NCBI GenBank assembly: GCA_030427635.1
Contig: JAUIBA010000012.1
Span: 1 to 64,000 of the forward strand
Direction of reading: 5' to 3'
DNA length: 64,000 nt
Source of the DNA: Bacteroidia bacterium
GTDB taxonomy: Bacteria; Bacteroidota; Bacteroidia; Chitinophagales; Chitinophagaceae
Position numbers and translations under genes: made by a program. The notes below the pieces were generated by a model, which saw only the letters and a list, made by a program, of their open reading frames with translations, was not told where the DNA came from and ran no database searches. Shown one piece after another: positions 1 to 64,000 of this stretch (within the stretch, counting starts at the first letter, position 1; each line of letters begins with the position of its first letter).

Positions 1-1
1 G

Positions 2-127
2 CATGTGAGCAATGGCATGGTGGATGCACAGGTGCTGATGGACGGCAGCCTTGCCAATGGCATGTACATGCTGACCCTGCACCTGAATGAAGGTAAGCAG
101 ACGCTGCACTTTGTGATGGAGCAGTAA
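2..127 (+). CDS. C-terminal fragment of a T9SS-sorted protein (partial)
   Basis: The reading frame is open from the window edge and ends at a TAA TAA double stop. The 41 visible residues have the pattern of a T9SS type A sorting domain: a Gly-Ser-Leu-Ala-Asn-Gly-Met-Tyr stretch (the 'LpxGxY' turn of these domains), then alternating hydrophobic strands and a final Phe-Val-Met. Such domains send secreted Bacteroidota proteins through the outer membrane and are removed at the surface. The functional part of the protein lies outside the window, so no function can be given. Confidence 0.6.
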   Translation, partial: HVSNGMVDAQVLMDGSLANGMYMLTLHLNEGKQTLHFVMEQ

Positions 128-140
128 TAAATAAAAATTT

Positions 141-180
141 TAACTAAACAGGGTTGCCATATGGCAACCCTGTTTAGTTA
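141..180. terminator. 40-bp perfect palindrome, bidirectional terminator
   Basis: A 20-nt arm is followed directly by its exact reverse complement, so the whole 40 bp is a perfect palindrome. It begins 13 nt after the stop of the upstream T9SS gene and is preceded by an AT-rich run. The RNA would form a long hairpin on either strand. Confidence 0.7.
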
Positions 181-229
181 AATATATGTGTAATGATTTG
201 TCAGTATAACTTTTCTCAGGTCTGCTTTA

Positions 230-237
230 TACTTTTG
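230..237 (+). promoter_or_regulatory. Bacteroidota -7 box (TACTTTTG) before HD gene
   Basis: Exact match to TAnnTTTG, ending 8 nt before the ATG at 246. A TTTG lies at 197-200, but its 29-nt spacing is longer than usual, so the -33 element is uncertain. If used, the transcript would have almost no leader. Confidence 0.4.
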
Positions 238-245
238 GCGCCCGG

Positions 246-1463
246 ATGTATATTAAGGTAAAGATTGTTAATGACCCGGTTTACGGCTTTATAAGGTTTC
301 CTGAGCCTGAACTGTTGCGTGTTATTGACCATAGATGGTTTCAGAGACTGCGCCGTATCAAACAGATGGGGCTTGCCGATTTTGTTTACCCGGGAGCTGT
401 TCATACGAGATTTGCACACTCCCTGGGGGCTTGCCATCTGGCTGGTAAAGCCATGGATGAGCTGAGGGCCAAAGGGATAAATACCCCAAAAGAGGAATAT
501 CTGGCTACGCGTCTGGCGGCGCTGTTGCATGATGTAGGGCATGGGCCATATTCTCATTCGCTGGAGCGTACATTAGTAGGCGGTGTCTCTCACGAAACAC
601 TTTCCAGGATAATCATGACCCGGATGAATAATGAGATGGGGGGAATGCTGGATAAGGCAATTGAAATATTCTCCCGTTCTTATCCTGTAAGGTATTTGCA
701 TCAGTTAGTAAGCAGCCAGCTTGATGTAGATCGTATGGATTATCTGAATCGTGACAGCTTTTATACGGGTGTTTCAGAAGGTGTTATTGGATATGATCGC
801 ATATTACAGATGCTTACAGTGCGGGATAATGAATTGATGGTGGAGGAGAAAGGGGTACAGTCAGTAGAAAAGTTCATTATTGCTCGCAGGTTAATGTATT
901 GGCAGGTATATCTGCATAAGACTGTATTAAGTACGGAGCTGCTACTGATAAATATCCTGCGCCGGGCTAAAGACCTGGTCCAGTCTGGAAAAAATCTGTT
1001 TGCTACTCCGCAACTGGATTACTTTCTTAAGAGAAACCTTAATGAGCAGGACTTTATAAACAATGAGGATCATCTGGAAGTTTTTTGCCAGATGGACGAT
1101 ACCGACATAACCTCAGCTATCAAAGTATGGCAAAATGATGATGATAAAATATTATCAGATCTTTGCCAGATGCTGATTCTCAGACGATTATATAAAGTAA
1201 GACTCAGTTCTGAATCTTTGGCAAGCTATTTGAGTGAGATGAAGGAACAGGTAATGAAAACAAAGGGGATAAAAGAAGAGGATTTACATTACTATGTATT
1301 TGGAGGCGAAACGTCAAGCAGTACCTATAATGTAAACGACGAGCTGATAAAAATTGAAACAAAATCAGGTTTGGTGAAAAACCTCACAGAAGTAAATGAC
1401 TCATTAGTTAATCCTGCTCTTGCCAAAGCAGTTCATAAAAATTACATTTGCTACGTACAATAA
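246..1463 (+). CDS. HD-domain phosphohydrolase (SAMHD1/dGTPase-like)
   Basis: A 405-residue soluble protein of the HD-domain superfamily, in the branch that includes deoxynucleoside-triphosphate triphosphohydrolases. The metal-binding HD signature is complete: H53 and H58 in the HTRFAHSLG segment, H95-D96 in LLHDVGHGPYSH, and a later Asp in SSQLDVDRMDYL (about residues 156-166). The family hydrolyses phosphate esters of nucleotides; dNTP hydrolysis is likely but the substrate cannot be read from sequence. The ATG is 8 nt after a -7 box and no upstream start competes. It precedes the lipid A operon but is separated by 96 nt containing a separate promoter, so a functional link is not implied. 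Confidence 0.8.
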   Translation: MYIKVKIVNDPVYGFIRFPEPELLRVIDHRWFQRLRRIKQMGLADFVYPGAVHTRFAHSLGACHLAGKAMDELRAKGINTPKEEYLATRLAALLHDVGHGPYSHSLERTLVGGVSHETLSRIIMTRMNNEMGGMLDKAIEIFSRSYPVRYLHQLVSSQLDVDRMDYLNRDSFYTGVSEGVIGYDRILQMLTVRDNELMVEEKGVQSVEKFIIARRLMYWQVYLHKTVLSTELLLINILRRAKDLVQSGKNLFATPQLDYFLKRNLNEQDFINNEDHLEVFCQMDDTDITSAIKVWQNDDDKILSDLCQMLILRRLYKVRLSSESLASYLSEMKEQVMKTKGIKEEDLHYYVFGGETSSSTYNVNDELIKIETKSGLVKNLTEVNDSLVNPALAKAVHKNYICYVQ

Positions 1464-1487
1464 ATATGTATAAAAACGGTTTTCACA

Positions 1488-1517
1488 TTTGAGATTGATA
1501 GGAATAATATAATATTG
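1488..1517 (+). promoter_or_regulatory. Promoter of the lpxD-lpxC/fabZ-lpxA operon
   Basis: TTTG at 1488-1491, an 18-nt spacer, then TAATATTG at 1510-1517 (one mismatch to TAnnTTTG). It predicts a leader of about 40 nt before the lpxD ATG at 1560. Confidence 0.5.
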
Positions 1518-1559
1518 TCCGGAAAGCAAGAAAACAACAACCATTGAAATAAATTTTAC

Positions 1560-2633
1560 ATGCAGTTTACAGCGCAGCAGATAGCTACACTTATTCAGGG
1601 CCGGCTAGAAGGTGATCCCACAACTACAGTAGGCAATGTAGCAAAAATAGAAGAAGCCCGCAGGGGTGATCTTTGCTTTCTGGCAAACCTTAAGTATGAA
1701 GAGTATCTTTACACTTCTGATGCTTCAGTAGTTCTTGTCAATGAGTCTTTGCAACTTAATGGACCGGTAAAAGCAACACTAATCCGGGTTAAAGATGCCT
1801 ATGCCAGTTTTGCACTGCTGTTGGAACATTACAGTAAAATGGTATCAGGTCTGGGCAAAAAGGGAATTGAACAGCCATCGTATATAGCCCAGTCTGCAAA
1901 AATTGGCAAAGATGTTTATATAGGCGCTTTTTCATATATAGACGAAGGTGCAGAAATAGGTGACGCGGTGCAGATATATCCTGGTTCATACATTGGCGCA
2001 AATGTGAGGGTAGGTGCCGGTACCCGTATAAATGCGGGGGTGAAAATATACCATGGTTGTGTGGTAGGTTGTGGTGTTACACTTCATTCAGGAGCAATAA
2101 TAGGGGCAGATGGGTTTGGTTTTGCACCATTGGCTGATGGTACCTATAAAAAAGTAGCTCAGATAGGTAATGTAGTTATTGAAGATGATGTGGAAATTGG
2201 TTCCAATACTACTATTGACAGGGCTACAATGGGGTCTACAATCATCAGAAAAGGAGTGAAGCTGGATAACCTGATACAGATAGCACATAATGTAGAAATA
2301 GGTGCCAACACTGCAATTGCAGCACAAACAGGAGTCTCCGGTAGTACCAAAATAGGACGTAATTGTATCATAGGAGGTCAGGTAGGTATAGTTGGGCATC
2401 TGGAGATAGCAGATGGTACGAAGATTAATGCCCAGTCGGGACTTTCGAAATCTATAACCGCGCCCAACATGGCTTTGAACGGCTCCCCGGCATTTGACTA
2501 TAAAAGTTCGCTGAAAAGTCAGGCAATTTTTAGAAATTTGCCGGAATTGCAGAATCGTCTTCTGAAACTTGAGGAAACTGTGCAGGAACTTACTGCACTA
2601 TTGAGCACGCAAAACATCGAGTATAAAAAGTGA
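1560..2633 (+). CDS. lpxD: UDP-3-O-acylglucosamine N-acyltransferase LpxD
   Basis: Third step of lipid A synthesis: transfers a hydroxyacyl chain from acyl-ACP to the 2-amine of UDP-3-O-acylglucosamine in the cytoplasm. The 357 residues show the LpxD layout: an N-terminal uridine-binding domain (about 1-100), a long left-handed beta-helix of hexapeptide repeats (about 105-320), and a C-terminal helix with heptad Leu spacing. The catalytic His is H243 in the QIAHNV motif. Length is normal for the family. The stop overlaps the next gene's GTG start (GTGA), pointing to translational coupling within an operon. Confidence 0.95.
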   Translation: MQFTAQQIATLIQGRLEGDPTTTVGNVAKIEEARRGDLCFLANLKYEEYLYTSDASVVLVNESLQLNGPVKATLIRVKDAYASFALLLEHYSKMVSGLGKKGIEQPSYIAQSAKIGKDVYIGAFSYIDEGAEIGDAVQIYPGSYIGANVRVGAGTRINAGVKIYHGCVVGCGVTLHSGAIIGADGFGFAPLADGTYKKVAQIGNVVIEDDVEIGSNTTIDRATMGSTIIRKGVKLDNLIQIAHNVEIGANTAIAAQTGVSGSTKIGRNCIIGGQVGIVGHLEIADGTKINAQSGLSKSITAPNMALNGSPAFDYKSSLKSQAIFRNLPELQNRLLKLEETVQELTALLSTQNIEYKK

Positions 2634-4090
2634 GCGAAGATATAGCCGTAAAAAACGATAGCAGAAAGAAGTCTGACAATCCCGGAAATGAAAGCAGCAA
2701 TCAGCATACGCTTCGTAGTGAAGTGACATTGCATGGTGTAGGGCTTCATACCGGAAAGGAAGTAACTATGACCATGAAACCGGCAAATCCGGGGCATGGA
2801 ATCCGTTTTAAGCGAGTAGACTTACCTGAGCAGCCTGTAGTAAAGGCCGATGTGGATTATGTAGTAGATACATCACGTGGTACTACAATTGAACATCAGG
2901 GTGCCAGAGTCAGTACTATAGAGCATACAATGGCTGCTCTTGTGGGGCTTGGTGTAGATAATGTACTTATTGAGCTGGATGGTCCGGAAGTTCCGATAAT
3001 GGATGGAAGTGCGCGCCAGTTTATGGAAGCAATTGAAAGTGTAGGGGTAGAGGAGCAGGAAGCACGTCGCATAGTATATGCTATAGACAGCAACATACAT
3101 TACTATGACCCTGTCAAGAATGTAGATATGCTGGCTGTTCCTTCCAATGACTACCAGATCACTGCGCTTATTGATTTCAATTCCCCTGTATTAGGCACTC
3201 AGCATGCTGCGCTCAGGCATATTGCCGATTTCAGAGAGGAAATAGGCCCATGCCGCACATTCTGTTTTCTGCATGAACTGGAGTATTTGCTGGATAACAA
3301 CCTGATAAAAGGTGGTGACCTAAGCAATGCAATAGTTGTGGTAGATAAAGTTGTGGCTTCTGATGAACTGGAACGATTGGCCCGTGTATTCAATAAACAG
3401 ACAATATCGGTAAAGCAGGAAGGAATTCTTAATAATGTGCAGCTGCACTTCCCTAATGAACCTGCCCGTCATAAATTATTGGATGTCGTTGGTGATCTTG
3501 CCCTGGCAGGTCATAATATTAAAGCCCACATTATAGCAAGCCGTCCCGGTCATGCCAGTAATGTAGAGTTTGCTAAAAAGATAAAGCAGTATATACGCAA
3601 GAATAAGCATATTGCTGATATACCGCATTACGACCCTTCTCAGCAGGCTATATACGATATAAACCATATTGTAAAAGTACTTCCTCACAAGTTTCCTTTC
3701 CTGTTTGTAGATAAGATCATAGAACTCAGTGATAATCATGTGGTGGGAGTAAAGAACGTGACATTCAACGAGCACTTCTTTCAGGGACACTTCCCTGGTA
3801 ACCCAGTAATGCCTGGTGTATTACAAATAGAAGCGCTGGCACAGACAGGAGGGATATTGGCGCTCAATAATATTAGTGATCCTGAGAATTATGATACTTA
3901 TTTCCTCAAAATAGATAAGGTTAAGTTCAAAAACGTAGTGCGTCCCGGCGATACGCTGATATTGAAACTGGAGTTATTAAGTCCTATTCGCCGTGGTATA
4001 GTAGAAATGAAGGGGACTACATACGTTGGTAACAAGCTGGCTACCGAAGCGGAGCTGGTTGCGCAATTAATCAGAAAAGATAAAAAATGA
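2630..4090 (+). CDS. lpxC-fabZ: Bifunctional LpxC deacetylase / FabZ dehydratase
   Basis: Fusion of two enzymes. The N-terminal part (about 27-320) is LpxC, the zinc enzyme that makes the committed lipid A step by deacetylating UDP-3-O-acyl-GlcNAc; zinc ligands are H99 (IEHTMAAL), H281 and D285 (HKLLDVVGDLALAG). The C-terminal part (about 340-486) is FabZ, the 3-hydroxyacyl-ACP dehydratase of fatty acid elongation, with catalytic H387 (QGHFPGNPVMPG) and E401. The fusion is typical of Bacteroidota and brings two enzymes that compete for the hydroxyacyl-ACP pool into one polypeptide. The GTG start overlaps the lpxD stop by 4 nt, and its own stop overlaps the lpxA ATG. Confidence 0.95.
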   Translation: MSEDIAVKNDSRKKSDNPGNESSNQHTLRSEVTLHGVGLHTGKEVTMTMKPANPGHGIRFKRVDLPEQPVVKADVDYVVDTSRGTTIEHQGARVSTIEHTMAALVGLGVDNVLIELDGPEVPIMDGSARQFMEAIESVGVEEQEARRIVYAIDSNIHYYDPVKNVDMLAVPSNDYQITALIDFNSPVLGTQHAALRHIADFREEIGPCRTFCFLHELEYLLDNNLIKGGDLSNAIVVVDKVVASDELERLARVFNKQTISVKQEGILNNVQLHFPNEPARHKLLDVVGDLALAGHNIKAHIIASRPGHASNVEFAKKIKQYIRKNKHIADIPHYDPSQQAIYDINHIVKVLPHKFPFLFVDKIIELSDNHVVGVKNVTFNEHFFQGHFPGNPVMPGVLQIEALAQTGGILALNNISDPENYDTYFLKIDKVKFKNVVRPGDTLILKLELLSPIRRGIVEMKGTTYVGNKLATEAELVAQLIRKDKK

Positions 4091-4884
4091 TCCACCCGCT
4101 TACCTACGTCCATCCCGACGCCAAAATAGCGCCTAATGTGCGTATAGATCCTTTTACTACCATTCATAGAAATGTGGAGATAGGCGAGGGTACATGGATA
4201 GGCTCCAATGTCACCATAATGGAAGGTGCAAGGATTGGCAAAAACTGTCAGATATTTCCTAGTTCCGTAATATCAGCCATACCTCAGGACCTTAAATTTA
4301 AAGGAGAGGACACTGTAACCGTAATAGGAGACAATACAACTATACGGGAATGTGTAACGATAAACAGGGGTACTACAGACCGTAATATGACCAGGATTGG
4401 CAGCAATTGTCATATCATGGCATATAGTCATATTGCTCATGATTGTGTAGTAGGCGATCATTGCATATTTTCAAATAATACTACACTTGCCGGCCACATA
4501 GTAGTAGGAGATCATGTAGTGCTGGCTGGCCTTACTGCAGTACAGCAGTTCGTTCGCATTGGCTCTCATGCATTTGTTACGGGCGGGTCGCTGGTAAGAA
4601 AAGATATCCCTCCATATGTAAAAGCAGCGCGAGAACCACTATCTTATGTAGGTGTAAACTCGGTAGGGCTGAAGCGCAAGGGGTATTCTATCGAGAAGAT
4701 AAATCACATACTGGATATATACCGTATACTGTTTGTACGTGGGTATAATGTATCCAAAGCGTTGAGCATTATTGAAGCAGATATTCCCGTTTCTGATGAG
4801 CGTGACGAGATTATCACTTTTGTACGTGACACAGGTAAAGGTATCATGAAGGGGTATATGCGCCGTCATGAAGATATGGCCTGA
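4087..4884 (+). CDS. lpxA: UDP-GlcNAc O-acyltransferase LpxA
   Basis: First step of lipid A synthesis: acylation of the 3-OH of UDP-GlcNAc from hydroxyacyl-ACP. The 265-residue protein is a left-handed beta-helix of hexapeptide repeats (about 1-190) followed by a helical C-terminal domain starting near YSIEKINHI. The catalytic base is H118 in SHIAHDC. The ATG overlaps the upstream stop (ATGA), so translation is probably coupled to lpxC-fabZ. Three enzymes of the same pathway are thus co-expressed in an order usual for Bacteroidota. Confidence 0.95.
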   Translation: MIHPLTYVHPDAKIAPNVRIDPFTTIHRNVEIGEGTWIGSNVTIMEGARIGKNCQIFPSSVISAIPQDLKFKGEDTVTVIGDNTTIRECVTINRGTTDRNMTRIGSNCHIMAYSHIAHDCVVGDHCIFSNNTTLAGHIVVGDHVVLAGLTAVQQFVRIGSHAFVTGGSLVRKDIPPYVKAAREPLSYVGVNSVGLKRKGYSIEKINHILDIYRILFVRGYNVSKALSIIEADIPVSDERDEIITFVRDTGKGIMKGYMRRHEDMA

Positions 4885-4932
4885 TGAAGTAGTTAATTCT
4901 CGTATAGTTTCTCAGATATGATGCTGTGTTTA

Positions 4933-5718
4933 TTACAATGTAAATGATATGGGTAACGTATAAAAAACTGATACCGGTTTATCATCCTGTATGCCGGGTT
5001 TCCAGCGGGGCATAGCTTTCAAAACACGTACGGCTTCGGCATCTATATCTTCACGCACACTTCTCATTACTTTGATGTTGCCTATAGTACCATTAGGTTT
5101 TACACAGAACCTGAGAATCACTTTACCTTCCTTACCATCATTAGCAGCTGTGGTAGGATAGCTTAAATTTTTCCGGAGAAAATTGGCAATATCCACCGAA
5201 GGTTCCGGGTAAATTTCAAAAGGTGTAAATGCTATTTCTTCGCCGGTCTCATTATAGCATTTGCCCGTCTTAACAGAGCCATCCGGGTATTGTTCTTCTT
5301 CCCGCTTCAGCACTCCGTTTTCATAATAGCTTTTCAGACTATGGTTGTCATGGTTGTAAGTCCACCATAGTTTTTTACTATTTCCGGAGTAATGTTTCCA
5401 TTCACCGGTACGCTTTCCTTCTTTATATTGTCCTGTACTATTCTTGTTCCCGTTGGTATAATATGATGTAAAGCTGCCGGTAAATACTATGCTGTCGGAA
5501 AAGAGACTATTGCATTTTGCATATAAATGTCCGGTTTCCTGGATCTTAAGTTCGGCAGCATATGTATTATTATTTTGCCGCTTAAGGTGTATGTTGTATA
5601 CCGCATCTTTTTGATTACAGGTATGAAATGCACCATTTGTATACAAAGTATATTCCTGTGCATGGCATGTGGTAGCTGCCAGTATAAGTAGTATTAATAA
5701 CCGGGTTCTATTTTTCAT
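4933..5718 (-). CDS. Secreted protein with MORN-like repeats and TonB C-terminal domain
   Basis: A 261-residue exported protein. The chosen ATG at 5718 gives a clean signal peptide (MKNRTRLLILL, then cleavage after CHAQ). Residues of about 70-150 hold MORN-like or YwqK-like repeats (GxYxxGKRTGEW, SYYENGVLKREE, YPDGSVKTG). The last 100 residues match the TonB C-terminal fold: GKVILRFCVKPNGTIGNI, EAVRVLKAMPRWKPG and the final LPISFTL strand. Canonical TonB has an N-terminal membrane anchor and proline-rich linker, both missing here, so this is probably a periplasmic TonB-domain protein and not the energy transducer itself. It converges on lpxA without a recognisable terminator. Confidence 0.75.
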   Translation of the reverse strand: MKNRTRLLILLILAATTCHAQEYTLYTNGAFHTCNQKDAVYNIHLKRQNNNTYAAELKIQETGHLYAKCNSLFSDSIVFTGSFTSYYTNGNKNSTGQYKEGKRTGEWKHYSGNSKKLWWTYNHDNHSLKSYYENGVLKREEEQYPDGSVKTGKCYNETGEEIAFTPFEIYPEPSVDIANFLRKNLSYPTTAANDGKEGKVILRFCVKPNGTIGNIKVMRSVREDIDAEAVRVLKAMPRWKPGIQDDKPVSVFYTLPISFTL

Positions 5719-5859
5719 ATGGTACGTAACACGTCTGAGCAATGTTACAATATTTTCAAACTTTCAATGGATTATTTCACTGGATTATCGAGCAGCATGG
5801 TAACTATAAATATTCTCTATTGGGTTGGACGAAAATATCATTTCCATCTATTTTGAAAC

Positions 5860-5887
5860 TTTGGCATGTCATTTGTTTGTAAATTTG
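5860..5887 (+). promoter_or_regulatory. Promoter-like boxes in the 5719-6186 gap
   Basis: TTTG at 5860-5863 and a perfect TAAATTTG at 5880-5887, 16 nt apart (another TTTG at 5852 gives 24 nt). It points toward the SPFH gene, leaving a leader near 300 nt, or could drive a 53-codon open frame at 5907-6068. Apart from this and the small minus-strand frame, I see nothing else in this gap. Confidence 0.3.
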
Positions 5888-5943
5888 CAAGTCAAATACC
5901 CAAACAATGGGCCGTATTAAGGGAGCAATGTATCCCACACATA

Positions 5944-6144
5944 TTAATCACTTCTTTCTGCCTTGTTGCCCTGTGGCAACAGCGTTTGAGCCACGTATTC
6001 CATACGTGTTGCCAGAGGCAATGGTGAACCATACAAAGATGGTTCATCCACCCAGCTACTGTTTATGATGCTATAGCCCTGCATGCAGCTATAGCTATGC
6101 CATGTGCCGTCCTTTCGGAGGATGGTAAAGTCATGCGTATGCAT
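5944..6144 (-). CDS. Small hypothetical protein, 66 residues
   Basis: A short open frame starting at an ATG at 6144 (a GTG at 6165 is also in frame). The product is polar, with no signal peptide or membrane segment; it contains a central KDGTWHSYSCMQGYSI stretch. No family is recognised. The composition looks protein-like, but the opposite strand also has an open frame at 5907-6068 behind a promoter-like site, so it may be spurious. Confidence 0.35.
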   Translation of the reverse strand: MHTHDFTILRKDGTWHSYSCMQGYSIINSSWVDEPSLYGSPLPLATRMEYVAQTLLPQGNKAERSD

Positions 6145-6186
6145 GTTTAAAAAATCAACAAACACCTTCTTACAATATATTTTAAA

Positions 6187-8091
6187 ATGATTACTACTAA
6201 TAGTTTATTCTGGATAGTTCCTTTGCTTTTATGCATTGTATTTTATAAAGTCATCCTTCGTATTTTCTTTGGCATGGTTATCGTGCCGGAAAACAGGATT
6301 GGACTCATTACCAAAAAGTTCGTACTCTTTGGCTCAGATCGCTCTTTGCCCGATGGTCGCATTATAGCCACCCGTGGGGAGGCTGGATTTCAGGCACATA
6401 CACTGGCTCCCGGTCTGTACTGGGGTATGTGGTTGTGGCAGTATAGTATAGATATGATACCCTTTACCGTAATACCGGAAGGAAAGATAGGTCTGGTACT
6501 GGCAAAGGATGGAGCCGGTATTCCTACAGGCCGCATTCTGGCCCGTCAGGTACCATGCGATAACTTTCAGGATGCTTCCCAGTTCCTTAATAATGGCGGG
6601 CAGCGTGGCAGGCAGACAGCATATATTACCGCAGGTTCTTACCGTATCAATGCGTATCTGTTTGATGTAACTATTACCGAACAATTGGTAATAGGGGAGG
6701 GCCGTGTAGGTATCATCACTACACTGGATGGTGAGCCGCTGGGTACAAATCAGATAGCGGGTCAGTACATTAATGGTCATAACAACTTTCAGGATATTGA
6801 TACATTTCTCACCAATGGCGGAAACAGGGGTATGCAGCCACAGGTAATACTGGCAGGCTCTTATTACATGAACCCCTGGGCCGTTCAGGTAGAAGAGCGT
6901 TATATGACAGAAGTGCCAATAGGTAATGTAGGGGTTGTAATATCTTACGTAGGTGATGAAGGTAAGGATGTGACTGGTGAGCAGTTTCGCCATGGCAACA
7001 TAGTGGAAAAAGGTTTCCGGGGTGTATGGTCAGAGCCGTTTGGTCCTGGTAAATATCCCATTAATACCTATACTACTAAGGTAGAGATAGTGCCTACCAC
7101 CAATCTGGTGCTAAACTGGGCCAATGCCCGCAGTGAGTCGCACATGCTGGATAAGAACCTGTCTACAATTACAGTTCGTTCCCGTGATGGTTTCCCTTTC
7201 AATCTGGATGTATCTCAGATAATACATGTACCGGCTAATGAGGCACCTAAAGTGATAGCCCGTTTTGGAAGTATGAACAATCTTGTGAGCCAGGTGCTGG
7301 AGCCTACTATCGGTAACTATTTCCGCAACTCGGCTCAGGATAGCGATGTTATTACTTTCCTTACTTCACGTAAAGAGCGTCAGGAAGCGGCAAGGGCTCA
7401 TATACGCCAGGTGCTGGAGGAGTATAACGTAAATGCTGTAGACACGCTGATAGGTGATATAGTACCACCTGAAGAGCTGATGAAAACACTTACTGACCGT
7501 AAGATAGCCGAGGAAGAGCAGAAAACTTACCAGACCCAGCGCATGGCACAGGAGCAGCGCCAGGGTATGGAAAAAGAAACTGCTATAGCCGATATGCAGA
7601 AGGAAATAGTAAAGGCACAGCAAAGTGTGGAAATTGCACGGCGCACTGCCGATGCTACTGTGAAAAAGGCAGAGGGTGATGCCACCAGCCTGAAGCTGCA
7701 GGTGCAGGCAGAAAGTGAGGCTACCAAGATGCGCGCTAATGCGGAGAGTGAAGCTACTAAAATGCGTGCAGGAGCACAGGCTGAAGCTACAAAGCTCAAT
7801 GCAGGTGCTGAAGCAGAGATGATAGCAAAAACCGGTAATGCAGAGGCTGAAAAAATACTGGCTATTGGTAAGAGTACTGCTGAGGCCTATCAGCTACAGG
7901 TGTCTGCTATGGGAGGTGATAATTTCACCCGCTATAAGATTACCGAAGAGATAGGTAAAAACAATATTAAGGTGATACCTGAAGTGCTTATAGGCGGCAG
8001 TGCCGGTGGTGCAGATGGCCCTATGAGTGGTTTACTGGGGCTAAAACTGATGGAAATGATGGATGCTGATAAGCCGCAAAAGTCAGAATAG
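6187..8091 (+). CDS. SPFH/Band 7 domain protein (flotillin-like)
   Basis: A 634-residue membrane-associated scaffold protein. One hydrophobic segment spans about residues 7-33 (LFWIVPLLLCIVFYKVIL), followed by a glycine-rich beta region and an SPFH/Band 7 domain (about 240-420, with NLSTITVRSRDGFPFNLDVSQ). After it comes a long Glu/Ala/Lys-rich coiled coil (about 430-570) with tandem EATKMRA-type repeats, typical of flotillins, and a Gly-rich tail. Family members oligomerise into rings on membranes and organise microdomains or proteases; the partner here is unknown. The gene stands alone, with a clear terminator after it. Confidence 0.8.
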   Translation: MITTNSLFWIVPLLLCIVFYKVILRIFFGMVIVPENRIGLITKKFVLFGSDRSLPDGRIIATRGEAGFQAHTLAPGLYWGMWLWQYSIDMIPFTVIPEGKIGLVLAKDGAGIPTGRILARQVPCDNFQDASQFLNNGGQRGRQTAYITAGSYRINAYLFDVTITEQLVIGEGRVGIITTLDGEPLGTNQIAGQYINGHNNFQDIDTFLTNGGNRGMQPQVILAGSYYMNPWAVQVEERYMTEVPIGNVGVVISYVGDEGKDVTGEQFRHGNIVEKGFRGVWSEPFGPGKYPINTYTTKVEIVPTTNLVLNWANARSESHMLDKNLSTITVRSRDGFPFNLDVSQIIHVPANEAPKVIARFGSMNNLVSQVLEPTIGNYFRNSAQDSDVITFLTSRKERQEAARAHIRQVLEEYNVNAVDTLIGDIVPPEELMKTLTDRKIAEEEQKTYQTQRMAQEQRQGMEKETAIADMQKEIVKAQQSVEIARRTADATVKKAEGDATSLKLQVQAESEATKMRANAESEATKMRAGAQAEATKLNAGAEAEMIAKTGNAEAEKILAIGKSTAEAYQLQVSAMGGDNFTRYKITEEIGKNNIKVIPEVLIGGSAGGADGPMSGLLGLKLMEMMDADKPQKSE

Positions 8092-8103
8092 GATTAAACA
8101 TAT

Positions 8104-8136
8104 AAGGGGTGGTGTTAAGATGATATACCACCCCTT
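8104..8136 (+). terminator. Terminator after SPFH gene
   Basis: A 10-bp perfect stem (8104-8113 with 8127-8136) around a 13-nt loop, starting 12 nt after the stop codon and followed by TCTTA. Confidence 0.7.
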
Positions 8137-8344
8137 CTTATGGGTATTTATTGTATTGATATTATTCGCAAGTGTTTATATTTTCTTGTTTCACTGTAGC
8201 TAATCTTGTGATTCATATGTTAAAAAGGCCCCTTGTTTTTCGTCGTTGCAACATCTTTACACGTATCTGCAACAATTGTGAATGCCTCTAAGCCTTACCT
8301 GGCATTACTTTTGCCATCTCATTTCAAAATAAATATTGAGAACT

Positions 8345-9820
8345 ATGAAGAAGTTACAACTTATTGTGGCCCTGCTGGTAATGGGCATTTTCTTTGTCAT
8401 TGGCTGTAAAAAGAAAGAGGATGACAACAATGGAGGTAATAATGGTGGCTCCGGAGCATCGGTTCTGGTAATTACTACCGGTGCCCGCTCTATCAATCCT
8501 GATGAAAAAGTCACATATGAAGCAGTGGTTGTAGATGCCAGCGGCAATGCTACACCTGCTACAGGTGTTACATGGTCGGTAAGTAATTCTCTTGGGGCAT
8601 TTGCCGGTAATGTTTTCTCTCCATCGGTTTCCGGCAGTGGTGTTATTACGGCATCCGCTACGGTAAATGGTAAGTCGCTTTCTGCAAAAGTACCGGTAGG
8701 TATATATCTGCCAGCAGTATTCTCAGTGGTACCATCAGCAATCATCTGGACAACAGATGCCGGCACCATCCCGCTTACAGCAGTATATCTGGGTACGGGC
8801 TCTGTGTCAGGCTATAGTTATTCTTCAAGTGATGCATCTGTAGTATCAGTAGATGGTAGTGGAAATGTGAGCTTTCATAAAGAGGGAGAATGTGTGATAA
8901 CTGTTACTGCAAATGGCATATCAGATAATAACAAAGTATATGTGCCCGTACTGGTGGTGGGTATCCCATCTGAGCCGCTGCCGGTGGTACGTGTAGCGGT
9001 AAACCCTGTAGGTGCAGAAATATTCCGGAATGAAACAGCGGCATTTACTGCAAAAGCCTACAACAGTGCAAATGCTGAAGTGGGTGCAACATTCACCTGG
9101 TCATCACAAGACCCTGCTATAGCTACAGTAGATGGTAATGGTACCGTTACCGCAGTAGGGCTGGGTAATACCATCATCACAGCTACTGCCAGTGGCATCG
9201 TTGGTCAGGCAGAGGTAAATGTGTTACCTGATACCACCATTATCGTTACCCCAACTATGGCAAGCATATCAGCCGGGGCTACCAAACAGTTTACGGCTCA
9301 GGCTTATGCAGTGAATCATTCAACAAAGGCTTTGACAGCAATCTCTATGCCTGCAGGTCTTACATGGGAGGTGCCGGTTACCGGTATTTCTGTATTTGAT
9401 ATAGCTACTGTTAATAGTACAGGTCTTGTAACAATGAGTTCTTCGGCCATGCAGGGCATGTCTACAGTGGTAGTAGCGCACGTGAGCTCACCTACCATAG
9501 AGCCGGGTGCTGCACTCATCATGGTAAGCGATTGTGATTGTGGTTCCGGTACCGCAGGTGTAGACCATATCAATGTTACCGGTGGTACTACGCTCAACAT
9601 TAGCCTGATGAGTGGTCCTGTTACTGTTACAGCGGTAGCAGTAGATGCATCTGATACACCGGTGGCGGGTGCTGCATTGAGCATGTGTAGCGATAATATG
9701 GCTGTATGTAGTGTAGATGCTACTTCAATGGAGATTATCCCTACTGGTCCGGGTACTGCTGTTATTACTATATGTAATGGCTCTGTATCAACCCAGATTA
9801 CGGTTAACGTTACACTCTGA
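8345..9820 (+). CDS. Surface lipoprotein with bacterial Ig-like (BIg2) domains
   Basis: A 491-residue lipoprotein. The ATG at 8345 gives a signal with lipobox ending FFVIGC, Cys21 being the lipidated residue; the following KKKEDDNN and Gly/Asn linker resemble the charged export signal that places Bacteroidota lipoproteins on the cell surface. The rest is beta-rich and made of about four Ig-like modules: VTWSVSNS near 70, YSSSDASVVSVDGSGNV near 160, FTWSSQDPAIATVDGNGTV near 240, and LTWEVPVTG near 340. The final segment has a cysteine-containing DCDCGSG patch. Such proteins usually serve in adhesion or as structural stalks. No catalytic domain is visible. Monocistronic, with a strong terminator downstream. 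Confidence 0.75.
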   Translation: MKKLQLIVALLVMGIFFVIGCKKKEDDNNGGNNGGSGASVLVITTGARSINPDEKVTYEAVVVDASGNATPATGVTWSVSNSLGAFAGNVFSPSVSGSGVITASATVNGKSLSAKVPVGIYLPAVFSVVPSAIIWTTDAGTIPLTAVYLGTGSVSGYSYSSSDASVVSVDGSGNVSFHKEGECVITVTANGISDNNKVYVPVLVVGIPSEPLPVVRVAVNPVGAEIFRNETAAFTAKAYNSANAEVGATFTWSSQDPAIATVDGNGTVTAVGLGNTIITATASGIVGQAEVNVLPDTTIIVTPTMASISAGATKQFTAQAYAVNHSTKALTAISMPAGLTWEVPVTGISVFDIATVNSTGLVTMSSSAMQGMSTVVVAHVSSPTIEPGAALIMVSDCDCGSGTAGVDHINVTGGTTLNISLMSGPVTVTAVAVDASDTPVAGAALSMCSDNMAVCSVDATSMEIIPTGPGTAVITICNGSVSTQITVNVTL

Positions 9821-9836
9821 TTCATTTAATTGATTG

Positions 9837-9869
9837 ACCGCCGGCATTACCCAGGGTAATGCCGGCGGT
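9837..9869 (+). terminator. Rho-independent terminator after Ig-like lipoprotein
   Basis: A GC-rich 16-nt arm (9837-9852) pairs with 9854-9869; the base-paired part is very long with a minimal loop, followed by TATCTTTTTG. Confidence 0.85.
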
Positions 9870-9919
9870 TATCTTTTTGTTGTAACCGGGATAGGTATAT
9901 ACATTGAATCAGCTTTTAT

Positions 9920-9927
9920 TACTTTTG
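9920..9927 (+). promoter_or_regulatory. -7 box (TACTTTTG) before glycosyltransferase gene
   Basis: Exact TAnnTTTG, 7 nt before the ATG at 9935 and sharing the TACTTTTGGCG sequence seen before the gene at 246. No well-spaced -33 TTTG. Confidence 0.4.
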
Positions 9928-9934
9928 GCGGAGT

Positions 9935-11113
9935 ATGACACCTACCAGAGGCCGCATGGTTCTGTTACTAACATTGGTTCATCCCGACTTTTTGCCTCCG
10001 GTTTATGCTGTGGCTCAGGTATTGAGGGGGGAAGGGTACCATGTTCATATACTGACATTCGATTCATATACGACATCTGATACAGCGCCGGAAAGCGGAA
10101 TTGTAATAGAATCTGTAGGAAAACATCATGGAATAGGGTTGCTTCAGAGGCTTGCCTTGCGCAAGGCATATCGCCAGCGGGCAGGTATGTTGATGAAAGA
10201 AGAGCCGGTTGCTATTGTGGCTTTCTGTGCATTTACCTATTTATGTGGGTTGAAAATAAAAGGCAGCACACCACTGGCATACCATGCGCTGGAGGTTGCA
10301 GACTTTTTATGGGCATCTTTGAAACGCTCTCCTCTGTCTCAGATAAATAATCTGCTTGCATTACGGCGTGTTCATCTTGCTGGGGTGCTGGCCACGCCTA
10401 CTGTGCAGCGGTCTGCCTGGCTGGCTGGCAGGTGTAAGCTACAGCGAATGCCTCATACCATACTTAATACAGCATATGTAAGGCCTGTGCAAGATGAGCA
10501 GAATATGGATAATGTATATAAAGAGCTGGTACCAGAGGCATTCTGGGATAAAAAAGTTGTTTTATATACAGGTGCTGTAAATGACAGATTATGCATCCGG
10601 GAGATGGTTCAGGCATTTTGTAATGTAAACGACCCCTCAGCTGCATTAATAATTACAGGCATTAAGGACAATGAATATTGCCGGTCAGTAAGTGAGATAG
10701 TGAGCAATGCGGCATGCAGGTCACGTATTCTTCTGCTGCCATATGTTACCCGGCAGCAGATGCTGGCATTACAGGCTAGTGCACATATAGGTGTATGCCT
10801 GATGAAAACTTACGATACAGATATTGAGTCTGTAATGATTGCTCCCAATAAAGTAGGGGAATATCTTGCGAAAGGGCTATATCTGCTGGTGTGCCAGAGC
10901 GAATATATGATGCCCCTGGTTATGAAGGGAATCGCATCGCAGGCATCTACCCCCGATGTACAGGATATAGAGACGGCTCTGAAAACTGCGCTGTCAACAG
11001 TGAAAAGCGATGTATATAAGGAGCAGATACGCACCTTCGTACGTGACTTTTACTGTATGCAGGTGCAGGCAGCCCCTCTTGTTTCCTTCATTAAAGGAAA
11101 TAGCAGGTCATAA
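9935..11113 (+). CDS. Glycosyltransferase, GT4-like (GT-B fold)
   Basis: A 392-residue cytoplasmic protein with the two-domain GT-B outline: an N-terminal domain starting with a hydrophobic strand and HPDFLPPVYAVAQVLRGEGYHV, and a C-terminal nucleotide-sugar domain with VVLYTGAVNDR and APNKVGEYLAKGL in place of the usual E-x7-E region. It probably transfers a sugar onto an envelope glycan, but neither donor nor acceptor can be named. Its end overlaps the end of murI on the other strand by 6 nt. Confidence 0.65.
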   Translation: MTPTRGRMVLLLTLVHPDFLPPVYAVAQVLRGEGYHVHILTFDSYTTSDTAPESGIVIESVGKHHGIGLLQRLALRKAYRQRAGMLMKEEPVAIVAFCAFTYLCGLKIKGSTPLAYHALEVADFLWASLKRSPLSQINNLLALRRVHLAGVLATPTVQRSAWLAGRCKLQRMPHTILNTAYVRPVQDEQNMDNVYKELVPEAFWDKKVVLYTGAVNDRLCIREMVQAFCNVNDPSAALIITGIKDNEYCRSVSEIVSNAACRSRILLLPYVTRQQMLALQASAHIGVCLMKTYDTDIESVMIAPNKVGEYLAKGLYLLVCQSEYMMPLVMKGIASQASTPDVQDIETALKTALSTVKSDVYKEQIRTFVRDFYCMQVQAAPLVSFIKGNSRS

Positions 11114-11926
11114 TGTAGTATGCTCTGACCGTACGGCCTCTCCTCTGAACATGGTAGCATACATGTCAAACTCTGCCGCATCGTCGGTAGTAAAGTATCG
11201 GGTTGTGCCATTACGGGTAAGCCTTCCATCAATTTCCGGATGACGGGTCAGGTATTCTGCGAGGCTGTTGGCTACAATATCGCCCTGCGCCACTATCTGT
11301 ATATGCTCCGGCAGGTACTTTCTTATTTTATCGGTAAGGAGTGGGTAGTGGGTACAGGCCAGTAACAGTGTATCTATGTCAGGTGCACCTCCCATGAGCT
11401 CATCGAGGTATTTTTTTACAAAATAATCGGCACCGTCCGATGTATGCTCCCCATTTTCTACCAAAGGCACCCACATAGGGCACATCTGCTGGTGTACTGC
11501 AATGTCAGGGTAAAAATGGCCGATTTCTATGCAGTATGAATTGGAAAGGATAGTACCTCTGGTGCCCAGGATACCTACATGGCGTGTTTTAGTATAGTTA
11601 CCTATTACCTCGGCAGTAGGCCGTATCACACCCAGTACTCTGTTCTTCGGGGCTATTTGGGGCAGGTCTTTCTGCTGAATGGTACGCAGCGCTTTGGCAG
11701 ATGCTGTATTACATGCCAGTATCACCAGAGGGCAGCCCATTCTGAAAAACCACTCCACGCACTCCAGCGTATACTCATGTACTGTATCAAATGAGCGGTT
11801 TCCGTAAGGCGCTCTGCTATTGTCGCCCAGATACAGATAATCATACTGAGGCAGCTGCTCTGCAATAGACCTGAAAACGGTAAGGCCTCCGTAACCTGAA
11901 TCGAATATTCCTATGGGGCGTGTCAA
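11108..11926 (-). CDS. murI: Glutamate racemase MurI
   Basis: Converts L-glutamate to D-glutamate for peptidoglycan, without cofactor. The 272 residues carry both catalytic cysteines: C72 in LACNTASA and C191 in LLACTHYPLL, plus the N-terminal IFDSGYGGLTV signature. The start codon appears to be TTG at 11926: it gives the conserved MTRPIGIFDSG N-terminus and no ATG or GTG upstream fits. A perfect -7 box ends 4 nt before this TTG, so the messenger could be leaderless. It converges on the glycosyltransferase gene with a 6-nt overlap. Confidence 0.95.
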   Translation of the reverse strand: MTRPIGIFDSGYGGLTVFRSIAEQLPQYDYLYLGDNSRAPYGNRSFDTVHEYTLECVEWFFRMGCPLVILACNTASAKALRTIQQKDLPQIAPKNRVLGVIRPTAEVIGNYTKTRHVGILGTRGTILSNSYCIEIGHFYPDIAVHQQMCPMWVPLVENGEHTSDGADYFVKKYLDELMGGAPDIDTLLLACTHYPLLTDKIRKYLPEHIQIVAQGDIVANSLAEYLTRHPEIDGRLTRNGTTRYFTTDDAAEFDMYATMFRGEAVRSEHTTL

Positions 11927-11930
11927 TACA

Positions 11931-11938
11931 CAAAAATA
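11931..11938 (-). promoter_or_regulatory. -7 box (TATTTTTG) abutting murI TTG start
   Basis: On the minus strand, an exact TAnnTTTG followed by 4 nt and the TTG start codon. No TTTG at the -33 distance. Confidence 0.4.
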
Positions 11939-12023
11939 GTAAATAGAGTCAGGAGTTATTTATGTGTCAGTACCGGGGGGCTGATGATGAATCCTCTTTT
12001 TATCCACATGTTTCCTGCCTTCT

Positions 12024-12054
12024 TTTGACTTTCCGTTTATCCACCGTAATTTTG
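12024..12054 (+). promoter_or_regulatory. Promoter of pyrG
   Basis: TTTG at 12024-12027, 19-nt spacer, TAATTTTG at 12047-12054: both boxes perfect. Predicts a leader of about 73 nt before the pyrG ATG, long enough for leader regulation, though no hairpin is obvious in it. Confidence 0.7.
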
Positions 12055-12098
12055 CACAACCGCAACAGCTACTTCCCCTTTTTTATCGTAATATATAG

Positions 12099-13789
<1,691 letters not shown>

Positions 13790-13790
<1 letters not shown>

Positions 13791-14674
13791 TGAATAACGA
13801 TAATTATCCGGTAATGAAGTTACGTCTGGTATTTGTGGCGCTTATAGGCATGATGGTAGCTTCCTGCGCTAAGACGCGTATTATAGAGCATAAAGACTGG
13901 GGCGCTAAGTATGAGCAGTATGGTATTAAAGATGCCTGTTTCATACTACGCGATAACAATCATGAGGCAGTCCATTACTATAATCTTAACAGATGTTCTG
14001 AGCGTTTTTTGCCTGCATCTACTTTCAAGATATTTAACTCACTGGTAGCGCTGGAAACAGGTGTGGCACCCGATGAAAGATTATTTATCAGGTGGGATAG
14101 TACAAAAGCTGCCCGTACCGAATGCCAAAAGGATATGGATATGAGTGAGGCTATGAAGCTGAGCTGTGTTTGGTATTATCAGGAGGTGGCACGGCGCATA
14201 GGTGCGGGGCGCATGCAGCTGTATCTGGATACGATGAATTATGGCAACCGCAACATGGGGGGGGGTATAGATATGTTCTGGCTTAACGATTCGCTGAAAA
14301 TATCTGCCGATGAAGAAGCTGGTTTTGTAAAGAGACTTTATTTTGCTGAGTTACCGGTATCTGAGCGTAGTCAGAGAATAGTAAAGAATATCATGCTTCG
14401 TGAGGAGGCCCCCGGGTATAAGCTTTATTATAAAACAGGAACCGGTGAGTATAATGGTAAGTACATATACTGGGTTACAGGCTTTGTGGAGCGTATAGAG
14501 CATGTGAAAGAACCAAAAGGCTCAATGAACAAAACAGATATTAGAACTTACCCCTACTTCTTTTCTCAGAACTTCGAAATGCCTGTTGGTAACACTTCTG
14601 CAAACTGGTATGATGTGCGTATCAATATCACTAAAGAGATATTGAAAGATTACGGTGCGCTCCCCCGTCAGTAG
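13790..14674 (+). CDS. Class D (OXA-type) beta-lactamase-like lipoprotein
   Basis: A 294-residue exported serine hydrolase of the class D beta-lactamase/BlaR sensor fold. All family motifs are in order: S77-T-F-K80 (nucleophile and carboxylatable Lys), S125-C-V127, Y151-G-N153, and K215-T-G217 followed by WVTGFVE. The export signal ends in MMVASC (Cys26), so it is likely a lipoprotein. A second ATG at 13814 would give a shorter signal; the 13790 start overlaps the pyrG stop. Beta-lactam hydrolysis is the family function and is inferred here, not shown. No mobile element adjoins it, so it looks like a resident chromosomal gene. Confidence 0.85.
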
Positions 14675-14696
14675 GAAGATGTTATATCTATTCATT

Positions 14697-14730
14697 CGGG
14701 TTTGTATCTTTAAGGTGCAAACCCGTTTTT
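14697..14730 (+). terminator. Hairpin plus T5, directly abutting the next ATG
   Basis: Stem CGGGTTTG (14697-14704) with CAAACCCG (14718-14725), then TTTTT, and then the ATG of the next gene at 14731 without any gap. It can terminate the pyrG-bla transcript; the next gene must be made from readthrough or a promoter inside the hairpin (TATCTTTA at 14705 is 7/8 to the -7 consensus). Confidence 0.6.
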
Positions 14731-15243
14731 ATGAGATACCTGTTATTCATTCTTGTACTTTCTTCGTTCACCGCATATGCGCAGAAAGACCCATGCCGTA
14801 AAGTAAAGCGTACTGTGGAGCGCTCAAAGGGTATGACTACCTACAAAAGCCCTGAGTTTAAATATGCTACAGTTATAAAGCAGATAAAAACGGATACATT
14901 TTTTGCCATATTGTTTCATTTTATAGATAATTATGAGCATTATGACAGGTATGGCGCTACTGTGGAGTTTACAGATGGGAGTAAAATTACAGATGATAAC
15001 ATGGCAATAAAATGTACACAGGATATTGCAGTGTTTGTTAGCGGCGCCAGTTCTGTATCATCTTCATCCAATGGTGGGCGTTATGTACTACAAGGCTTTT
15101 TCCGCATTACCAATGAGAATATTGAGATGTTATGTAAAAAAAGGATTGCCAGCATAACGTTTCATACAGCCCGGCAGGCAATTTCTCAGAAAGATGGCCT
15201 TGAAATAATGAAGTATGTACGTTGTATAAAAGACCGTGGCTGA
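14731..15243 (+). CDS. Hypothetical secreted protein, 170 residues
   Basis: The N-terminus is a clear signal peptide (MRYLLFILVLSSFTAYAQ, cleavage after AYAQ). The mature part is about 150 residues, beta-rich, with three cysteines around C22, C99 and C139 and a final Cys near the C-terminus. A serine-rich loop (SGASSVSSSSNGG) sits before YVLQGFFRIT. No family recognised. It lies directly after a hairpin-T5 element and converges with the GH3-family gene. Confidence 0.65.
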   Translation: MRYLLFILVLSSFTAYAQKDPCRKVKRTVERSKGMTTYKSPEFKYATVIKQIKTDTFFAILFHFIDNYEHYDRYGATVEFTDGSKITDDNMAIKCTQDIAVFVSGASSVSSSSNGGRYVLQGFFRITNENIEMLCKKRIASITFHTARQAISQKDGLEIMKYVRCIKDRG

Positions 15244-15275
15244 TTACTTCTGTTACAGCAGGCTGTATCCGTATC

Positions 15276-16775
15276 TCAGTTCTCTACCCAGGGGGTTAGT
15301 GCATCGGCTATTTTACGGTCGTTGCTCAGGCGGGGCACTTTATTTTGTCCCCCCAGCTTACCTATAGACCGCATGTAGTCAATGAAAGTATTTTTTTTCA
15401 TTGGTCGCATTACCAGAGGTCGGAGTATGTTGCCCTTCATCAGGTCGTCATAGTAGATGTTCTTTTCCCGCATGTAGTTATTGGTAGTGGTAGCAAAAGC
15501 ATCCATATTGTGTGGGGGGACATCAAATTCTACAAACCATTCATGGAAGGGTAGGCCTTCATTTACTTTTATGGCCGGGGCAATTGTAAACTCGGTGATG
15601 TGTGCACCATGCTCTTTTGCAGCATTCATTATGGCATATTCTACTTCTTCACCTATTACATGCTCGCCAAAGGCAGATATAAAATGTTTTACTCTGCCAG
15701 TTACTACCAGCCTGTAAGGGTCAGTGCTTACAAAGCGTACCATATCACCAATGCTGTATCCCCATAGGCCGGCATCAGTACTTATTACAAGCGCATAGTT
15801 CTCACCTGTTTTTACATCGGCCAGCGATAGTCTGGTAGGGTTTTCGCTGTGTACTTCATTGGCAGGAATGAACTCGTAAAAAATGCCGGCATCTGTATTC
15901 AGCAGCAATCCTTCACCATCCCGTTTGTCCTGAAAGGCAAAGAAGCCTTCCGATGCCGGAAATGTCTCTATATAATCTACATCACCGCCTATACTATCTA
16001 TTAGTCTGGCCTTATAGGGCTCAAAGTTTACACCTCCGTGTACTATTACCTGCAGCTGAGGAAATAGCTCCTTTATTTTCTTACCCTCATTGCGCTCGCT
16101 CAGCCACTCAAAGTACATCTGCATCCATGGCGGTATGCCGCTTATCAGCGTCATGTTTTCATGCTGCGTTTCCTGTACTATTTTGTCCAGTTTTGTTTCC
16201 CAGTCATCTATGCAGTTGGTCTCGTACGATGGTAGCTGATTGCCCCGCAGGTACCTGGGTACATAATGGTTAACAATGCCACTCAGGCGGCCGGTAGGTA
16301 TGCCTCCTACACGTTCCAGTACCGGCGAGCCGGAAAGAAATATCATTTTACCATCTGCAAATGAGGTATTGCCACTTTCTGCCATGTAGCAAAGCAGCGC
16401 ATCACGTGCACCAGATATATGGTTAGGTATGGACTCTTTGGTAATAGGAATATATTTTACACCACTTGTAGTGCCAGATGTCTTAGCAAAGTAGATGGGT
16501 TTTCCCTTCCACAATATATTGGCTTCCCCTTGTTTTATCCTGTTTATATATGGCGATAACCCTTCGTAATCTCTTACCGGTACGGCAGCTTTGAAATCTT
16601 CATAGGTCTTTACCAGATGCAGGTTGTGGTCTTTGCCAAATATAGTCCTGGCGCCATTCTTTATCAGGTACTGCATCACAGCCTGCTGGTCCGGTACCGC
16701 AGTTGTCATACCCTTACGTACTTTTGAATGAACTATAGACGCATAAGGCCGTGCAAGGAAAGATTTTAATTTCAT
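15276..16775 (-). CDS. GH3-family acyl-adenylating enzyme
   Basis: A 499-residue member of the GH3/auxin-responsive fold, part of the ANL adenylating superfamily. The ATP phosphate loop reads FAKTSGTTSGVKYIPIT (near residue 100), and the later motifs YIETFPASEGFFAFQD and GYSIGDMVRF with VVTGRVKHFISAFGEHV are all present. Plant members conjugate amino acids to hormone acids; the bacterial substrate is unknown, so only acid activation as acyl-AMP is predicted. The ATG at 16775 is preferred over an upstream TTG that overlaps a -7 box. Confidence 0.85.
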   Translation of the reverse strand: MKLKSFLARPYASIVHSKVRKGMTTAVPDQQAVMQYLIKNGARTIFGKDHNLHLVKTYEDFKAAVPVRDYEGLSPYINRIKQGEANILWKGKPIYFAKTSGTTSGVKYIPITKESIPNHISGARDALLCYMAESGNTSFADGKMIFLSGSPVLERVGGIPTGRLSGIVNHYVPRYLRGNQLPSYETNCIDDWETKLDKIVQETQHENMTLISGIPPWMQMYFEWLSERNEGKKIKELFPQLQVIVHGGVNFEPYKARLIDSIGGDVDYIETFPASEGFFAFQDKRDGEGLLLNTDAGIFYEFIPANEVHSENPTRLSLADVKTGENYALVISTDAGLWGYSIGDMVRFVSTDPYRLVVTGRVKHFISAFGEHVIGEEVEYAIMNAAKEHGAHITEFTIAPAIKVNEGLPFHEWFVEFDVPPHNMDAFATTTNNYMREKNIYYDDLMKGNILRPLVMRPMKKNTFIDYMRSIGKLGGQNKVPRLSNDRKIADALTPWVEN

Positions 16776-16793
16776 CGTTGCCACTTGGGGGGG

Positions 16794-16801
16794 CAAAGTT
16801 A
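16794..16801 (-). promoter_or_regulatory. -7 box (TAACTTTG) of GH3-family gene
   Basis: Exact TAnnTTTG on the minus strand, 18 nt upstream of the ATG at 16775. No -33 TTTG at normal spacing. Confidence 0.4.
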
Positions 16802-16881
16802 ATGATTAATTCAGGGTTCTGCAGGTACTGTTATTTCAGGTGATATTGGCTATATGAAATGTACGAAAAGAATAATGATTT

Positions 16882-16916
16882 TTTGTTGTTCAAAATAAAA
16901 AACTGTATTACCTTTG
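16882..16916 (+). promoter_or_regulatory. Promoter of rplU-rpmA
   Basis: TTTG (16882-16885), 23-nt AT-rich spacer, TACCTTTG (16909-16916). The rplU ATG follows 21 nt later. Confidence 0.75.
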
Positions 16917-16937
16917 CGAAAATATTTTAGGATTATC

Positions 16938-17234
16938 ATGTTTGCAATAGTAACTATAGCAGGGCAGCAGTTCAAAGTAAAGCAGAACGACGAGTTGTTT
17001 GTACACCGTCTTAGCGGTAATGCCGGAGATTCTGTAGAGTTTTCAGAAGTGCTGATGACTGGTGGCGAAGGTAACGTCACACTGGGCGGTTCAGTAAAAG
17101 TACAGGCCGAAATTTTAGATCATCTGAAGGGTGATAAAGTTATTGTATTTAAGAAAAAGCGCAGGAAGGGCTATCAGAAAATGAATGGTCATCGCCAGTC
17201 GCTTACTAAAATCAGGATTAACGCTATCGCGTAA
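16938..17234 (+). CDS. rplU: Ribosomal protein bL21
   Basis: A 98-residue large-subunit protein. The ATG at 16938 yields the conserved start MFAIVTIAGQQFKV; the frame is open upstream but those codons lie over the promoter. The family pattern VLMTGGEGNVTLG and the C-terminal RRKGYQKMNGHRQSLT are typical. It leads a two-gene ribosomal operon with rpmA. Confidence 0.97.
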   Translation: MFAIVTIAGQQFKVKQNDELFVHRLSGNAGDSVEFSEVLMTGGEGNVTLGGSVKVQAEILDHLKGDKVIVFKKKRRKGYQKMNGHRQSLTKIRINAIA

Positions 17235-17282
17235 CATCACTACATTCTTATAAACAACAGTAATTAGTAATTATATACAGAA

Positions 17283-17537
17283 ATGGCACATAAAAAAGGG
17301 GAAGGCAGTGTACGGAACGGCCGCGACTCGCATAGTAAAAGACTCGGTGTAAAGATATTCGGTGGGCAGCCGGCTATTTCGGGTAACATTATCCTCCGCC
17401 AGCGTGGTACGGTATATCATCCCGGTACTAACGTAGGAATAGGTAAGGATTATACAATTTACGCACTCACTGATGGTATCGTTGAGTATCGTAAGACAAG
17501 GACCAAAACATTGGTATCTGTAGCATCAGCAAATTAA
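17283..17537 (+). CDS. rpmA: Ribosomal protein bL27
   Basis: An 84-residue large-subunit protein near the peptidyl transferase centre. It begins [16 protein letters not shown], with no N-terminal extension of the kind cleaved in Firmicutes, and contains [11 protein letters not shown]. It lies 48 nt after rplU and ends just before a terminator. Confidence 0.97.
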
Positions 17538-17540
17538 GGA

Positions 17541-17574
17541 AATCGCCGAGGACTAACCCCCTACGGCGATTTTG
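17541..17574 (+). terminator. Terminator of rplU-rpmA
   Basis: AATCGCCG (17541-17548) pairs with CGGCGATT (17564-17571), followed by TTG; starts 3 nt after the rpmA stop. Confidence 0.8.
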
Positions 17575-17614
17575 CCATATAAGACTTTTTGTTTAACCCT
17601 TAAATTCACAAGTT

Positions 17615-18055
17615 ATGGCAACAGCAAAAAAAGCTGCCCCTGCAAAGAAGGCAGCCCCAGCAAAAAAAGCAGCGCCGGCAAAAAAAGCGGCCCCTGCAAA
17701 GAAAGCAGCTCCTGCAAAGAAGGCAGCACCTGCTAAAAAAGCAGCTCCTGTAAAGAAGGCAGCACCTGCTAAAAAAGCAGCTCCTGCTAAAAAAGCAGCT
17801 CCTGCAAAGAAGGCAGCACCTGCTAAAAAAGCAGCTCCTGCAAAGAAGGCAGCACCTGCTAAAAAAGCAGCTCCTGCAAAGAAGGCAGCACCTGCTAAAA
17901 AAGCAGCTCCTGCAAAGAAAGCAGCTCCTGCTAAAAAGGCAGCACCTGTCGCAGCTCCAAAGGCCGCCGCAGCTCCTAAAAAGACTGCAGCTCCTAAAAA
18001 AGCAGCGTCAAAAAAGAATGCAGGTCCTAAAAAGGCCGCCGCTAAAAAGAAGTAA
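17615..18055 (+). CDS. Histone H1-like Lys/Ala/Pro repeat protein
   Basis: A 146-residue, extremely basic low-complexity protein. After MATA it consists of about 18 tandem six-residue units KKAAPA (two end in Val) and then a degenerate tail with KKTAAPKKAAS and a poly-Lys end. No folded domain is present. The composition matches the C-terminal tails of eukaryotic linker histones and bacterial proteins such as chlamydial HctB; DNA binding and nucleoid compaction are the likely roles. At the DNA level the units are 18-bp tandem repeats with mixed codons. It is followed by a strong terminator and appears monocistronic. Confidence 0.8.
   Translation: MATAKKAAPAKKAAPAKKAAPAKKAAPAKKAAPAKKAAPAKKAAPVKKAAPAKKAAPAKKAAPAKKAAPAKKAAPAKKAAPAKKAAPAKKAAPAKKAAPAKKAAPAKKAAPVAAPKAAAAPKKTAAPKKAASKKNAGPKKAAAKKK
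17629..17946 (+). repeat. Tandem 18-bp repeat array inside the histone-like gene
   Basis: Near-identical 18-bp units encoding KKAAPA, differing mostly at third codon positions (AAA/AAG, GCA/GCT). Pairs of units also repeat as 36-bp blocks, a sign of recent slippage or unequal crossing-over. Confidence 0.85.
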
Positions 18056-18073
18056 AATTAGTTTTAGCGTTTT

Positions 18074-18107
18074 AAAAAAGAGGTTGTCTCAGAAGACAGC
18101 CTCTTTT
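18074..18107 (+). terminator. Terminator of histone-like gene
   Basis: A 15-bp stem with one G-U pair (AAAAAGAGG arm against CCTCTTTTT) and a short loop; the T-run is part of the stem, so it can act on both strands. Confidence 0.85.
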
Positions 18108-18235
18108 TGTGTTTATACTGCCTCGTCCTAGAAAAGGTTGACACAAAACCATTGTTACCATTATGAGCTAAGAAGTAAATCGGCTCCTCCCGGTTCTTGT
18201 TGGAGTTGTTTTATTTGGGGGCTGGGAAAATAGTA

Positions 18236-19774
18236 TTATCGTTTCTTGCTCCGCTTAGTGCTTGCCTGCTTATGCGCAATTGCAGCCGGTTCTGTGTTCA
18301 CAGGTATAGTATCAGATGGTTCAGGAATGTCTGTTATGGCTTCGCTTTCGCCAGGTTTATAGAATATGAGAAATGCCGGCATAGCAAGACCTAATACATA
18401 CAATGGGTCCATGTAGCGCAGTGTTACCACAGTGGCAGATATGCTGAATGCCATATAGCCGAAGTAGAAAATGCTCCACCCAAAGAACATACCTTTAACT
18501 GAAAGTGCTGTACGCTTCCAGTTACGTATCAGCCGAACGAAGAAAAGCAGGATTGTGCCAATATTCAGAATGTTCAGGATAAAAGAGAGGGCAGGGTAGA
18601 ACCTCATGACATTTTTCTCAAAACCGGGAAACCGGCAATACAATACATCCGTTTCATAACCAAACCACTCCTTTGCAAACCTGTCCAGTTTTGTATTACC
18701 TACATCATACTTTTCCAGCAGCTCATGTTCCGGATAGAAAAAGTTGCGTGTGTTGGGTAGGATAAAGTACTTCAGAAATGCGCCGGGATCTCTTTTTATC
18801 AGGTAGGTTGCATATTCATTCAAAGCAACAGAGGTGGCAAACCATTGAGGGAAATAGCGCTGACGGCTCATTCTCATGTATGTATACTGTACTACTTTAA
18901 GGGGAGATTTTCTGTCCCACATATATACAGAGCCTATAGAGTCTTTCTTTACTACAGAATCTATATAGAGTTTTACTGTTTTATCTATGTTTTTCAGCTC
19001 CAGGGAGGGGAAGGCATTTGTATCAATATCCAGCCTTTTATAGTAGTAAAGTACGTTATTGGCAAGTTGCCAGCCTGAAAAGCCTGAAAATACTCTGACG
19101 CCCGTATCATGCTCTACAGCATTTTGCTGTTGGTACACGGCGGTCATTATTACGATAATAGTAAGAAAGGTGCCGGCTATTCGGTAAAATGTTCTGGTAG
19201 TGAATAGTGCAAAAACAGTAACGCCTATCGCGGGGTAGAACATTGCTGTATATCTTATGCAGAATGTAACGTACAGTACGGCTATCTGCAGGGCAAGGAA
19301 TCCCCATTTTTGTGTACGCATTGCCCATAGACAAAGCGAAAACCAGATAACAGTGAGTGAACAGAATATACTGTCGCTCATAATCATATTAGTCTGGAAT
19401 ATCAGTATAGGGTTTACTATCAGCAATACTAATAGTGGCCACTTTACTTTCTTTTTCAGACCAAAGAGATAGTCAATACTGGTAAAACAGAATAAGCCGG
19501 CTAAAACGAAAAGAAGATATTGAATAAGTACTACTGCAGAATCAGACTGACTTATATATTCCCGTATAAAACGCAGGAATGTAGAATATCCCGTAGGGCG
19601 GTACTGTACAGGTGTATTCAGTCTCGCCCACGATATATAGCTGAGCGAGTCTGCAAAAAAATCTGGCATTGGGAATAGTATCCTCAGAATGGCATAGCAG
19701 GCTGTTGCAATACTCAGTGCAACAAGCAGCATTTTTTTATTTGCCTGCAGATACTGTCTAAAACCGGCTTGCAT
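18236..19774 (-). CDS. Polytopic membrane protein, GT-C glycosyltransferase-like
   Basis: A 512-residue inner-membrane protein with about ten hydrophobic helices (for example LLVALSIATACYAILRIL, VLLIQYLLFVLAGLFCF, FGWSIFYFGYMAFSISATVV) and a large extracytoplasmic loop at about 230-360. The first loop has the acidic DFFADSLSYISWARL segment, like the catalytic Asp loop of GT-C enzymes that use lipid-linked sugars; this assignment is inference. The C-terminal tail is polar and Lys-rich. It follows the FAD oxidoreductase gene by 19 nt on the same strand, so they form an operon. Confidence 0.6.
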   Translation of the reverse strand: MQAGFRQYLQANKKMLLVALSIATACYAILRILFPMPDFFADSLSYISWARLNTPVQYRPTGYSTFLRFIREYISQSDSAVVLIQYLLFVLAGLFCFTSIDYLFGLKKKVKWPLLVLLIVNPILIFQTNMIMSDSIFCSLTVIWFSLCLWAMRTQKWGFLALQIAVLYVTFCIRYTAMFYPAIGVTVFALFTTRTFYRIAGTFLTIIVIMTAVYQQQNAVEHDTGVRVFSGFSGWQLANNVLYYYKRLDIDTNAFPSLELKNIDKTVKLYIDSVVKKDSIGSVYMWDRKSPLKVVQYTYMRMSRQRYFPQWFATSVALNEYATYLIKRDPGAFLKYFILPNTRNFFYPEHELLEKYDVGNTKLDRFAKEWFGYETDVLYCRFPGFEKNVMRFYPALSFILNILNIGTILLFFVRLIRNWKRTALSVKGMFFGWSIFYFGYMAFSISATVVTLRYMDPLYVLGLAMPAFLIFYKPGESEAITDIPEPSDTIPVNTEPAAIAHKQASTKRSKKR

Positions 19775-19793
19775 AGTTTCTGGGGTTTATTCC

Positions 19794-21368
19794 TTATTTA
19801 TTTTCAGACGTTGTTTCATGGTACTCTTTCTCCATGTTTATGCTCCAGATATTTTTCCTGTCTTTACGGCCATTGATAATGTTATCTACGGCAGTAATAG
19901 CAGTAAGCATTGAGTGGTCAGAGTTATTGTATTTATGCATGCCGTTACGGCCTACCAGATACATGTTTTCAAATGTGTCCAGATAATTACGAAGTTCCTC
20001 AAAGCGGTCATAGGTGCCAAAATAGGCTGGGTATGCCTTGTCTATATGTAGTACTACGCTGTCCAGTACATCTTCCTTGTCTATAAGGCCTATCTGTACC
20101 ATTTCGTCTATTGCAAACCTGCGCATTTTATCCTCAGGCATGGTCCATAGTTCATCACCTTCATTACAGAAGTATTCCAGCCCCAGCCACACATGGTTAG
20201 GGTCATTGACCATGTACGGACTCCAGTTATTGAATATCTGCAGTCTGCCTATCTTCACTTCTCTTTCCTGAATATATATCCAGTTGTCCTTTACGGTGTT
20301 TGCCGGCCCGGCTGCCTGATTCGGGTCTCTCTTTATTTTCATTTTCTTCATAAGCAACCCTACGGTTATGAAGTCTCTATACAGCAGTCCATTGGCTATG
20401 GCACGCATGTCGGCAGGTATTTCCCCACCTTTCATATTGTTTACCAGGTCTTTTATAGGCATAGAAGAGAATATGTAGTCACCCTCATATATCTCTTCCT
20501 GGTTGGTTTCTTTATTTATTACCGTTACCGATACTACTTTATTACCGTTTACATTTATTTGTTTTACTTCACGGTGCATGAGTACTTCGCCGCCACCTTT
20601 GGTTACAGTATTAGCTACCGTTTCCCACATCTGTCCGGGGCCATATTTAGGATACAAAAAATACTCTATCAGGCTTGTTTCTGTCTTCTTTTGTTCCAGA
20701 TTCTGTTCTTTTTTGCCTGCCATGCTTTTTGCTGCATGGATTATAGCCTTACTTATAGACAGACCTTTTATACGCTGTGCACCCCATTCTGCAGATATTT
20801 TATTGCAGGGAATACCCCACACCTTTTCTGTATAGTCTTTGAAAAAAGTATTATATAACTCAAAGCCGAATCTGTTAATGAAGAAGTCTTCCAGAGATTG
20901 TTCATTTTTCCGGGGAAACAGTCTTGCTTTTGAGTAGGAGAAAAATATTCTTACCATTCGCAGGAAGCCCAGCTTCATGATAGTATCTACCGTAAGTGAG
21001 ATGGGATAGTTGAAGAAGCGCTTCAGAAAGTATATGCGGGATATCCTGTTGCGTAGCAACATTACCTGGTCCTTATTGTCCGTATTGGGCCTGACGCTGT
21101 TTTGCTCGGCCATTTTAAAGGGGTGCGACTCGTCATTATCCTCTATAGGGAGCACATTCAGCCACCATTCCATTATCCGGCTGGATTTGGAAAAAAAGCG
21201 GTGACCGCCTATATCTATCCTGTTTCCCTTATAGTTTACTGTTTTTGAAAGTCCCCCCACCAGGTCTGAGCGTTCCAGTACCACAGGGACAATATCGGTG
21301 CGTTTCAAGAGTTCATATGCAGCGGTAAGCCCTGCCGGGCCTCCGCCAATGATGATAGCTTTTTTCAT
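19794..21368 (-). CDS. FAD-dependent oxidoreductase (HemY/UDP-galactopyranose mutase-like)
   Basis: A 524-residue flavoprotein. The N-terminus has the Rossmann dinucleotide motif [19 protein letters not shown] with an acidic residue (E33) ending the second strand in [13 protein letters not shown], then [12 protein letters not shown], a signature of the protoporphyrinogen-oxidase/amine-oxidase superfamily. The C-terminal [20 protein letters not shown] motif contacts FAD. Close relatives sit in cell-envelope sugar clusters, acting on nucleotide sugars or isoprenoid-linked precursors; the pairing with a GT-C-like gene supports that. No haem genes are nearby. The substrate is unknown. Confidence 0.75.
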
Positions 21369-21642
21369 TAAAGTTTATAAATACAGGTTCGGTTATTTTC
21401 ATACATCTGGTATTGTTTGGTTACGGACAGGTAGGGTATAGTTCTGTATTTATTTATCTGTGCAATGAAAATACCTAATCGTATCAAACCGGATATCCAG
21501 TAAACGTATGTTTAAAAGCAAGTCTAACAAAAATAATGATTAAAATAGCATTAAAGTACCGGTTATCTTACATTCTTTTATATTGTTAGTCAAATATCTT
21601 ATAAATATTAACTTCCGGAAAAAGTAAGCCAGGAATGAGCAT

Positions 21643-21678
21643 TTTGAGTTCAATTGAACTAAAAGAAATGTATTTTTG
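21643..21678 (+). promoter_or_regulatory. Promoter with palindromic spacer upstream of giant T9SS gene
   Basis: TTTG at 21643-21646 and a perfect TATTTTTG at 21671-21678, 24 nt apart. The spacer begins with a perfect 14-bp palindrome, AGTTCAATTGAACT (21647-21660), well placed for a repressor or activator. The predicted leader is about 210 nt. Elsewhere in the 21369-21895 gap I see only AT-rich sequence without genes. Confidence 0.4.
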
Positions 21679-21895
21679 TAATGTCGGGCATACCATGCAG
21701 TAAGGTTGTCTGCAGCGATTAGAATAACAGTTTCAGCGTGTCATCTTAATATCGTTGCAGCGTCTATCTCCTGCACCACTACAATGTACTTTTCCGGCCA
21801 TGACCCATTTCGTCCGGATGGGTACATCTGCATAGTAGCAGGTGTATGGCTGGTACACATTATTTTATGAATTTGTAGTGATGATAATCGCTTTT

Positions 21896-24800
21896 ATGGA
21901 ACAACTTTTTACTAACAGCGTCAGGCCGCAGTTCAGGTATTTCCTGGCAGGAATACTATCTCTGCTTTCACTGACCCCCTATGCTCAGTCTGTAACCTGG
22001 TACAGAGACCTTGATGGTGATGGATGGGGGAATCCATCTGTTACCACAACGGCTACATCACAGCCTGCAGGATATGTGCTGAATAATCTGGACTGTAACG
22101 ACAACAATGTCAATACAACTATCTGGGCCACGCTGGGGGCTGGTATTTCTGAATACTCGGCAGGTTATACATTTATACGTGTTGATGGCTCCGGTACTCC
22201 TTATGTAGCATTCAATGACAACACCTCCAAAGGAAGTGTGATGAAGTATAGCGGTGGCTCATGGTCTTACGTGGGGGTACAGAAGTTTACCAGCGGTCAG
22301 GCAGAGTATATATCAATGGATTTTGACAACTCCGGCAATCCATACATGGCATACCGGGACAACGGCTATAAGGGCTCAGTGATGCGTTTTAATGGCTCGT
22401 CATGGGAGTATTTCGGAGGCAGCTACCAGTTTACACCCGGTGGCGCGCAATACATGTCATTGGTAATGGATGCTTCCAATACGCCATATGTTGCCTATCG
22501 CGATGAATACTGGATGTATAGTAACAAAGCTACCGTGATGAAATACAATGGTAGCTCATGGGTGCCGGTTGGCTCCCAGGGATTCACTTCCGGCTCTGTC
22601 ACTTACACATCGTTGGCTATAGATGGTAGCGGTACACTTTATCTTGCTTTCTCTGATGGTTCCAACAGTAACAAGGTTACTGTGATGAAGTACAACGGGA
22701 GCAGCTGGGTAAACGTAGGTAGTGCAGGGCTTTCCGCTTCATCCGCTAGTTACATATCCCTTGCATTGGATAATGCAGGTACCCCATATGTAGCATACAG
22801 CGACGGGAATGCCAGCAATAAGGTCACCGTACGTAAGTTCAATGGTAGCTCATGGACTAGCGTAGGCTCTTCAGGGTTTTCGGCAGGGGGGGCTAACTAT
22901 GTATCGCTGGCTATAGATAAGGCAAAAAATCCTGTAGTTGTATACCAGGATGGTGGCAACAGTAACAAGGCTACTGTAATGAAATATAATGGTAGTTCCT
23001 GGGTTAGTGTACTCACCGCACCGGTAACATCATCCTCTGCAGCATACAGCACAGTAGCCCTTAGTGAATATGGTGTCCCTTATATAGCTTATCAGGATGC
23101 AGGCATCAGTAATAAGTTGTCTGTAATGAATCTGGAGCCTGTGGTAAACTATGCTACAATTCCTTCTGTATCATCTACTGCAAGTACTCTGTGTGCAGCA
23201 ACTACAGTTACACTCACCGCTACAGGTACACTCAATGATGCTACTTCGTGGAAGTGGTACAGCGGCTCATGTGGGGGAACATATATAGGTACAGGGGCTT
23301 CGGTAACTACGTCTGTATCAGGTACCACCACATACTATGTGCGTGGTGAAAATATATGTCCTTCGTCTGATGGAGATTGTGGTTTTGCCACTGTTACACT
23401 TACAGCTCCTGCTACATGGTATAAAGATGCCGATGGCGATGGCTGGGGAAACCCCTCTCTTACCACTACATCGTGTACCCGGCCTGCTACATATGTTTCC
23501 AATAATATTGATTGTAATGATGCCGTTACTACTTCCACTCTTTACTATAAGCTCAGCAGTGATGCGGTTGCGGTAAATCAGGTTCAGTATACATCGGTAG
23601 CTATCGATAAAACAACCAATACGCCTTATGTGGCTTTTTATGAAAGCTACAACAAGGGTTCAGTAATGAAGTACCAGAGTGGAAACTGGAGCTATGTAGG
23701 AGGTTCTCAGTTTACAGATGGTCCTACTCAGTTCAATACCCTGGCTATAGATGGCTCCGGTACCCCATACATGGCATACCAGGATAGCTGGAATGGTGCT
23801 TCTGTAAGGAAGTTCAATGGTAGTAGCTGGGTACAGGTAGGCTCCAGAAACTTCTCAGATGCAGGGGCTTCATATGTCTCAATGGCGCTGGACCCTTCAG
23901 GTACACCCTATGTAGTGTATAAAGATGCCTATTATATGTATGGCAATAAGGCTACTGTGATGAAGTATAACGGTAGCTCATGGGCATATGTGGGTGTGCC
24001 GGGATTTTCTTCCGGTAATGCCGACTATACCAGCATTGCTATAGATGGCGGTGGCTCGCCCTATGTGGCGTTTTCTGATGGTAGTAACAGCGGTCGCGTT
24101 ACGGTGATGCGTTATTTGAGTGGCTCATGGTCGGTAGTTGGTAGTGCCGGTTTCTCTGCGGGTTCTGCCTCCTATATAAATATTGCAGTAAACAGTACCG
24201 GCACACCATATGTGGTATACAAGGATGGTGGTAATGGCAGCCGCGCTACAGTTATGCGTTTTAACGGTACCAGTTGGGTGAATGTAGGCAGCGCAGGTTT
24301 TACTCCGGGCTCGGTTAACTATACCTCGCTGGCTGTTGATGATGGTGATTATGTATACGTAGCCTTTAGTGATGCTGCTAATAGTAACCGTGCTTCTGTA
24401 ATGAAGTATAATGGTTCTTCATGGGCTCTTCATGGGCCGGCTGGCTTTTCTACCGGTACCAGCAACTATAACACGATTGCCCTTGATAATTATGGTATTC
24501 CTGTTATTGCTTTTCAGGACAATTCAGAAAGCAATAAGTGCTTTGTAATGAAGGCAGGACCTAATGCTACTGCACCTACCACACCTACGGTTGCTGCATC
24601 GGCAGGCTCTGTAAGTTGTGGCAGTGCGCTTACACTTACCGCTACCGGTACGCTCAATGGTGCCGGAGCGTGGTATTGGTATAGTGGCAGCTGTGGTGGC
24701 ACATTTGTAGGTTCTGGTAGCCCTCTTACTATAAACCCTACTGCCAGCGCTACCTATTATGCGGTAGGTGATGGTGGCTGCCTTACTACTCCTGGCAATT

Positions 24801-27800
24801 GTAGTAGTGGCGTATCTGTATCTGTTACGGCAGCCCCTCCTCCTGTAGCTGACATTGCCGGAGTAACCACCACAGTCTGCGAAGGGCAGACAATTACGCT
24901 TACTAATACTACTCCCGGTGGTAGCTGGAGCAGTAGTAATAACTCCAGAGCTACGGTAGATGCGGCAGGTGTTGTAACAGGACTTTCTTCCGCAGGCAAT
25001 GTTTATATATCATATACAGTTACAAATGCGTGTGGTACTACAAGTAAAAGGGTTGAAGTAGATGTCCTTAATGGCCCCGGCCCCATAACAGGTACTTTCG
25101 AAATCTGTGACGGTGAAACATCTAATTTGAATTCAACAGGTAGTGGCGACTGGACCAGTAGCAATACATCGGTAGCAACTGTTGCAAGTTCAGGAAATGT
25201 AACGTCTTTATCGGCAGGCACTACTACTATCTCAAAAGCTAATGCTTCAGGTTGTTACCGTACGGCTGTTGTCACTGTCAATCCTCAGCCCGGTGCTATA
25301 ACAGGAACTCTGGCATTGTGTGGAGGCGCTACCGCTACTCTGGGCAATAGCGTGTCCGGCGGGACATGGACAAGCACTAACACTTCTGTTGCCACCATCA
25401 ATATGTCATCTGGTGTAGTAACGTCTGGTGCCACCGGTACTACTACTATCAGTTATGTCACTACTGGTGGATGCTTTGTTACTGCAGTACTTACGGTCCT
25501 GGCTACCCCTGCCGATATATCAGGTACATTTATTTTATGCTCAGGTGCCTCAGAATTGCTGTCTTCAAGTGGCACAGGTAGCTGGAGTAGCAGCAATGCT
25601 GCCATAGCCAGTGTTAGTGGAGCCGATGCCAGTGCTACTGTAAGCGGTGTTGCCGCAGGTACTGCCATCATTACACATACAGTGGATGCTACTGGCTGTT
25701 ATAAAACGGCAACAGTTACAATAAACGCCGCCCCTCCTGTTATTGGAGGATTCACTGTTATATGCATAGACGCTGCCGGTACGCTCACTAATGCCACCGC
25801 CGGCGGTACATGGAGCAGCACCAATACTTCCCGTGCTACTATCAATGCCTCTACTGGTGTTGTATCTCCCGTATCGGCAGGAACTGTCACTATCAGTTAT
25901 ACTATGCCCGGGGGGTGTGCAGCTACTACAGTTCTTACTGTAGCATCTACTCCTGGCAATATTACAGGTACACTCACTACCTGCCCTTCTGCTACTACGC
26001 AGCTATACTCATCAGGTGCCGGTACATGGGCCAGTAGTAATACTTCAGTAGCTACCATCAACACTTCAGGTCTGGTGTCAGGCAGTGCAGCCGGTACTAC
26101 TATCATTACACATACTACATCATCCTCTGGTTGTCGCACTACGCGCGTAGTTACGGTTAACAGTCTCCCGGCAGCAGTCTCCGGCCCGCTGGGGGCATGT
26201 GCGGGTGGTACTGCCACGCTTACCAATGCTACAGCCGGTGGTACATGGGTAAGTGCCAATACTTCCCGTGCTACTATAGGTGCTACTTCCGGTGTCGTAA
26301 CACCTGTTTCAGTTGGTACCGTTACCATCAGTTATGTAGTGTCAGCTACAGGCTGCATGCGCACCGCAGTTTTCTCTGTTAATGCTACTCCTGCACTTTC
26401 CTCTGTTTCTAACGGTGGCCCTGTATGTGTAGGTGGTGCACTTACACTCAGCAGCTCTGGTCCCACTAATGTTACATCTTATCTCTGGTCAGGACCCGTA
26501 GCTATAACATCGGCTACATCAGCGTCAGCATCAGTTGCGTCAGCTACTGCAGCAGCAGGCGGCACTTATACACTTACGGTTTCTAATGGTTCATTTTCTG
26601 GTTGCAGCCGGGCATACACTACTACCGCTACTGTGAAAAGTAAACCTGTAGCAGCACCTTCCAATGATGGCCCGGTATGTGCCGGTGGTACGGTTACACT
26701 TACTGCAAACCCTTCTGGTGGTGCCACTACTTATCTATGGAGTGGTCCCGGGCTTGCATCATCTACAGTTGAGAACCCTACTGCTGCACCTTCTGCTACA
26801 TCTGTTTATTCGCTTACTGTTACAGATGGCAGCGGGCATCCCGGCTGTAGCCCGTCTACGGTATATACTACCTTAGTTACTTATAATGCAGCGCCCACAG
26901 CTGCACCATCCAATGACGGGCCTATCTGTTCAGGTGCTACGGTTACACTAAGTGCCAATCCTTCGGGCAGTACCAACAGATATTCGTGGAGTGGGCCTGA
27001 TCTGTCATCTACTACAGTACAGAATCCTACTGCTACACCTACAGTAACCTCGGTATATTCTCTGGTAGTAAGCTATAATACAGGATTGCCCGGCTGTAGC
27101 CCTGCTACTGTTTATACTACAGAGGTTACTGTGACACCGGGCGGTAACAACTGGCTGGGTACTGTAAGTAACGACTGGTTTACTGCAGCCAACTGGTGTA
27201 GCGGTGTGCCCACATCTGCCACTGTTGTCACAATACCGGCAGGTACACCATTTCAGCCACTGGTAGCTTCAGGCACTGCATCGGTAAAAGATATAACTAT
27301 AGCTGCTACAGCTACACTTACTGTAACCGGTGGTACATTCCGTATCAGCGGTGCTGTTTCTACTCCGGTTGCAGGCACATTTGTAGCATCGGGTGGTACT
27401 ATAGAGATGAATGGCACTGCAGCCCAGACACTTGGCTCCAGCGTTTTTGCAGGCAATACTGTTAATAACTTCACCGTTTCAAATGCTGCTGGTGTTACGC
27501 TCACAGGAGCATTGCAGGTAAAGGGTATTGTAAAAGCAGCTACTGGTGATCTCGCCTCGAATGGCAACCTTACACTTCTTTCAGATGCATCACACACAGC
27601 GCTTGTAGATGGTAGCGGCACCGGCAATATTACCGGCGATGCTACTATGCAGCGTTACCTGCCTTCTGCTTATGGATACAAATACGTTAGTTCTCCTTTT
27701 ACCACATTGCCTGTAAGTGCATGGGCTCCATGGGTAGACCTTGGTGCCACTTTTCCACGCTTTTATACATACGATGAGAATTTGGCTACCGCAGGCTGGG

Positions 27801-28954
27801 TAACCTATACTACACCATCAGGCACTCTGGCTCCATTTAGTGGTTATGCAGCTAATATGGGTACTGCTGCTACTCCTGTTACAGTTAGTCTTACAGGGCA
27901 GTTCAATAATGGTACGCAGTCGGCAACACTTTATAACAGGAACCGTACCTATACACTTGGCTTTAATCTGATGGGTAATCCTTATCCATCTCCTGTTAAC
28001 TGGGACGCCGCATCAGGATGGACACGTACCAATGTTGATAATGCAGTCTATTATTTCAATGCCAGCGATACCAATCAGTACACAGGTATTTACAGTGCTT
28101 ATGTAGGGGGCGTTTCCAGCGATGGAATAGCAGGTAATATCATAGCACCCATGCAGGGCTTTTTCGTACACGTATCAGACGGTGCATATCCGGTTACAGG
28201 CACGCTGGGGATGACCAATCAGGTACGTACTACAGACCTTGCACCGGTATATCATAAAGCAACAGCTACCCGGCCTTTGTTACGCTTAGAGGCTGGATAT
28301 GCATCTTCGCAGTATCGTACCGACCCTGCCGTTATCTATATGGTGGATGATGCTTCCGGTAACTTTAATCGCGACAGAGATGCCCTGAAGCTGATGAATA
28401 CGGATTCAACATTCCCGAATCTTTACAGCATATCAGGCGATGAGATGAAGTTGGCTATACAGTCGGTACGTCATATTTCAGACAGTACTACCATCATTCC
28501 ACTGGGTATTCAGTTACCTGCCGATGGTAGCATGTTTATAGGCATGCGCACCATGGATAATATACCTGATGGTACAAATGTGTATCTGTATGATGCGGGT
28601 GCTCATGTTACGCTCGATGTGCGCAGTGAGTTGCCATATTTTGTACAGCTGGGCAAAGGCGTTTATGAAAATCGTTTCTTCCTGATGCTCACCGCTAAGA
28701 ATAAGAATGAATTGCCGGTGGCAGATGGTGGCGTGAATATTTATGCTTCAGGCACTACCCTGTATCTGTATTCACTCATTGCGTCAGGAGATTTTTCTGT
28801 AACTGATCTGCTGGGGCGTGAAGTATTACAAACGCATATATCCGGTGCCGGCTATCATGAGGTAAGAGCATCAGGTATACCTCCGGGTATTTACTTTGCT
28901 ACTTTCCACTCAGCACTGGGGCGTAAATCGGTCAAAGTATTTCTTGGCAACTAA
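21896..28954 (+). CDS. Giant multi-domain T9SS-secreted protein (2352 residues)
   Basis: ATG at 21896 gives a signal peptide ending SLTPYAQ. Modules in order: a calcium-type motif WYRDLDGDGWGN (about 37); a propeller-like array of about eight 45-residue repeats, each with GTPYVAYxD and VMKYNGSSWxxVG (about 80-410); an Ig-like domain; a second WYKDADGDGWGN (about 507); a second, related propeller array (about 545-885); a second Ig-like domain; six or seven Ig/BIg2-type repeats with GTWSSxNTSxATI (about 980-1500); more Ig/PKD-like repeats (about 1500-1750); a beta-helix-like part; and a T9SS type A sorting domain (last 80 residues, GIYFATF). Likely a surface adhesin or matrix protein. No enzymatic motif is seen. 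Confidence 0.85.
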   Translation: MEQLFTNSVRPQFRYFLAGILSLLSLTPYAQSVTWYRDLDGDGWGNPSVTTTATSQPAGYVLNNLDCNDNNVNTTIWATLGAGISEYSAGYTFIRVDGSGTPYVAFNDNTSKGSVMKYSGGSWSYVGVQKFTSGQAEYISMDFDNSGNPYMAYRDNGYKGSVMRFNGSSWEYFGGSYQFTPGGAQYMSLVMDASNTPYVAYRDEYWMYSNKATVMKYNGSSWVPVGSQGFTSGSVTYTSLAIDGSGTLYLAFSDGSNSNKVTVMKYNGSSWVNVGSAGLSASSASYISLALDNAGTPYVAYSDGNASNKVTVRKFNGSSWTSVGSSGFSAGGANYVSLAIDKAKNPVVVYQDGGNSNKATVMKYNGSSWVSVLTAPVTSSSAAYSTVALSEYGVPYIAYQDAGISNKLSVMNLEPVVNYATIPSVSSTASTLCAATTVTLTATGTLNDATSWKWYSGSCGGTYIGTGASVTTSVSGTTTYYVRGENICPSSDGDCGFATVTLTAPATWYKDADGDGWGNPSLTTTSCTRPATYVSNNIDCNDAVTTSTLYYKLSSDAVAVNQVQYTSVAIDKTTNTPYVAFYESYNKGSVMKYQSGNWSYVGGSQFTDGPTQFNTLAIDGSGTPYMAYQDSWNGASVRKFNGSSWVQVGSRNFSDAGASYVSMALDPSGTPYVVYKDAYYMYGNKATVMKYNGSSWAYVGVPGFSSGNADYTSIAIDGGGSPYVAFSDGSNSGRVTVMRYLSGSWSVVGSAGFSAGSASYINIAVNSTGTPYVVYKDGGNGSRATVMRFNGTSWVNVGSAGFTPGSVNYTSLAVDDGDYVYVAFSDAANSNRASVMKYNGSSWALHGPAGFSTGTSNYNTIALDNYGIPVIAFQDNSESNKCFVMKAGPNATAPTTPTVAASAGSVSCGSALTLTATGTLNGAGAWYWYSGSCGGTFVGSGSPLTINPTASATYYAVGDGGCLTTPGNCSSGVSVSVTAAPPPVADIAGVTTTVCEGQTITLTNTTPGGSWSSSNNSRATVDAAGVVTGLSSAGNVYISYTVTNACGTTSKRVEVDVLNGPGPITGTFEICDGETSNLNSTGSGDWTSSNTSVATVASSGNVTSLSAGTTTISKANASGCYRTAVVTVNPQPGAITGTLALCGGATATLGNSVSGGTWTSTNTSVATINMSSGVVTSGATGTTTISYVTTGGCFVTAVLTVLATPADISGTFILCSGASELLSSSGTGSWSSSNAAIASVSGADASATVSGVAAGTAIITHTVDATGCYKTATVTINAAPPVIGGFTVICIDAAGTLTNATAGGTWSSTNTSRATINASTGVVSPVSAGTVTISYTMPGGCAATTVLTVASTPGNITGTLTTCPSATTQLYSSGAGTWASSNTSVATINTSGLVSGSAAGTTIITHTTSSSGCRTTRVVTVNSLPAAVSGPLGACAGGTATLTNATAGGTWVSANTSRATIGATSGVVTPVSVGTVTISYVVSATGCMRTAVFSVNATPALSSVSNGGPVCVGGALTLSSSGPTNVTSYLWSGPVAITSATSASASVASATAAAGGTYTLTVSNGSFSGCSRAYTTTATVKSKPVAAPSNDGPVCAGGTVTLTANPSGGATTYLWSGPGLASSTVENPTAAPSATSVYSLTVTDGSGHPGCSPSTVYTTLVTYNAAPTAAPSNDGPICSGATVTLSANPSGSTNRYSWSGPDLSSTTVQNPTATPTVTSVYSLVVSYNTGLPGCSPATVYTTEVTVTPGGNNWLGTVSNDWFTAANWCSGVPTSATVVTIPAGTPFQPLVASGTASVKDITIAATATLTVTGGTFRISGAVSTPVAGTFVASGGTIEMNGTAAQTLGSSVFAGNTVNNFTVSNAAGVTLTGALQVKGIVKAATGDLASNGNLTLLSDASHTALVDGSGTGNITGDATMQRYLPSAYGYKYVSSPFTTLPVSAWAPWVDLGATFPRFYTYDENLATAGWVTYTTPSGTLAPFSGYAANMGTAATPVTVSLTGQFNNGTQSATLYNRNRTYTLGFNLMGNPYPSPVNWDAASGWTRTNVDNAVYYFNASDTNQYTGIYSAYVGGVSSDGIAGNIIAPMQGFFVHVSDGAYPVTGTLGMTNQVRTTDLAPVYHKATATRPLLRLEAGYASSQYRTDPAVIYMVDDASGNFNRDRDALKLMNTDSTFPNLYSISGDEMKLAIQSVRHISDSTTIIPLGIQLPADGSMFIGMRTMDNIPDGTNVYLYDAGAHVTLDVRSELPYFVQLGKGVYENRFFLMLTAKNKNELPVADGGVNIYASGTTLYLYSLIASGDFSVTDLLGREVLQTHISGAGYHEVRASGIPPGIYFATFHSALGRKSVKVFLGN
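22140..24560 (+). repeat. Two-fold internal duplication (motif plus propeller array plus Ig)
   Basis: Each half contains a DGDGWGN motif, then about eight blades, then an Ig-like domain with WYSGSCGGT. Both copies align in order, showing duplication of a unit of about 1.4 kb within the gene; the sequences have since diverged. Bounds given cover the two blade arrays. Confidence 0.75.
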
Positions 28955-28975
28955 TCACAACATGTGATGTGGTAA

Positions 28976-29040
28976 AGTATAGTCTGTGATATAAGGTGTG
29001 CTGAATGTATATTCAGGTGCTGTGTATTACAGACTATACT
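28976..29040. terminator. Large stem-loop between convergent genes
   Basis: A perfect 12-bp basal stem (28976-28987 with 29029-29040) encloses a second hairpin, CTGAAT-GTAT-ATTCAG (29001-29016). The right arm covers the stop codon of the minus-strand gene. No T-run follows, so it may be a bidirectional end structure or an RNA-protecting element. Confidence 0.5.
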
Positions 29041-29926
29041 GCTCCATCCATTTCGCTTCCTCCCGCAGTCCGGCCATTTCCAGTTGTTTCTTTACATTAT
29101 ACAGCAGGAAGCGGTAATATTTTGTGTCAAAGTGGCCACTTTTTGTCGCATGATATATGCCCGGTATCACCATTTTCCATTGCTCAGCAAAGTAGATGCT
29201 ACGCATTTTTTGTCCGTTGAAGTGGAGTAATGTCGTGAAGTTAAGCAGCGGCTGTTTCAGGTAGTCAAGGTATAGCCCTACACTATCAGGGTAGGGGAAG
29301 CCCTTTCGCATTATCAGTGTCGTAAGCTCGCTCAGGTGCATTGAGTCAGTTGCTGTCATTGCTGTACGCCATGCAGTACTGTCTTTAAAACATGTATGAG
29401 GTATTGCCCGTGCAGCAGCATTTGCTTTACTAAGTGCCATGAGTTCCATGTTCCATTCCCAGTCCATACGCATTCTTGTTTCACTTACAAGCCTTTGCTC
29501 TTCTTTATATAAGCGTTTCATAGCCTTGCGTATAGGGTCTGATGCAAGTGCGACTCTGTCATTCGTGCCCCATTGTGTCATTACTTTATTTACTCCATAC
29601 CCGGTATTGGATATCAGTTGCCTGCACGCCAGGTATATCCCATCACCATTACTGGCTGCAGTAGCTATATACAGGAATCTGATAGGGTCTTCTATTTCAT
29701 ATTTGCTGGATAGGTCTACATATATATCGGCTGCCATACGCATATATTCCTGTAGTGTTTGTGGTGCCAGGTCGTTTCGCAGACGTTTTTCGGTAAGGGA
29801 ATCAATTTTTCTTATTTGCTGAAAGTAGAAGTCATCCGGTCCCTTTTTGCCGGCATAAGAGGCAGTCGTTAGTAATGACAGGCTCCATACCATTATCATC
29901 ACTGCCCGGTTGTATATCTTCTTCAT
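29027..29926 (-). CDS. Hypothetical exported protein, 299 residues
   Basis: With the ATG at 29926 the protein has a signal peptide (MKKIYNRAVMIMVWSLSLL, cleavage near ASYA). The mature part is predicted to be mainly helical and charged, with a central RLYKEEQRLVSETRMRMDWEWNMELMAL helix and aromatic-rich C-terminal helices. No catalytic motif or known family is recognised. It lies between two T9SS cargo genes but shows no sorting domain itself, so periplasmic location is inferred. Confidence 0.65.
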   Translation of the reverse strand: MKKIYNRAVMIMVWSLSLLTTASYAGKKGPDDFYFQQIRKIDSLTEKRLRNDLAPQTLQEYMRMAADIYVDLSSKYEIEDPIRFLYIATAASNGDGIYLACRQLISNTGYGVNKVMTQWGTNDRVALASDPIRKAMKRLYKEEQRLVSETRMRMDWEWNMELMALSKANAAARAIPHTCFKDSTAWRTAMTATDSMHLSELTTLIMRKGFPYPDSVGLYLDYLKQPLLNFTTLLHFNGQKMRSIYFAEQWKMVIPGIYHATKSGHFDTKYYRFLLYNVKKQLEMAGLREEAKWMEQYSL

Positions 29927-30028
29927 ACCGGCAATATACTGAAACACACGCTAAGCTATTGTAGTCGTCACGGACTTATCCATCTGTTATGTGGCAGCTG
30001 ATGGTCATTTCGGTTATGATGTCATGCA

Positions 30029-31024
30029 TCATCTTATCAGTGTTACATCTCCTTTCAGTAAGTGCTGTTCGCCCTTTCTTACAAATGATGCCATGTAAAA
30101 ATACACACCCACTTCCTGTGGTATATTTCTGTATATACCATCCCATCCGTCATTTACATCTTTTGTATAGAATACACACTCACCAAACCGGTTATACACA
30201 TTCAGCAGGTAGTTGTTATATTCTTCTTTATGGTTCCCTATTATCCTGAATACATCATTATTACCATCTCCGTTGGGCGTGAAGGCCGATGGGAATGTGT
30301 ATTTTACTGTATCTGTATTTATCGGGATAATGCCGGTTGAGTCGGCTACCTGTATCATCCCAATGTAATAGTATGCGGCAGTATCCCATTGTTGAGACGT
30401 AGGTTGGTCATTATACAGGATGTTCAGGTCACTGTTTTCTTTAAAGTTGCCTATTGTAAGATTTGTATATGCCGAGTCGGCAATAAAACTCCCGGTCAGT
30501 TGTACCCAGTTGTTTTTATCAGTAACAGGGCCATAACTGCTGAAGTCTATCTGTGGTGTGGCCGGGATTCTTGTGTAGCTGTTACTTTGGTATTTGTATG
30601 TGGTAAAGTATATGCCAAGGCCATCACAGGCAGCATTACTGCTGTCAGCAAGGGAAGCATACACTGTTATGTCATATTTTTTGCCTTGGGTTAGCGGAGC
30701 AAAAGAAGTGCCTATATATTCTCTGTAGCCACTCACTGATTTCCCGCTTTCGTAACAGAATAGTCCGAGATATGCATTGCTGTTAGCAGTCTGTACTCCA
30801 GCAAAATTCACGGGTACTTTTACTTCACTGTATGCATCTGCACATACGTTGAAGTAGTCCGATGTTCCTCCTGTTGGTTGATACCAGCCCATGCAGTTGT
30901 CGGTATTGCTGTATGAAGTCGGGCAATCATCATATAATGAGAAGTCGGGATTGGGAATGAAATTCTGTCCGGTGGCTTTTATAGCGCATACTAATATTGT
31001 CAGTAGTAGGGTAGTAGGTTTCAT
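30029..31024 (-). CDS. T9SS type B-sorted protein (gliding motility-associated C-terminal domain)
   Basis: A 331-residue secreted protein. It starts with a signal peptide ending KATGQ, continues with a beta-sandwich region opening NFIPNPDFSLYDDCP and containing cysteines that may pair, and finishes with a C-terminal domain of about 85 residues that matches the T9SS type B/CHU_C signature: FPSAFTPNGDGNNDVFRI, YNRFGECVFY, and GVYFYMASF. Type B domains take the protein through the T9SS pore and keep it surface-bound. The N-terminal part resembles carbohydrate-binding or adhesion modules; the ligand is unknown. Confidence 0.85.
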   Translation of the reverse strand: MKPTTLLLTILVCAIKATGQNFIPNPDFSLYDDCPTSYSNTDNCMGWYQPTGGTSDYFNVCADAYSEVKVPVNFAGVQTANSNAYLGLFCYESGKSVSGYREYIGTSFAPLTQGKKYDITVYASLADSSNAACDGLGIYFTTYKYQSNSYTRIPATPQIDFSSYGPVTDKNNWVQLTGSFIADSAYTNLTIGNFKENSDLNILYNDQPTSQQWDTAAYYYIGMIQVADSTGIIPINTDTVKYTFPSAFTPNGDGNNDVFRIIGNHKEEYNNYLLNVYNRFGECVFYTKDVNDGWDGIYRNIPQEVGVYFYMASFVRKGEQHLLKGDVTLIR

Positions 31025-31243
31025 AACAGGAATTGTATTGTGTTATTCAAAAACTATGCCGGAATCAACCAGTGTGTGCCCTATACCTTCCTGTTCCCTT
31101 GTTTGTCTTCCTGTTTCTCAGTTACAAATTGTGAGGTTGTCGTGTCGCTTTACCCATATCCCATTTCTGGTTGTTTTACGTATTGTTAACCATTATGGCT
31201 CTTAACAGTCGTAATGACCTGATTATTGCATGATCTCTTTGCC

Positions 31244-31251
31244 TACATTTG
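31244..31251 (+). promoter_or_regulatory. -7 box (TACATTTG) upstream of L,D-transpeptidase gene
   Basis: Exact TAnnTTTG, 128 nt before the ATG; only a weak ATTG stands 15 nt upstream. The rest of the 31025-31379 gap holds no recognisable feature. Confidence 0.3.
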
Positions 31252-31379
31252 CGGTCCATATGTCTGATGCAGGATATACTTAACTATTTATATGGTTTTG
31301 TAACAACTTTATCAACGCATATGGAATAGTTTTTGCTTACTTATAAAGTGACACATCAGGCCAGGTTGCGCCTCACACT

Positions 31380-33041
31380 ATGTATTTACCATCCGTTATA
31401 TCTCAGCATTTTATTCGTTTTTCTACTTTTTCATTGCTGCTTATTTCATTTGCAGCGTGCAATGAACCACAAACCCGGCCAGGGCCATCCGGGTTTGCAG
31501 ATGTTTCTTTCTCTGAAAAGCTGAGAAATGTATTACCGGTACCCGATTCCGTATGTGTAAAGCCCGGTGCCGGCCTCACGCATGAAGATATAAAGGTGGT
31601 ATATGCCGCAGATGATTATCAGCCGGTATGGGTCAGGGATAACTATTCTCCTGCCAGATATGCTTCCCGCTTTATTGATGAGCTGGAAGATACCCGCTGG
31701 GATGGTGCCCCTTCTTATATTTATGACCTGGATAGCATCAGGGCGCTGCATATGCGTCTTGATACCAATAAACATAATAATGTAGCCGATGCTATCCGTT
31801 TTGATACGGCACTTACAGGACGTTATCTTGCTGCTGCTAAGTTCCTGTTGTTTGGAGAAATTTTTCCCCGCCGTGCCGATTCTTTATGGTACCTGCCCAA
31901 TGACTCTGTATGGAAGGCGCCGGCAATGCTTGCTCATTCCGAAGGTGGATATCCCTCTCTTGGCGATTTTCGCAGCCAGTGGCCTACATACCGCCTGCTG
32001 AGAAAAACCTACCGGCGTTACTATGAGCTCAGTCAGGACAGCTCATATTTGAATGCAGTGTTCAATATGCAGCCAGGGCAAAAAGATAGCATTCTCATGG
32101 CCAGCATGTATTACATCACCGACAAGGAGTTGCCCGGCACCGATTTTGCATTGTATGATTCACTCCCCGTGGTAAAATCCCGCATTTTAGCATATCAGTT
32201 TCTGCACTCGTTGTACCCCTCTGGTCGTATGGATAGTACTACGATGGCGTCAATGGGCACCCCGCCACATACGCATATGTTGCGGTTACGTGCCAATATG
32301 GAGCGACTCCGCTGGATGAAACGGGTACCGGAGGATACATTACTCTTTGTAAATGTGCCACTGATGGAATTGTTTTTGCATGCCGGCGAGAAAGTTATCA
32401 TGCACAAGAGGGTGGTAGTAGGCAAGCCCTCAAGGCAAACGCCATCTCTTATGGCTGCCATGACTAATATTGTCATCAATCCACCATGGGGAGTGCCTCC
32501 CACTATACTTAAGAAAGATGTACTGCCGGGCATACAGAAAAGTGGTGGCGAGTATCTGGCAAAGAAAGGTTTAAGGGTATATGATTTTAAAGGTAAGCCG
32601 GTAAATGCATCTACAATTAATGCCCGTAACTATCGCCGTTATCAATACCGTCAGGCACCAGGCAGCTCGAATGCGCTGGGATGCGTGAAGTTCAATATGC
32701 CCAATAAATGGGACATTTATCTGCATGATACACCCCATAGGGAAGATTTTGGCCGGCGCAATCGTGCGCTTAGTTCAGGTTGTGTTCGGGTACACCGTCC
32801 TATGGAAATGGCTCATCTCATACTGTCCGGCTTCGAAGGCAGGTCTCAGTTTACTCCCGGACGGCTGGATACCCTTGCCGGTACCCATCGTACTAAGTCA
32901 GAGTCTCTCAAACGACGCATACCAGTATATATATCCTATATAACCGCCTTTGAAGATACTACAGGCATAAACATCCGTTTTGCAGGAGATGTATATCATC
33001 GTGATGAGAAATTGATGAATCTTTTGCCGGTAGTATTATAA
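31380..33041 (+). CDS. L,D-transpeptidase (YkuD/YcbB type), lipoprotein
   Basis: A 553-residue envelope enzyme that forms 3-3 peptidoglycan crosslinks or attaches proteins to peptidoglycan. The signal ends LISFAAC (lipid-modified Cys27). An N-terminal scaffold region (about 60-300) resembles that of large YcbB-type enzymes, followed by the YkuD catalytic domain: NPPWGVPPTILKKDVLP, H449 in YLHDTP, and the nucleophile C468 in LSSGCVRV. The arrangement matches the family, though no separate peptidoglycan-binding domain is obvious. Alternative starts were not favoured because this ATG directly gives the lipoprotein signal. Confidence 0.88.
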   Translation: MYLPSVISQHFIRFSTFSLLLISFAACNEPQTRPGPSGFADVSFSEKLRNVLPVPDSVCVKPGAGLTHEDIKVVYAADDYQPVWVRDNYSPARYASRFIDELEDTRWDGAPSYIYDLDSIRALHMRLDTNKHNNVADAIRFDTALTGRYLAAAKFLLFGEIFPRRADSLWYLPNDSVWKAPAMLAHSEGGYPSLGDFRSQWPTYRLLRKTYRRYYELSQDSSYLNAVFNMQPGQKDSILMASMYYITDKELPGTDFALYDSLPVVKSRILAYQFLHSLYPSGRMDSTTMASMGTPPHTHMLRLRANMERLRWMKRVPEDTLLFVNVPLMELFLHAGEKVIMHKRVVVGKPSRQTPSLMAAMTNIVINPPWGVPPTILKKDVLPGIQKSGGEYLAKKGLRVYDFKGKPVNASTINARNYRRYQYRQAPGSSNALGCVKFNMPNKWDIYLHDTPHREDFGRRNRALSSGCVRVHRPMEMAHLILSGFEGRSQFTPGRLDTLAGTHRTKSESLKRRIPVYISYITAFEDTTGINIRFAGDVYHRDEKLMNLLPVVL

Positions 33042-33314
33042 AAATTAACTGAAAGTTATTTTTCTATATTCGTCAGAACGAAAAATATTTTGCGTAGTGT
33101 GTATTTCGCACATTATCATAAAAAAATGTAAAAACTGGCACGAATATTGTTATTAGAATATCATGCTCAGCCCTTATGAACCCTTGTTTTTATATTCTTT
33201 GTAGCCATTGCCCTTTTACCCCTTTTTGATTTTTTATGGAAAGAAAATGTAACGTATTCACGTTGCTTTTTCATTTTCATTAGTGTACAATCCCCCTCTC
33301 TACCAGAAAGAAAA

Positions 33315-33341
33315 AGCCGACAGAACATAATCCTGTCGGCT
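33315..33341 (-). terminator. Terminator of dapA
   Basis: AGCCGACAG (33315-33323) pairs with CTGTCGGCT (33333-33341); read on the minus strand it is followed by TTTTTCTTTC. It sits 23 nt beyond the dapA stop. The rest of the 33042-33364 gap is AT-rich without visible genes. Confidence 0.8.
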
Positions 33342-33364
33342 GCCTGAAAATGCTGAATTATCTT

Positions 33365-34249
33365 TTAGTGCGTTGCTGCCATAAACTTTTTTATGCTGGT
33401 GTCTACACCCTCACTCACCGGTACCAGTGGCAGTCGTAAATTCTGTTTGCATAACCCCATATGACTAAGCACACATTTTACACCGGCAGGGTTACCATCT
33501 GCAAACAGCAAATCTATTCCGGGTAAAATTTTATAGAATATTCTTCTTGCCTTATCAAACTTGCCTACTATAGCCAGGTTTATAATATCGGTCATGTCTT
33601 TGGTATAGCAATTGGCGGCAACTGATATAATGCCTTCCATACCTATTGCCATATGAGCCAGTGCCAGGTTATCATCGCCCGATAATACAATGAAGTTATC
33701 AGGTTTGTCATGCATCAGCTCCAGGCATTGAGCCATGTTGCCGCTTGCCTCTTTAATGGCTACAATATTATTGAACTTGTTTGCAAGTCTTATTACTGTT
33801 GCAGGCAGCAGATTAGATCCTGTACGTGCTGGTACATTATACAGTATTATCGGCTTACTGGTATTTTCAGCTATAGCTGAAAAATGCTGGTACATGCCCT
33901 CCTGTGTAGGACGGTTGTAATATGGAGCCACACTAAGTATAGCGTCTACTCCACGTAGGTCCATCTCTTTCAGCATTTCTACCGTTTCGGCAGTATTGTT
34001 ACCACCTATACCACATACTACCGGCACTTCTCCGTTTGCTACCCGCATTACGGTAGCCAGTACATCTTTTCTTTCCTGAAGTGATAGTGTAGGGGTCTCT
34101 GCAGTGGTGCCAAGAGCTACGAGAAAATCCACACCGGCTTTTACGACTTGTGCAGCCAGCTTTTCCAGGGCGTCATGATCTATGCCGCCGTCGTCGGTAA
34201 ATGGTGTTACAAGCGCTACACCAGTTCCTTTAAGTTGTTGATAAGACAT
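33365..34249 (-). CDS. dapA: 4-hydroxy-tetrahydrodipicolinate synthase DapA
   Basis: Condenses pyruvate with aspartate semialdehyde, the first committed step of the diaminopimelate/lysine pathway, feeding peptidoglycan. The 294 residues form the TIM-barrel with Schiff-base K166 (VAIKEASG), Y137 (LYNVPARTG), and the T48-T49 pair (ALGTTAETPT). Length and motifs are canonical. It stands alone, with an AT-rich upstream gap of 421 nt that contains no convincing promoter. Confidence 0.95.
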   Translation of the reverse strand: MSYQQLKGTGVALVTPFTDDGGIDHDALEKLAAQVVKAGVDFLVALGTTAETPTLSLQERKDVLATVMRVANGEVPVVCGIGGNNTAETVEMLKEMDLRGVDAILSVAPYYNRPTQEGMYQHFSAIAENTSKPIILYNVPARTGSNLLPATVIRLANKFNNIVAIKEASGNMAQCLELMHDKPDNFIVLSGDDNLALAHMAIGMEGIISVAANCYTKDMTDIINLAIVGKFDKARRIFYKILPGIDLLFADGNPAGVKCVLSHMGLCKQNLRLPLVPVSEGVDTSIKKFMAATH

Positions 34250-34597
34250 TGTAGTTATTTCTTTTATAGATTAAACCGGTTTTCCGGTATGAACTCCAAA
34301 AGAAGTTGATATATGTAAAGGTATTATGTAAGATAAGGTTTACTAATACTTACGGCACAATTTATCTATTTTTTTGCAAATTTCGAAGTATGATAAAAGT
34401 ATCATTTTTATTAATAATAAACAAATATTATTCAATAAAACAAATATATTGTTTGTTGTTTTTAGTGTAAGTAATTGCTTGTTATTACTTTATATGTAAT
34501 ATTGGTGGTTTATGACTTGCGTAAATGTCTATATTAATTTTGAAGATTAAACAAACATATTTATAGTGCATGTACCACATCTGGTTTGTGGGTATAT

Positions 34598-34635
34598 AAA
34601 ATCAGGCCGGGATTGTGAAAACCCGGCCTGATTTT
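34598..34635. terminator. Strong terminator beyond accA
   Basis: A 14-bp perfect stem (34598-34611 with 34622-34635) flanked by A-run and T-run, so active in both directions; lies 36 nt past the accA stop. The remaining 34250-34597 sequence is very AT-rich and shows no gene. Confidence 0.85.
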
Positions 34636-34670
34636 ATGTGAAGAATATAGAAAATGAAATAGCATGTACT

Positions 34671-35645
34671 TTACGATGCTGCCTCTTCTGGGGTCAGTTC
34701 ATCATAAAAGCCCATTTTAGAAAATTTCTCTATGCGATTGGTGATACGCTTTTCCGCTGTTTCAGCAGTAAGTATTGGGAGCGTCTTTTCCAGATATTCT
34801 TTCAGCGTAGCTACCATCGCTTCAGGATGGGCATGAGCGCCTCCTAATGGCTCTTTTATCACATCATCTACCAGCCCGAAACTACTCATGTCCTTTGATG
34901 TAAGTCGTAGCTGCTCCGCAGCTTTTTCCTTAAAGTTCCAGCTACGCCACAGGATAGATGAGCATGACTCAGGAGAAATAACTGAATACCATGTGTTTTC
35001 CAGCATTACTACCTTATCACCTATGCCTATGCCCAGTGCACCGCCAGAAGCGCCTTCACCTATTATTACGCATATTACAGGCACTTTAAGATTTACCATC
35101 TCAAACAGGTTACGTGCTATAGCTTCGGCCTGCCCGCGCTCCTCAGCTTCCAGCCCGGGATATGCTCCAGGAGTATCAATAAAGGTAATGATAGGCCTGT
35201 TGAACTTTTCAGCCATTTTCATTAACCGCAGTGCTTTCCGATAGCCTTCAGGGTTTGCCATGCCAAAGTTGCGCAGCTGGCGCAGTTTGGTGTTTACTCC
35301 CTTCTGCTGTCCCATCACCATTACGGGTTGGCCGTTAAGCTCAGCCATACCGCCCACCATGGCTTTATCATCTTTTACCTGCCTGTCGCCAAAAAGTTCT
35401 GTGAAGTTTGTAAAGATGTTCTCTATATAATAAAGAGTGTACGGGCGCTCCGGGTGCCGGCTCAGCTGCACACGCTGCCATGGCGTAAGGTTGGTATATA
35501 TTTCGCCGCGTGCTGTTTCCATTGCAGCTTCCAGTTCTCTTATGCTGTTAGACACATCTACTTTGTTTCTCGCAGATATATCCTGTAGTTTGGATATCTG
35601 GTTATGCAGTTCTTCCAGCGGCTTTTCAAAATCTAAAAACAACAT
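34671..35645 (-). CDS. accA: Acetyl-CoA carboxylase carboxyltransferase alpha subunit
   Basis: Transfers CO2 from carboxybiotin to acetyl-CoA to make malonyl-CoA, with AccD as partner. The ATG at 35645 produces the conserved [13 protein letters not shown] start; a TTG eight codons upstream overlaps the -7 box and is rejected. Family motifs include [23 protein letters not shown] and [13 protein letters not shown] (oxyanion/CoA-binding Gly-rich loops). 324 residues, normal length. No other acc genes in the window. Confidence 0.96.
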
Positions 35646-35666
35646 TTCTGACAGTTTTTTGGAGTA

Positions 35667-35674
35667 CAAATGTA
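35667..35674 (-). promoter_or_regulatory. -7 box (TACATTTG) of accA
   Basis: Exact TAnnTTTG on the minus strand, 21 nt before the ATG. No standard -33. Confidence 0.4.
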
Positions 35675-35736
35675 CTGGATAAACGACATAATATCTCTTT
35701 CCCTTCGTTATCTGGTATTGTGGTCTTGTACACCTA

Positions 35737-36246
35737 TCATTCGTTCTTAATATTAAGGTCAGAGTTTTTATAAAAGCCCAGGTCTTCCTCTGTCAGTAAT
35801 TTGGTATGCACCGCTATTTGGCCGGTATGGTAAGACAAGTGTTCTGCTACGTGTATACATATACCGGTACCGCTTAGTTCAAATCCCTGTACCATGCGTA
35901 CCCTTAGTAGTTCTGTTTCCGCTGTTTGCTGTATTATTTCAGTAGCTCTGTCTATAGTTTCGCTTATCATAGTTATGAGCTGAGCAACATCATATCCGTT
36001 CTCTGTACTGAATTCTGCATCCCTCTTGCGGTTATCAGGTCCCTGCCCAAGTGATGATATTATGTATTGTGTTATGTTGCCGCACAGGTGCAGTACCAGG
36101 TTGCCTACACTTGCCAGTTGTTTATTGGGACGTTGCCATACCGTACTATTGTTGTATGACCCAAGGCATTTCACTATCCGTTCTTTACTTTCATTCATCC
36201 TTAGTATTATCTGTATTTTCAGGTCTGTAGCCAGTATAGTGTCCAT
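35737..36246 (-). CDS. DinB-family metal-binding protein
   Basis: A 169-residue four-helix-bundle protein. The metal triad of the DinB/YfiT superfamily is visible as H53 ([12 protein letters not shown]), H136 and H140 ([14 protein letters not shown]). Members include thiol S-transferases that use bacillithiol and proteins of unknown role; substrate cannot be assigned. It is transcribed away from the small membrane protein gene across a 75-nt gap containing both -7 boxes. Confidence 0.8.
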
Positions 36247-36263
36247 ATATGGTATGTTTGGTA

Positions 36264-36271
36264 CAAAGCTA
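36264..36271 (-). promoter_or_regulatory. -7 box (TAGCTTTG) of DinB-family gene
   Basis: Exact TAnnTTTG on the minus strand, 17 nt before the ATG at 36246. Confidence 0.4.
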
Positions 36272-36285
36272 AGAGACCGGCTGCA

Positions 36286-36317
36286 TTTGTCGTTCTTTGG
36301 TCTAAATGCTACATTTA
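36286..36317 (+). promoter_or_regulatory. Promoter of small membrane protein gene
   Basis: TTTG (36286-36289), 20-nt spacer, TACATTTA (36310-36317, one mismatch). Only 4 nt separate it from the ATG, so transcription may begin at the start codon. Confidence 0.5.
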
Positions 36318-36321
36318 GCCA

Positions 36322-36735
36322 ATGAACTGGAAGTTGATTATTCCGCTTTCTTTTATTGGCGTTCTGGTAGGCATGGCTGGTGTATTTGTTATTTCTGCCC
36401 GGTTCGAGGCCCTGCTGGCTACTCCTTTATTTTTAGGGTGTGGGTGGGTTATTGGCCGGTATGCAGCACGCCGCCATTTTCTTCATGGTTTTATTACAGG
36501 TATTATCAGCACATTCTGGACTACCGGGGTACGGGCACTTATGTCTGCCCAGTATTTGCAGCATCATCCTAAAGATGCCACCCAGTTTGCAAAAATGGCT
36601 GCTGAGTCTGGTGGCTCAGTAGTACAGGTCATGATATTGCTGGGCCTGGTTATGTCCTTGTTTTCAGGCGTTATGGTTGGCTCGTTTGCCCTTGTTGCCA
36701 ATAAGTTTGTCCGGGTATTGGGAGGTGAGCGTTAG
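36322..36735 (+). CDS. Small polytopic membrane protein
   Basis: A 137-residue protein with four hydrophobic helices (about 4-24, 30-46, 57-72 and 100-128), consistent with an integral inner-membrane protein of the DUF4199-like type, though I cannot confirm the family. A hydrophilic loop (MSAQYLQHHPKDATQFAKMA) joins helices 3 and 4. Its stop lies one base from the stop of the convergent glycosyltransferase gene. Confidence 0.65.
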   Translation: MNWKLIIPLSFIGVLVGMAGVFVISARFEALLATPLFLGCGWVIGRYAARRHFLHGFITGIISTFWTTGVRALMSAQYLQHHPKDATQFAKMAAESGGSVVQVMILLGLVMSLFSGVMVGSFALVANKFVRVLGGER

Positions 36736-36736
36736 A

Positions 36737-37756
36737 TTACCTTTTGCCCGTCAGAATATTTATTAGTTGCTGCACTTCATTTTTTGTCACTATTTCAGGA
36801 AATGGCAGGTTGGGGTCAGATATTGCCTGCTGTACTGCATCGGCTATACTGGCTGCATTGTTTTGGTCAAAGACAAGGCTTGGCTTTACTACGTCATACA
36901 CATAAGGTAGGTCTGATGCAAGTATTTTCATCCCACTGTCAGCCGCTTCTATAAGCGGTAACCCGAAGCTTTCCATCAGTGAGGGGAATATGAGCCATGC
37001 ACAGTTAAAGTAGAGTTCTTTAGGGTCCAGATATTCGTGGTTTATTATCTGGGCTCCTTTTACATTCAGCTCGGCTACTTTATTCCTCAGTTCAGCTCCG
37101 GTTTCATCTATTGTTACATGCAGTCGTGGGGTATATCCCTGGCTTAGCAGCAGCTCCCATGCCTGTAGCAGGGTAGGATAGTTCTTCTGTGGCGACGGGT
37201 TGCTGATAAATACAAATTCATCCTGCATCCTTTCAGTAAATGGCTTTCCTCCGCCTGCATATTTCCGGTTGTCATAAAATGGTATTGTCAGGCAGTCCGC
37301 TGCTTTTTTAAGTCCCGTTTTCACCAGCATCTCTACCATATGGGGGGTCTGTACAATGTAGCTATCAGTATTGTTGTTGTAGAGCTTCATTACCAGATAC
37401 TTGATGTACTGCGAGCGAAACATAGGTTCCCATTTCCTGAAAGGAGCTTCCAGTAATTTCTGGTTGTGCATATAGGTATAGGCAGGTACGAGCATCTTAA
37501 CAGGCGGCGGCGTATTGGCAAAGCAGAATACTGTTGTAAACCTCTTGCGGTTTTGCTTGTAAAACCGAATACGGGCACTCATTTTATTGGGTATCACCTC
37601 ATAGTTGCCTGTTAGCTCAGCAGGCTTTTCAAATCTTGGGTCCAGCAGAAAAAAGAAATTATTCGCCTCACTCCGTTGCAGTATCTCTGTTATCAGGTAT
37701 TGCAGTAGTACAGCCCCGCCACCTTTATTTATATACAGTCCGTCTATCAGTATCAT
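36737..37756 (-). CDS. Glycosyltransferase family 4-like protein
   Basis: A 339-residue GT-B enzyme. The N-terminus has a glycine-rich start IDGLYINKGGGAVLL; the C-terminal domain carries FVFISNPSPQKNYPTLLQAWELL and the E-x7-E motif in FPSLMESFGLPLIEAADSG that holds the nucleotide-sugar donor. It probably adds a sugar to a surface glycan. It is 108 nt downstream of another glycosyltransferase on the same strand, so both may act on one glycan. Confidence 0.8.
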   Translation of the reverse strand: MILIDGLYINKGGGAVLLQYLITEILQRSEANNFFFLLDPRFEKPAELTGNYEVIPNKMSARIRFYKQNRKRFTTVFCFANTPPPVKMLVPAYTYMHNQKLLEAPFRKWEPMFRSQYIKYLVMKLYNNNTDSYIVQTPHMVEMLVKTGLKKAADCLTIPFYDNRKYAGGGKPFTERMQDEFVFISNPSPQKNYPTLLQAWELLLSQGYTPRLHVTIDETGAELRNKVAELNVKGAQIINHEYLDPKELYFNCAWLIFPSLMESFGLPLIEAADSGMKILASDLPYVYDVVKPSLVFDQNNAASIADAVQQAISDPNLPFPEIVTKNEVQQLINILTGKR

Positions 37757-37864
37757 AGGTTCCAGTCCTTTTCTTTCGTTTGGTAGGGTATATGTCTTCT
37801 GTCGTGCTATAGATGTCAGCTTTTTTATAGGCTATATTAGATACTGCTTGTAGCAGCAACACGA

Positions 37865-38974
37865 CTATTGTTCTGCAAGCCATGGCGCAGTAGGTCTGCT
37901 CCCGCTATCATACACATTATCCAGTATCTGCAGGCAATATGCCGCCCCGGCCTCTCCAGTCAGTGCCGCCGATGCCCACATAGCTGTTTTTTCAGCAGGC
38001 CAGAATGATTCATTTGCCAGCATCCTCCTTATAGCATTACCACAGCTATGCTCTGAATGCCAGTCAAATGTTACTCCGTTTTCTCCCTCTTTTATAGCCC
38101 AGCTTACCCCACATATATTACTGCATATTCCCTTCAGGCCATTCAGCAAACCTTCATTTATTATTACACCCCAGCCATCTTTTTGAGTACTGGGTAGTGC
38201 CACCCAGTCATAAGCACAGTATTTCAGTAGCATGTCATCATACTTCTGAAACGGGAATAGATGAATCTGTTCCTCCAGAGAGTTTTCATTCATCAGTTCT
38301 TTTATTTTAGCTGCATCCGGCCCGTCACCATATATATCCAGTACGTAATCTTTATTTCCGGTAGCTGCGAGCTCTTTTACAAAGCGATATATCCCCTTTT
38401 GTTCGGTTACCCTCCCCGCATATAGTATCCTTACTTTTCCTGCCATATCAGGCACACGCTCCGGCAGTGGTATGGTAACAAAGTATGCCCAGGGAAATAC
38501 CTTCTCTGTATTGAACCCCAGCCTTGTAAATGCGTTTACACCTTCCTTCCCTATAGTCAGTAAAAAGTCTATGTGTTTTGAATAGCGTATTTTCAGGTAT
38601 CTGTACTTTATATCACGCAGCATACCTTTTATACCCTCTCTGTCATAGGGCTCTGTCATAATGCCCATTTTTGCTTTTGCAGCTATACCGGCATTGATGG
38701 CATTGGTCATCATAGGACTCACACATAGTCCGCCCAGTATGTGTATGGCATTCTTATTGGCGGCAAATATTTCAGTTATCCGCTTTTTGTCCGGTGCTAT
38801 GATGAGTTGTACATGTTTTATTTCAGGTACATCCCATCCCATATTTTTTCTGTAGTCCGATATGGTTTGCTCCACTACAAGCGTTACACTTTTTACCCGG
38901 GGCTCCCAGGCCAGTGCCTCCAGAAATGATTTCTGATGAATGCTGATAATACCTTGCCAGAAAATAAGATTCAT
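37865..38974 (-). CDS. Glycosyltransferase, GT4-like
   Basis: A 369-residue protein with ATG at 38974, directly downstream of a good promoter; the frame is open further upstream but runs into the groEL terminator. The C-terminal half has RILYAGRVTEQKGIYRFVKELA, LDIYGDGPDAAKIKEL and LPSTQKDGWGVIINEGLLNG, standard GT4 donor-binding features. The N-terminal acceptor domain is divergent. Donor and acceptor are unknown. Confidence 0.8.
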   Translation of the reverse strand: MNLIFWQGIISIHQKSFLEALAWEPRVKSVTLVVEQTISDYRKNMGWDVPEIKHVQLIIAPDKKRITEIFAANKNAIHILGGLCVSPMMTNAINAGIAAKAKMGIMTEPYDREGIKGMLRDIKYRYLKIRYSKHIDFLLTIGKEGVNAFTRLGFNTEKVFPWAYFVTIPLPERVPDMAGKVRILYAGRVTEQKGIYRFVKELAATGNKDYVLDIYGDGPDAAKIKELMNENSLEEQIHLFPFQKYDDMLLKYCAYDWVALPSTQKDGWGVIINEGLLNGLKGICSNICGVSWAIKEGENGVTFDWHSEHSCGNAIRRMLANESFWPAEKTAMWASAALTGEAGAAYCLQILDNVYDSGSRPTAPWLAEQ

Positions 38975-38991
38975 TGCCGGAAGAGAAAACT

Positions 38992-39023
38992 CAAAGATAG
39001 CCAGCACAAATGCAATATTCAAA
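38992..39023 (-). promoter_or_regulatory. Promoter of glycosyltransferase gene
   Basis: On the minus strand: TTTG (39023-39020), 20-nt spacer, TATCTTTG (38999-38992); both boxes perfect. The ATG at 38974 follows 17 nt later, just downstream of the groESL terminator. Confidence 0.65.
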
Positions 39024-39063
39024 TGAATCAGGCCTGCTTCTTTATGGTACAGGTTGTTGATAA

Positions 39064-39101
39064 AAACGAAGTCGCCTCCCGGCTGGGAGGCGACTTCGTT
39101 T
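39064..39101 (-). terminator. Terminator of groES-groEL
   Basis: A 17-bp perfect stem (39064-39080 with 39085-39101) and GGCT loop, 20 nt after the groEL stop. Confidence 0.9.
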
Positions 39102-39120
39102 GAGATATATGGTATTACTA

Positions 39121-40764
<1,644 letters not shown>

Positions 40765-40842
40765 TTATGTTGTATTTGTTTTTGTTTGTTGTGTTTCCGG
40801 GCTTGTTATGATGCAGCCCTGTTTTCAGATCTGGTTCATTAA

Positions 40843-41124
40843 TCAGATAACAGCCAGAATGTCACTTTCGCGCATTATCAGGTAATCTTCACCTTCAAAG
40901 CTTACATCATTACCAGCATATTTACCATAAAGGATAGTATCGCCTGCTTTTACGGTCATTGGCTCATCTTTTTTACCAGGACCCGCAGCTACTACTGTGC
41001 CACGCTGTGGTTTTTCCTTTGCTGTATCAGGAATGATGATGCCACCTGCAGTTTTCTCCTCAGCCGGAGCTGGCTTCACGATTACCCGGTCATGCAACGG
41101 GGTTATGTTTAAAGTCTTTGCCAT
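40843..41124 (-). CDS. groES: Co-chaperonin GroES
   Basis: The 93-residue lid of the GroEL chamber, with [26 protein letters not shown], the mobile loop, and the C-terminal [17 protein letters not shown]. The 396-nt upstream region (41125-41520) is AT-rich, without a visible CIRCE inverted repeat; a TAAATTTTG run just upstream is only an approximate -7 box. Confidence 0.98.
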
Positions 41125-41463
41125 GAGCTACAAAATTTAAGTGTTTAACGATTTTTAGATTTACTACTACCCATCAGATTTTGTGCCACTGGCTGTAAAA
41201 TGCCATTTTCTGTAAAATTTGGCAGTATCTGACGCCTTAATGACCATATTTCTGTAAGTTTTGTCAGTTCAGTCAGTCGCGGAAGCCGTTTTTGGTCGCA
41301 ATTTGTCAGGTATTACAACCTCTCAGTATCTATTACTTTCGGTTAAATATTTAAAGGGATATAACCAATCTTGTTTTGCGTTTGTTAATTTACAGCTTTT
41401 TGGTTAACGTCATGTAAAAGCAGCATTTTTTGAAATATAAAGCGGATATTTGCATGAAATTAG

Positions 41464-41478
41464 AGGTGATTTTCACCT
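41464..41478 (+). promoter_or_regulatory. Small dyad upstream of the exopolysaccharide locus
   Basis: AGGTGA-TTT-TCACCT, 42 nt before the response-regulator ATG. It may be an operator or leader hairpin; the match is short. Confidence 0.3.
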
Positions 41479-41520
41479 ATGCAATAAAAACAAAGTGCTG
41501 AAAAAGCTATCAATAGATAT

Positions 41521-41922
41521 ATGTCTAATATTTTAGTTATAGAGGACGATGATATAATGCTCAAGGCTATTCGTAACATTCTGAGAAAAGATGGCCATGA
41601 AGTATTAACTGCTAAGGACGGGAAAGAGGCGTTTGAAAAATTGGATAATGAGCAGTACGATGTTGTTATTACTGACCTCATGATGCCTTATGCCAATGGG
41701 CTTGAGGTGGTGAGCCGCCTGCGTGCCAATACAGACAAGCGTCACGTTGGTATTATCGTTTGCTCCTCAGTAGGTAATGAAGAAACCATAACAGAAGCAT
41801 TCAGGTTGGGAGCAGATGATTATCTGAAAAAGCCCATTATGGCCGGTGAGCTGATGATTCGCATCCGTAAGCTGCTTGCTAATCGCAGTGCCAACCTGAA
41901 GCTGGTAACCAAGAAAAAATAA
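41521..41922 (+). CDS. Receiver-only response regulator
   Basis: A 133-residue CheY-like protein with no output domain. The acidic pocket is D10-D11, the phosphoacceptor D52 (VVITDLMMP), the switch Ser near S82-S83, and K104 in YLKKPIM. Because it is standalone, it should act through protein-protein contacts, perhaps with the HEAT-repeat or synthase products that follow after only 9 nt. No cognate kinase gene is adjacent. It leads a colinear set of six genes. Confidence 0.9.
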   Translation: MSNILVIEDDDIMLKAIRNILRKDGHEVLTAKDGKEAFEKLDNEQYDVVITDLMMPYANGLEVVSRLRANTDKRHVGIIVCSSVGNEETITEAFRLGADDYLKKPIMAGELMIRIRKLLANRSANLKLVTKKK

Positions 41923-41931
41923 TGCCGCCTA

Positions 41932-43086
41932 ATGTGGAAAGATCTGGTAGACCTGCTGTTTCAGGCATATGAACAATTTAGCCTGCTTCCTCTTTTCATT
42001 GAAATTGCGCTTGCATTTATCATTATTGCAATTGCTGCAACAATATTTGCATACGGCGCCATTCTATATAAGAGGTATCGTACCTATGTTCATGAGAAGA
42101 GGGTGGCATTCATCAGCCCAATAATAGAGGAGTTGATTACTGACCAGGTACTTCTTAATGAAAATCTGGGTAAAGATATTCCTACCGAAGAAATTGAGTT
42201 TGATAAGGAAGCACTGAGCAATAAGGTATATAAAAAGCCTTTCGTCCGTCAGATTTTAATTGAAACACTGATTCAGTATCGTAAAAACTTCCGTGGTGAG
42301 GTAGGGGAGCTGCTGCGTAAACTGTATATAGATATGGACCTGCAGAAGGACTCTTTTGCCAAGATGAAGTCTATGCGGTGGGAGCGGAAGATAAAAGCGG
42401 TGGTAGAGCTCACGCAGATGGATATTTCCATATCTGACGTTACCATCCTGCCGCTTACTAACAGTACCAATCCATCATTGCGTGCTGCTGCCCGTAATGC
42501 CTACATTCAGCTGAGTAAAAACGAGCCGTTCAAATTCTTTGATATTGCTACAGAACCACTGCTCCCGTGGGACCAGTTGGAAATGTTTAAGATTATCACC
42601 ACCACTAAGGATATTGCTATTCCTAACTTTTCCCGTTGGGTAAGCTACTCTTCTAATAAAAGTGTGGTGTCTTTTTGTCTGAAACTCATAGCCCACTACG
42701 ATCAGCAGAGTGCTATCCCTGCGGTAATGGAGCTGCTCAACAATAAAGACCACTACTTCCGTGCCGATGCTATTATCTGTCTCGGTAAGTTGTCAGCAGA
42801 AGTGGCAGAGGAAAAGATGGTACGTATCTATAACCACCAGCCGCTCAACTGTCAGGTGGAGATACTGAAGGCGATGGGCGCTATAGCTTCCGGTAAATAT
42901 CTTGAGTTTCTGAAAACGGAGTTTCTGTACTCTTCCAACTTTGATATTCGTATGAATGCGGCAAGAGCTATCATAAAGCACAATACGCAAAACTCCAGGC
43001 TGCTGGTAGAGGAGCTTATGGAAATGACCCACGAAGAAAATCAGCTGATTATTAAGCACTGTTTAAATCCATTGATAAAGTACTGA
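41932..43086 (+). CDS. Membrane-anchored HEAT-repeat protein
   Basis: A 384-residue protein with one N-terminal membrane helix (about 22-45, IEIALAFIIIAIAATIFAYG) and a cytoplasmic helical repeat region (about 140-384). HEAT-like units can be seen in NPSLRAAARNAYIQL, HYFRADAIICLGKL and FDIRMNAARAIIKH. HEAT scaffolds mediate protein contacts; here it may link the response regulator to the synthases, which is inference. The stop overlaps the next ATG by one base (TGATG), so the two are probably translationally coupled. Confidence 0.75.
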   Translation: MWKDLVDLLFQAYEQFSLLPLFIEIALAFIIIAIAATIFAYGAILYKRYRTYVHEKRVAFISPIIEELITDQVLLNENLGKDIPTEEIEFDKEALSNKVYKKPFVRQILIETLIQYRKNFRGEVGELLRKLYIDMDLQKDSFAKMKSMRWERKIKAVVELTQMDISISDVTILPLTNSTNPSLRAAARNAYIQLSKNEPFKFFDIATEPLLPWDQLEMFKIITTTKDIAIPNFSRWVSYSSNKSVVSFCLKLIAHYDQQSAIPAVMELLNNKDHYFRADAIICLGKLSAEVAEEKMVRIYNHQPLNCQVEILKAMGAIASGKYLEFLKTEFLYSSNFDIRMNAARAIIKHNTQNSRLLVEELMEMTHEENQLIIKHCLNPLIKY

Positions 43087-44558
43087 TGGGTACAACATTT
43101 ATTGAGTATGCTTCCTGGTTCTTTGAAACCACCGTATTTATTTACGGTGTGGGACTGCTGCTCATTTATGCCATCCTTGCCATCCTGTCATTTGTCAATA
43201 TCCGCCTCTTTCTGCGTAAGGAAAGCTATACCGACTACAAGGTTATCGTAGGCTCGCCACTGGCTCCCGGCATATCTGTGATAGCGCCGGCGTTCAATGA
43301 AGGTCTTACCATCATCAGTAATGTACGCTCGCTGCTCACTTTCGATTATCCTAACTATGAGGTAATTATCATCAACGATGGTAGTACAGATGATACGCTG
43401 CAGAAGGTTATTGATGAGTTTTCGCTTGTTCAGGTCGATTTTGCCTATGACGTAAAACTGAGTGCAAAGCCGGTACGGGGCGTATATAAATCTACAGACG
43501 AAGCCTATGCCAAGCTGCTGGTCGTGGATAAGGAGAACGGTAAAGCAAAGGCCGATGCCACAAACGTAGGTATCAATGTATCTGCATTTCCGTACTTCCT
43601 TTGTACCGATGTGGATTGTATCCTGCATACCCAAACCCTGCAGATGCTCATTAAGCCCATCATGGAGGAGGAGAAGAGGCGGGTTATGGCCACCGGGGCT
43701 ACATTACGCATGGCCAACTCCTGTGAGGTAGATGAAGGTGTGCTTATCACTATTAAAGCTCCCCGTCCGCTTTTGGCAAGGTTTCAGGAGCTGGAGTACA
43801 TCCGCTCATTCGTTTTGGGTAAGATGGGCTGGAGCTATATCAATGCTGTTCCTAACGTATCGGGTGGTCTCGGTCTGTTCGATAAAGAAATAGCCGTTAA
43901 GTCTGGTGGGTATGACCCTGCTTCTTTCGGTGAGGATATGGAGCTGCGTATGCGTATGTCGCGTTACGTGTATGACAATAAGATAGATGCCTCTGTACGG
44001 TATATCCCCAATACACTTTGCTGGACAGAGGGACCTACGTCAGTAAAAATATTCATGCGTCAGCGCACCCGCTGGGCGCGTGGGCTGCTACAGTTGATGC
44101 TGGCACATAAGAAGATGTTGTTTAATCCCGCATATGGCAGGGTAGGGCTTGTCGTATTCCCCTACAACTTCTTCTTTGAGCTGTTAGCGCCGGTCATTGA
44201 GTTTCTGGGTATTATATACTATATATTCCTTATTTACTTTGGATTGGTCAATTGGCCATATGCCATCATCCTGCTCATATTTGTATATACATACTCGGTC
44301 ATGATATCTACGCTGTCGGTATTATGGGACCAGCTCACATTCCAGTATTACCGTACATGGAAAGACGTAGCAAGGATTGCGGCAATGGTGTTCATTGAAA
44401 TGCTTATATACCACCCGCTTATCGTGGTATTTTCAATAAGAGGTTACTATTTCCAATTGACTAACAGAAAGCACTCATGGGGCAACATGCAGCGCGCAGG
44501 CTTTAAGAAGAAAGCAGACGATAAAGTGCCTAAAAACACTAATCCGGCTGCTACTTAA
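43086..44558 (+). CDS. Processive glycosyltransferase, GT2 family (copy 1)
   Basis: A 490-residue inner-membrane polysaccharide synthase of the PgaC/NodC/BcsA type. An N-terminal helix (about 18-38) precedes the GT-A domain: VIAPAFNEG, IINDGSTDDT (D98), TDVDCIL (D175, D177), FGEDMEL (D284, catalytic base), and the processivity motif Q326-R-T-R-W330. C-terminal membrane helices run from about 360 to 455 (FPYNFFFELLAP, IYYIFLIYFGL). Linear beta-linked polymer extrusion is the family role; the sugar is unknown. Linked by overlap to the HEAT gene and followed by a paralogue. Confidence 0.88.
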   Translation: MGTTFIEYASWFFETTVFIYGVGLLLIYAILAILSFVNIRLFLRKESYTDYKVIVGSPLAPGISVIAPAFNEGLTIISNVRSLLTFDYPNYEVIIINDGSTDDTLQKVIDEFSLVQVDFAYDVKLSAKPVRGVYKSTDEAYAKLLVVDKENGKAKADATNVGINVSAFPYFLCTDVDCILHTQTLQMLIKPIMEEEKRRVMATGATLRMANSCEVDEGVLITIKAPRPLLARFQELEYIRSFVLGKMGWSYINAVPNVSGGLGLFDKEIAVKSGGYDPASFGEDMELRMRMSRYVYDNKIDASVRYIPNTLCWTEGPTSVKIFMRQRTRWARGLLQLMLAHKKMLFNPAYGRVGLVVFPYNFFFELLAPVIEFLGIIYYIFLIYFGLVNWPYAIILLIFVYTYSVMISTLSVLWDQLTFQYYRTWKDVARIAAMVFIEMLIYHPLIVVFSIRGYYFQLTNRKHSWGNMQRAGFKKKADDKVPKNTNPAAT

Positions 44559-44593
44559 TGTAAATACTAAAAACAACACTGTGCGAATTTGAT

Positions 44594-46159
44594 ATGAGGT
44601 TCATTGTTGACTTTTTTACTGGTGGTACATTCTGGGAAACGGTAGGCGTATTCTATCAGTCGGCTGTATTTATTTACGGTACGTCGCTGCTGCTTGCCTA
44701 CGCTCTGCTTGCTATCATGTCGCTGATATCTATTCAGCGCTACATGAAGAAGAATGCCTCGGTCGACTTTCAGGTAATTGTTGAGTCGCCACTCGCGCCT
44801 GGTATCTCAGTTGTGGCCCCGGCCTTCAATGAAGGCGTTACCATCATTTCCAATGTGCGCTCACTGCTCACGTTCAACTATCCCCGGTTTGAAGTCATTA
44901 TTGTCAATGATGGTAGTACCGATGATACGCTGGAGAAACTGATAGATGAGTTTGAACTCGTGCATGTAGAGTACGCATTCAGGGAAAAGCTCAACTGCCA
45001 GCCTATAAAGCGTATATTCAAATCTACCAACAGGGCCTATGAAAAGCTGGTAGTGGTAGATAAGGTAAACGGAAAGAGTAAGGCCGATGCCTCTAACGCA
45101 GGTATTAATATCTCTGTTTACGATTACTTCCTCTGTACCGATGTGGACTGTATTCTGGACAAGGATACCCTCATAAAGCTCATAAAGCCCTTTATGGATG
45201 AGGAAACCACTAAGGTGAAGGAAGTAGGTAAGCCTTGTGAGGAATGTGGTCACGTACATATAGAAGAAGATTACCGCAGGGTTATAGCCTCTGGTGCCAC
45301 ACTGCGCATGGTAAACTCGTGCGATGTGGATGAAGGTCTTATGGTGCGTGTACGCCCTCCTAAACGTCTCATTCCCCGTTTTCAGGAGATGGAGTACATA
45401 CGGGCCTACATGCTGGGTAAAATGGGGTGGGATCTCATTAATGCCGTGCCAAACGTATCCGGTGGTCTGGGTATGTTCGATAAGGAAATTGCCGTTAAAG
45501 CCGGTGGGTATGACTCCAAGTCCTTTGGTGAGGATATGGACATGATTACGCGCATGTGTGGCTTCATGAAAGACAATAAGCGTAAGTATTCCGTACGTTA
45601 TGTACCGCTCACCCTCTGCTGGACGGAAGGTCCTACTACACTCAAGGTGTTTGGTCGTCAGCGTTCCCGCTGGGGGCGTGGTCTGGCTCAGATCATGAGT
45701 ATTCACCGCAAGATTATAGGTAATCCCCGTTATGGCAGAATGGGTTTGATCGTATTCCCATACAACTTCCTGTATGAGCTGCTGGCGCCTATTGTAGAGT
45801 TTACCGGTATCCTTTTTTACATATACCTTATTGTTACCGGGCAAATCAACTGGCCTTTCGCTATAATCCTTATCGTGTTTGTATATACCTATTCGGTGAT
45901 GATTACCACTCTGGCACTATTATGGGATCAGCTCACATTTAAGTATTATAAAACATGGGGCGAAACTATTGGTTTGTGTCTTATGGCTTTTCTGGAGCCA
46001 TTCATATACCACCCGCTTATCATGTTCTTTGCTATTAAAGGATACTTCAACTTTATTACCGGGCGTAAACACGTATGGGGCAACATGCAGCGTCAGGGAT
46101 TTGGTATGCAGGCCGCAAAAAAGAAAACCGATGCTGCTACAGTGGCCGGCTCAAAATAA
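44594..46159 (+). CDS. Processive glycosyltransferase, GT2 family (copy 2)
   Basis: A 521-residue paralogue of the preceding protein, similar along its whole length and sharing all catalytic motifs: VNDGSTDDT, TDVDCIL (D183, D185), FGEDMD (D314) and Q356-R-S-R-W360. It differs by an inserted segment after about residue 204 containing C215, C218, H220 and H222 (PCEECGHVHIEE), a possible metal site absent from copy 1. Two complete synthases in tandem suggest a heteromeric enzyme or a polymer with two linkages; both ideas are inference. Confidence 0.88.
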   Translation: MRFIVDFFTGGTFWETVGVFYQSAVFIYGTSLLLAYALLAIMSLISIQRYMKKNASVDFQVIVESPLAPGISVVAPAFNEGVTIISNVRSLLTFNYPRFEVIIVNDGSTDDTLEKLIDEFELVHVEYAFREKLNCQPIKRIFKSTNRAYEKLVVVDKVNGKSKADASNAGINISVYDYFLCTDVDCILDKDTLIKLIKPFMDEETTKVKEVGKPCEECGHVHIEEDYRRVIASGATLRMVNSCDVDEGLMVRVRPPKRLIPRFQEMEYIRAYMLGKMGWDLINAVPNVSGGLGMFDKEIAVKAGGYDSKSFGEDMDMITRMCGFMKDNKRKYSVRYVPLTLCWTEGPTTLKVFGRQRSRWGRGLAQIMSIHRKIIGNPRYGRMGLIVFPYNFLYELLAPIVEFTGILFYIYLIVTGQINWPFAIILIVFVYTYSVMITTLALLWDQLTFKYYKTWGETIGLCLMAFLEPFIYHPLIMFFAIKGYFNFITGRKHVWGNMQRQGFGMQAAKKKTDAATVAGSK

Positions 46160-46189
46160 TTTTGATATTCAATTATAAAGATTGACAAA

Positions 46190-49135
46190 ATGAGGTTTAC
46201 CCCCGTATTGATACTGATTTTTCTGGCTTCATTTTTTGCCGCTACTCCGGTTCAGGGACAGTGGCTTAAAATGATTGAGTCATCAGACAATCTGTATAAT
46301 GAGGCCAAGAAGGAGATAGAGCTTAAGCACTATCAGAAGGCGATATATATGTGCAACAAGGCTATAGACATATCTCCTAAAAACCTTGATATACATCTGC
46401 TGCTGGGACATGCTTATTCGCTGGCTGGGAAAATTGATAGTGCCCGTATAGAGCTGAATTATGTTATAAACAGGAATCCACGCTACCGGGATGCATACAT
46501 ATATCTGGTAAACATGGAAGACCTTGCCTGTAACTACCTGCAGGCACTGGAATATGCCGATATGGGTTTGAAATACTTTCCCAATGACCGCGATATCCTG
46601 TTGAAGAAACTCAACATTTACGTGAAGATGGGCGACTGGATGGAGAGTAACCGGCTGGCCGACTATCTTTTTGACCGATTCTCTGCCGACCCTTACATCC
46701 GTAGCGTGTATCTGGATTATAAGCTTGCAGTAGCCCGCCAGTATTCACATCGTGGTTATATAGAAATAGCGAAACGGGCCTATGAAGCAGTGCTGGAGCA
46801 GGACCCGCTGAACAAAGAAGCGCTTTCAGCAATCTTCGCGCTTGATGTTCGTTCTGGTAACTATGAGAGCTCCCTTGCCTACACTAACCGTGCCCTTACA
46901 TCCACTCCTAATTCATATGAATATCTCATGAAAAAGGTGAGTATTCTGGAAGCAATGGCCCGTTATGTAGAGGCAATAATGGTAGTAGATAAGCTCATGA
47001 AGCTCTATCCTACAAATAGCGATGTACAGCGGCTGAATACCTATATACACATGGAGGCCGGCCGGTTTTACATGAAAACAGACCCTTACCTGTTGTTTGC
47101 AGGTGTCTTGGAGCGTGACCCGGGTAACAGAGACGCACTCACTTATATCATCAATATCTGTTTCAGCCGGGGCAATCATGATCTGGCATTACAGTGGGTA
47201 AACTTTGGTCTCAAAACATTCCCTGGCGATTATGACCTGCTTAAGCGTAAGCTCGGTATTTTGGATGATATGAAGCGTTATGGTGCGGCATCTGCTATTG
47301 CAGAAACACTGTTTAAAGACAACCCTACCGATGTTAATAAAATGAACTTTCTGGAGCTGAGAACTTTGTCGGCTAAACAGTACATGAATGAGATGGAGTA
47401 TGACAGTGCCATTGTTGCACTCCGTTCTGTGCTGTTTTATGACCGCTCCAATGTAGCCGCAACTAATTATCTCATTAACATTTATCTGGCACAGAAGCGT
47501 TACGATGATGCACTGCGCGCTATTGATGATGCCCTTGTTTACTATCCTGCCGATGAACACCTGATGTTTAAGAAAGCAGTAGTACTGGATGGTTACCAAC
47601 GCTACTCAGATGCCGCCGCTATATCTAAACAGCTATTGGAAGCGCATCCTGAAAACAGGCAGTATCTGGCCAGTCTTATTGAGTATTCGCTGGCAGCAGG
47701 GCGGCAGGCTATGCAGTACGATGATTACTATAATACCCTCAAGGTTCTGCGGGATGTACTGGACCGACAGCCCGATAATGTAGATGCGTTGAATTATATC
47801 ATCAATATAGAAAGCGCTATCAGAAACTATGACTCAGCATTGTATTATGTAGATCAGGGGCTGCGTTATTATCCCGATTCGAAGGACTTCCTTTTCCGCA
47901 AGTCGCTGGTTTATGCAGATGCCAAGCAGTACAAAACAGCCTATGAGATTTCAGGAGATTTGTTTAAGTCCTACCCATATAATATTAAGTACCGCAGTGC
48001 ATTCATGGAGCAGCATCTGGGTGCCGGACGGGAGTATCTTGAAAATCTGAATAAAGACAGTGCACTGGTGGAGTTCTACCAGGCGCTGGAGGTAGCACCT
48101 AAGGACACCATACCATTATATTATACTATCAACCTCCTGTATGACCTGAAGCAGTACGATACGGCACTGGCCCTGTTGGACCGTGGTCGTCGCTTCTATC
48201 CGCAGAATCACTTCTTCCTTCATCGCAAGGCGCAGGTACTGGAAGCAATGGAGGAGTTTGAGCTCGCATGGCGCACTGCCGATACACTGGCAAAGATGAG
48301 CCTCTATCCTAAGCATATAGACTATGCTGCACTCTTATATGCCCGTCGGCTCCGTAATGAGATTGGTCTGTTTTATCTCCATTCTAAGATTATTCAGAAT
48401 ACAGCATTACCACCATCTATCAATAGTATAGCTACGTTACAGTATGGTCGTTTCTCATCAAAGACTACCCTCTATTTACGTATGAACTATGCCGGTCGTC
48501 TTAATGGTACCGGTTATCAGTTCGAAGCCGAGGCGTACCGAAAGCATAATAAAGTCTGGTACTCATGGGGGGCGTTTGCATGGTCGCCTACACCATTGGT
48601 TTTTCCTGAGCTGCGTTTAGGTTACTCTATCAATAAAAGCTTTAAAAAAGCATGGGCCGGTGAGCTGGGTGCCCGCTACCTGAAGCTTATGAACAATAGC
48701 CGTTCTATCTCACCGCTGGTGGGTATATCTAAGGAAATAAAAGACTTCTGGCTCAATCTGAAAGTCTACTACATGGACCTTAATTATAACGACACTGCCA
48801 GCGATAGTACTATTAAAGGAGAGTATCTTTCTGCTATATTGACAGCACGCTACTACCCACGCGATATCCGTACAGAATGGTTTAGTGCATTTGCCGGTTA
48901 TGGTAATGTGCCTGACGATTTCAGTACCAACTATTTCCTGAGTGGCTTTTCTCAGTATAAGACAGTATCGTGCGGGGTAGGTTACAGGAGGCAGTTTCAC
49001 TATCGTACTACTTTCGGAATCAATGCATCATGGTATAACATGAAAACAGAGTTGAGGGACCCCACACTGCTGACCAATATTGATGTCTTCCGGAATCAGT
49101 ATGATATTTATCTTACCTTGCTTCGCAAATTCTGA
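46190..49135 (+). CDS. TPR protein with C-terminal outer-membrane beta-barrel (YaiO-like)
   Basis: A 981-residue exported protein. The signal peptide ends PVQGQ; about 690 residues of TPR superhelix follow (repeated patterns such as AIYMCNKAIDISPKNLDIHLLLGHAYSLAG), with further repeats ending NYDSALYYVDQGLRYYPDS. The last 240 residues (from about RFSSKTTLYLRMNYAGR) are amphipathic beta strands ending in Phe, typical of an outer-membrane barrel, like the YaiO domain. Architecture echoes BcsC and PgaA, in which TPRs guide polymer to a barrel pore. Export of the polymer made by the two GT2 enzymes is the probable role. It is 30 nt after copy 2. Confidence 0.85.
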   Translation: MRFTPVLILIFLASFFAATPVQGQWLKMIESSDNLYNEAKKEIELKHYQKAIYMCNKAIDISPKNLDIHLLLGHAYSLAGKIDSARIELNYVINRNPRYRDAYIYLVNMEDLACNYLQALEYADMGLKYFPNDRDILLKKLNIYVKMGDWMESNRLADYLFDRFSADPYIRSVYLDYKLAVARQYSHRGYIEIAKRAYEAVLEQDPLNKEALSAIFALDVRSGNYESSLAYTNRALTSTPNSYEYLMKKVSILEAMARYVEAIMVVDKLMKLYPTNSDVQRLNTYIHMEAGRFYMKTDPYLLFAGVLERDPGNRDALTYIINICFSRGNHDLALQWVNFGLKTFPGDYDLLKRKLGILDDMKRYGAASAIAETLFKDNPTDVNKMNFLELRTLSAKQYMNEMEYDSAIVALRSVLFYDRSNVAATNYLINIYLAQKRYDDALRAIDDALVYYPADEHLMFKKAVVLDGYQRYSDAAAISKQLLEAHPENRQYLASLIEYSLAAGRQAMQYDDYYNTLKVLRDVLDRQPDNVDALNYIINIESAIRNYDSALYYVDQGLRYYPDSKDFLFRKSLVYADAKQYKTAYEISGDLFKSYPYNIKYRSAFMEQHLGAGREYLENLNKDSALVEFYQALEVAPKDTIPLYYTINLLYDLKQYDTALALLDRGRRFYPQNHFFLHRKAQVLEAMEEFELAWRTADTLAKMSLYPKHIDYAALLYARRLRNEIGLFYLHSKIIQNTALPPSINSIATLQYGRFSSKTTLYLRMNYAGRLNGTGYQFEAEAYRKHNKVWYSWGAFAWSPTPLVFPELRLGYSINKSFKKAWAGELGARYLKLMNNSRSISPLVGISKEIKDFWLNLKVYYMDLNYNDTASDSTIKGEYLSAILTARYYPRDIRTEWFSAFAGYGNVPDDFSTNYFLSGFSQYKTVSCGVGYRRQFHYRTTFGINASWYNMKTELRDPTLLTNIDVFRNQYDIYLTLLRKF

Positions 49136-49154
49136 CCTTACGAAGACGTGAATT

Positions 49155-51398
49155 ATGAAGTTGTTATATAGATTGGCATTTCTGCTCATTGCTGTCAGTG
49201 CCTGTAGTGGCAATGCTCAGGAACTGATAGTTGTTGATGCCGGCACATCTCAGTATTCAATAGTAGTGCCTGCAAAGCCTTCACGGCTGGAAGAGAAATC
49301 AGCAAAAGTATTACAGGACTATATCCACCGTGCTACCGGCAAAACATTGAGTATTGTACCTGAAAGTGCAAAACAGACACCTGCTGCATTTTATATAGGG
49401 CATACCCGTAAGGAAGGTACTATCATTCCGGGCCGCCTTCCAGCCGAGGCATACAGGCTTCAGGTGTCGGGAAAAGATATCCTTATTTGTGGCGGTAGTG
49501 GCAGAGGGCTTATTTATGGGGTTTATGCTTTTATAGAAAAGTATATTGGAGCGCATAAAGTGGCCGATGTGCCTGCTATCGTTCCCTCGCTTAAAAAGTT
49601 ATCAGTCCCTGACAACCTGAAGGATGAAAGCCGGCCCTTGTTTACATACAGGGAGGTTTACTACCCCGCATCTGCCGATGCAGAATATCTGGAATGGCAC
49701 AGGTTACAGCGCTTTGAAGACCTCTGGGGGTTATGGGGGCATTCATATAACAAGCTGGTACCTGCAGGTACATACTTTAAAACTCATCCAGAATATTATG
49801 CACTGGTAAAAGGAGTAAGGCAACCCACACAGCTTTGTCTCAGTAACCAGGAGGTATTTAATATCGCTGTAGCAGAGCTGAAGAAAAGAATGGCAGACAA
49901 ACCCGATGCCATGTACTGGTCTGTAAGTCCTAATGATGATATAGGCTGGTGCGAGTGCGACCAATGTAAAGCGATAGATGATGCCCAGGGCTCACCTTCA
50001 GGCTCACTTATCACCTTTGTAAATCGTGTCGCAAACCAGTTCCCCGATAAGTATATAACTACGCTGGCATATGGTTATACACATCGTGCCCCCCGCACTA
50101 TTACTCCGGCAGGCAATGTGTATATCTTCCTGAGCAATATAGATGCATATCGCAACAAGCCATTGCTGGCAGAGTCATCGGCAGCGCCCTTCCGCAATGA
50201 TGTGAAACAATGGCACCAGCTTACCGGTAACCTCTTCCTGTGGGATTATGTTACTCAGTTTACCGCTTATCTGGCTCCATTCCCTAATCTGCTCACGCTG
50301 CAGCCTAATATGCAGTTTTATAAAGAAAATGGCATAAAAGGACTTTTTGTGCAGGGCAGTGGAGATACATATGGTGAGTGGGCAGAGTTGAGAAGTTATC
50401 TGCTGGCTCAGTTGCTGAATGATGAAAAGGCCGATGTAAAGAAAAATACTGAGCTGTTCCTGCAGGAGTTTTATGGCCCGGCAGCAAAGTTTCTGTTACA
50501 GTACATAGGGCAAACGCATGGCGATATGGATGAGTCAAAACGCAGGCTGGATATCTATGGCAATCCTGTAAACGAGTGGAATTCATGGCTTACTCCGGAG
50601 AAACTGGATGCATACAGCGCTTTGCTGGATGCAGCCGAGGGGGCTGTGGAAACAAAACCTGTTTTCGCTGAGCGTGTAGCTCGGGTAAGGCTGTCTCTGG
50701 AATATGTGGTATTGCAGCAGGCCCGGTTTTATGGCATTGAAAAGTTTGGTGTTTTTGAAAAGGATAAGAATAAACAGTGGGTAGTGAAAAGTGGGCTCAG
50801 AGAAAGGGTAGCCCGGTTTGTAACTGCCTGCCGTAAAGCTGGGGTAAAAGAGCTGGCAGAAGGTGGCCCTTCGCCCGATGCTTACCTTGCAGAGTGGGAA
50901 GAGATATTTGCGGGTGGGGTAGTGCCATCATCAGCCGTAGGTGCCAAAGTCTCACTGCAGCATGCTTTTGCCCCAGAGTATCCGGCAAAGGCTGAGCGTA
51001 CGCTCACAGATGGGGTTCCGGGATATAAAGACTATAGTTACAACTGGTTGTGCTTTTATGGTACAGACATGGTAGCAACAATAGATATGGGCGCAAAGAA
51101 AAGCATCTCTGGTTTAAAGATGCATTTTCTGGACGACCCACGACATTGGATATTTCTCCCCTCAGCCATTAAAGTAGAGGTGTCTGACGATGGTGTTAAT
51201 TTCAGGCCATATGCGGCAATACCTGTGCCTGCTATGGAAGAGCACTACAACTGTACTGTTACACCATTTGCAGCAGAGGCAGCAGAAAAAGCACGTTATG
51301 TAAGGGTATCAGCCACCAGCCCGGGACAGTTGCCGGTATGGCGCTTCCGGGAAAACCGTAAGCCTATGATAGCCTGCGATGAAATCTATGTGCAGTAG
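49155..51398 (+). CDS. DUF4838/glycoside hydrolase-like lipoprotein with discoidin-like C-terminus
   Basis: A 747-residue exported protein, starting 19 nt after the barrel gene. The signal ends AVSAC, fitting a lipobox. Residues of about 35-135 look like the N-terminal domain of GH20/GH67 enzymes (LEEKSAKVLQDYIHRATGKTL, YRLQVSGKDILICGGSGRGLIYGVYAFIEKY). The middle (about 170-480) is the TIM-barrel-like DUF4838 region, with SVSPNDDIGWCECDQC and YGEWAELRSYLL. The C-terminal 150 residues resemble an F5/8 discoidin sugar-binding domain (IKVEVSDDGVNFRPY). It probably cleaves or trims a glycan, plausibly the product of this locus, in the way PgaB acts for PNAG. Confidence 0.8.
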   Translation: MKLLYRLAFLLIAVSACSGNAQELIVVDAGTSQYSIVVPAKPSRLEEKSAKVLQDYIHRATGKTLSIVPESAKQTPAAFYIGHTRKEGTIIPGRLPAEAYRLQVSGKDILICGGSGRGLIYGVYAFIEKYIGAHKVADVPAIVPSLKKLSVPDNLKDESRPLFTYREVYYPASADAEYLEWHRLQRFEDLWGLWGHSYNKLVPAGTYFKTHPEYYALVKGVRQPTQLCLSNQEVFNIAVAELKKRMADKPDAMYWSVSPNDDIGWCECDQCKAIDDAQGSPSGSLITFVNRVANQFPDKYITTLAYGYTHRAPRTITPAGNVYIFLSNIDAYRNKPLLAESSAAPFRNDVKQWHQLTGNLFLWDYVTQFTAYLAPFPNLLTLQPNMQFYKENGIKGLFVQGSGDTYGEWAELRSYLLAQLLNDEKADVKKNTELFLQEFYGPAAKFLLQYIGQTHGDMDESKRRLDIYGNPVNEWNSWLTPEKLDAYSALLDAAEGAVETKPVFAERVARVRLSLEYVVLQQARFYGIEKFGVFEKDKNKQWVVKSGLRERVARFVTACRKAGVKELAEGGPSPDAYLAEWEEIFAGGVVPSSAVGAKVSLQHAFAPEYPAKAERTLTDGVPGYKDYSYNWLCFYGTDMVATIDMGAKKSISGLKMHFLDDPRHWIFLPSAIKVEVSDDGVNFRPYAAIPVPAMEEHYNCTVTPFAAEAAEKARYVRVSATSPGQLPVWRFRENRKPMIACDEIYVQ

Positions 51399-51406
51399 GT
51401 GTATAG

Positions 51407-52222
51407 CTACTTTTCTACAATGTAAAGAACAGAACGTTTGTGAATACCACATCGTTCCGTTTCATCGTTGGTGAAAAAGTCCGCTCTTATTTCTTTTACC
51501 TTAAATCCCGCTGTCTTCAGGTTTGAGATGAACCCGTTTCTGGAATACATACGCACATGGTCATTCTGTCCGTAATATTTCCAGCGGTCAGCTTCACTTT
51601 GTATAGATGCATCTTCCAGGGTGTCCTCTATGGTGAGGCATATGGGCACCATAGCAATGCCCCATCCTCCGGGTTTCAATACTCTGTATAGCTCACGCAT
51701 AGCTTTGAGGTCATCAGGCACATGTTCCAGTACATGAGAGCAGATAAATACGTCAAATCTTCCCTCTTCGTAGATATGCATGTCGGTAATGTCTACTTTA
51801 TCATCCACATTGGGGATGTAAAGGTCTGCCGATCGGTAGTTGAATAATGGTGATGCCCGCAGATACTGTTCCAGTGCCGGTGTCGGAGCTATATCCAGGA
51901 GATTCAGTCTGTTGCTCACAGATGTCCCAATGCGTTTCTCTATGTATAATGCATAGAGCCGGTCACGGTCAGACGAATAACATTTGGGGCATGAATACCT
52001 GAATATATTAAAGGTCTCAAATGAAAAAAGCGGATGTGCCAGCTGGTGCTCGTCCAGCATATCCAGGTATTCCTGATCTGCTGGTTTGAAGTACTTTACT
52101 TCGGTTTTACAAACAGGGCAGTAGTGCGCGCCACCCATATATGCCAGTACTGTCGGATCAGTATTTATTTCCCTGAAAAACGCATGCACTGCTTTCTTAA
52201 GCCTCAGGACACTTTTATTCAT
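51407..52222 (-). CDS. SAM-dependent methyltransferase with zinc ribbon
   Basis: A 271-residue class I methyltransferase. A zinc-ribbon-like region holds paired cysteines (HYCPVCKTEV near 35 and YSCPKCYSSDRDR near 78), followed by the Rossmann domain: LNLLDIAPTPALEQYL (motif I), FDVFICSHVLEHVPDD (motif IV) and LKPGGWGIAMVPI. Proteins of this type often modify sugars or lipids in envelope clusters; the substrate is unknown. It converges on the hydrolase gene with 8 nt between stops. Confidence 0.8.
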   Translation of the reverse strand: MNKSVLRLKKAVHAFFREINTDPTVLAYMGGAHYCPVCKTEVKYFKPADQEYLDMLDEHQLAHPLFSFETFNIFRYSCPKCYSSDRDRLYALYIEKRIGTSVSNRLNLLDIAPTPALEQYLRASPLFNYRSADLYIPNVDDKVDITDMHIYEEGRFDVFICSHVLEHVPDDLKAMRELYRVLKPGGWGIAMVPICLTIEDTLEDASIQSEADRWKYYGQNDHVRMYSRNGFISNLKTAGFKVKEIRADFFTNDETERCGIHKRSVLYIVEK

Positions 52223-52483
52223 GGCGCTAAGTTAGTAGAAACTATTCGTTAATAGAATGCTCCTTGTTATAGGTGTCGGGAAGTACAGCCTTACGCCATA
52301 ATTACCAGTGTATAACTGCATTAATCAGCCCTCTGTATTTACTTCTTTTACTATTGGCATATAGCAGTGTCCCGGCGGGCAGGTTGGGTACTTCTTTATT
52401 TTGGCTATACTTCATACATTTGAAGCGCAGGCTTACTCCTGCCCCACGTTATTATTAAATGCACTACTTTGGCTAATCAATCT

Positions 52484-53305
52484 ATGTCTCCCGAACAGTT
52501 TTTTGATCTTTTGCTCAAAGAACTGGAGGTACATACGGAAATGCAACCGTACTATAAGTTCTTAGGCAAAAAGTCTTCCTGGCATTTTCGTAGAAATTAT
52601 TTTCTGGAGCGGCTGCGTTATGTGCAGCAGCATATGGTAGAGAAGTACAAACCCGGTATGACTATCTGGGATTGCGGATGTGGTTACGGTACTACTTGCC
52701 TTTATCTGGCCATGAATGGCATTCCTGCTCACGGCACCACACTGGAGTTCTACTATGAAACGGTGCAGAAGCGGAAAGAATACTGGAGCCGTTATGGCGA
52801 TACTGCTCTTTTTACATGCAGTTACGAAAATCTCTTTGATAATAGCCCGGCCCCGGACAGTTACGACTGGATAATAGTGCAGGATACGCTACATCATCTG
52901 GAGCCCATAAACGATGCTTTGCGCATTTTTCACTCCAGCCTCAGGCCCGGAGGGCAGGTATTGTCTATAGAGGAGAACGGTAATAATGTTATTCAGCGGG
53001 CCAAGCTGTATAAATACAGGGGTAATAACCGCATCATTACCATATGGGACGAAAAACTACAGAAGGATATTCTGATTGGAAACGAAAATATAAGAAGTCT
53101 CAAGGGATGGAATAGCCTGTTTATAGATAATGGCTTTGCCATAAGGCAGGATAGTGTACGGTATATCCGGTATTTTTTGCCGGTCCGTTATCGTATTGCC
53201 GATGCCGATAAACTGTTGAAAAAGGAACGACATATCCAGTCAAAAAACGGACTACGTCGGGAGTACCTTTTTTTTGGTCTTAATTTTATTGCTGTAAAAA
53301 AGTAG
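52484..53305 (+). CDS. Class I SAM-dependent methyltransferase
   Basis: A 273-residue methyltransferase. The SAM motif I is IWDCGCGYGTTCLYLAMNG, followed by the acidic motif II region THGTTLEFYYE and motif IV YDWIIVQDTLHHLEP. The ATG at 52484 was chosen; a TTG five codons upstream is possible. Substrate unknown. The 52223-52468 gap before it has a TACATTTG -7 box but no well-placed -33. Confidence 0.78.
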   Translation: MSPEQFFDLLLKELEVHTEMQPYYKFLGKKSSWHFRRNYFLERLRYVQQHMVEKYKPGMTIWDCGCGYGTTCLYLAMNGIPAHGTTLEFYYETVQKRKEYWSRYGDTALFTCSYENLFDNSPAPDSYDWIIVQDTLHHLEPINDALRIFHSSLRPGGQVLSIEENGNNVIQRAKLYKYRGNNRIITIWDEKLQKDILIGNENIRSLKGWNSLFIDNGFAIRQDSVRYIRYFLPVRYRIADADKLLKKERHIQSKNGLRREYLFFGLNFIAVKK

Positions 53306-53310
53306 CTGCT

Positions 53311-55341
53311 TTAGGTATCTGCTTCCGGTGGTGCAGGTAGTATTATTGTAAAGGTACTGCCCTTGCCCACAGTGCTGCTTACCGTTATTGTGCCAGCATT
53401 GGCATCCACATACTCTTTGCATAGCAGCAGGCCCAGCCCTACGCCTCTTTCACCATCCGTACCATATGTTCTGCCATGCTCGGTAGTGAAAAGCTTGTTT
53501 ATCTGCTTTTCTGTCATCCCTATACCTGTGTCTGTTATCGATATGGTGGTATGGCCCCCGGCCCGTTTCCCATATATGGTTACACGGCCTCCTGGTTGTG
53601 TGAATTTTATAGCATTTGCTATAAGGTTCCTTATCACTACATTTATTTGCTCTTCGTCACCTGCAGCCAGCGTACCCGGGATTACTTTATCAGCTATCTC
53701 TATATTTTTTATATCTGCTGCTGCCAGCAGTAGCTCTTTGTTCTTTCTGGCTATATCCTTTATGTCTATTACCGATGAGCTCGTAGCCTCACCGGTTGTA
53801 AGTGAGGTAGAGGCCCACCGCAGCAGGTTATCCAGCATTTCATTTACAGCATTCAGCTGTCGCGTTATCTGCTCTTTTACTTCTGTTAACTCTTCCGGCT
53901 TAAAGTCTTCTATCATAGGCATCATACCGCTCAGGGATGCCAGTGGCGATCTCAGGTCATGTGCTATTATAGCCAGTAGTCGGGTCTTAAAGTTATTTAA
54001 TTCATTTACCTGTTCATTCAGTGTTGTCAGTCGGGTTACGTTCGTTCTTGAGTTTCTGTAGTTACGCCATATGAGATATAGTATCACCACTGCCATCAGA
54101 GAAAATAGCATTTCCGTTGCCAGGTATATGTTTTTGATACCATTATCTTTTCTCAGGTCCGATATCTCACTTTGTTGTGATAACCGGTTGAATACCTCAC
54201 TCAGGCTGGTATTGGTAATGTGTTCTGTCGCTGCTTCAAACGAGTCTTTTTTTCGGGTGTATGCAAGGTGGTAACTATATGCCTGTGGTATATTCTTTAC
54301 TGTGTCATAGTATAGCCACATCGTATAGAGCCATTTTAGTTCACACGCTGCATTATGCAGCGAGTCTATGGCCGTTCTGGTAGTCTTCAGTAATGCCTCA
54401 GCTGCGTCAGGTTGCCCGGTTGCAAGATGGTATTGTGCCAGCTTTAGTGCTGTTAGTTGCGCATCTTTTCTGTCATATCGTACCAGGTTATGCAGCCTGT
54501 AGCTTTCTGTAAGTGCTGCATATGCAGCATTCATGTCTTTCCCCTGCTTCAGATAGCAGCCTCCCAGGTTGCCCAGTATTACAGCCCGTGCTGTAGCATT
54601 CAGTATTTCATGGTCATTATATTTACCCTCATTCCTTTTTATGAATGCAAGTGCCAGCTGGTAGTATTGTATGGCGCTGTCATATGCTGCCAGCCGTTCA
54701 AAGCTTAGTCCTATATTGTCCAGATGACTTTGTTTCAGAAAGAATGCATTGGTAAAGTCCAGAGCTCCGCAGTGTGCACTTTCATAAAAAGCATTTCTGA
54801 AATAGCTTATTGCTTCATTGTAACGTTGTTGCCTGAAGCTTACCAGCCCCAGATTGTTGTTTAGCTTGGCAAAGGAGCATGTGTCTTCATATTTTTCTGC
54901 CAGTTTTTTAGCAGCATAAAAACATTCAAATGCTTCATTGTTACTTCCTTTACTCAGCAGTGCCGAGCCTTTCTGGAACATTGTATTGAAGAGGTATTCA
55001 TAATCTTCTGTCCTGTCCTCCAGCTGTGCCAGTGTACTGTCTATGAATAGCAGGTTGCTGTCTGCATTCTTTTTACCATAGGTATAGTAGAAACTCAGAA
55101 ATTCGTAACGCTCTCGTTTTGTTGCCTTATTGGCGTGCGGTATAAGGTGCCATACAGAGTCATTGAGCATTTTGGCGCTCATACTTTGTCCGGCATCAAT
55201 CATATCTTTTCCTTTATGGCTGGCTTCAGCCATTCGGGTATCAGCCTTTCCATCCATAGGTTCATTGCATGAGCCTGTTACCCATAGTAACACAATACAC
55301 AGGTATAGTCTGTTTCGGAAAAAAGAATGCAATGATGTCAT
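53311..55341 (-). CDS. TPR-containing sensor histidine kinase, lipoprotein-type signal
   Basis: A 676-residue membrane kinase. With the ATG at 55341 the signal ends LLWVTGSC. The periplasmic part (about 30-395) is a TPR array (NEAFECFYAAKKLAEKY, YNEAISYFRNAFYES, YDSAIQYYQLALAFIKR), then one membrane helix (about 405-425, YLATEMLFSLMAVVILYLIW), a HisKA domain with phosphoacceptor H461 (IAHDLRSPLASL), and an HATPase domain (NLIANAIKF, DTGIGM, GVGLGLLLCKEY). The TPR sensor could bind periplasmic peptides or proteins. No response regulator adjoins it; the standalone receiver at 41521 is one candidate partner. Confidence 0.88.
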   Translation of the reverse strand: MTSLHSFFRNRLYLCIVLLWVTGSCNEPMDGKADTRMAEASHKGKDMIDAGQSMSAKMLNDSVWHLIPHANKATKRERYEFLSFYYTYGKKNADSNLLFIDSTLAQLEDRTEDYEYLFNTMFQKGSALLSKGSNNEAFECFYAAKKLAEKYEDTCSFAKLNNNLGLVSFRQQRYNEAISYFRNAFYESAHCGALDFTNAFFLKQSHLDNIGLSFERLAAYDSAIQYYQLALAFIKRNEGKYNDHEILNATARAVILGNLGGCYLKQGKDMNAAYAALTESYRLHNLVRYDRKDAQLTALKLAQYHLATGQPDAAEALLKTTRTAIDSLHNAACELKWLYTMWLYYDTVKNIPQAYSYHLAYTRKKDSFEAATEHITNTSLSEVFNRLSQQSEISDLRKDNGIKNIYLATEMLFSLMAVVILYLIWRNYRNSRTNVTRLTTLNEQVNELNNFKTRLLAIIAHDLRSPLASLSGMMPMIEDFKPEELTEVKEQITRQLNAVNEMLDNLLRWASTSLTTGEATSSSVIDIKDIARKNKELLLAAADIKNIEIADKVIPGTLAAGDEEQINVVIRNLIANAIKFTQPGGRVTIYGKRAGGHTTISITDTGIGMTEKQINKLFTTEHGRTYGTDGERGVGLGLLLCKEYVDANAGTITVSSTVGKGSTFTIILPAPPEADT

Positions 55342-55409
55342 TTGTTGATTGGCCTCAGACTGCAAAATAATACTCTGTTTAAATATTACTACAGTTACTT
55401 AACGCTATC

Positions 55410-57038
55410 TCATAATGTAAGGTTAGTAAAAGCAAAATTATTACCGTCAAATAGCCCTTTGTCACTCAGTTTTAATGATGGTATTACTAGTAGTGACATG
55501 AACGAAAGTGTCATGAATGGTGCTTTTAGCTTTGTTCCCAGCGCTTTGGCGGCAGCATCAGCTTTCGTATATGCTTTTGCCACTTCTGTGCCCCCTTTGT
55601 CCGACATCAGTCCCGCTACAGGTAATGGCATTGTCGTTATTTCAGTAGGCGTTTGTGCTACTGCTATACCCCCTTTACATTTTATCAGCGCATTTACAGC
55701 TGCACACAGCGATTCGTCATCAGCACCCACCGCTACTATATTATGGCAGTCATGTGCTACTGTAGATGCAATTGCTCCTGATTTCAGGCCAATGTTTTTT
55801 ATAAATGCAACAGCCACAGGTGCATCGGGTGTATAGCGGTTTACTACTGCCATTTTAAGTAGGTCGCGCCCTGTATCACTTACCAGCTTACCATTATCCA
55901 CTTTTGCCTCAGCCGTAATTTCTTTGGTTATCAGTTGGCCATCCGTTGCTTCTATCACACGTATCATGGTAGCTCCGTCAGCATTTACACTGAAGTCTTC
56001 TGGCTTTTTTTCATTTGTATGGAAGTTATTTATCACGGTCGCTTTCTGGTGTGGTAGTAACGATTCTCCTCCTTCAGCTACCAGCTTCCCGTTTATCCAT
56101 GTCTCCAGCACTTCCAGCTCTTTCAGGTCATTTACTATGATGAAATCTGCAGCATCACCAGGTCGCAGCAGCCCTACCGGTAGTTTATAATGCATTACAG
56201 GATTTACGCATGCAGCGCGTAATACATCATATAGGTTGTGTCCTTTGCGTAATGCTTTTTTTACATGATGGTTTATGTGGTGCAATGCCAGCTCATCAGG
56301 GTGTTTATCATCGCAGCAGAACATCACTTTATCAGGATGTCGTCTTATCAGCTCATGCAGCGCATCAAAATTTTTAGCGGCGCTTCCTTCCCGTATCAGT
56401 ATCTGCATTCCCGCTGCTATCTTGTCCAGCGCCTCATCCAGGGTCACACACTCATGGTCTGTTGTTATACCGGCAGCTGCATATTGCTGCGCAGCTACTC
56501 CTTTCAGTCCTGGGGCATGACCATCTATGGGCTTCCCTGTTGCTACTGCTGCTGCAATTTTCTTCATTACTTCCGGGTCGCTGTTCAGTACCCCGGGATA
56601 ATTCATCATTTCAGACAGGTACCATATATCCGGCGATTCCAGTAGTAGCTGCACGGCATCTGCATCCAGCGTTGCACCACTGGTTTCATACTCCGTTGCC
56701 GGCACGCATGATGGCGCGCCGAAAAATATTTTTAATGGGGTATGTCGTGCATTTTCTATCATATACTGTACGCCTGCCACACCACACACATTAGCTATTT
56801 CATGTGGGTCTGATACCGTCGCTACGGTTCCGTGTACTACCGCCATCGTGCCAAATGCAGCAGGAGTTAGCATAGAGCTTTCTATATGTATATGAGCATC
56901 AGTAAACCCGGGTAATATATAATGGTCAGGGGCTGTTGCTACTTCCTTTACTGCATATATTTTGCCATCTCTTATGTCTATTTCAGCAGGGAATGTCCTG
57001 CGTTGAAACAGGTCTGTGTATTGTCCTGATATTATCAT
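55410..57038 (-). CDS. ade: Adenine deaminase
   Basis: Converts adenine to hypoxanthine and ammonia in purine salvage. A 542-residue amidohydrolase-fold enzyme with metal ligands in GFTDAHIHIESSML (about residues 44-57), SDPHEIANVCG and HAPG/DHECVTLDEA. A C-terminal domain typical of ADE (about 400-542) follows, ending normally at LPSLKLSDKGLFDG. Length fits the family. Its 3' end is 68 nt from the start of the sensor kinase gene downstream. Confidence 0.93.
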   Translation of the reverse strand: MIISGQYTDLFQRRTFPAEIDIRDGKIYAVKEVATAPDHYILPGFTDAHIHIESSMLTPAAFGTMAVVHGTVATVSDPHEIANVCGVAGVQYMIENARHTPLKIFFGAPSCVPATEYETSGATLDADAVQLLLESPDIWYLSEMMNYPGVLNSDPEVMKKIAAAVATGKPIDGHAPGLKGVAAQQYAAAGITTDHECVTLDEALDKIAAGMQILIREGSAAKNFDALHELIRRHPDKVMFCCDDKHPDELALHHINHHVKKALRKGHNLYDVLRAACVNPVMHYKLPVGLLRPGDAADFIIVNDLKELEVLETWINGKLVAEGGESLLPHQKATVINNFHTNEKKPEDFSVNADGATMIRVIEATDGQLITKEITAEAKVDNGKLVSDTGRDLLKMAVVNRYTPDAPVAVAFIKNIGLKSGAIASTVAHDCHNIVAVGADDESLCAAVNALIKCKGGIAVAQTPTEITTMPLPVAGLMSDKGGTEVAKAYTKADAAAKALGTKLKAPFMTLSFMSLLVIPSLKLSDKGLFDGNNFAFTNLTL

Positions 57039-57198
57039 TAGCTGGTAGTGTCTCTGTTTGTGCTATCCCGGACTATTCTTTGCATTTTGTACGAGGGTAC
57101 ATGGACGTAATTATCCGGGCGGTGTGAATATATAAAGATACAAACAAAATGAAAGCTAATCTTTTCATGCACATACCATGCGGATGCATACTTACGCT

Positions 57199-57554
57199 AT
57201 GGAATTGTTGATATTCCTTTATGCTGTCGCAGGTGTTACAGGTGACGCTACAAATATTAATGTTGCTGATGTATAAGTGCGTTCTATTATTGTAAATTAT
57301 TGAGGTGCATCGGGTAGCGGTACTGTTAACTTTACACTACGGCCGCCTTAGCATATCCGGCAGGTTCCATGGTAGTATATACAGTTGCTGCTTGCACTAC
57401 AGCAAATCCCAACTTAAGCATTACGTCTCATGGTTCCACTTATAATGCCCTTAATAATAATGGTGTAGCCATGAGTCCATTGGCTATAGCAACGCTCAAC
57501 TATTTTGTTCTTGTCACAGATGGGGTAAGCGGATGGTATCGTTTGCTATTTTAA
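57199..57554 (+). pseudogene. Decayed gene fragment (structural or tail-fibre-like)
   Basis: A coding-like stretch broken by two in-frame stops (near 57277 and 57301) and a frameshift near 57340. The early frame reads GVTGDATNINVADV, then GASGSGTVNFTLRPP; after the shift it resumes as AYPAGSMVVYTVAACTT and runs to a stop with SPLAIATLNYFVLVTDGVSGWYRLLF. The low-complexity Gly/Thr/Asn style is that of fibre or collagen-like surface proteins of Bacteroidota. The final 61 codons are intact from an ATG at 57369. It is the main content of the 57039-57719 gap; the remainder shows nothing recognisable. Confidence 0.55.
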
Positions 57555-57719
57555 TATCAGTATGCTTAGGAGTGTCTGTCAAAGATAGCTGGTGTTATAA
57601 TAGCATATCGGGTATACAATAGACACTAAATTGCTAAAATCAACTATTTCCTGCTACAGTTATTCATAGTTGCAGTAGGACTTCTTTTCAAAGCAGGTAT
57701 TTTAAGGACCTGTATTGTA

Positions 57720-58115
57720 TTAGTTCAGCGTTTCAAATCCGTCCCGCGTCATTTCTATTTTCATATGTATAAGGTTGGCCATCAGCGAAGCTTTATTCTT
57801 TGCCATATCAGCTATTTCTCCCGCATATATACTGTCCACAGTCTCATTCCATAGCTCCAGCCACCTGTCAAAGTGTGGGCGGTTTATAGGCATCTTTTTA
57901 TCTAAGTCAGTATGCTTGCGTACAGGACTGCCTGCATATCCGGCGGCACTGAATAATACCATATCCCAGAACTGGTACATAACCGGCAGATGATGACTCC
58001 AATCGTCGCCTATGGCCTTATTGAATATCTCGCCCAGCATATCGTCCTTACGTACCTTATCATAAAAACTATCCACCAGTAGCTTTATATCTTCTTTGTT
58101 TGCTATGTCCTTCAT
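57720..58115 (-). CDS. Group III truncated haemoglobin
   Basis: A 131-residue 2/2-fold globin. The proximal haem-binding His is H81 in NRPHFDRWLELW; the N-terminal half includes the FYDKVRKDDMLGEIF helix and the WSHHLPVMYQFWDMVL region typical of group III. Such globins are thought to act in oxygen or nitric oxide chemistry, but group III function is poorly known. It is monocistronic, transcribed away from xerD. Confidence 0.9.
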   Translation of the reverse strand: MKDIANKEDIKLLVDSFYDKVRKDDMLGEIFNKAIGDDWSHHLPVMYQFWDMVLFSAAGYAGSPVRKHTDLDKKMPINRPHFDRWLELWNETVDSIYAGEIADMAKNKASLMANLIHMKIEMTRDGFETLN

Positions 58116-58183
58116 AATACCGATTATCTACCAAAGTTAATGTATTGCTTCATGTCTTACACGTCAGTCCTGATTACATTCTG

Positions 58184-58191
58184 TAGTTTTG
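58184..58191 (+). promoter_or_regulatory. -7 box (TAGTTTTG) before xerD
   Basis: Exact TAnnTTTG, 9 nt before the ATG at 58201. An ATG at 58192 would overlap the predicted initiation point. No -33 box. Confidence 0.35.
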
Positions 58192-58200
58192 ATGTCTTAT

Positions 58201-59103
58201 ATGTGGGCCGCATACATAAAGGGTTATAAAGCATATCTGCAGTTAGAGCGTTCTATGTCAGGAAACACAGTTCAGGCATATGTGCATGATGTAGAGATGT
58301 TGCAGCGGCATCTTGAGGCTGAGTTTCCCGGTCTTTCTGCCGATAAGGTAGAGCTGCACCATTTGCAGTCTCTCATAAAGGCTATCAATGATCTGGAGCT
58401 GGCAGTTACCACGCAGGCCCGTGTATTAAGTGGTATCAAATCATTTTTCGGTTATCTCCTGCTGGAAGAGGTTATCCGTACAGACCCTACCGACCTTCTC
58501 GAAGCGCCAAAGCCGCGACGCACACTACCACATGTATTGAGTATAGAGGAAATTGATACACTTTTTTCTGTCATAGACCATAGCCGGCCCGACGGACAGC
58601 GCAATCGTGCTATGCTGGAAGTAATGTACAGTTGTGGCCTGCGCGTTTCTGAGCTTACAGGCCTCCGCATCTCAGGCTTATTTCTGGATGTAGGCTATAT
58701 CAGGGTTATAGGTAAAGGAGATAAAGAACGCCTTGTACCAGTGGGCGATGAGGCTATAAAACAGATACACCTGTACAAAGACCATGTACGCAGTCATATA
58801 CAGCACATAAAGAAGGGGAGTGAGGATATACTGTTTCTCAATCGTTTCGGTGCCGGTCTTTCCCGGGTCATGGTATTCATGATTATTAAAGACCTTGCCG
58901 CCAAAGCCGGACTGAGCGACGAAATACACCCGCATACGCTGCGCCATTCTTTTGCCACACACCTTGTAGAGGGTGGTGCAGACCTTAGGGCAGTACAGGA
59001 AATGATGGGACACAAAAGCATCACTACAACCGAGATATATACACATCTTGACCGCTCATACCTGCGGCAGACACTGGAAAAATATCACCCCAGGTACAGA
59101 TAG
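58201..59103 (+). CDS. xerD: Tyrosine recombinase XerD
   Basis: Resolves chromosome dimers at dif together with XerC. The ATG at 58201 gives a 300-residue protein starting MWAAYIKGYKAYLQLERSMS, typical of the family; a 58192 ATG is in frame. The catalytic set is complete: R148, K172, H246, R249, H271 and nucleophile Y280 (EIYTHLDR). An N-terminal SAM-like core-binding domain covers about 1-90. A role as an integrase is less likely given the canonical length and genomic setting. It converges with the GNAT gene. Confidence 0.93.
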   Translation: MWAAYIKGYKAYLQLERSMSGNTVQAYVHDVEMLQRHLEAEFPGLSADKVELHHLQSLIKAINDLELAVTTQARVLSGIKSFFGYLLLEEVIRTDPTDLLEAPKPRRTLPHVLSIEEIDTLFSVIDHSRPDGQRNRAMLEVMYSCGLRVSELTGLRISGLFLDVGYIRVIGKGDKERLVPVGDEAIKQIHLYKDHVRSHIQHIKKGSEDILFLNRFGAGLSRVMVFMIIKDLAAKAGLSDEIHPHTLRHSFATHLVEGGADLRAVQEMMGHKSITTTEIYTHLDRSYLRQTLEKYHPRYR

Positions 59104-59115
59104 TAGCCGACGGTT

Positions 59116-59130
59116 TTACAGGTCTTTCAG
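59116..59130. repeat. 15-bp direct repeat, copy 1 (GNAT 3' end)
   Basis: TTACAGGTCTTTCAG; includes the stop codon of the GNAT gene. Identical to 59607-59621. Confidence 0.6.
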
Positions 59131-59607
59131 CATCCATATATTACACCCATAATGCCCCGATGCACCCATTGGTGCCGGCAGGTAACGAAATCCGCAACTT
59201 TCGTATAGCCCCACAGCCATGCTTAGTTCTGGCATCGTTTCCAGATACATGTGTGTATATCCTCTGTTCCTGGCTGTATTGATGCAATGATTGATGAGTG
59301 CTTTACCTGTTCCATATCCTCTTGCTTCCGGTAGCAGGTATAGCTTTACCAGCTCACAATAGCCAGAGGGTAGTCCTGACGTAGGGAATATGCCACAGCC
59401 GCCATTTACTATGCCATCTTGTTCTGCTACTACGTAGCTACTGCCCGGTGTGCCAAAAAGGGAGTACAGGTCATCTGTTGTAGGGTCATAATATACCGTC
59501 CCCTCCCGTGCAGCGCCAAACTCTGTAAGTACACTTCTTATGATACCCGCCATAGCAGTATTGTCCTGCTGCGCTATTGCTCTTATTATAGGGGCCTTTG
59601 TATGCAT
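59116..59607 (-). CDS. GNAT-family N-acetyltransferase
   Basis: A 163-residue acetyl-CoA-dependent transferase. The acetyl-CoA loop is LLPEARGYGTGKALINHCI (about 92-110), with the following TARNRGYTHMYLETMPELSMAVGLYESCGFRYL strand-helix pair. The N-terminal part is typical. The acceptor amine is unknown. The gene is bounded by two identical 15-bp sequences, one covering the stop codon and one starting at the initiation codon. Confidence 0.85.
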   Translation of the reverse strand: MHTKAPIIRAIAQQDNTAMAGIIRSVLTEFGAAREGTVYYDPTTDDLYSLFGTPGSSYVVAEQDGIVNGGCGIFPTSGLPSGYCELVKLYLLPEARGYGTGKALINHCINTARNRGYTHMYLETMPELSMAVGLYESCGFRYLPAPMGASGHYGCNIWMLKDL

Positions 59608-59621
59608 TACAGGTCTTTCAG
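59607..59621. repeat. 15-bp direct repeat, copy 2 (GNAT 5' end)
   Basis: TTACAGGTCTTTCAG; overlaps the last base of the GNAT start codon. On the minus strand it would encode a second LKDL-stop end, in frame with a 25-codon open stretch starting at a GTG and containing CPLCG. Confidence 0.6.
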
Positions 59622-59688
59622 TATTTGGTAAACTGCCATCGTGTTTTCAGTCCTTGTCTCACCACATAGGGGGCATAATACTCCCACG

Positions 59689-60468
59689 TTATTGCTTCAC
59701 TATACGTTCTGCTTCCTTTATGTGATACACACTATTTACCTGTGTAAGGCAGGTTACCGTTAGGTCATTGATGCATACATGAGGGGGTAGGGTAGCACAG
59801 TACCATGCTATATCTGCTATGTCTTCTGCCTGCAGTGGCCGCACACCCTTATACATATTAGCCGCTCTTTCCTCATCTCCTTTAAATCGTACCAGGGAAA
59901 ACTCAGTCTCTGCCATGCCCGGGTTAATTGCAGTTACTTTTATGCCATAGGGCAGCATGTCTATCCGGGTTGCCTGTGTAAGTGCATCCACCGCAAATTT
60001 TGTAGCACAATACACATTCCCATTCTTATATACTGATTTCCCAGCCGTAGACCCTATGTTTATGATATGCCCATTGGTCTGCTCTCTCATTATCGGAGCT
60101 ATCTGTCTGGTCATGTACAACAGGCCTTTTACGTTTGTATCTATCATCAGTTCCCAGTCATCTATGTTGCCCTCATCTATTGTTCCCAGGCCCGATGCCA
60201 GTCCTGCATTATTTACCAGTATATCTATATGGTTTACCTGCTCTTTCAGCGATGCTACAGCAGCGGTTACCTGTTCTCTGTTGCGCACATCAAACTTCAG
60301 TGTTACCACTTTTACACCATAAGTCTTTTCCAGCTCTTCCTTCAGTGCCTGCAGGCGTTCTTCTCTGCGTCCTGTAATACATACGGTATAGCCTTCTTTT
60401 GCAAACCGCTCTGCTATTGCCTTCCCAAAACCCGATGTGGCTCCGGTTATTACTATTGTCTTTGCCAT
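59689..60468 (-). CDS. Short-chain dehydrogenase/reductase (YdfG-like)
   Basis: A 259-residue NAD(P)-dependent oxidoreductase. Cofactor motif VITGATSGFGKAIA (8-19), a TGRR stretch at 32-35 that favours NADP, NNAG (86-89), and catalytic S140, Y153 and K157 (YCATK). Overall similarity is to YdfG-type 3-hydroxy acid dehydrogenases, which act on hydroxypropionate, allo-threonine or serine; that substrate range is likely but not proven. Confidence 0.88.
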   Translation of the reverse strand: MAKTIVITGATSGFGKAIAERFAKEGYTVCITGRREERLQALKEELEKTYGVKVVTLKFDVRNREQVTAAVASLKEQVNHIDILVNNAGLASGLGTIDEGNIDDWELMIDTNVKGLLYMTRQIAPIMREQTNGHIINIGSTAGKSVYKNGNVYCATKFAVDALTQATRIDMLPYGIKVTAINPGMAETEFSLVRFKGDEERAANMYKGVRPLQAEDIADIAWYCATLPPHVCINDLTVTCLTQVNSVYHIKEAERIVKQ

Positions 60469-60544
60469 GATAACTGTTTATATGCTGTAAATATACGGCT
60501 CTGCGTGGCAATTATATCCGCGCAGGCCAGCGTATCATCATTGC

Positions 60545-62452
60545 TTATGCACGGGCATTTGTTTCTGCCTGTTTCATTTTCAGGTATAGCTCTTTCAGTT
60601 GAGGGCGCATCACAGTCAGCTTGTTGTTGATGTTCATTTTCAGAAAGTTCAGTGACTGGTATGCGGCTCTTATTTGTTGCTCCAGCTGATGCTTTATTTT
60701 GTTTACTTCTTCAGTAGCTTTCTGCCGGGCCAGCCCCATCTTGTAGTTGTCAGGTATATATACAAATCCACTGGCCATCTGTCTTTGCCATGCATACAGT
60801 TTCTGCTCATACACCGGGCCTATACCGGGCACCTTGATGTTCGCCAGTTTCGATATGTGTGCAGCATTCCATATGCCACTTTGTTGCAGTGCCGCCTTGC
60901 GGGCAGTACTTATGGATGGTATACTATGCTCCTCTATGTCATACTGTCTCAGATAGTCATCCAGCTGATCCTGATACAATAGTTCTTCCTGCTCTCTTAC
61001 ACGCTTTTTATATTCATCCGGCAGTTGCCTGAACTGGGCTATCAGTTGCAGTAGTTGACTCAACTGTCGTTCATAGCCCTCCATCTCTGCCGGGTGTTCA
61101 TACACCCGCACCATCCCGTAATATCTGTTTGTAGCCAGTGTCAGTGCTTCTTTACGGCTCTTTCGTTCCCGCTTCTCAGCCTTTCGCCATGCATGCCGGT
61201 ACACCTGCATCGCGCCCAGCAGCAGCAGTACCCCCACTGGTGTGTAGTATAGTAGCATTATCACACCTGCCAGTGCAGTTGTTGCAGTTATTGTTAGTCG
61301 CCATTTATGGGCATTTTGCAGTATTGGCGGCAGTGGCTCAGGTACAAGGTGTGGCATAGCTTCCTCATATTCCCACTTTTCCAGCGCAGGCCTTTCCGGT
61401 CTGAAACCGTTTATAAAATGCTCTATATTCCCCAGCGATGCATTGGCCTGTGTGTAGCTGTCATCCAGAAAAAACATGATGCCCCGTTCTTTTCTGAATG
61501 TACACCACGGGCAGGTTGCCAGCGTGCCGGGATAGGTATGCAGTCGTGAGTTTACACATGTCTGCATATTGGCCAGCATAGCATCCAGTGCTTTTATCCA
61601 TTCAGCTGGTTTGGGCCGTTCTTCTGTTTCAAATGCTTTATGAAACAGGTTTACCATATCCTCCGGCAGGTTTGTCAGGGCAAAACTGTCTTTAGGAGGC
61701 TCCAGCTTCTTCCTTTCTTTATGCAATGAATAGGCAAAGTGACCCAGCCTTATTGCTGTCTCCTCATCCATATCCCCCGATGTCAGGTTTCTGCCTGCAT
61801 AGGGATGTCTGCCCAGAAACAGCAGTTGAAACAGTAATACCGCCAGCGAGAAGTTATCTGTATGCTCAGTACGTACTACTTTATCAAAGCTCTTCCGGCG
61901 TAGCATTTCCGGAGGGGTGTATCTGGGCACACCTACCTCACAGTAGTAATAGTTATCCCCGTCTTTTATCTGAAAGGAGTCACAGTCTATGAACGCTACC
62001 ATACCGGCAGTATTCACCAGCATGTTGCCCTCGTTTACATCGCCGGCTATTATTCCTGCTTCATGTATCCGGTGAAAGGCAGTTGCAACATTACGGGCTA
62101 CGTGTACCAGAAAGTTGTACCCCTTGTCAGGAAACAGTCTTTTCCGGTCCATAGGGCTGAAGGCATGGTGCAGTGCAGTATAGCCGGTCAGCTTTTTCAT
62201 AATGAAGCCTGCGGGTACGCCTGCCTCATCTTTTACTATATCGGTTGGCCATGCGGCAAATGCCTCCAGTGCAGGAGTGCACATGGCCGTCATCAATTGC
62301 AGTTTTACGTACAGCTTACTGTCAGGTGGTTCGTTGTATATTTTCAGTACCTGGCTGGCATGCCCTGTCAGTTCATATACACACCCCTCACCACCCCGGC
62401 CCAGTTCTCGTCCGGCTATATATGTTTCGTTATTGCTTCCGTACCACGTCAT
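60545..62452 (-). CDS. Protein kinase with zinc ribbon, membrane segment and HhH (TerY-P-type)
   Basis: A 635-residue Hanks-type kinase. Kinase domain at about 1-290: G-loop GRGGEGCVY (18-26), K37, catalytic D138 in AGDVNEGNML, N143 and the metal Asp in IDCDSFQ (156-161, replacing DFG). After it: a cysteine cluster (CVNSR then CPWCTFR, about 313-335), two hydrophobic segments (about 385-420), a Lys/Glu-rich helical region, and a helix-hairpin-helix-like NIKVPGIGPVYEQKL (about 550-565) followed by a coiled coil. It is last in a three-gene operon: its start overlaps the PP2C stop by 4 nt. Known TerY-P triads combine exactly these parts. Confidence 0.85.
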   Translation of the reverse strand: MTWYGSNNETYIAGRELGRGGEGCVYELTGHASQVLKIYNEPPDSKLYVKLQLMTAMCTPALEAFAAWPTDIVKDEAGVPAGFIMKKLTGYTALHHAFSPMDRKRLFPDKGYNFLVHVARNVATAFHRIHEAGIIAGDVNEGNMLVNTAGMVAFIDCDSFQIKDGDNYYYCEVGVPRYTPPEMLRRKSFDKVVRTEHTDNFSLAVLLFQLLFLGRHPYAGRNLTSGDMDEETAIRLGHFAYSLHKERKKLEPPKDSFALTNLPEDMVNLFHKAFETEERPKPAEWIKALDAMLANMQTCVNSRLHTYPGTLATCPWCTFRKERGIMFFLDDSYTQANASLGNIEHFINGFRPERPALEKWEYEEAMPHLVPEPLPPILQNAHKWRLTITATTALAGVIMLLYYTPVGVLLLLGAMQVYRHAWRKAEKRERKSRKEALTLATNRYYGMVRVYEHPAEMEGYERQLSQLLQLIAQFRQLPDEYKKRVREQEELLYQDQLDDYLRQYDIEEHSIPSISTARKAALQQSGIWNAAHISKLANIKVPGIGPVYEQKLYAWQRQMASGFVYIPDNYKMGLARQKATEEVNKIKHQLEQQIRAAYQSLNFLKMNINNKLTVMRPQLKELYLKMKQAETNARA

Positions 62453-63216
62453 GTATTAAGCCTTGTGGCCATCACGAGTGTTTTGTCGTCATCCGTCCGT
62501 TCATTCACCCGTTCACTCGTCAGGAATTCCGCCAGCTTCCGGTTCAGTATTCCCGTCTTATCTTCATCATCTGCCTTGCGCAGGTAGCGAAACATGTCTC
62601 GGAAGAATGGCTGATGCACACTGCGTGTTTCTGTGTTCAGCGCCAGCAGTTGCAGCCCGTCGGTTATCAGTGCTACTTCTGTTACCGGGTCACTTACCAG
62701 TTTTACTTTCAGGTTACCAAAGCCGGGGTCGTCCGTCACAAAATTAGTGGTATTATGATACTCTCCGTTTTCCGGCCACCACACCACATGATATCCATCG
62801 TTGCCATCATCACATATAATGGCCCCATCTCCTATCTGTAGAAACAGGGTGCTATATGAGGTAATAATGCATCCCACCAGGGTACATGAATATTCTTCTG
62901 TTTTCTTATCGCGGGTAGTAGCTTCAGCTTCCAGCCCGTAGTATATATCTTCGGCCAGTGCATATGCATGTGCTTCCGACAGGGTTTCTCCATGGCGTAT
63001 TATGAGTGCTGCAAAGTCCCGCATCATTTCCGTAGCATATGCCGATGCATATGCCGCTTCCGAAGCGCTCCCTGCACCGTCCGATACGCAGCATACAAGT
63101 ACTTCCTGCCCATCTGCGTCATTAAGAATAAGGTAACTCAGGGAGTCTTCACATCCCTTTCCGGTAGCCTCGTGCGAGGTGCCTGCTACACTCTGGCCTA
63201 TAGCTTTCCATGTCAT
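62449..63216 (-). CDS. PP2C-family protein phosphatase
   Basis: A 255-residue metal-dependent Ser/Thr phosphatase, expected to reverse the action of the adjacent kinase. Metal ligands appear as D24 (GCEDSLS), D46-G47 (VSDGAGSASEAA), the mid Asp in LQIGDGAII, and the C-terminal Asps in ALITDGL and TDDDKTLV. It overlaps both neighbours by 4 nt, so all three are likely translated in step. Cytoplasmic; no signal. Confidence 0.9.
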   Translation of the reverse strand: MTWKAIGQSVAGTSHEATGKGCEDSLSYLILNDADGQEVLVCCVSDGAGSASEAAYASAYATEMMRDFAALIIRHGETLSEAHAYALAEDIYYGLEAEATTRDKKTEEYSCTLVGCIITSYSTLFLQIGDGAIICDDGNDGYHVVWWPENGEYHNTTNFVTDDPGFGNLKVKLVSDPVTEVALITDGLQLLALNTETRSVHQPFFRDMFRYLRKADDEDKTGILNRKLAEFLTSERVNERTDDDKTLVMATRLNT

Positions 63217-63887
63217 AGTTCACTCCAGCCGCTGGGGGGTAAGAGATTAATGGTGCTTCCGGGACTCTTTGCCGAAACCATCTTCATAGATGCCGATAGC
63301 CATATGAAGAACTCGCGGAACATAAGTCCCTTCAGTTTCAGCGGTGTTCTTACAGATATCTGTTTCAGAATGTCTATGCTGGCGCCTTCTACACCTATGG
63401 CAAAGAAGGCAAATGATTTATTGTCTTCTCCCTTTCTTACCATTTGCGCAGCCGTCATCCAGTCGTCTGTTGGTGCGCCATCAGTTATCAGTATTATCCA
63501 CGGTTTGTAATAGGCAATGCCAGCTTCTTTATATTCCTTCTTTCTGCGCGTTACCATATCTATGCCCGTTTCTATCGCAGCTCCCATAGGAGTGTCGGCA
63601 GTGGTGTCCAGTTCTCTTGGGTGAAAGTTGGGTACGGTATGGAAATCACTTTCTATAGCTACAGGCCCAAAGGTTACTATAGCTACTTCCACGCGCTTGG
63701 TTGCTATCGGGTCCGATAGTAGTTCTTGTCTGAAAGTGCGTACACCTTCGTTCAGCTGGGCTATGGGCATTCCTGCCATTGAGCCGGATGTATCCAGCAG
63801 CAGCACGCATGGACAGCGCGGCTCGGGATTATCGGCAAAACTGTCACTGCCGAATGGTATCTGTTCAAATGATATATACTCGTCCAT
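63213..63887 (-). CDS. vWA-domain protein, TerY-like
   Basis: A 224-residue von Willebrand A domain protein. The MIDAS metal site is complete: D32-x-S34-x-S36 (LLDTSGSM), T99 (ADTPMGAA) and D136 (LITDGAPTDD). TerY-type proteins lead kinase-phosphatase triads found with tellurite-resistance-type stress systems, where the vWA may be the platform or target of phosphorylation. It is first in the operon, with a Shine-Dalgarno-like sequence. No terB/C/D/E genes are visible. Confidence 0.88.
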   Translation of the reverse strand: MDEYISFEQIPFGSDSFADNPEPRCPCVLLLDTSGSMAGMPIAQLNEGVRTFRQELLSDPIATKRVEVAIVTFGPVAIESDFHTVPNFHPRELDTTADTPMGAAIETGIDMVTRRKKEYKEAGIAYYKPWIILITDGAPTDDWMTAAQMVRKGEDNKSFAFFAIGVEGASIDILKQISVRTPLKLKGLMFREFFIWLSASMKMVSAKSPGSTINLLPPSGWSEL

Positions 63888-63893
63888 ATCTTA

Positions 63894-63899
63894 CTCCTT
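63894..63899 (-). promoter_or_regulatory. Shine-Dalgarno AAGGAG before TerY-like gene
   Basis: On the minus strand AAGGAG lies 6 nt from the ATG. Such strong sites are unusual in this window and may give high translation of the operon's first gene. Confidence 0.5.
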
Positions 63900-63902
63900 G
63901 TT

Positions 63903-64000
63903 TTACCTTGTTGCTACTATCACCTCCGGCTGGTGGTGTACCGGAAAGTTGCACGAGTTTGCTATAAAGCATTTTTTATGTGCAGCCTCGTGTAGTTGTA
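63903..64000 (-). CDS. OsmC-family protein, C-terminal end (partial)
   Basis: The frame is open from the window edge and ends at TAA, 15 nt upstream of the TerY-like ATG. The visible 31 residues include HEAAHKKCFIANSCNFPV, the C-terminal cysteine motif of OsmC/Ohr-type peroxiredoxins, which reduce organic hydroperoxides; the Cys is the conserved catalytic one. The spacing suggests it may be co-transcribed with the kinase triad. The rest is outside the window. Confidence 0.7.
   Translation of the reverse strand, partial: QLHEAAHKKCFIANSCNFPVHHQPEVIVATR

Follow-up and report, generated by a model that had tools for sequence, protein, structure and literature searches.

Which system is encoded by a run of six genes that joins a stand-alone response regulator and a HEAT-repeat protein to two glycosyltransferases, a TPR-barrel protein and a DUF4838 protein, and how might it be controlled? 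The run lies in the window, by which we mean the whole 64,000-nucleotide stretch analysed (positions 1-64,000 of contig JAUIBA010000012.1, assembly GCA_030427635.1, from a Bacteroidia bacterium of the Chitinophagaceae). We consider it rather probable that this is a synthase-dependent polysaccharide operon whose synthase is acted on by a phosphorelay receiver, with a membrane-anchored HEAT protein as the adaptor between them. Polysaccharide synthesis and export by the operon is well supported by sequence comparison; the receiver-HEAT contact, the polymer, the export role, the direction of control, the joint action of the two synthases and the reason why there are two are what we infer from it.

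Six colinear genes and their products

The six open reading frames follow one another on the + strand between positions 41521 and 51398, with successive gaps of 9, -1, 35, 30 and 19 nt, and the Pfam domains of all six products scored above the gathering score. These coordinates bear out the compact arrangement (gaps of -1 to 35 nt) described in the sequence-only reading. The upstream flank is formed by divergent GroES/GroEL-like ORFs, named from their translations (- strand, to 41124 and 40758), and the downstream flank by a convergent methyltransferase gene (51407-52222, - strand). The Bacteroidota -7 promoter pattern (consensus TAnnTTTG) was absent from the 400 nt upstream of the operon. In the 4.25-Mb genome the HEAT protein, YaiO and DUF4838 each gave 1 match, Glyco_tranf_2_3 gave 16 and the receiver query 46. 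Since all parts nevertheless sit within 10 kb, and since the same six-gene order opens 64 of 81 loci selected with GT2a, the clustering exceeds chance. All six genes are also intact in a cultured relative, Chitinophaga filiformis DSM 527 (L096). The synteny check proposed earlier (HEAT, two GT2s and TPR-YaiO) thus upheld the idea of a conserved operon, whose core reaches beyond Bacteroidota, and comparison of these loci indicates that the six genes probably form an operon.

The series opens with a receiver-only response regulator of 133 aa (41521..41922, +; PF00072 Response_reg, 104 bits), followed by a HEAT-repeat protein of 384 aa (41932..43086, +; PF13646 HEAT_2, 37.9 bits). The latter has a single N-terminal TM helix (residues 21-39), beyond which it is probably cytoplasmic; by a simple hydropathy rule, one TM helix was found in 122 of 134 HEAT homologues. 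Next come GT2a, a processive-type glycosyltransferase of 490 aa (43086..44558, +; PF13641/PF00535, Glyco_tranf_2_3/Glycos_transf_2), and its paralogue GT2b of 521 aa (44594..46159, +; Glycos_transf_2/Glyco_tranf_2_3 and motifs). The fifth gene (46190..49135, +) encodes a putative exporter of 981 aa, in which a TPR region (TPR_19, 131.8 bits) precedes an outer-membrane beta-barrel of the YaiO family (residues 747-910; 48428..48919, +) and a C-terminal Phe. The barrel scored 95.4-97.8 bits with PF19413 (cut-off 23.9) and 49.7 bits with TIGR04390 (cut-off 32), so that the product is a TPR-containing outer-membrane barrel protein, as had been proposed.

The last gene (49155..51398, +) encodes a glycoside-hydrolase-like (lipo)protein of 747 aa with a C-terminal F5/8-type carbohydrate-binding module (PF16126, DUF4838, 310.9 bits; PF02838, Glyco_hydro_20b; PF00754, F5_F8_type_C). 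The fold of its AF2 model (pLDDT 93) matches, at only 10-15% identity, BT0459 and proteins of GH84, GH115 and GH67, that is, beta-hexosaminidases and alpha-glucuronidases; profile matches were to solved alpha-glucuronidases and, via the C-terminal module, to a beta-hexosaminidase. According to excerpts of PMC9870897, the label GH163 (endo-beta-N-acetylglucosaminidase) is carried by another DUF4838 protein, from Polaribacter; the label belongs to that protein, to which ours is likened through the shared domain. The earlier description of the product as a PgaB-like lipoprotein stands in part. Residue C17 reaches at least 90% conservation in an alignment of 52 homologues, but a strict lipobox pattern occurs in only 26 of 80, many start codons being uncertain. 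The hydrolase-type fold and the GH163 label agree with PgaB, but no deacetylase match was found; by analogy and modelled fold, the protein may be a counterpart of PgaB's hydrolase half.

The HEAT-GT2 core, its receiver and linked kinases

A GT2 gene lies directly downstream of the HEAT gene in all 40 distinct HEAT-selected loci fetched. Outside Bacteroidota the search covered plasmids only, on which HEAT-GT2 pairs were found in alphaproteobacteria, Legionella adelaidensis, Deinococcus, two Bacillota and three haloarchaea. The plasmid set comprised 60 listed records, those above 200 bits in tblastn with GT2a serving as the test set and those below 150 bits (46 records) as the control pool. Among the matches listed above 200 bits, HEAT adjoins GT2 in 12 plasmid loci, each from a different organism (annotated in 10, profile-detected in Emticicia and Paenibacillus). 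It was neither annotated nor detected beside five weaker GT2 relatives taken from the control pool, with a profile that also misses three annotated distant HEAT proteins.

A search started from YaiO found HEAT and GT2 within 9 kb at 54 of 68 YaiO places. The three haloarchaea carry receiver, HEAT and GT2 and no YaiO nearby; where a single membrane is presumed (three archaea, Planococcus and Paenibacillus) none was found within 5-6 kb, with a profile whose negatives are weak, as it misses YaiO of E. coli and the annotated YaiO of Mesorhizobium. These comparisons suggest that the core of the system is HEAT-GT2, often with a receiver, spanning other phyla and haloarchaea, and that the linkage of the three reflects a functional association rather than contact or a direction of control.

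The receiver has the acidic pocket, phospho-acceptor Asp, Thr/Ser and Lys of two-component receivers. Across 112 operon-linked receivers D9 is kept in 109, D52 in 110, S/T82 in 111 and K104 in 111, and this pocket, together with the PF00072 match, confirms an intact receiver. A same-strand receiver was found near the module in 34 of the 40 distinct HEAT-selected loci, 29 times within 1.8 kb upstream (with YaiO between in some) and 5 times downstream of DUF4838, and it precedes HEAT in all three haloarchaea examined. By the distance rule it is absent from L040, L051, L055, L058, L061 and L067, of which L058 stops at a contig edge and L051 has a receiver 2.3 kb upstream, beyond the rule. No receiver was seen in the plasmid loci of Deinococcus, Planococcus, Paenibacillus, L. 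adelaidensis and B. finegoldii. Because it is missing from these six HEAT loci and five plasmid loci, the receiver is not obligatory. In family f13 its place is taken by a GGDEF-domain protein that carries two receivers (2/2 tested).

A histidine kinase is encoded on the same strand, at most 0.9 kb upstream of the receiver, in 22 loci. Fifteen of these are hybrid kinases and seven, all from near relatives of the window, are TPR-kinases (one split into two ORFs). No kinase adjoins the receiver in the window. The TPR-histidine kinase encoded further on (53311-55365, -) was rejected as an orthologue of the relatives' operon-linked kinase, which matches a protein on contig C37 of this genome much better (49%, 677 bits vs 31%, 247 bits). 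The contig C37 kinase is therefore a candidate partner of the receiver, judging by similarity; the 50 kb on either side of it contained no match to the receiver query.

The tandem synthases

GT2a and GT2b are 62% identical, and in both TM helices flank the GT-A domain. GT2a of the window carries NDGS, DVD, GED and QRxRW, and NDGS, DxD, ED and QRxRW are kept in 71/71 GT2a and 71/71 GT2b; both copies thus have the D, DxD, ED and QxxRW motifs of membrane-embedded processive GT2 enzymes. In the wider family, QxxRW is missing from 6 of 62 single GT2s and the ED motif, as written, from 9. The solved structures nearest to the AF2 model of GT2b (pLDDT 83) are hyaluronan synthases (E 1.8e-15, TM about 0.6), at 12-16% identity. 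Motifs, Pfam matches and this fold agree with the earlier claim of two full GT2 synthases, and point to the processive type. Hyaluronan synthase differs in being a single protein, and we know of no HEAT partner for it.

Both copies were counted, adjacent, in 71 loci, and two fixed residue differences separate them. After the DxD motif, GT2b bears a CxxCGxxH insert (C215, C218, G219, H222; 45236..45259, +), a possible metal knuckle judging by its residues, which is present in 71/71 GT2b, 0/71 GT2a, 0/62 single GT2s and 0/13 plasmid-locus GT2s scoring >200 profile bits. A division of labour between the two can be argued from the adjacency, the GT2b-only insert and the two fixed differences. Operons with one GT2 and the other parts unchanged occur in L032, L137 and L144 and, also without a receiver, in L055 and L061; a quick tree placed the single-GT2 loci outside the a+b pair, and a careful tree placed them weakly with b (89/57). 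Sequence relationships argue that the tandem is a lineage-specific duplication on the HEAT-GT2 core. The pair, put forward earlier as a distinguishing feature, is thus present but not defining, the duplication being local and the core being found in other phyla.

In the wider family, GT2 is fused to, or lies near, a sulfatase-fold LtaS/MdoB-like domain, which we take to recall the BcsG phosphoethanolamine transferase of the cellulose system. No such partner was found in this genome with the L034 query, an empty answer that proves little. Locus L091 has the order receiver-HEAT-GT2-GT2, yet neither YaiO nor DUF4838 occurs in the rest of its sequence (8 kb).

Proposed mechanism and rival explanations

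In the mechanism that we favour, GT2a and GT2b would be inner-membrane processive synthases which use cytoplasmic nucleotide sugars and extrude the chain through a TM channel of their own; the TPR-YaiO protein would guide it across the periplasm and out via the barrel, and the DUF4838 protein would bind or trim it. A histidine kinase would phosphorylate the stand-alone receiver, which would then dock on the membrane-anchored HEAT solenoid, and the solenoid, sitting on the synthase, would switch it. The phosphorelay would fill the role that c-di-GMP has in cellulose and PNAG systems.

That the locus is instead a PNAG (pga) or cellulose (bcs) operon that has diverged, with HEAT and receiver as accessories, seems to us quite unlikely. 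PgaABCD shares with the window a processive GT2, a TPR-barrel exporter and a glycoside-hydrolase-type processing protein, and a GH163-type enzyme, if the label given to the Polaribacter protein in the excerpts of PMC9870897 applied, would suit a GlcNAc polymer. According to an excerpt of PMC9384988, the TPR region of PgaA binds both the polymer and PgaB. PgaC_IcaA is indeed the best NCBIfam match of both GT2s, but at 104.8 and 110.2 bits it falls far below the curated cut-off (TIGR03937, 422), and PgaA (TIGR03939), matched best by the TPR part, reaches 49.9 bits against 367; CelA/BcsA gives 25 and 35 bits against 699. No PgaB deacetylase domain, PgaD, BcsB, BcsC or BcsZ match was found among the six proteins, nor a PilZ domain or GGDEF partner. 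The window instead has HEAT and receiver and a barrel of the YaiO family, and the HEAT linkage extends to lineages without YaiO nearby. Membership in Pga was rejected on the PgaC and PgaA cut-offs and the missing deacetylase, and membership in Bcs on the CelA score and the lack of any other Bcs match. With PgaC matches so far below the cut-off, we can only guess at the polymer, which may contain beta-linked N-acetylhexosamine and perhaps uronic acid. That the enzymes add individual sugars to a carrier, lipid or protein, and do not polymerise is very improbable: there are some partial matches to models of non-processive GT2s, HpnB among them, and ceramide glucosyltransferase is among the weak PDB sequence matches, but both GT2s have QRxRW and flanking TM helices, the match to hyaluronan synthase is full-length, and the genetic partner is a TPR-barrel.

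The receiver might also be a generic CheY-like messenger acting elsewhere, with HEAT as a purely structural synthase subunit and no phosphorelay gating. Its absence from 6/40 HEAT loci and the five plasmid loci, and its position downstream of DUF4838 in 5/40, speak for this option, which we nevertheless hold to be unlikely, given the receiver before HEAT-GT2 in three haloarchaea, the kinase that precedes receiver-HEAT-GT2 in 22 loci and the GGDEF-receiver protein in the same place in family f13. Somewhat less unlikely, though still doubtful, is that GT2a and GT2b duplicate each other's function, or that each makes a polymer of its own, instead of the two forming one complex; the five single-GT2 operons are compatible with this, while the adjacency in 71 loci, the insert and the fixed differences oppose it. 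Returning to the phosphorelay mechanism, we offer a broader version only tentatively: receiver-HEAT-GT2 could be an ancient inter-domain module in which the phosphorelay switches the synthase post-translationally via the HEAT solenoid; each envelope type would have gained its own exporters (YaiO, other TPR proteins) and modifiers (LtaS-like, DUF4838), and in Chitinophagales the synthase would have become an obligate GT2a/GT2b pair, whose heteromer the GT2b metal knuckle would mark or hold.

Well-studied bacterial polysaccharide synthases are mostly under c-di-GMP control. If the proposal is true, the conserved receiver and HEAT adaptor would constitute a different switch of matrix production, in bacteria and archaea; the HEAT family, DUF4838 and YaiO would gain a shared testable setting. 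The GT2b-only insert offers a way to ask directly why both synthases are kept. We found no description of a receiver-HEAT-GT2-YaiO system in the open-access literature searched, which leaves the earlier remark that no named system has these parts uncontradicted. The E. coli YaiO/YaiP/YaiS region resembles the window in having a YaiO-family barrel near a GT2, but has no annotated HEAT or receiver, and the family GT2 profile scores YaiP (53 bits) below PgaC (112 bits). In E. coli, yaiX lies between the YaiO-family gene and the GT2 and is interrupted by IS2 in K-12. In Polaribacter dokdonensis, according to excerpts of PMC9870897, expression of a GT2 gene and of a DUF4838 gene, separated by two locus tags, increased 8.8- and 18.5-fold in the presence of a green alga, and both are listed among enzymes sensing algal products; the candidate region there is MED152_03905-03915. 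These genes may belong to the same operon type, in which case the induction reported in those excerpts may reflect matrix production instead.

A six-gene operon conserved among close relatives

The six genes at 41521-51398 lie on the plus strand with intergenic gaps of 9, -1, 35, 30 and 19 nt, bordered by divergent groES/groEL-like ORFs (named from their translations) on one side and a convergent methyltransferase gene on the other. According to Pfam, their products are, in order, a receiver, a HEAT_2 protein, two GT2 enzymes (GT2a, 43086-44558; GT2b, 44594-46159), a TPR protein with a YaiO domain, and a DUF4838 protein with GH20b and F5/8 C domains. The window also encodes a 2370-aa ORF (21842-28954, plus strand).

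GT2a has 103 confirmed matching places in the named-genome collection, and the best 80 of these were examined together with the window. The order RR-HEAT-GT2-GT2-YaiO-DUF4838 opens 64 of the 81 loci (61 exactly, two with an additional receiver behind and one with DUF4838 as two ORFs). The operon noticed in the sequence-only reading is thus real and beyond chance, and the HEAT, GT2, GT2, TPR-YaiO synteny that this reading proposed to look for across Bacteroidota is conserved. The closest GT2a relatives, with 82-91% identity in the top nine, come from MAGs of Bacteroidota, a part of which carry the names Taibaiella or Flavipsychrobacter. Since these loci were selected by closeness to GT2a, they give little information on distant relatives.

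Among the variants, L114 has an additional receiver ahead of the six-gene order, and L082, at a contig edge, lacks the receiver only. No HEAT gene is visible in six of the 81 loci, because GT2a sits at the contig edge. Four loci stop after the second GT2: L077, L085 and L090, all three of which reach the contig end, and L091. About 8 kb remains beyond this gene in L091, which is either genuinely exceptional or wrongly assembled. A single GT2 was found in L137 and L144, a single GT2 without DUF4838 in L149 and L151, and two GT2s without DUF4838 in L143. The L114 record is labelled Beijerinckiaceae, while its operon groups within Chitinophagales; it is probably a mis-binned contig.

The reading of the operon as a synthesis and export locus is supported: it appears to work like a synthase-dependent polysaccharide system and is not a member of the named ones tested (PNAG and cellulose). 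The comparison of the DUF4838 protein with PgaB is supported in part only: the protein may parallel the glycoside-hydrolase half, and it has no deacetylase match.

The HEAT-GT2 module in Bacteroidota and beyond

A HEAT search matched 37 of 247 genomes of the phylum, at 42 places; 40 of the 41 besides the window were examined, the omitted one being a weak match in genome G062. A GT2 gene lies within 300 nt downstream of HEAT in all 42 instances (40 of 40 distinct genes, as two overlapping loci have two genes in common), and YaiO within 7 kb in 36 (34 distinct). Of the 40 distinct loci, 29 have a same-strand receiver within 1.8 kb upstream and five more have one on the downstream side of DUF4838; by this rule, six have none. 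DUF4838 is a minority partner (9/42 instances), and a sulfatase-fold domain related to LtaS/MdoB occurs close by in 23/42. Within the family to which the window belongs, 43 of 147 genomes have a match to HEAT, many of these matches being of low identity.

Searching with YaiO gave 68 places in 64 of the 247 genomes, 67 of them within the fetched DNA. HEAT and GT2 lie within 9 kb of YaiO in 54 of the 68, with a receiver as well in 45; four of the remaining 14 (L161, L165, L167, L168) show a HEAT-sized gene directly upstream of GT2, scoring 24-29 bits with the HEAT profile. In eight of the HEAT-selected loci (L040, L041, L046, L052, L053, L056, L065, L067) GT2 and the sulfatase-fold domain (LtaS/MdoB phosphoglycerol transferase-related) are fused in one polypeptide, as indicated by profile in all eight and by Pfam in L040, L041, L053 and L056; a synthase and a likely modifying enzyme are thereby combined in a single protein. 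The HEAT proteins of L034-L037 are 693-931 aa long, about twice the usual length, and Pfam shows HEAT only.

A tblastn search of plasmids with GT2a gave 163 records. Among the 60 listed, 14 exceeded 200 bits (the next scored 144), representing 12 organisms, with Mesorhizobium ciceri accounting for three of the records; one locus per organism was read. HEAT lies directly upstream of GT2 in all 12. It is annotated as such in ten; the Emticicia "hypothetical protein" in this position scores 171 bits with the HEAT profile (below the Pfam cut-off, 25.0 vs 27.7), and the corresponding ORF of the unannotated Paenibacillus record has a HEAT_2 match of 85 bits. Five control GT2 relatives below 150 bits, hand-picked from 46 listed, had no HEAT neighbour annotated or detected. 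The parts called unusual in the sequence-only reading are a local form of a module occurring in several bacterial phyla and haloarchaea. Three annotated HEAT proteins (Planococcus, Halosolutus, Deinococcus) are missed by the HEAT profile, and six more score 19-50 bits with it, so the common descent of the distant plasmid proteins with the window's HEAT, which is likely, rests on gene position rather than sequence.

RR, HEAT and GT2 are consecutive in all three haloarchaea (in Halosolutus a small ORF separates RR from HEAT), with no YaiO annotated within 5-6 kb. The Mesorhizobium locus comprises an ATP-binding (kinase-like) protein, two receivers, YaiO, HEAT, GT2 and an Hpt protein. TPR proteins are present in the Deinococcus, Devosia and Erythrobacter loci, with no YaiO match. 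On a Bacteroides finegoldii plasmid (L186), HEAT-GT2-TPR/YaiO-DUF4838 is followed by a DUF1573 gene, and a chondroitinase-family polysaccharide lyase gene lies upstream, on the opposite strand, past two genes. On a Planococcus maritimus plasmid (L193), HEAT-GT2 adjoins CotH kinase-family and polyphosphate-polymerase-like genes, with a Qat anti-phage gene about 5 kb away.

Receivers, kinases and the paired synthases

The phospho-acceptor pocket is retained in operon-linked receivers. In 15 loci a hybrid histidine kinase gene precedes the receiver on the same strand at a distance of at most 0.9 kb (within 92 nt in 14), and in seven near-relative loci a TPR-kinase gene does so at 200-273 nt (as two ORFs in L086); only kinase fragments precede the receiver in L080. 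The best match to this TPR-kinase in the window's genome (G000) lies on another contig (C37:257490-259523; L185:3961-6027), at 49% identity. No match of the receiver query was found near it, and we propose its product, from sequence likeness, as a candidate kinase for the window's operon. The TPR histidine kinase at 53311-55365 (minus strand), 2 kb downstream of the operon, is a paralogue of the operon-linked kinase and not its orthologue. The place of the receiver is taken in family f13 by a protein that combines two receivers with a GGDEF domain (L167 and L172 tested); the receiver proteins of L173 and L174 are similar to it in length. A single N-terminal TM helix is predicted in 122 of 134 HEAT proteins.

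Identity between GT2a and GT2b is 62% in the window and 58-68% when the two copies of a locus are compared. Between loci, GT2b is better conserved: its mean identity is 74%, against 69% for GT2a, and it has the higher value in 2427 of 2485 locus pairs. In a quick tree of 116 rows the 26 sampled GT2a form a single clade (SH-aLRT 98). The careful tree, built from 50 rows, gave support of 98/89 for GT2a and 87/66 for GT2b. Both trees omit columns filled in <60% of rows, including the GT2b insert. The NDGS, DxD, ED and QRxRW motifs are retained in 71/71 GT2a and 71/71 GT2b; among 62 single-copy GT2s (61 distinct), QRxRW occurs in 56 and ED in 53. An insert of PCxxCGxxH pattern behind DxD is present in 71/71 GT2b, 0/71 GT2a and 0/62 single-copy GT2s; we would guess from this pattern that it binds metal.

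Hints as to the polymer

The structures nearest to the predicted GT2b model (pLDDT 83; about 67-69 in the insert region) are hyaluronan synthases. The predicted fold of the DUF4838 protein neighbours beta-hexosaminidases and alpha-glucuronidases, and its profile matches are alpha-glucuronidases and, through the C-terminal module, beta-hexosaminidase.

Searches of open-access full text (subscription journals and preprints outside), without archaeal terms, found no description of the system. The text of PMC9870897 reports that in Polaribacter dokdonensis with the alga Micromonas the GT2 MED152_03905 is up 8.8-fold and the DUF4838 protein MED152_03915, labelled GH163 (endo-beta-N-acetylglucosaminidase), 18.5-fold; MED152_03105, a "response regulator (GT2)", is up 6-fold with a green alga. 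Neither HEAT nor exopolysaccharide is named in its main text. The first two genes are two locus tags apart, the spacing of GT2-YaiO-DUF4838, and we infer that they, with MED152_03105, may belong to this kind of operon.

In Halosolutus, a sugar-phosphate nucleotidyltransferase gene and glmS follow GT2, and in Legionella adelaidensis a nucleotide-sugar dehydrogenase gene and two epimerase-family genes flank YaiO-HEAT-GT2. Together with the DUF4838 fold, profile matches and GH163 label and the likeness of GT2b to hyaluronan synthases, these neighbours favour, as hints, a polymer of N-acetylhexosamine type, perhaps including uronic acid; the polymer may differ between lineages.
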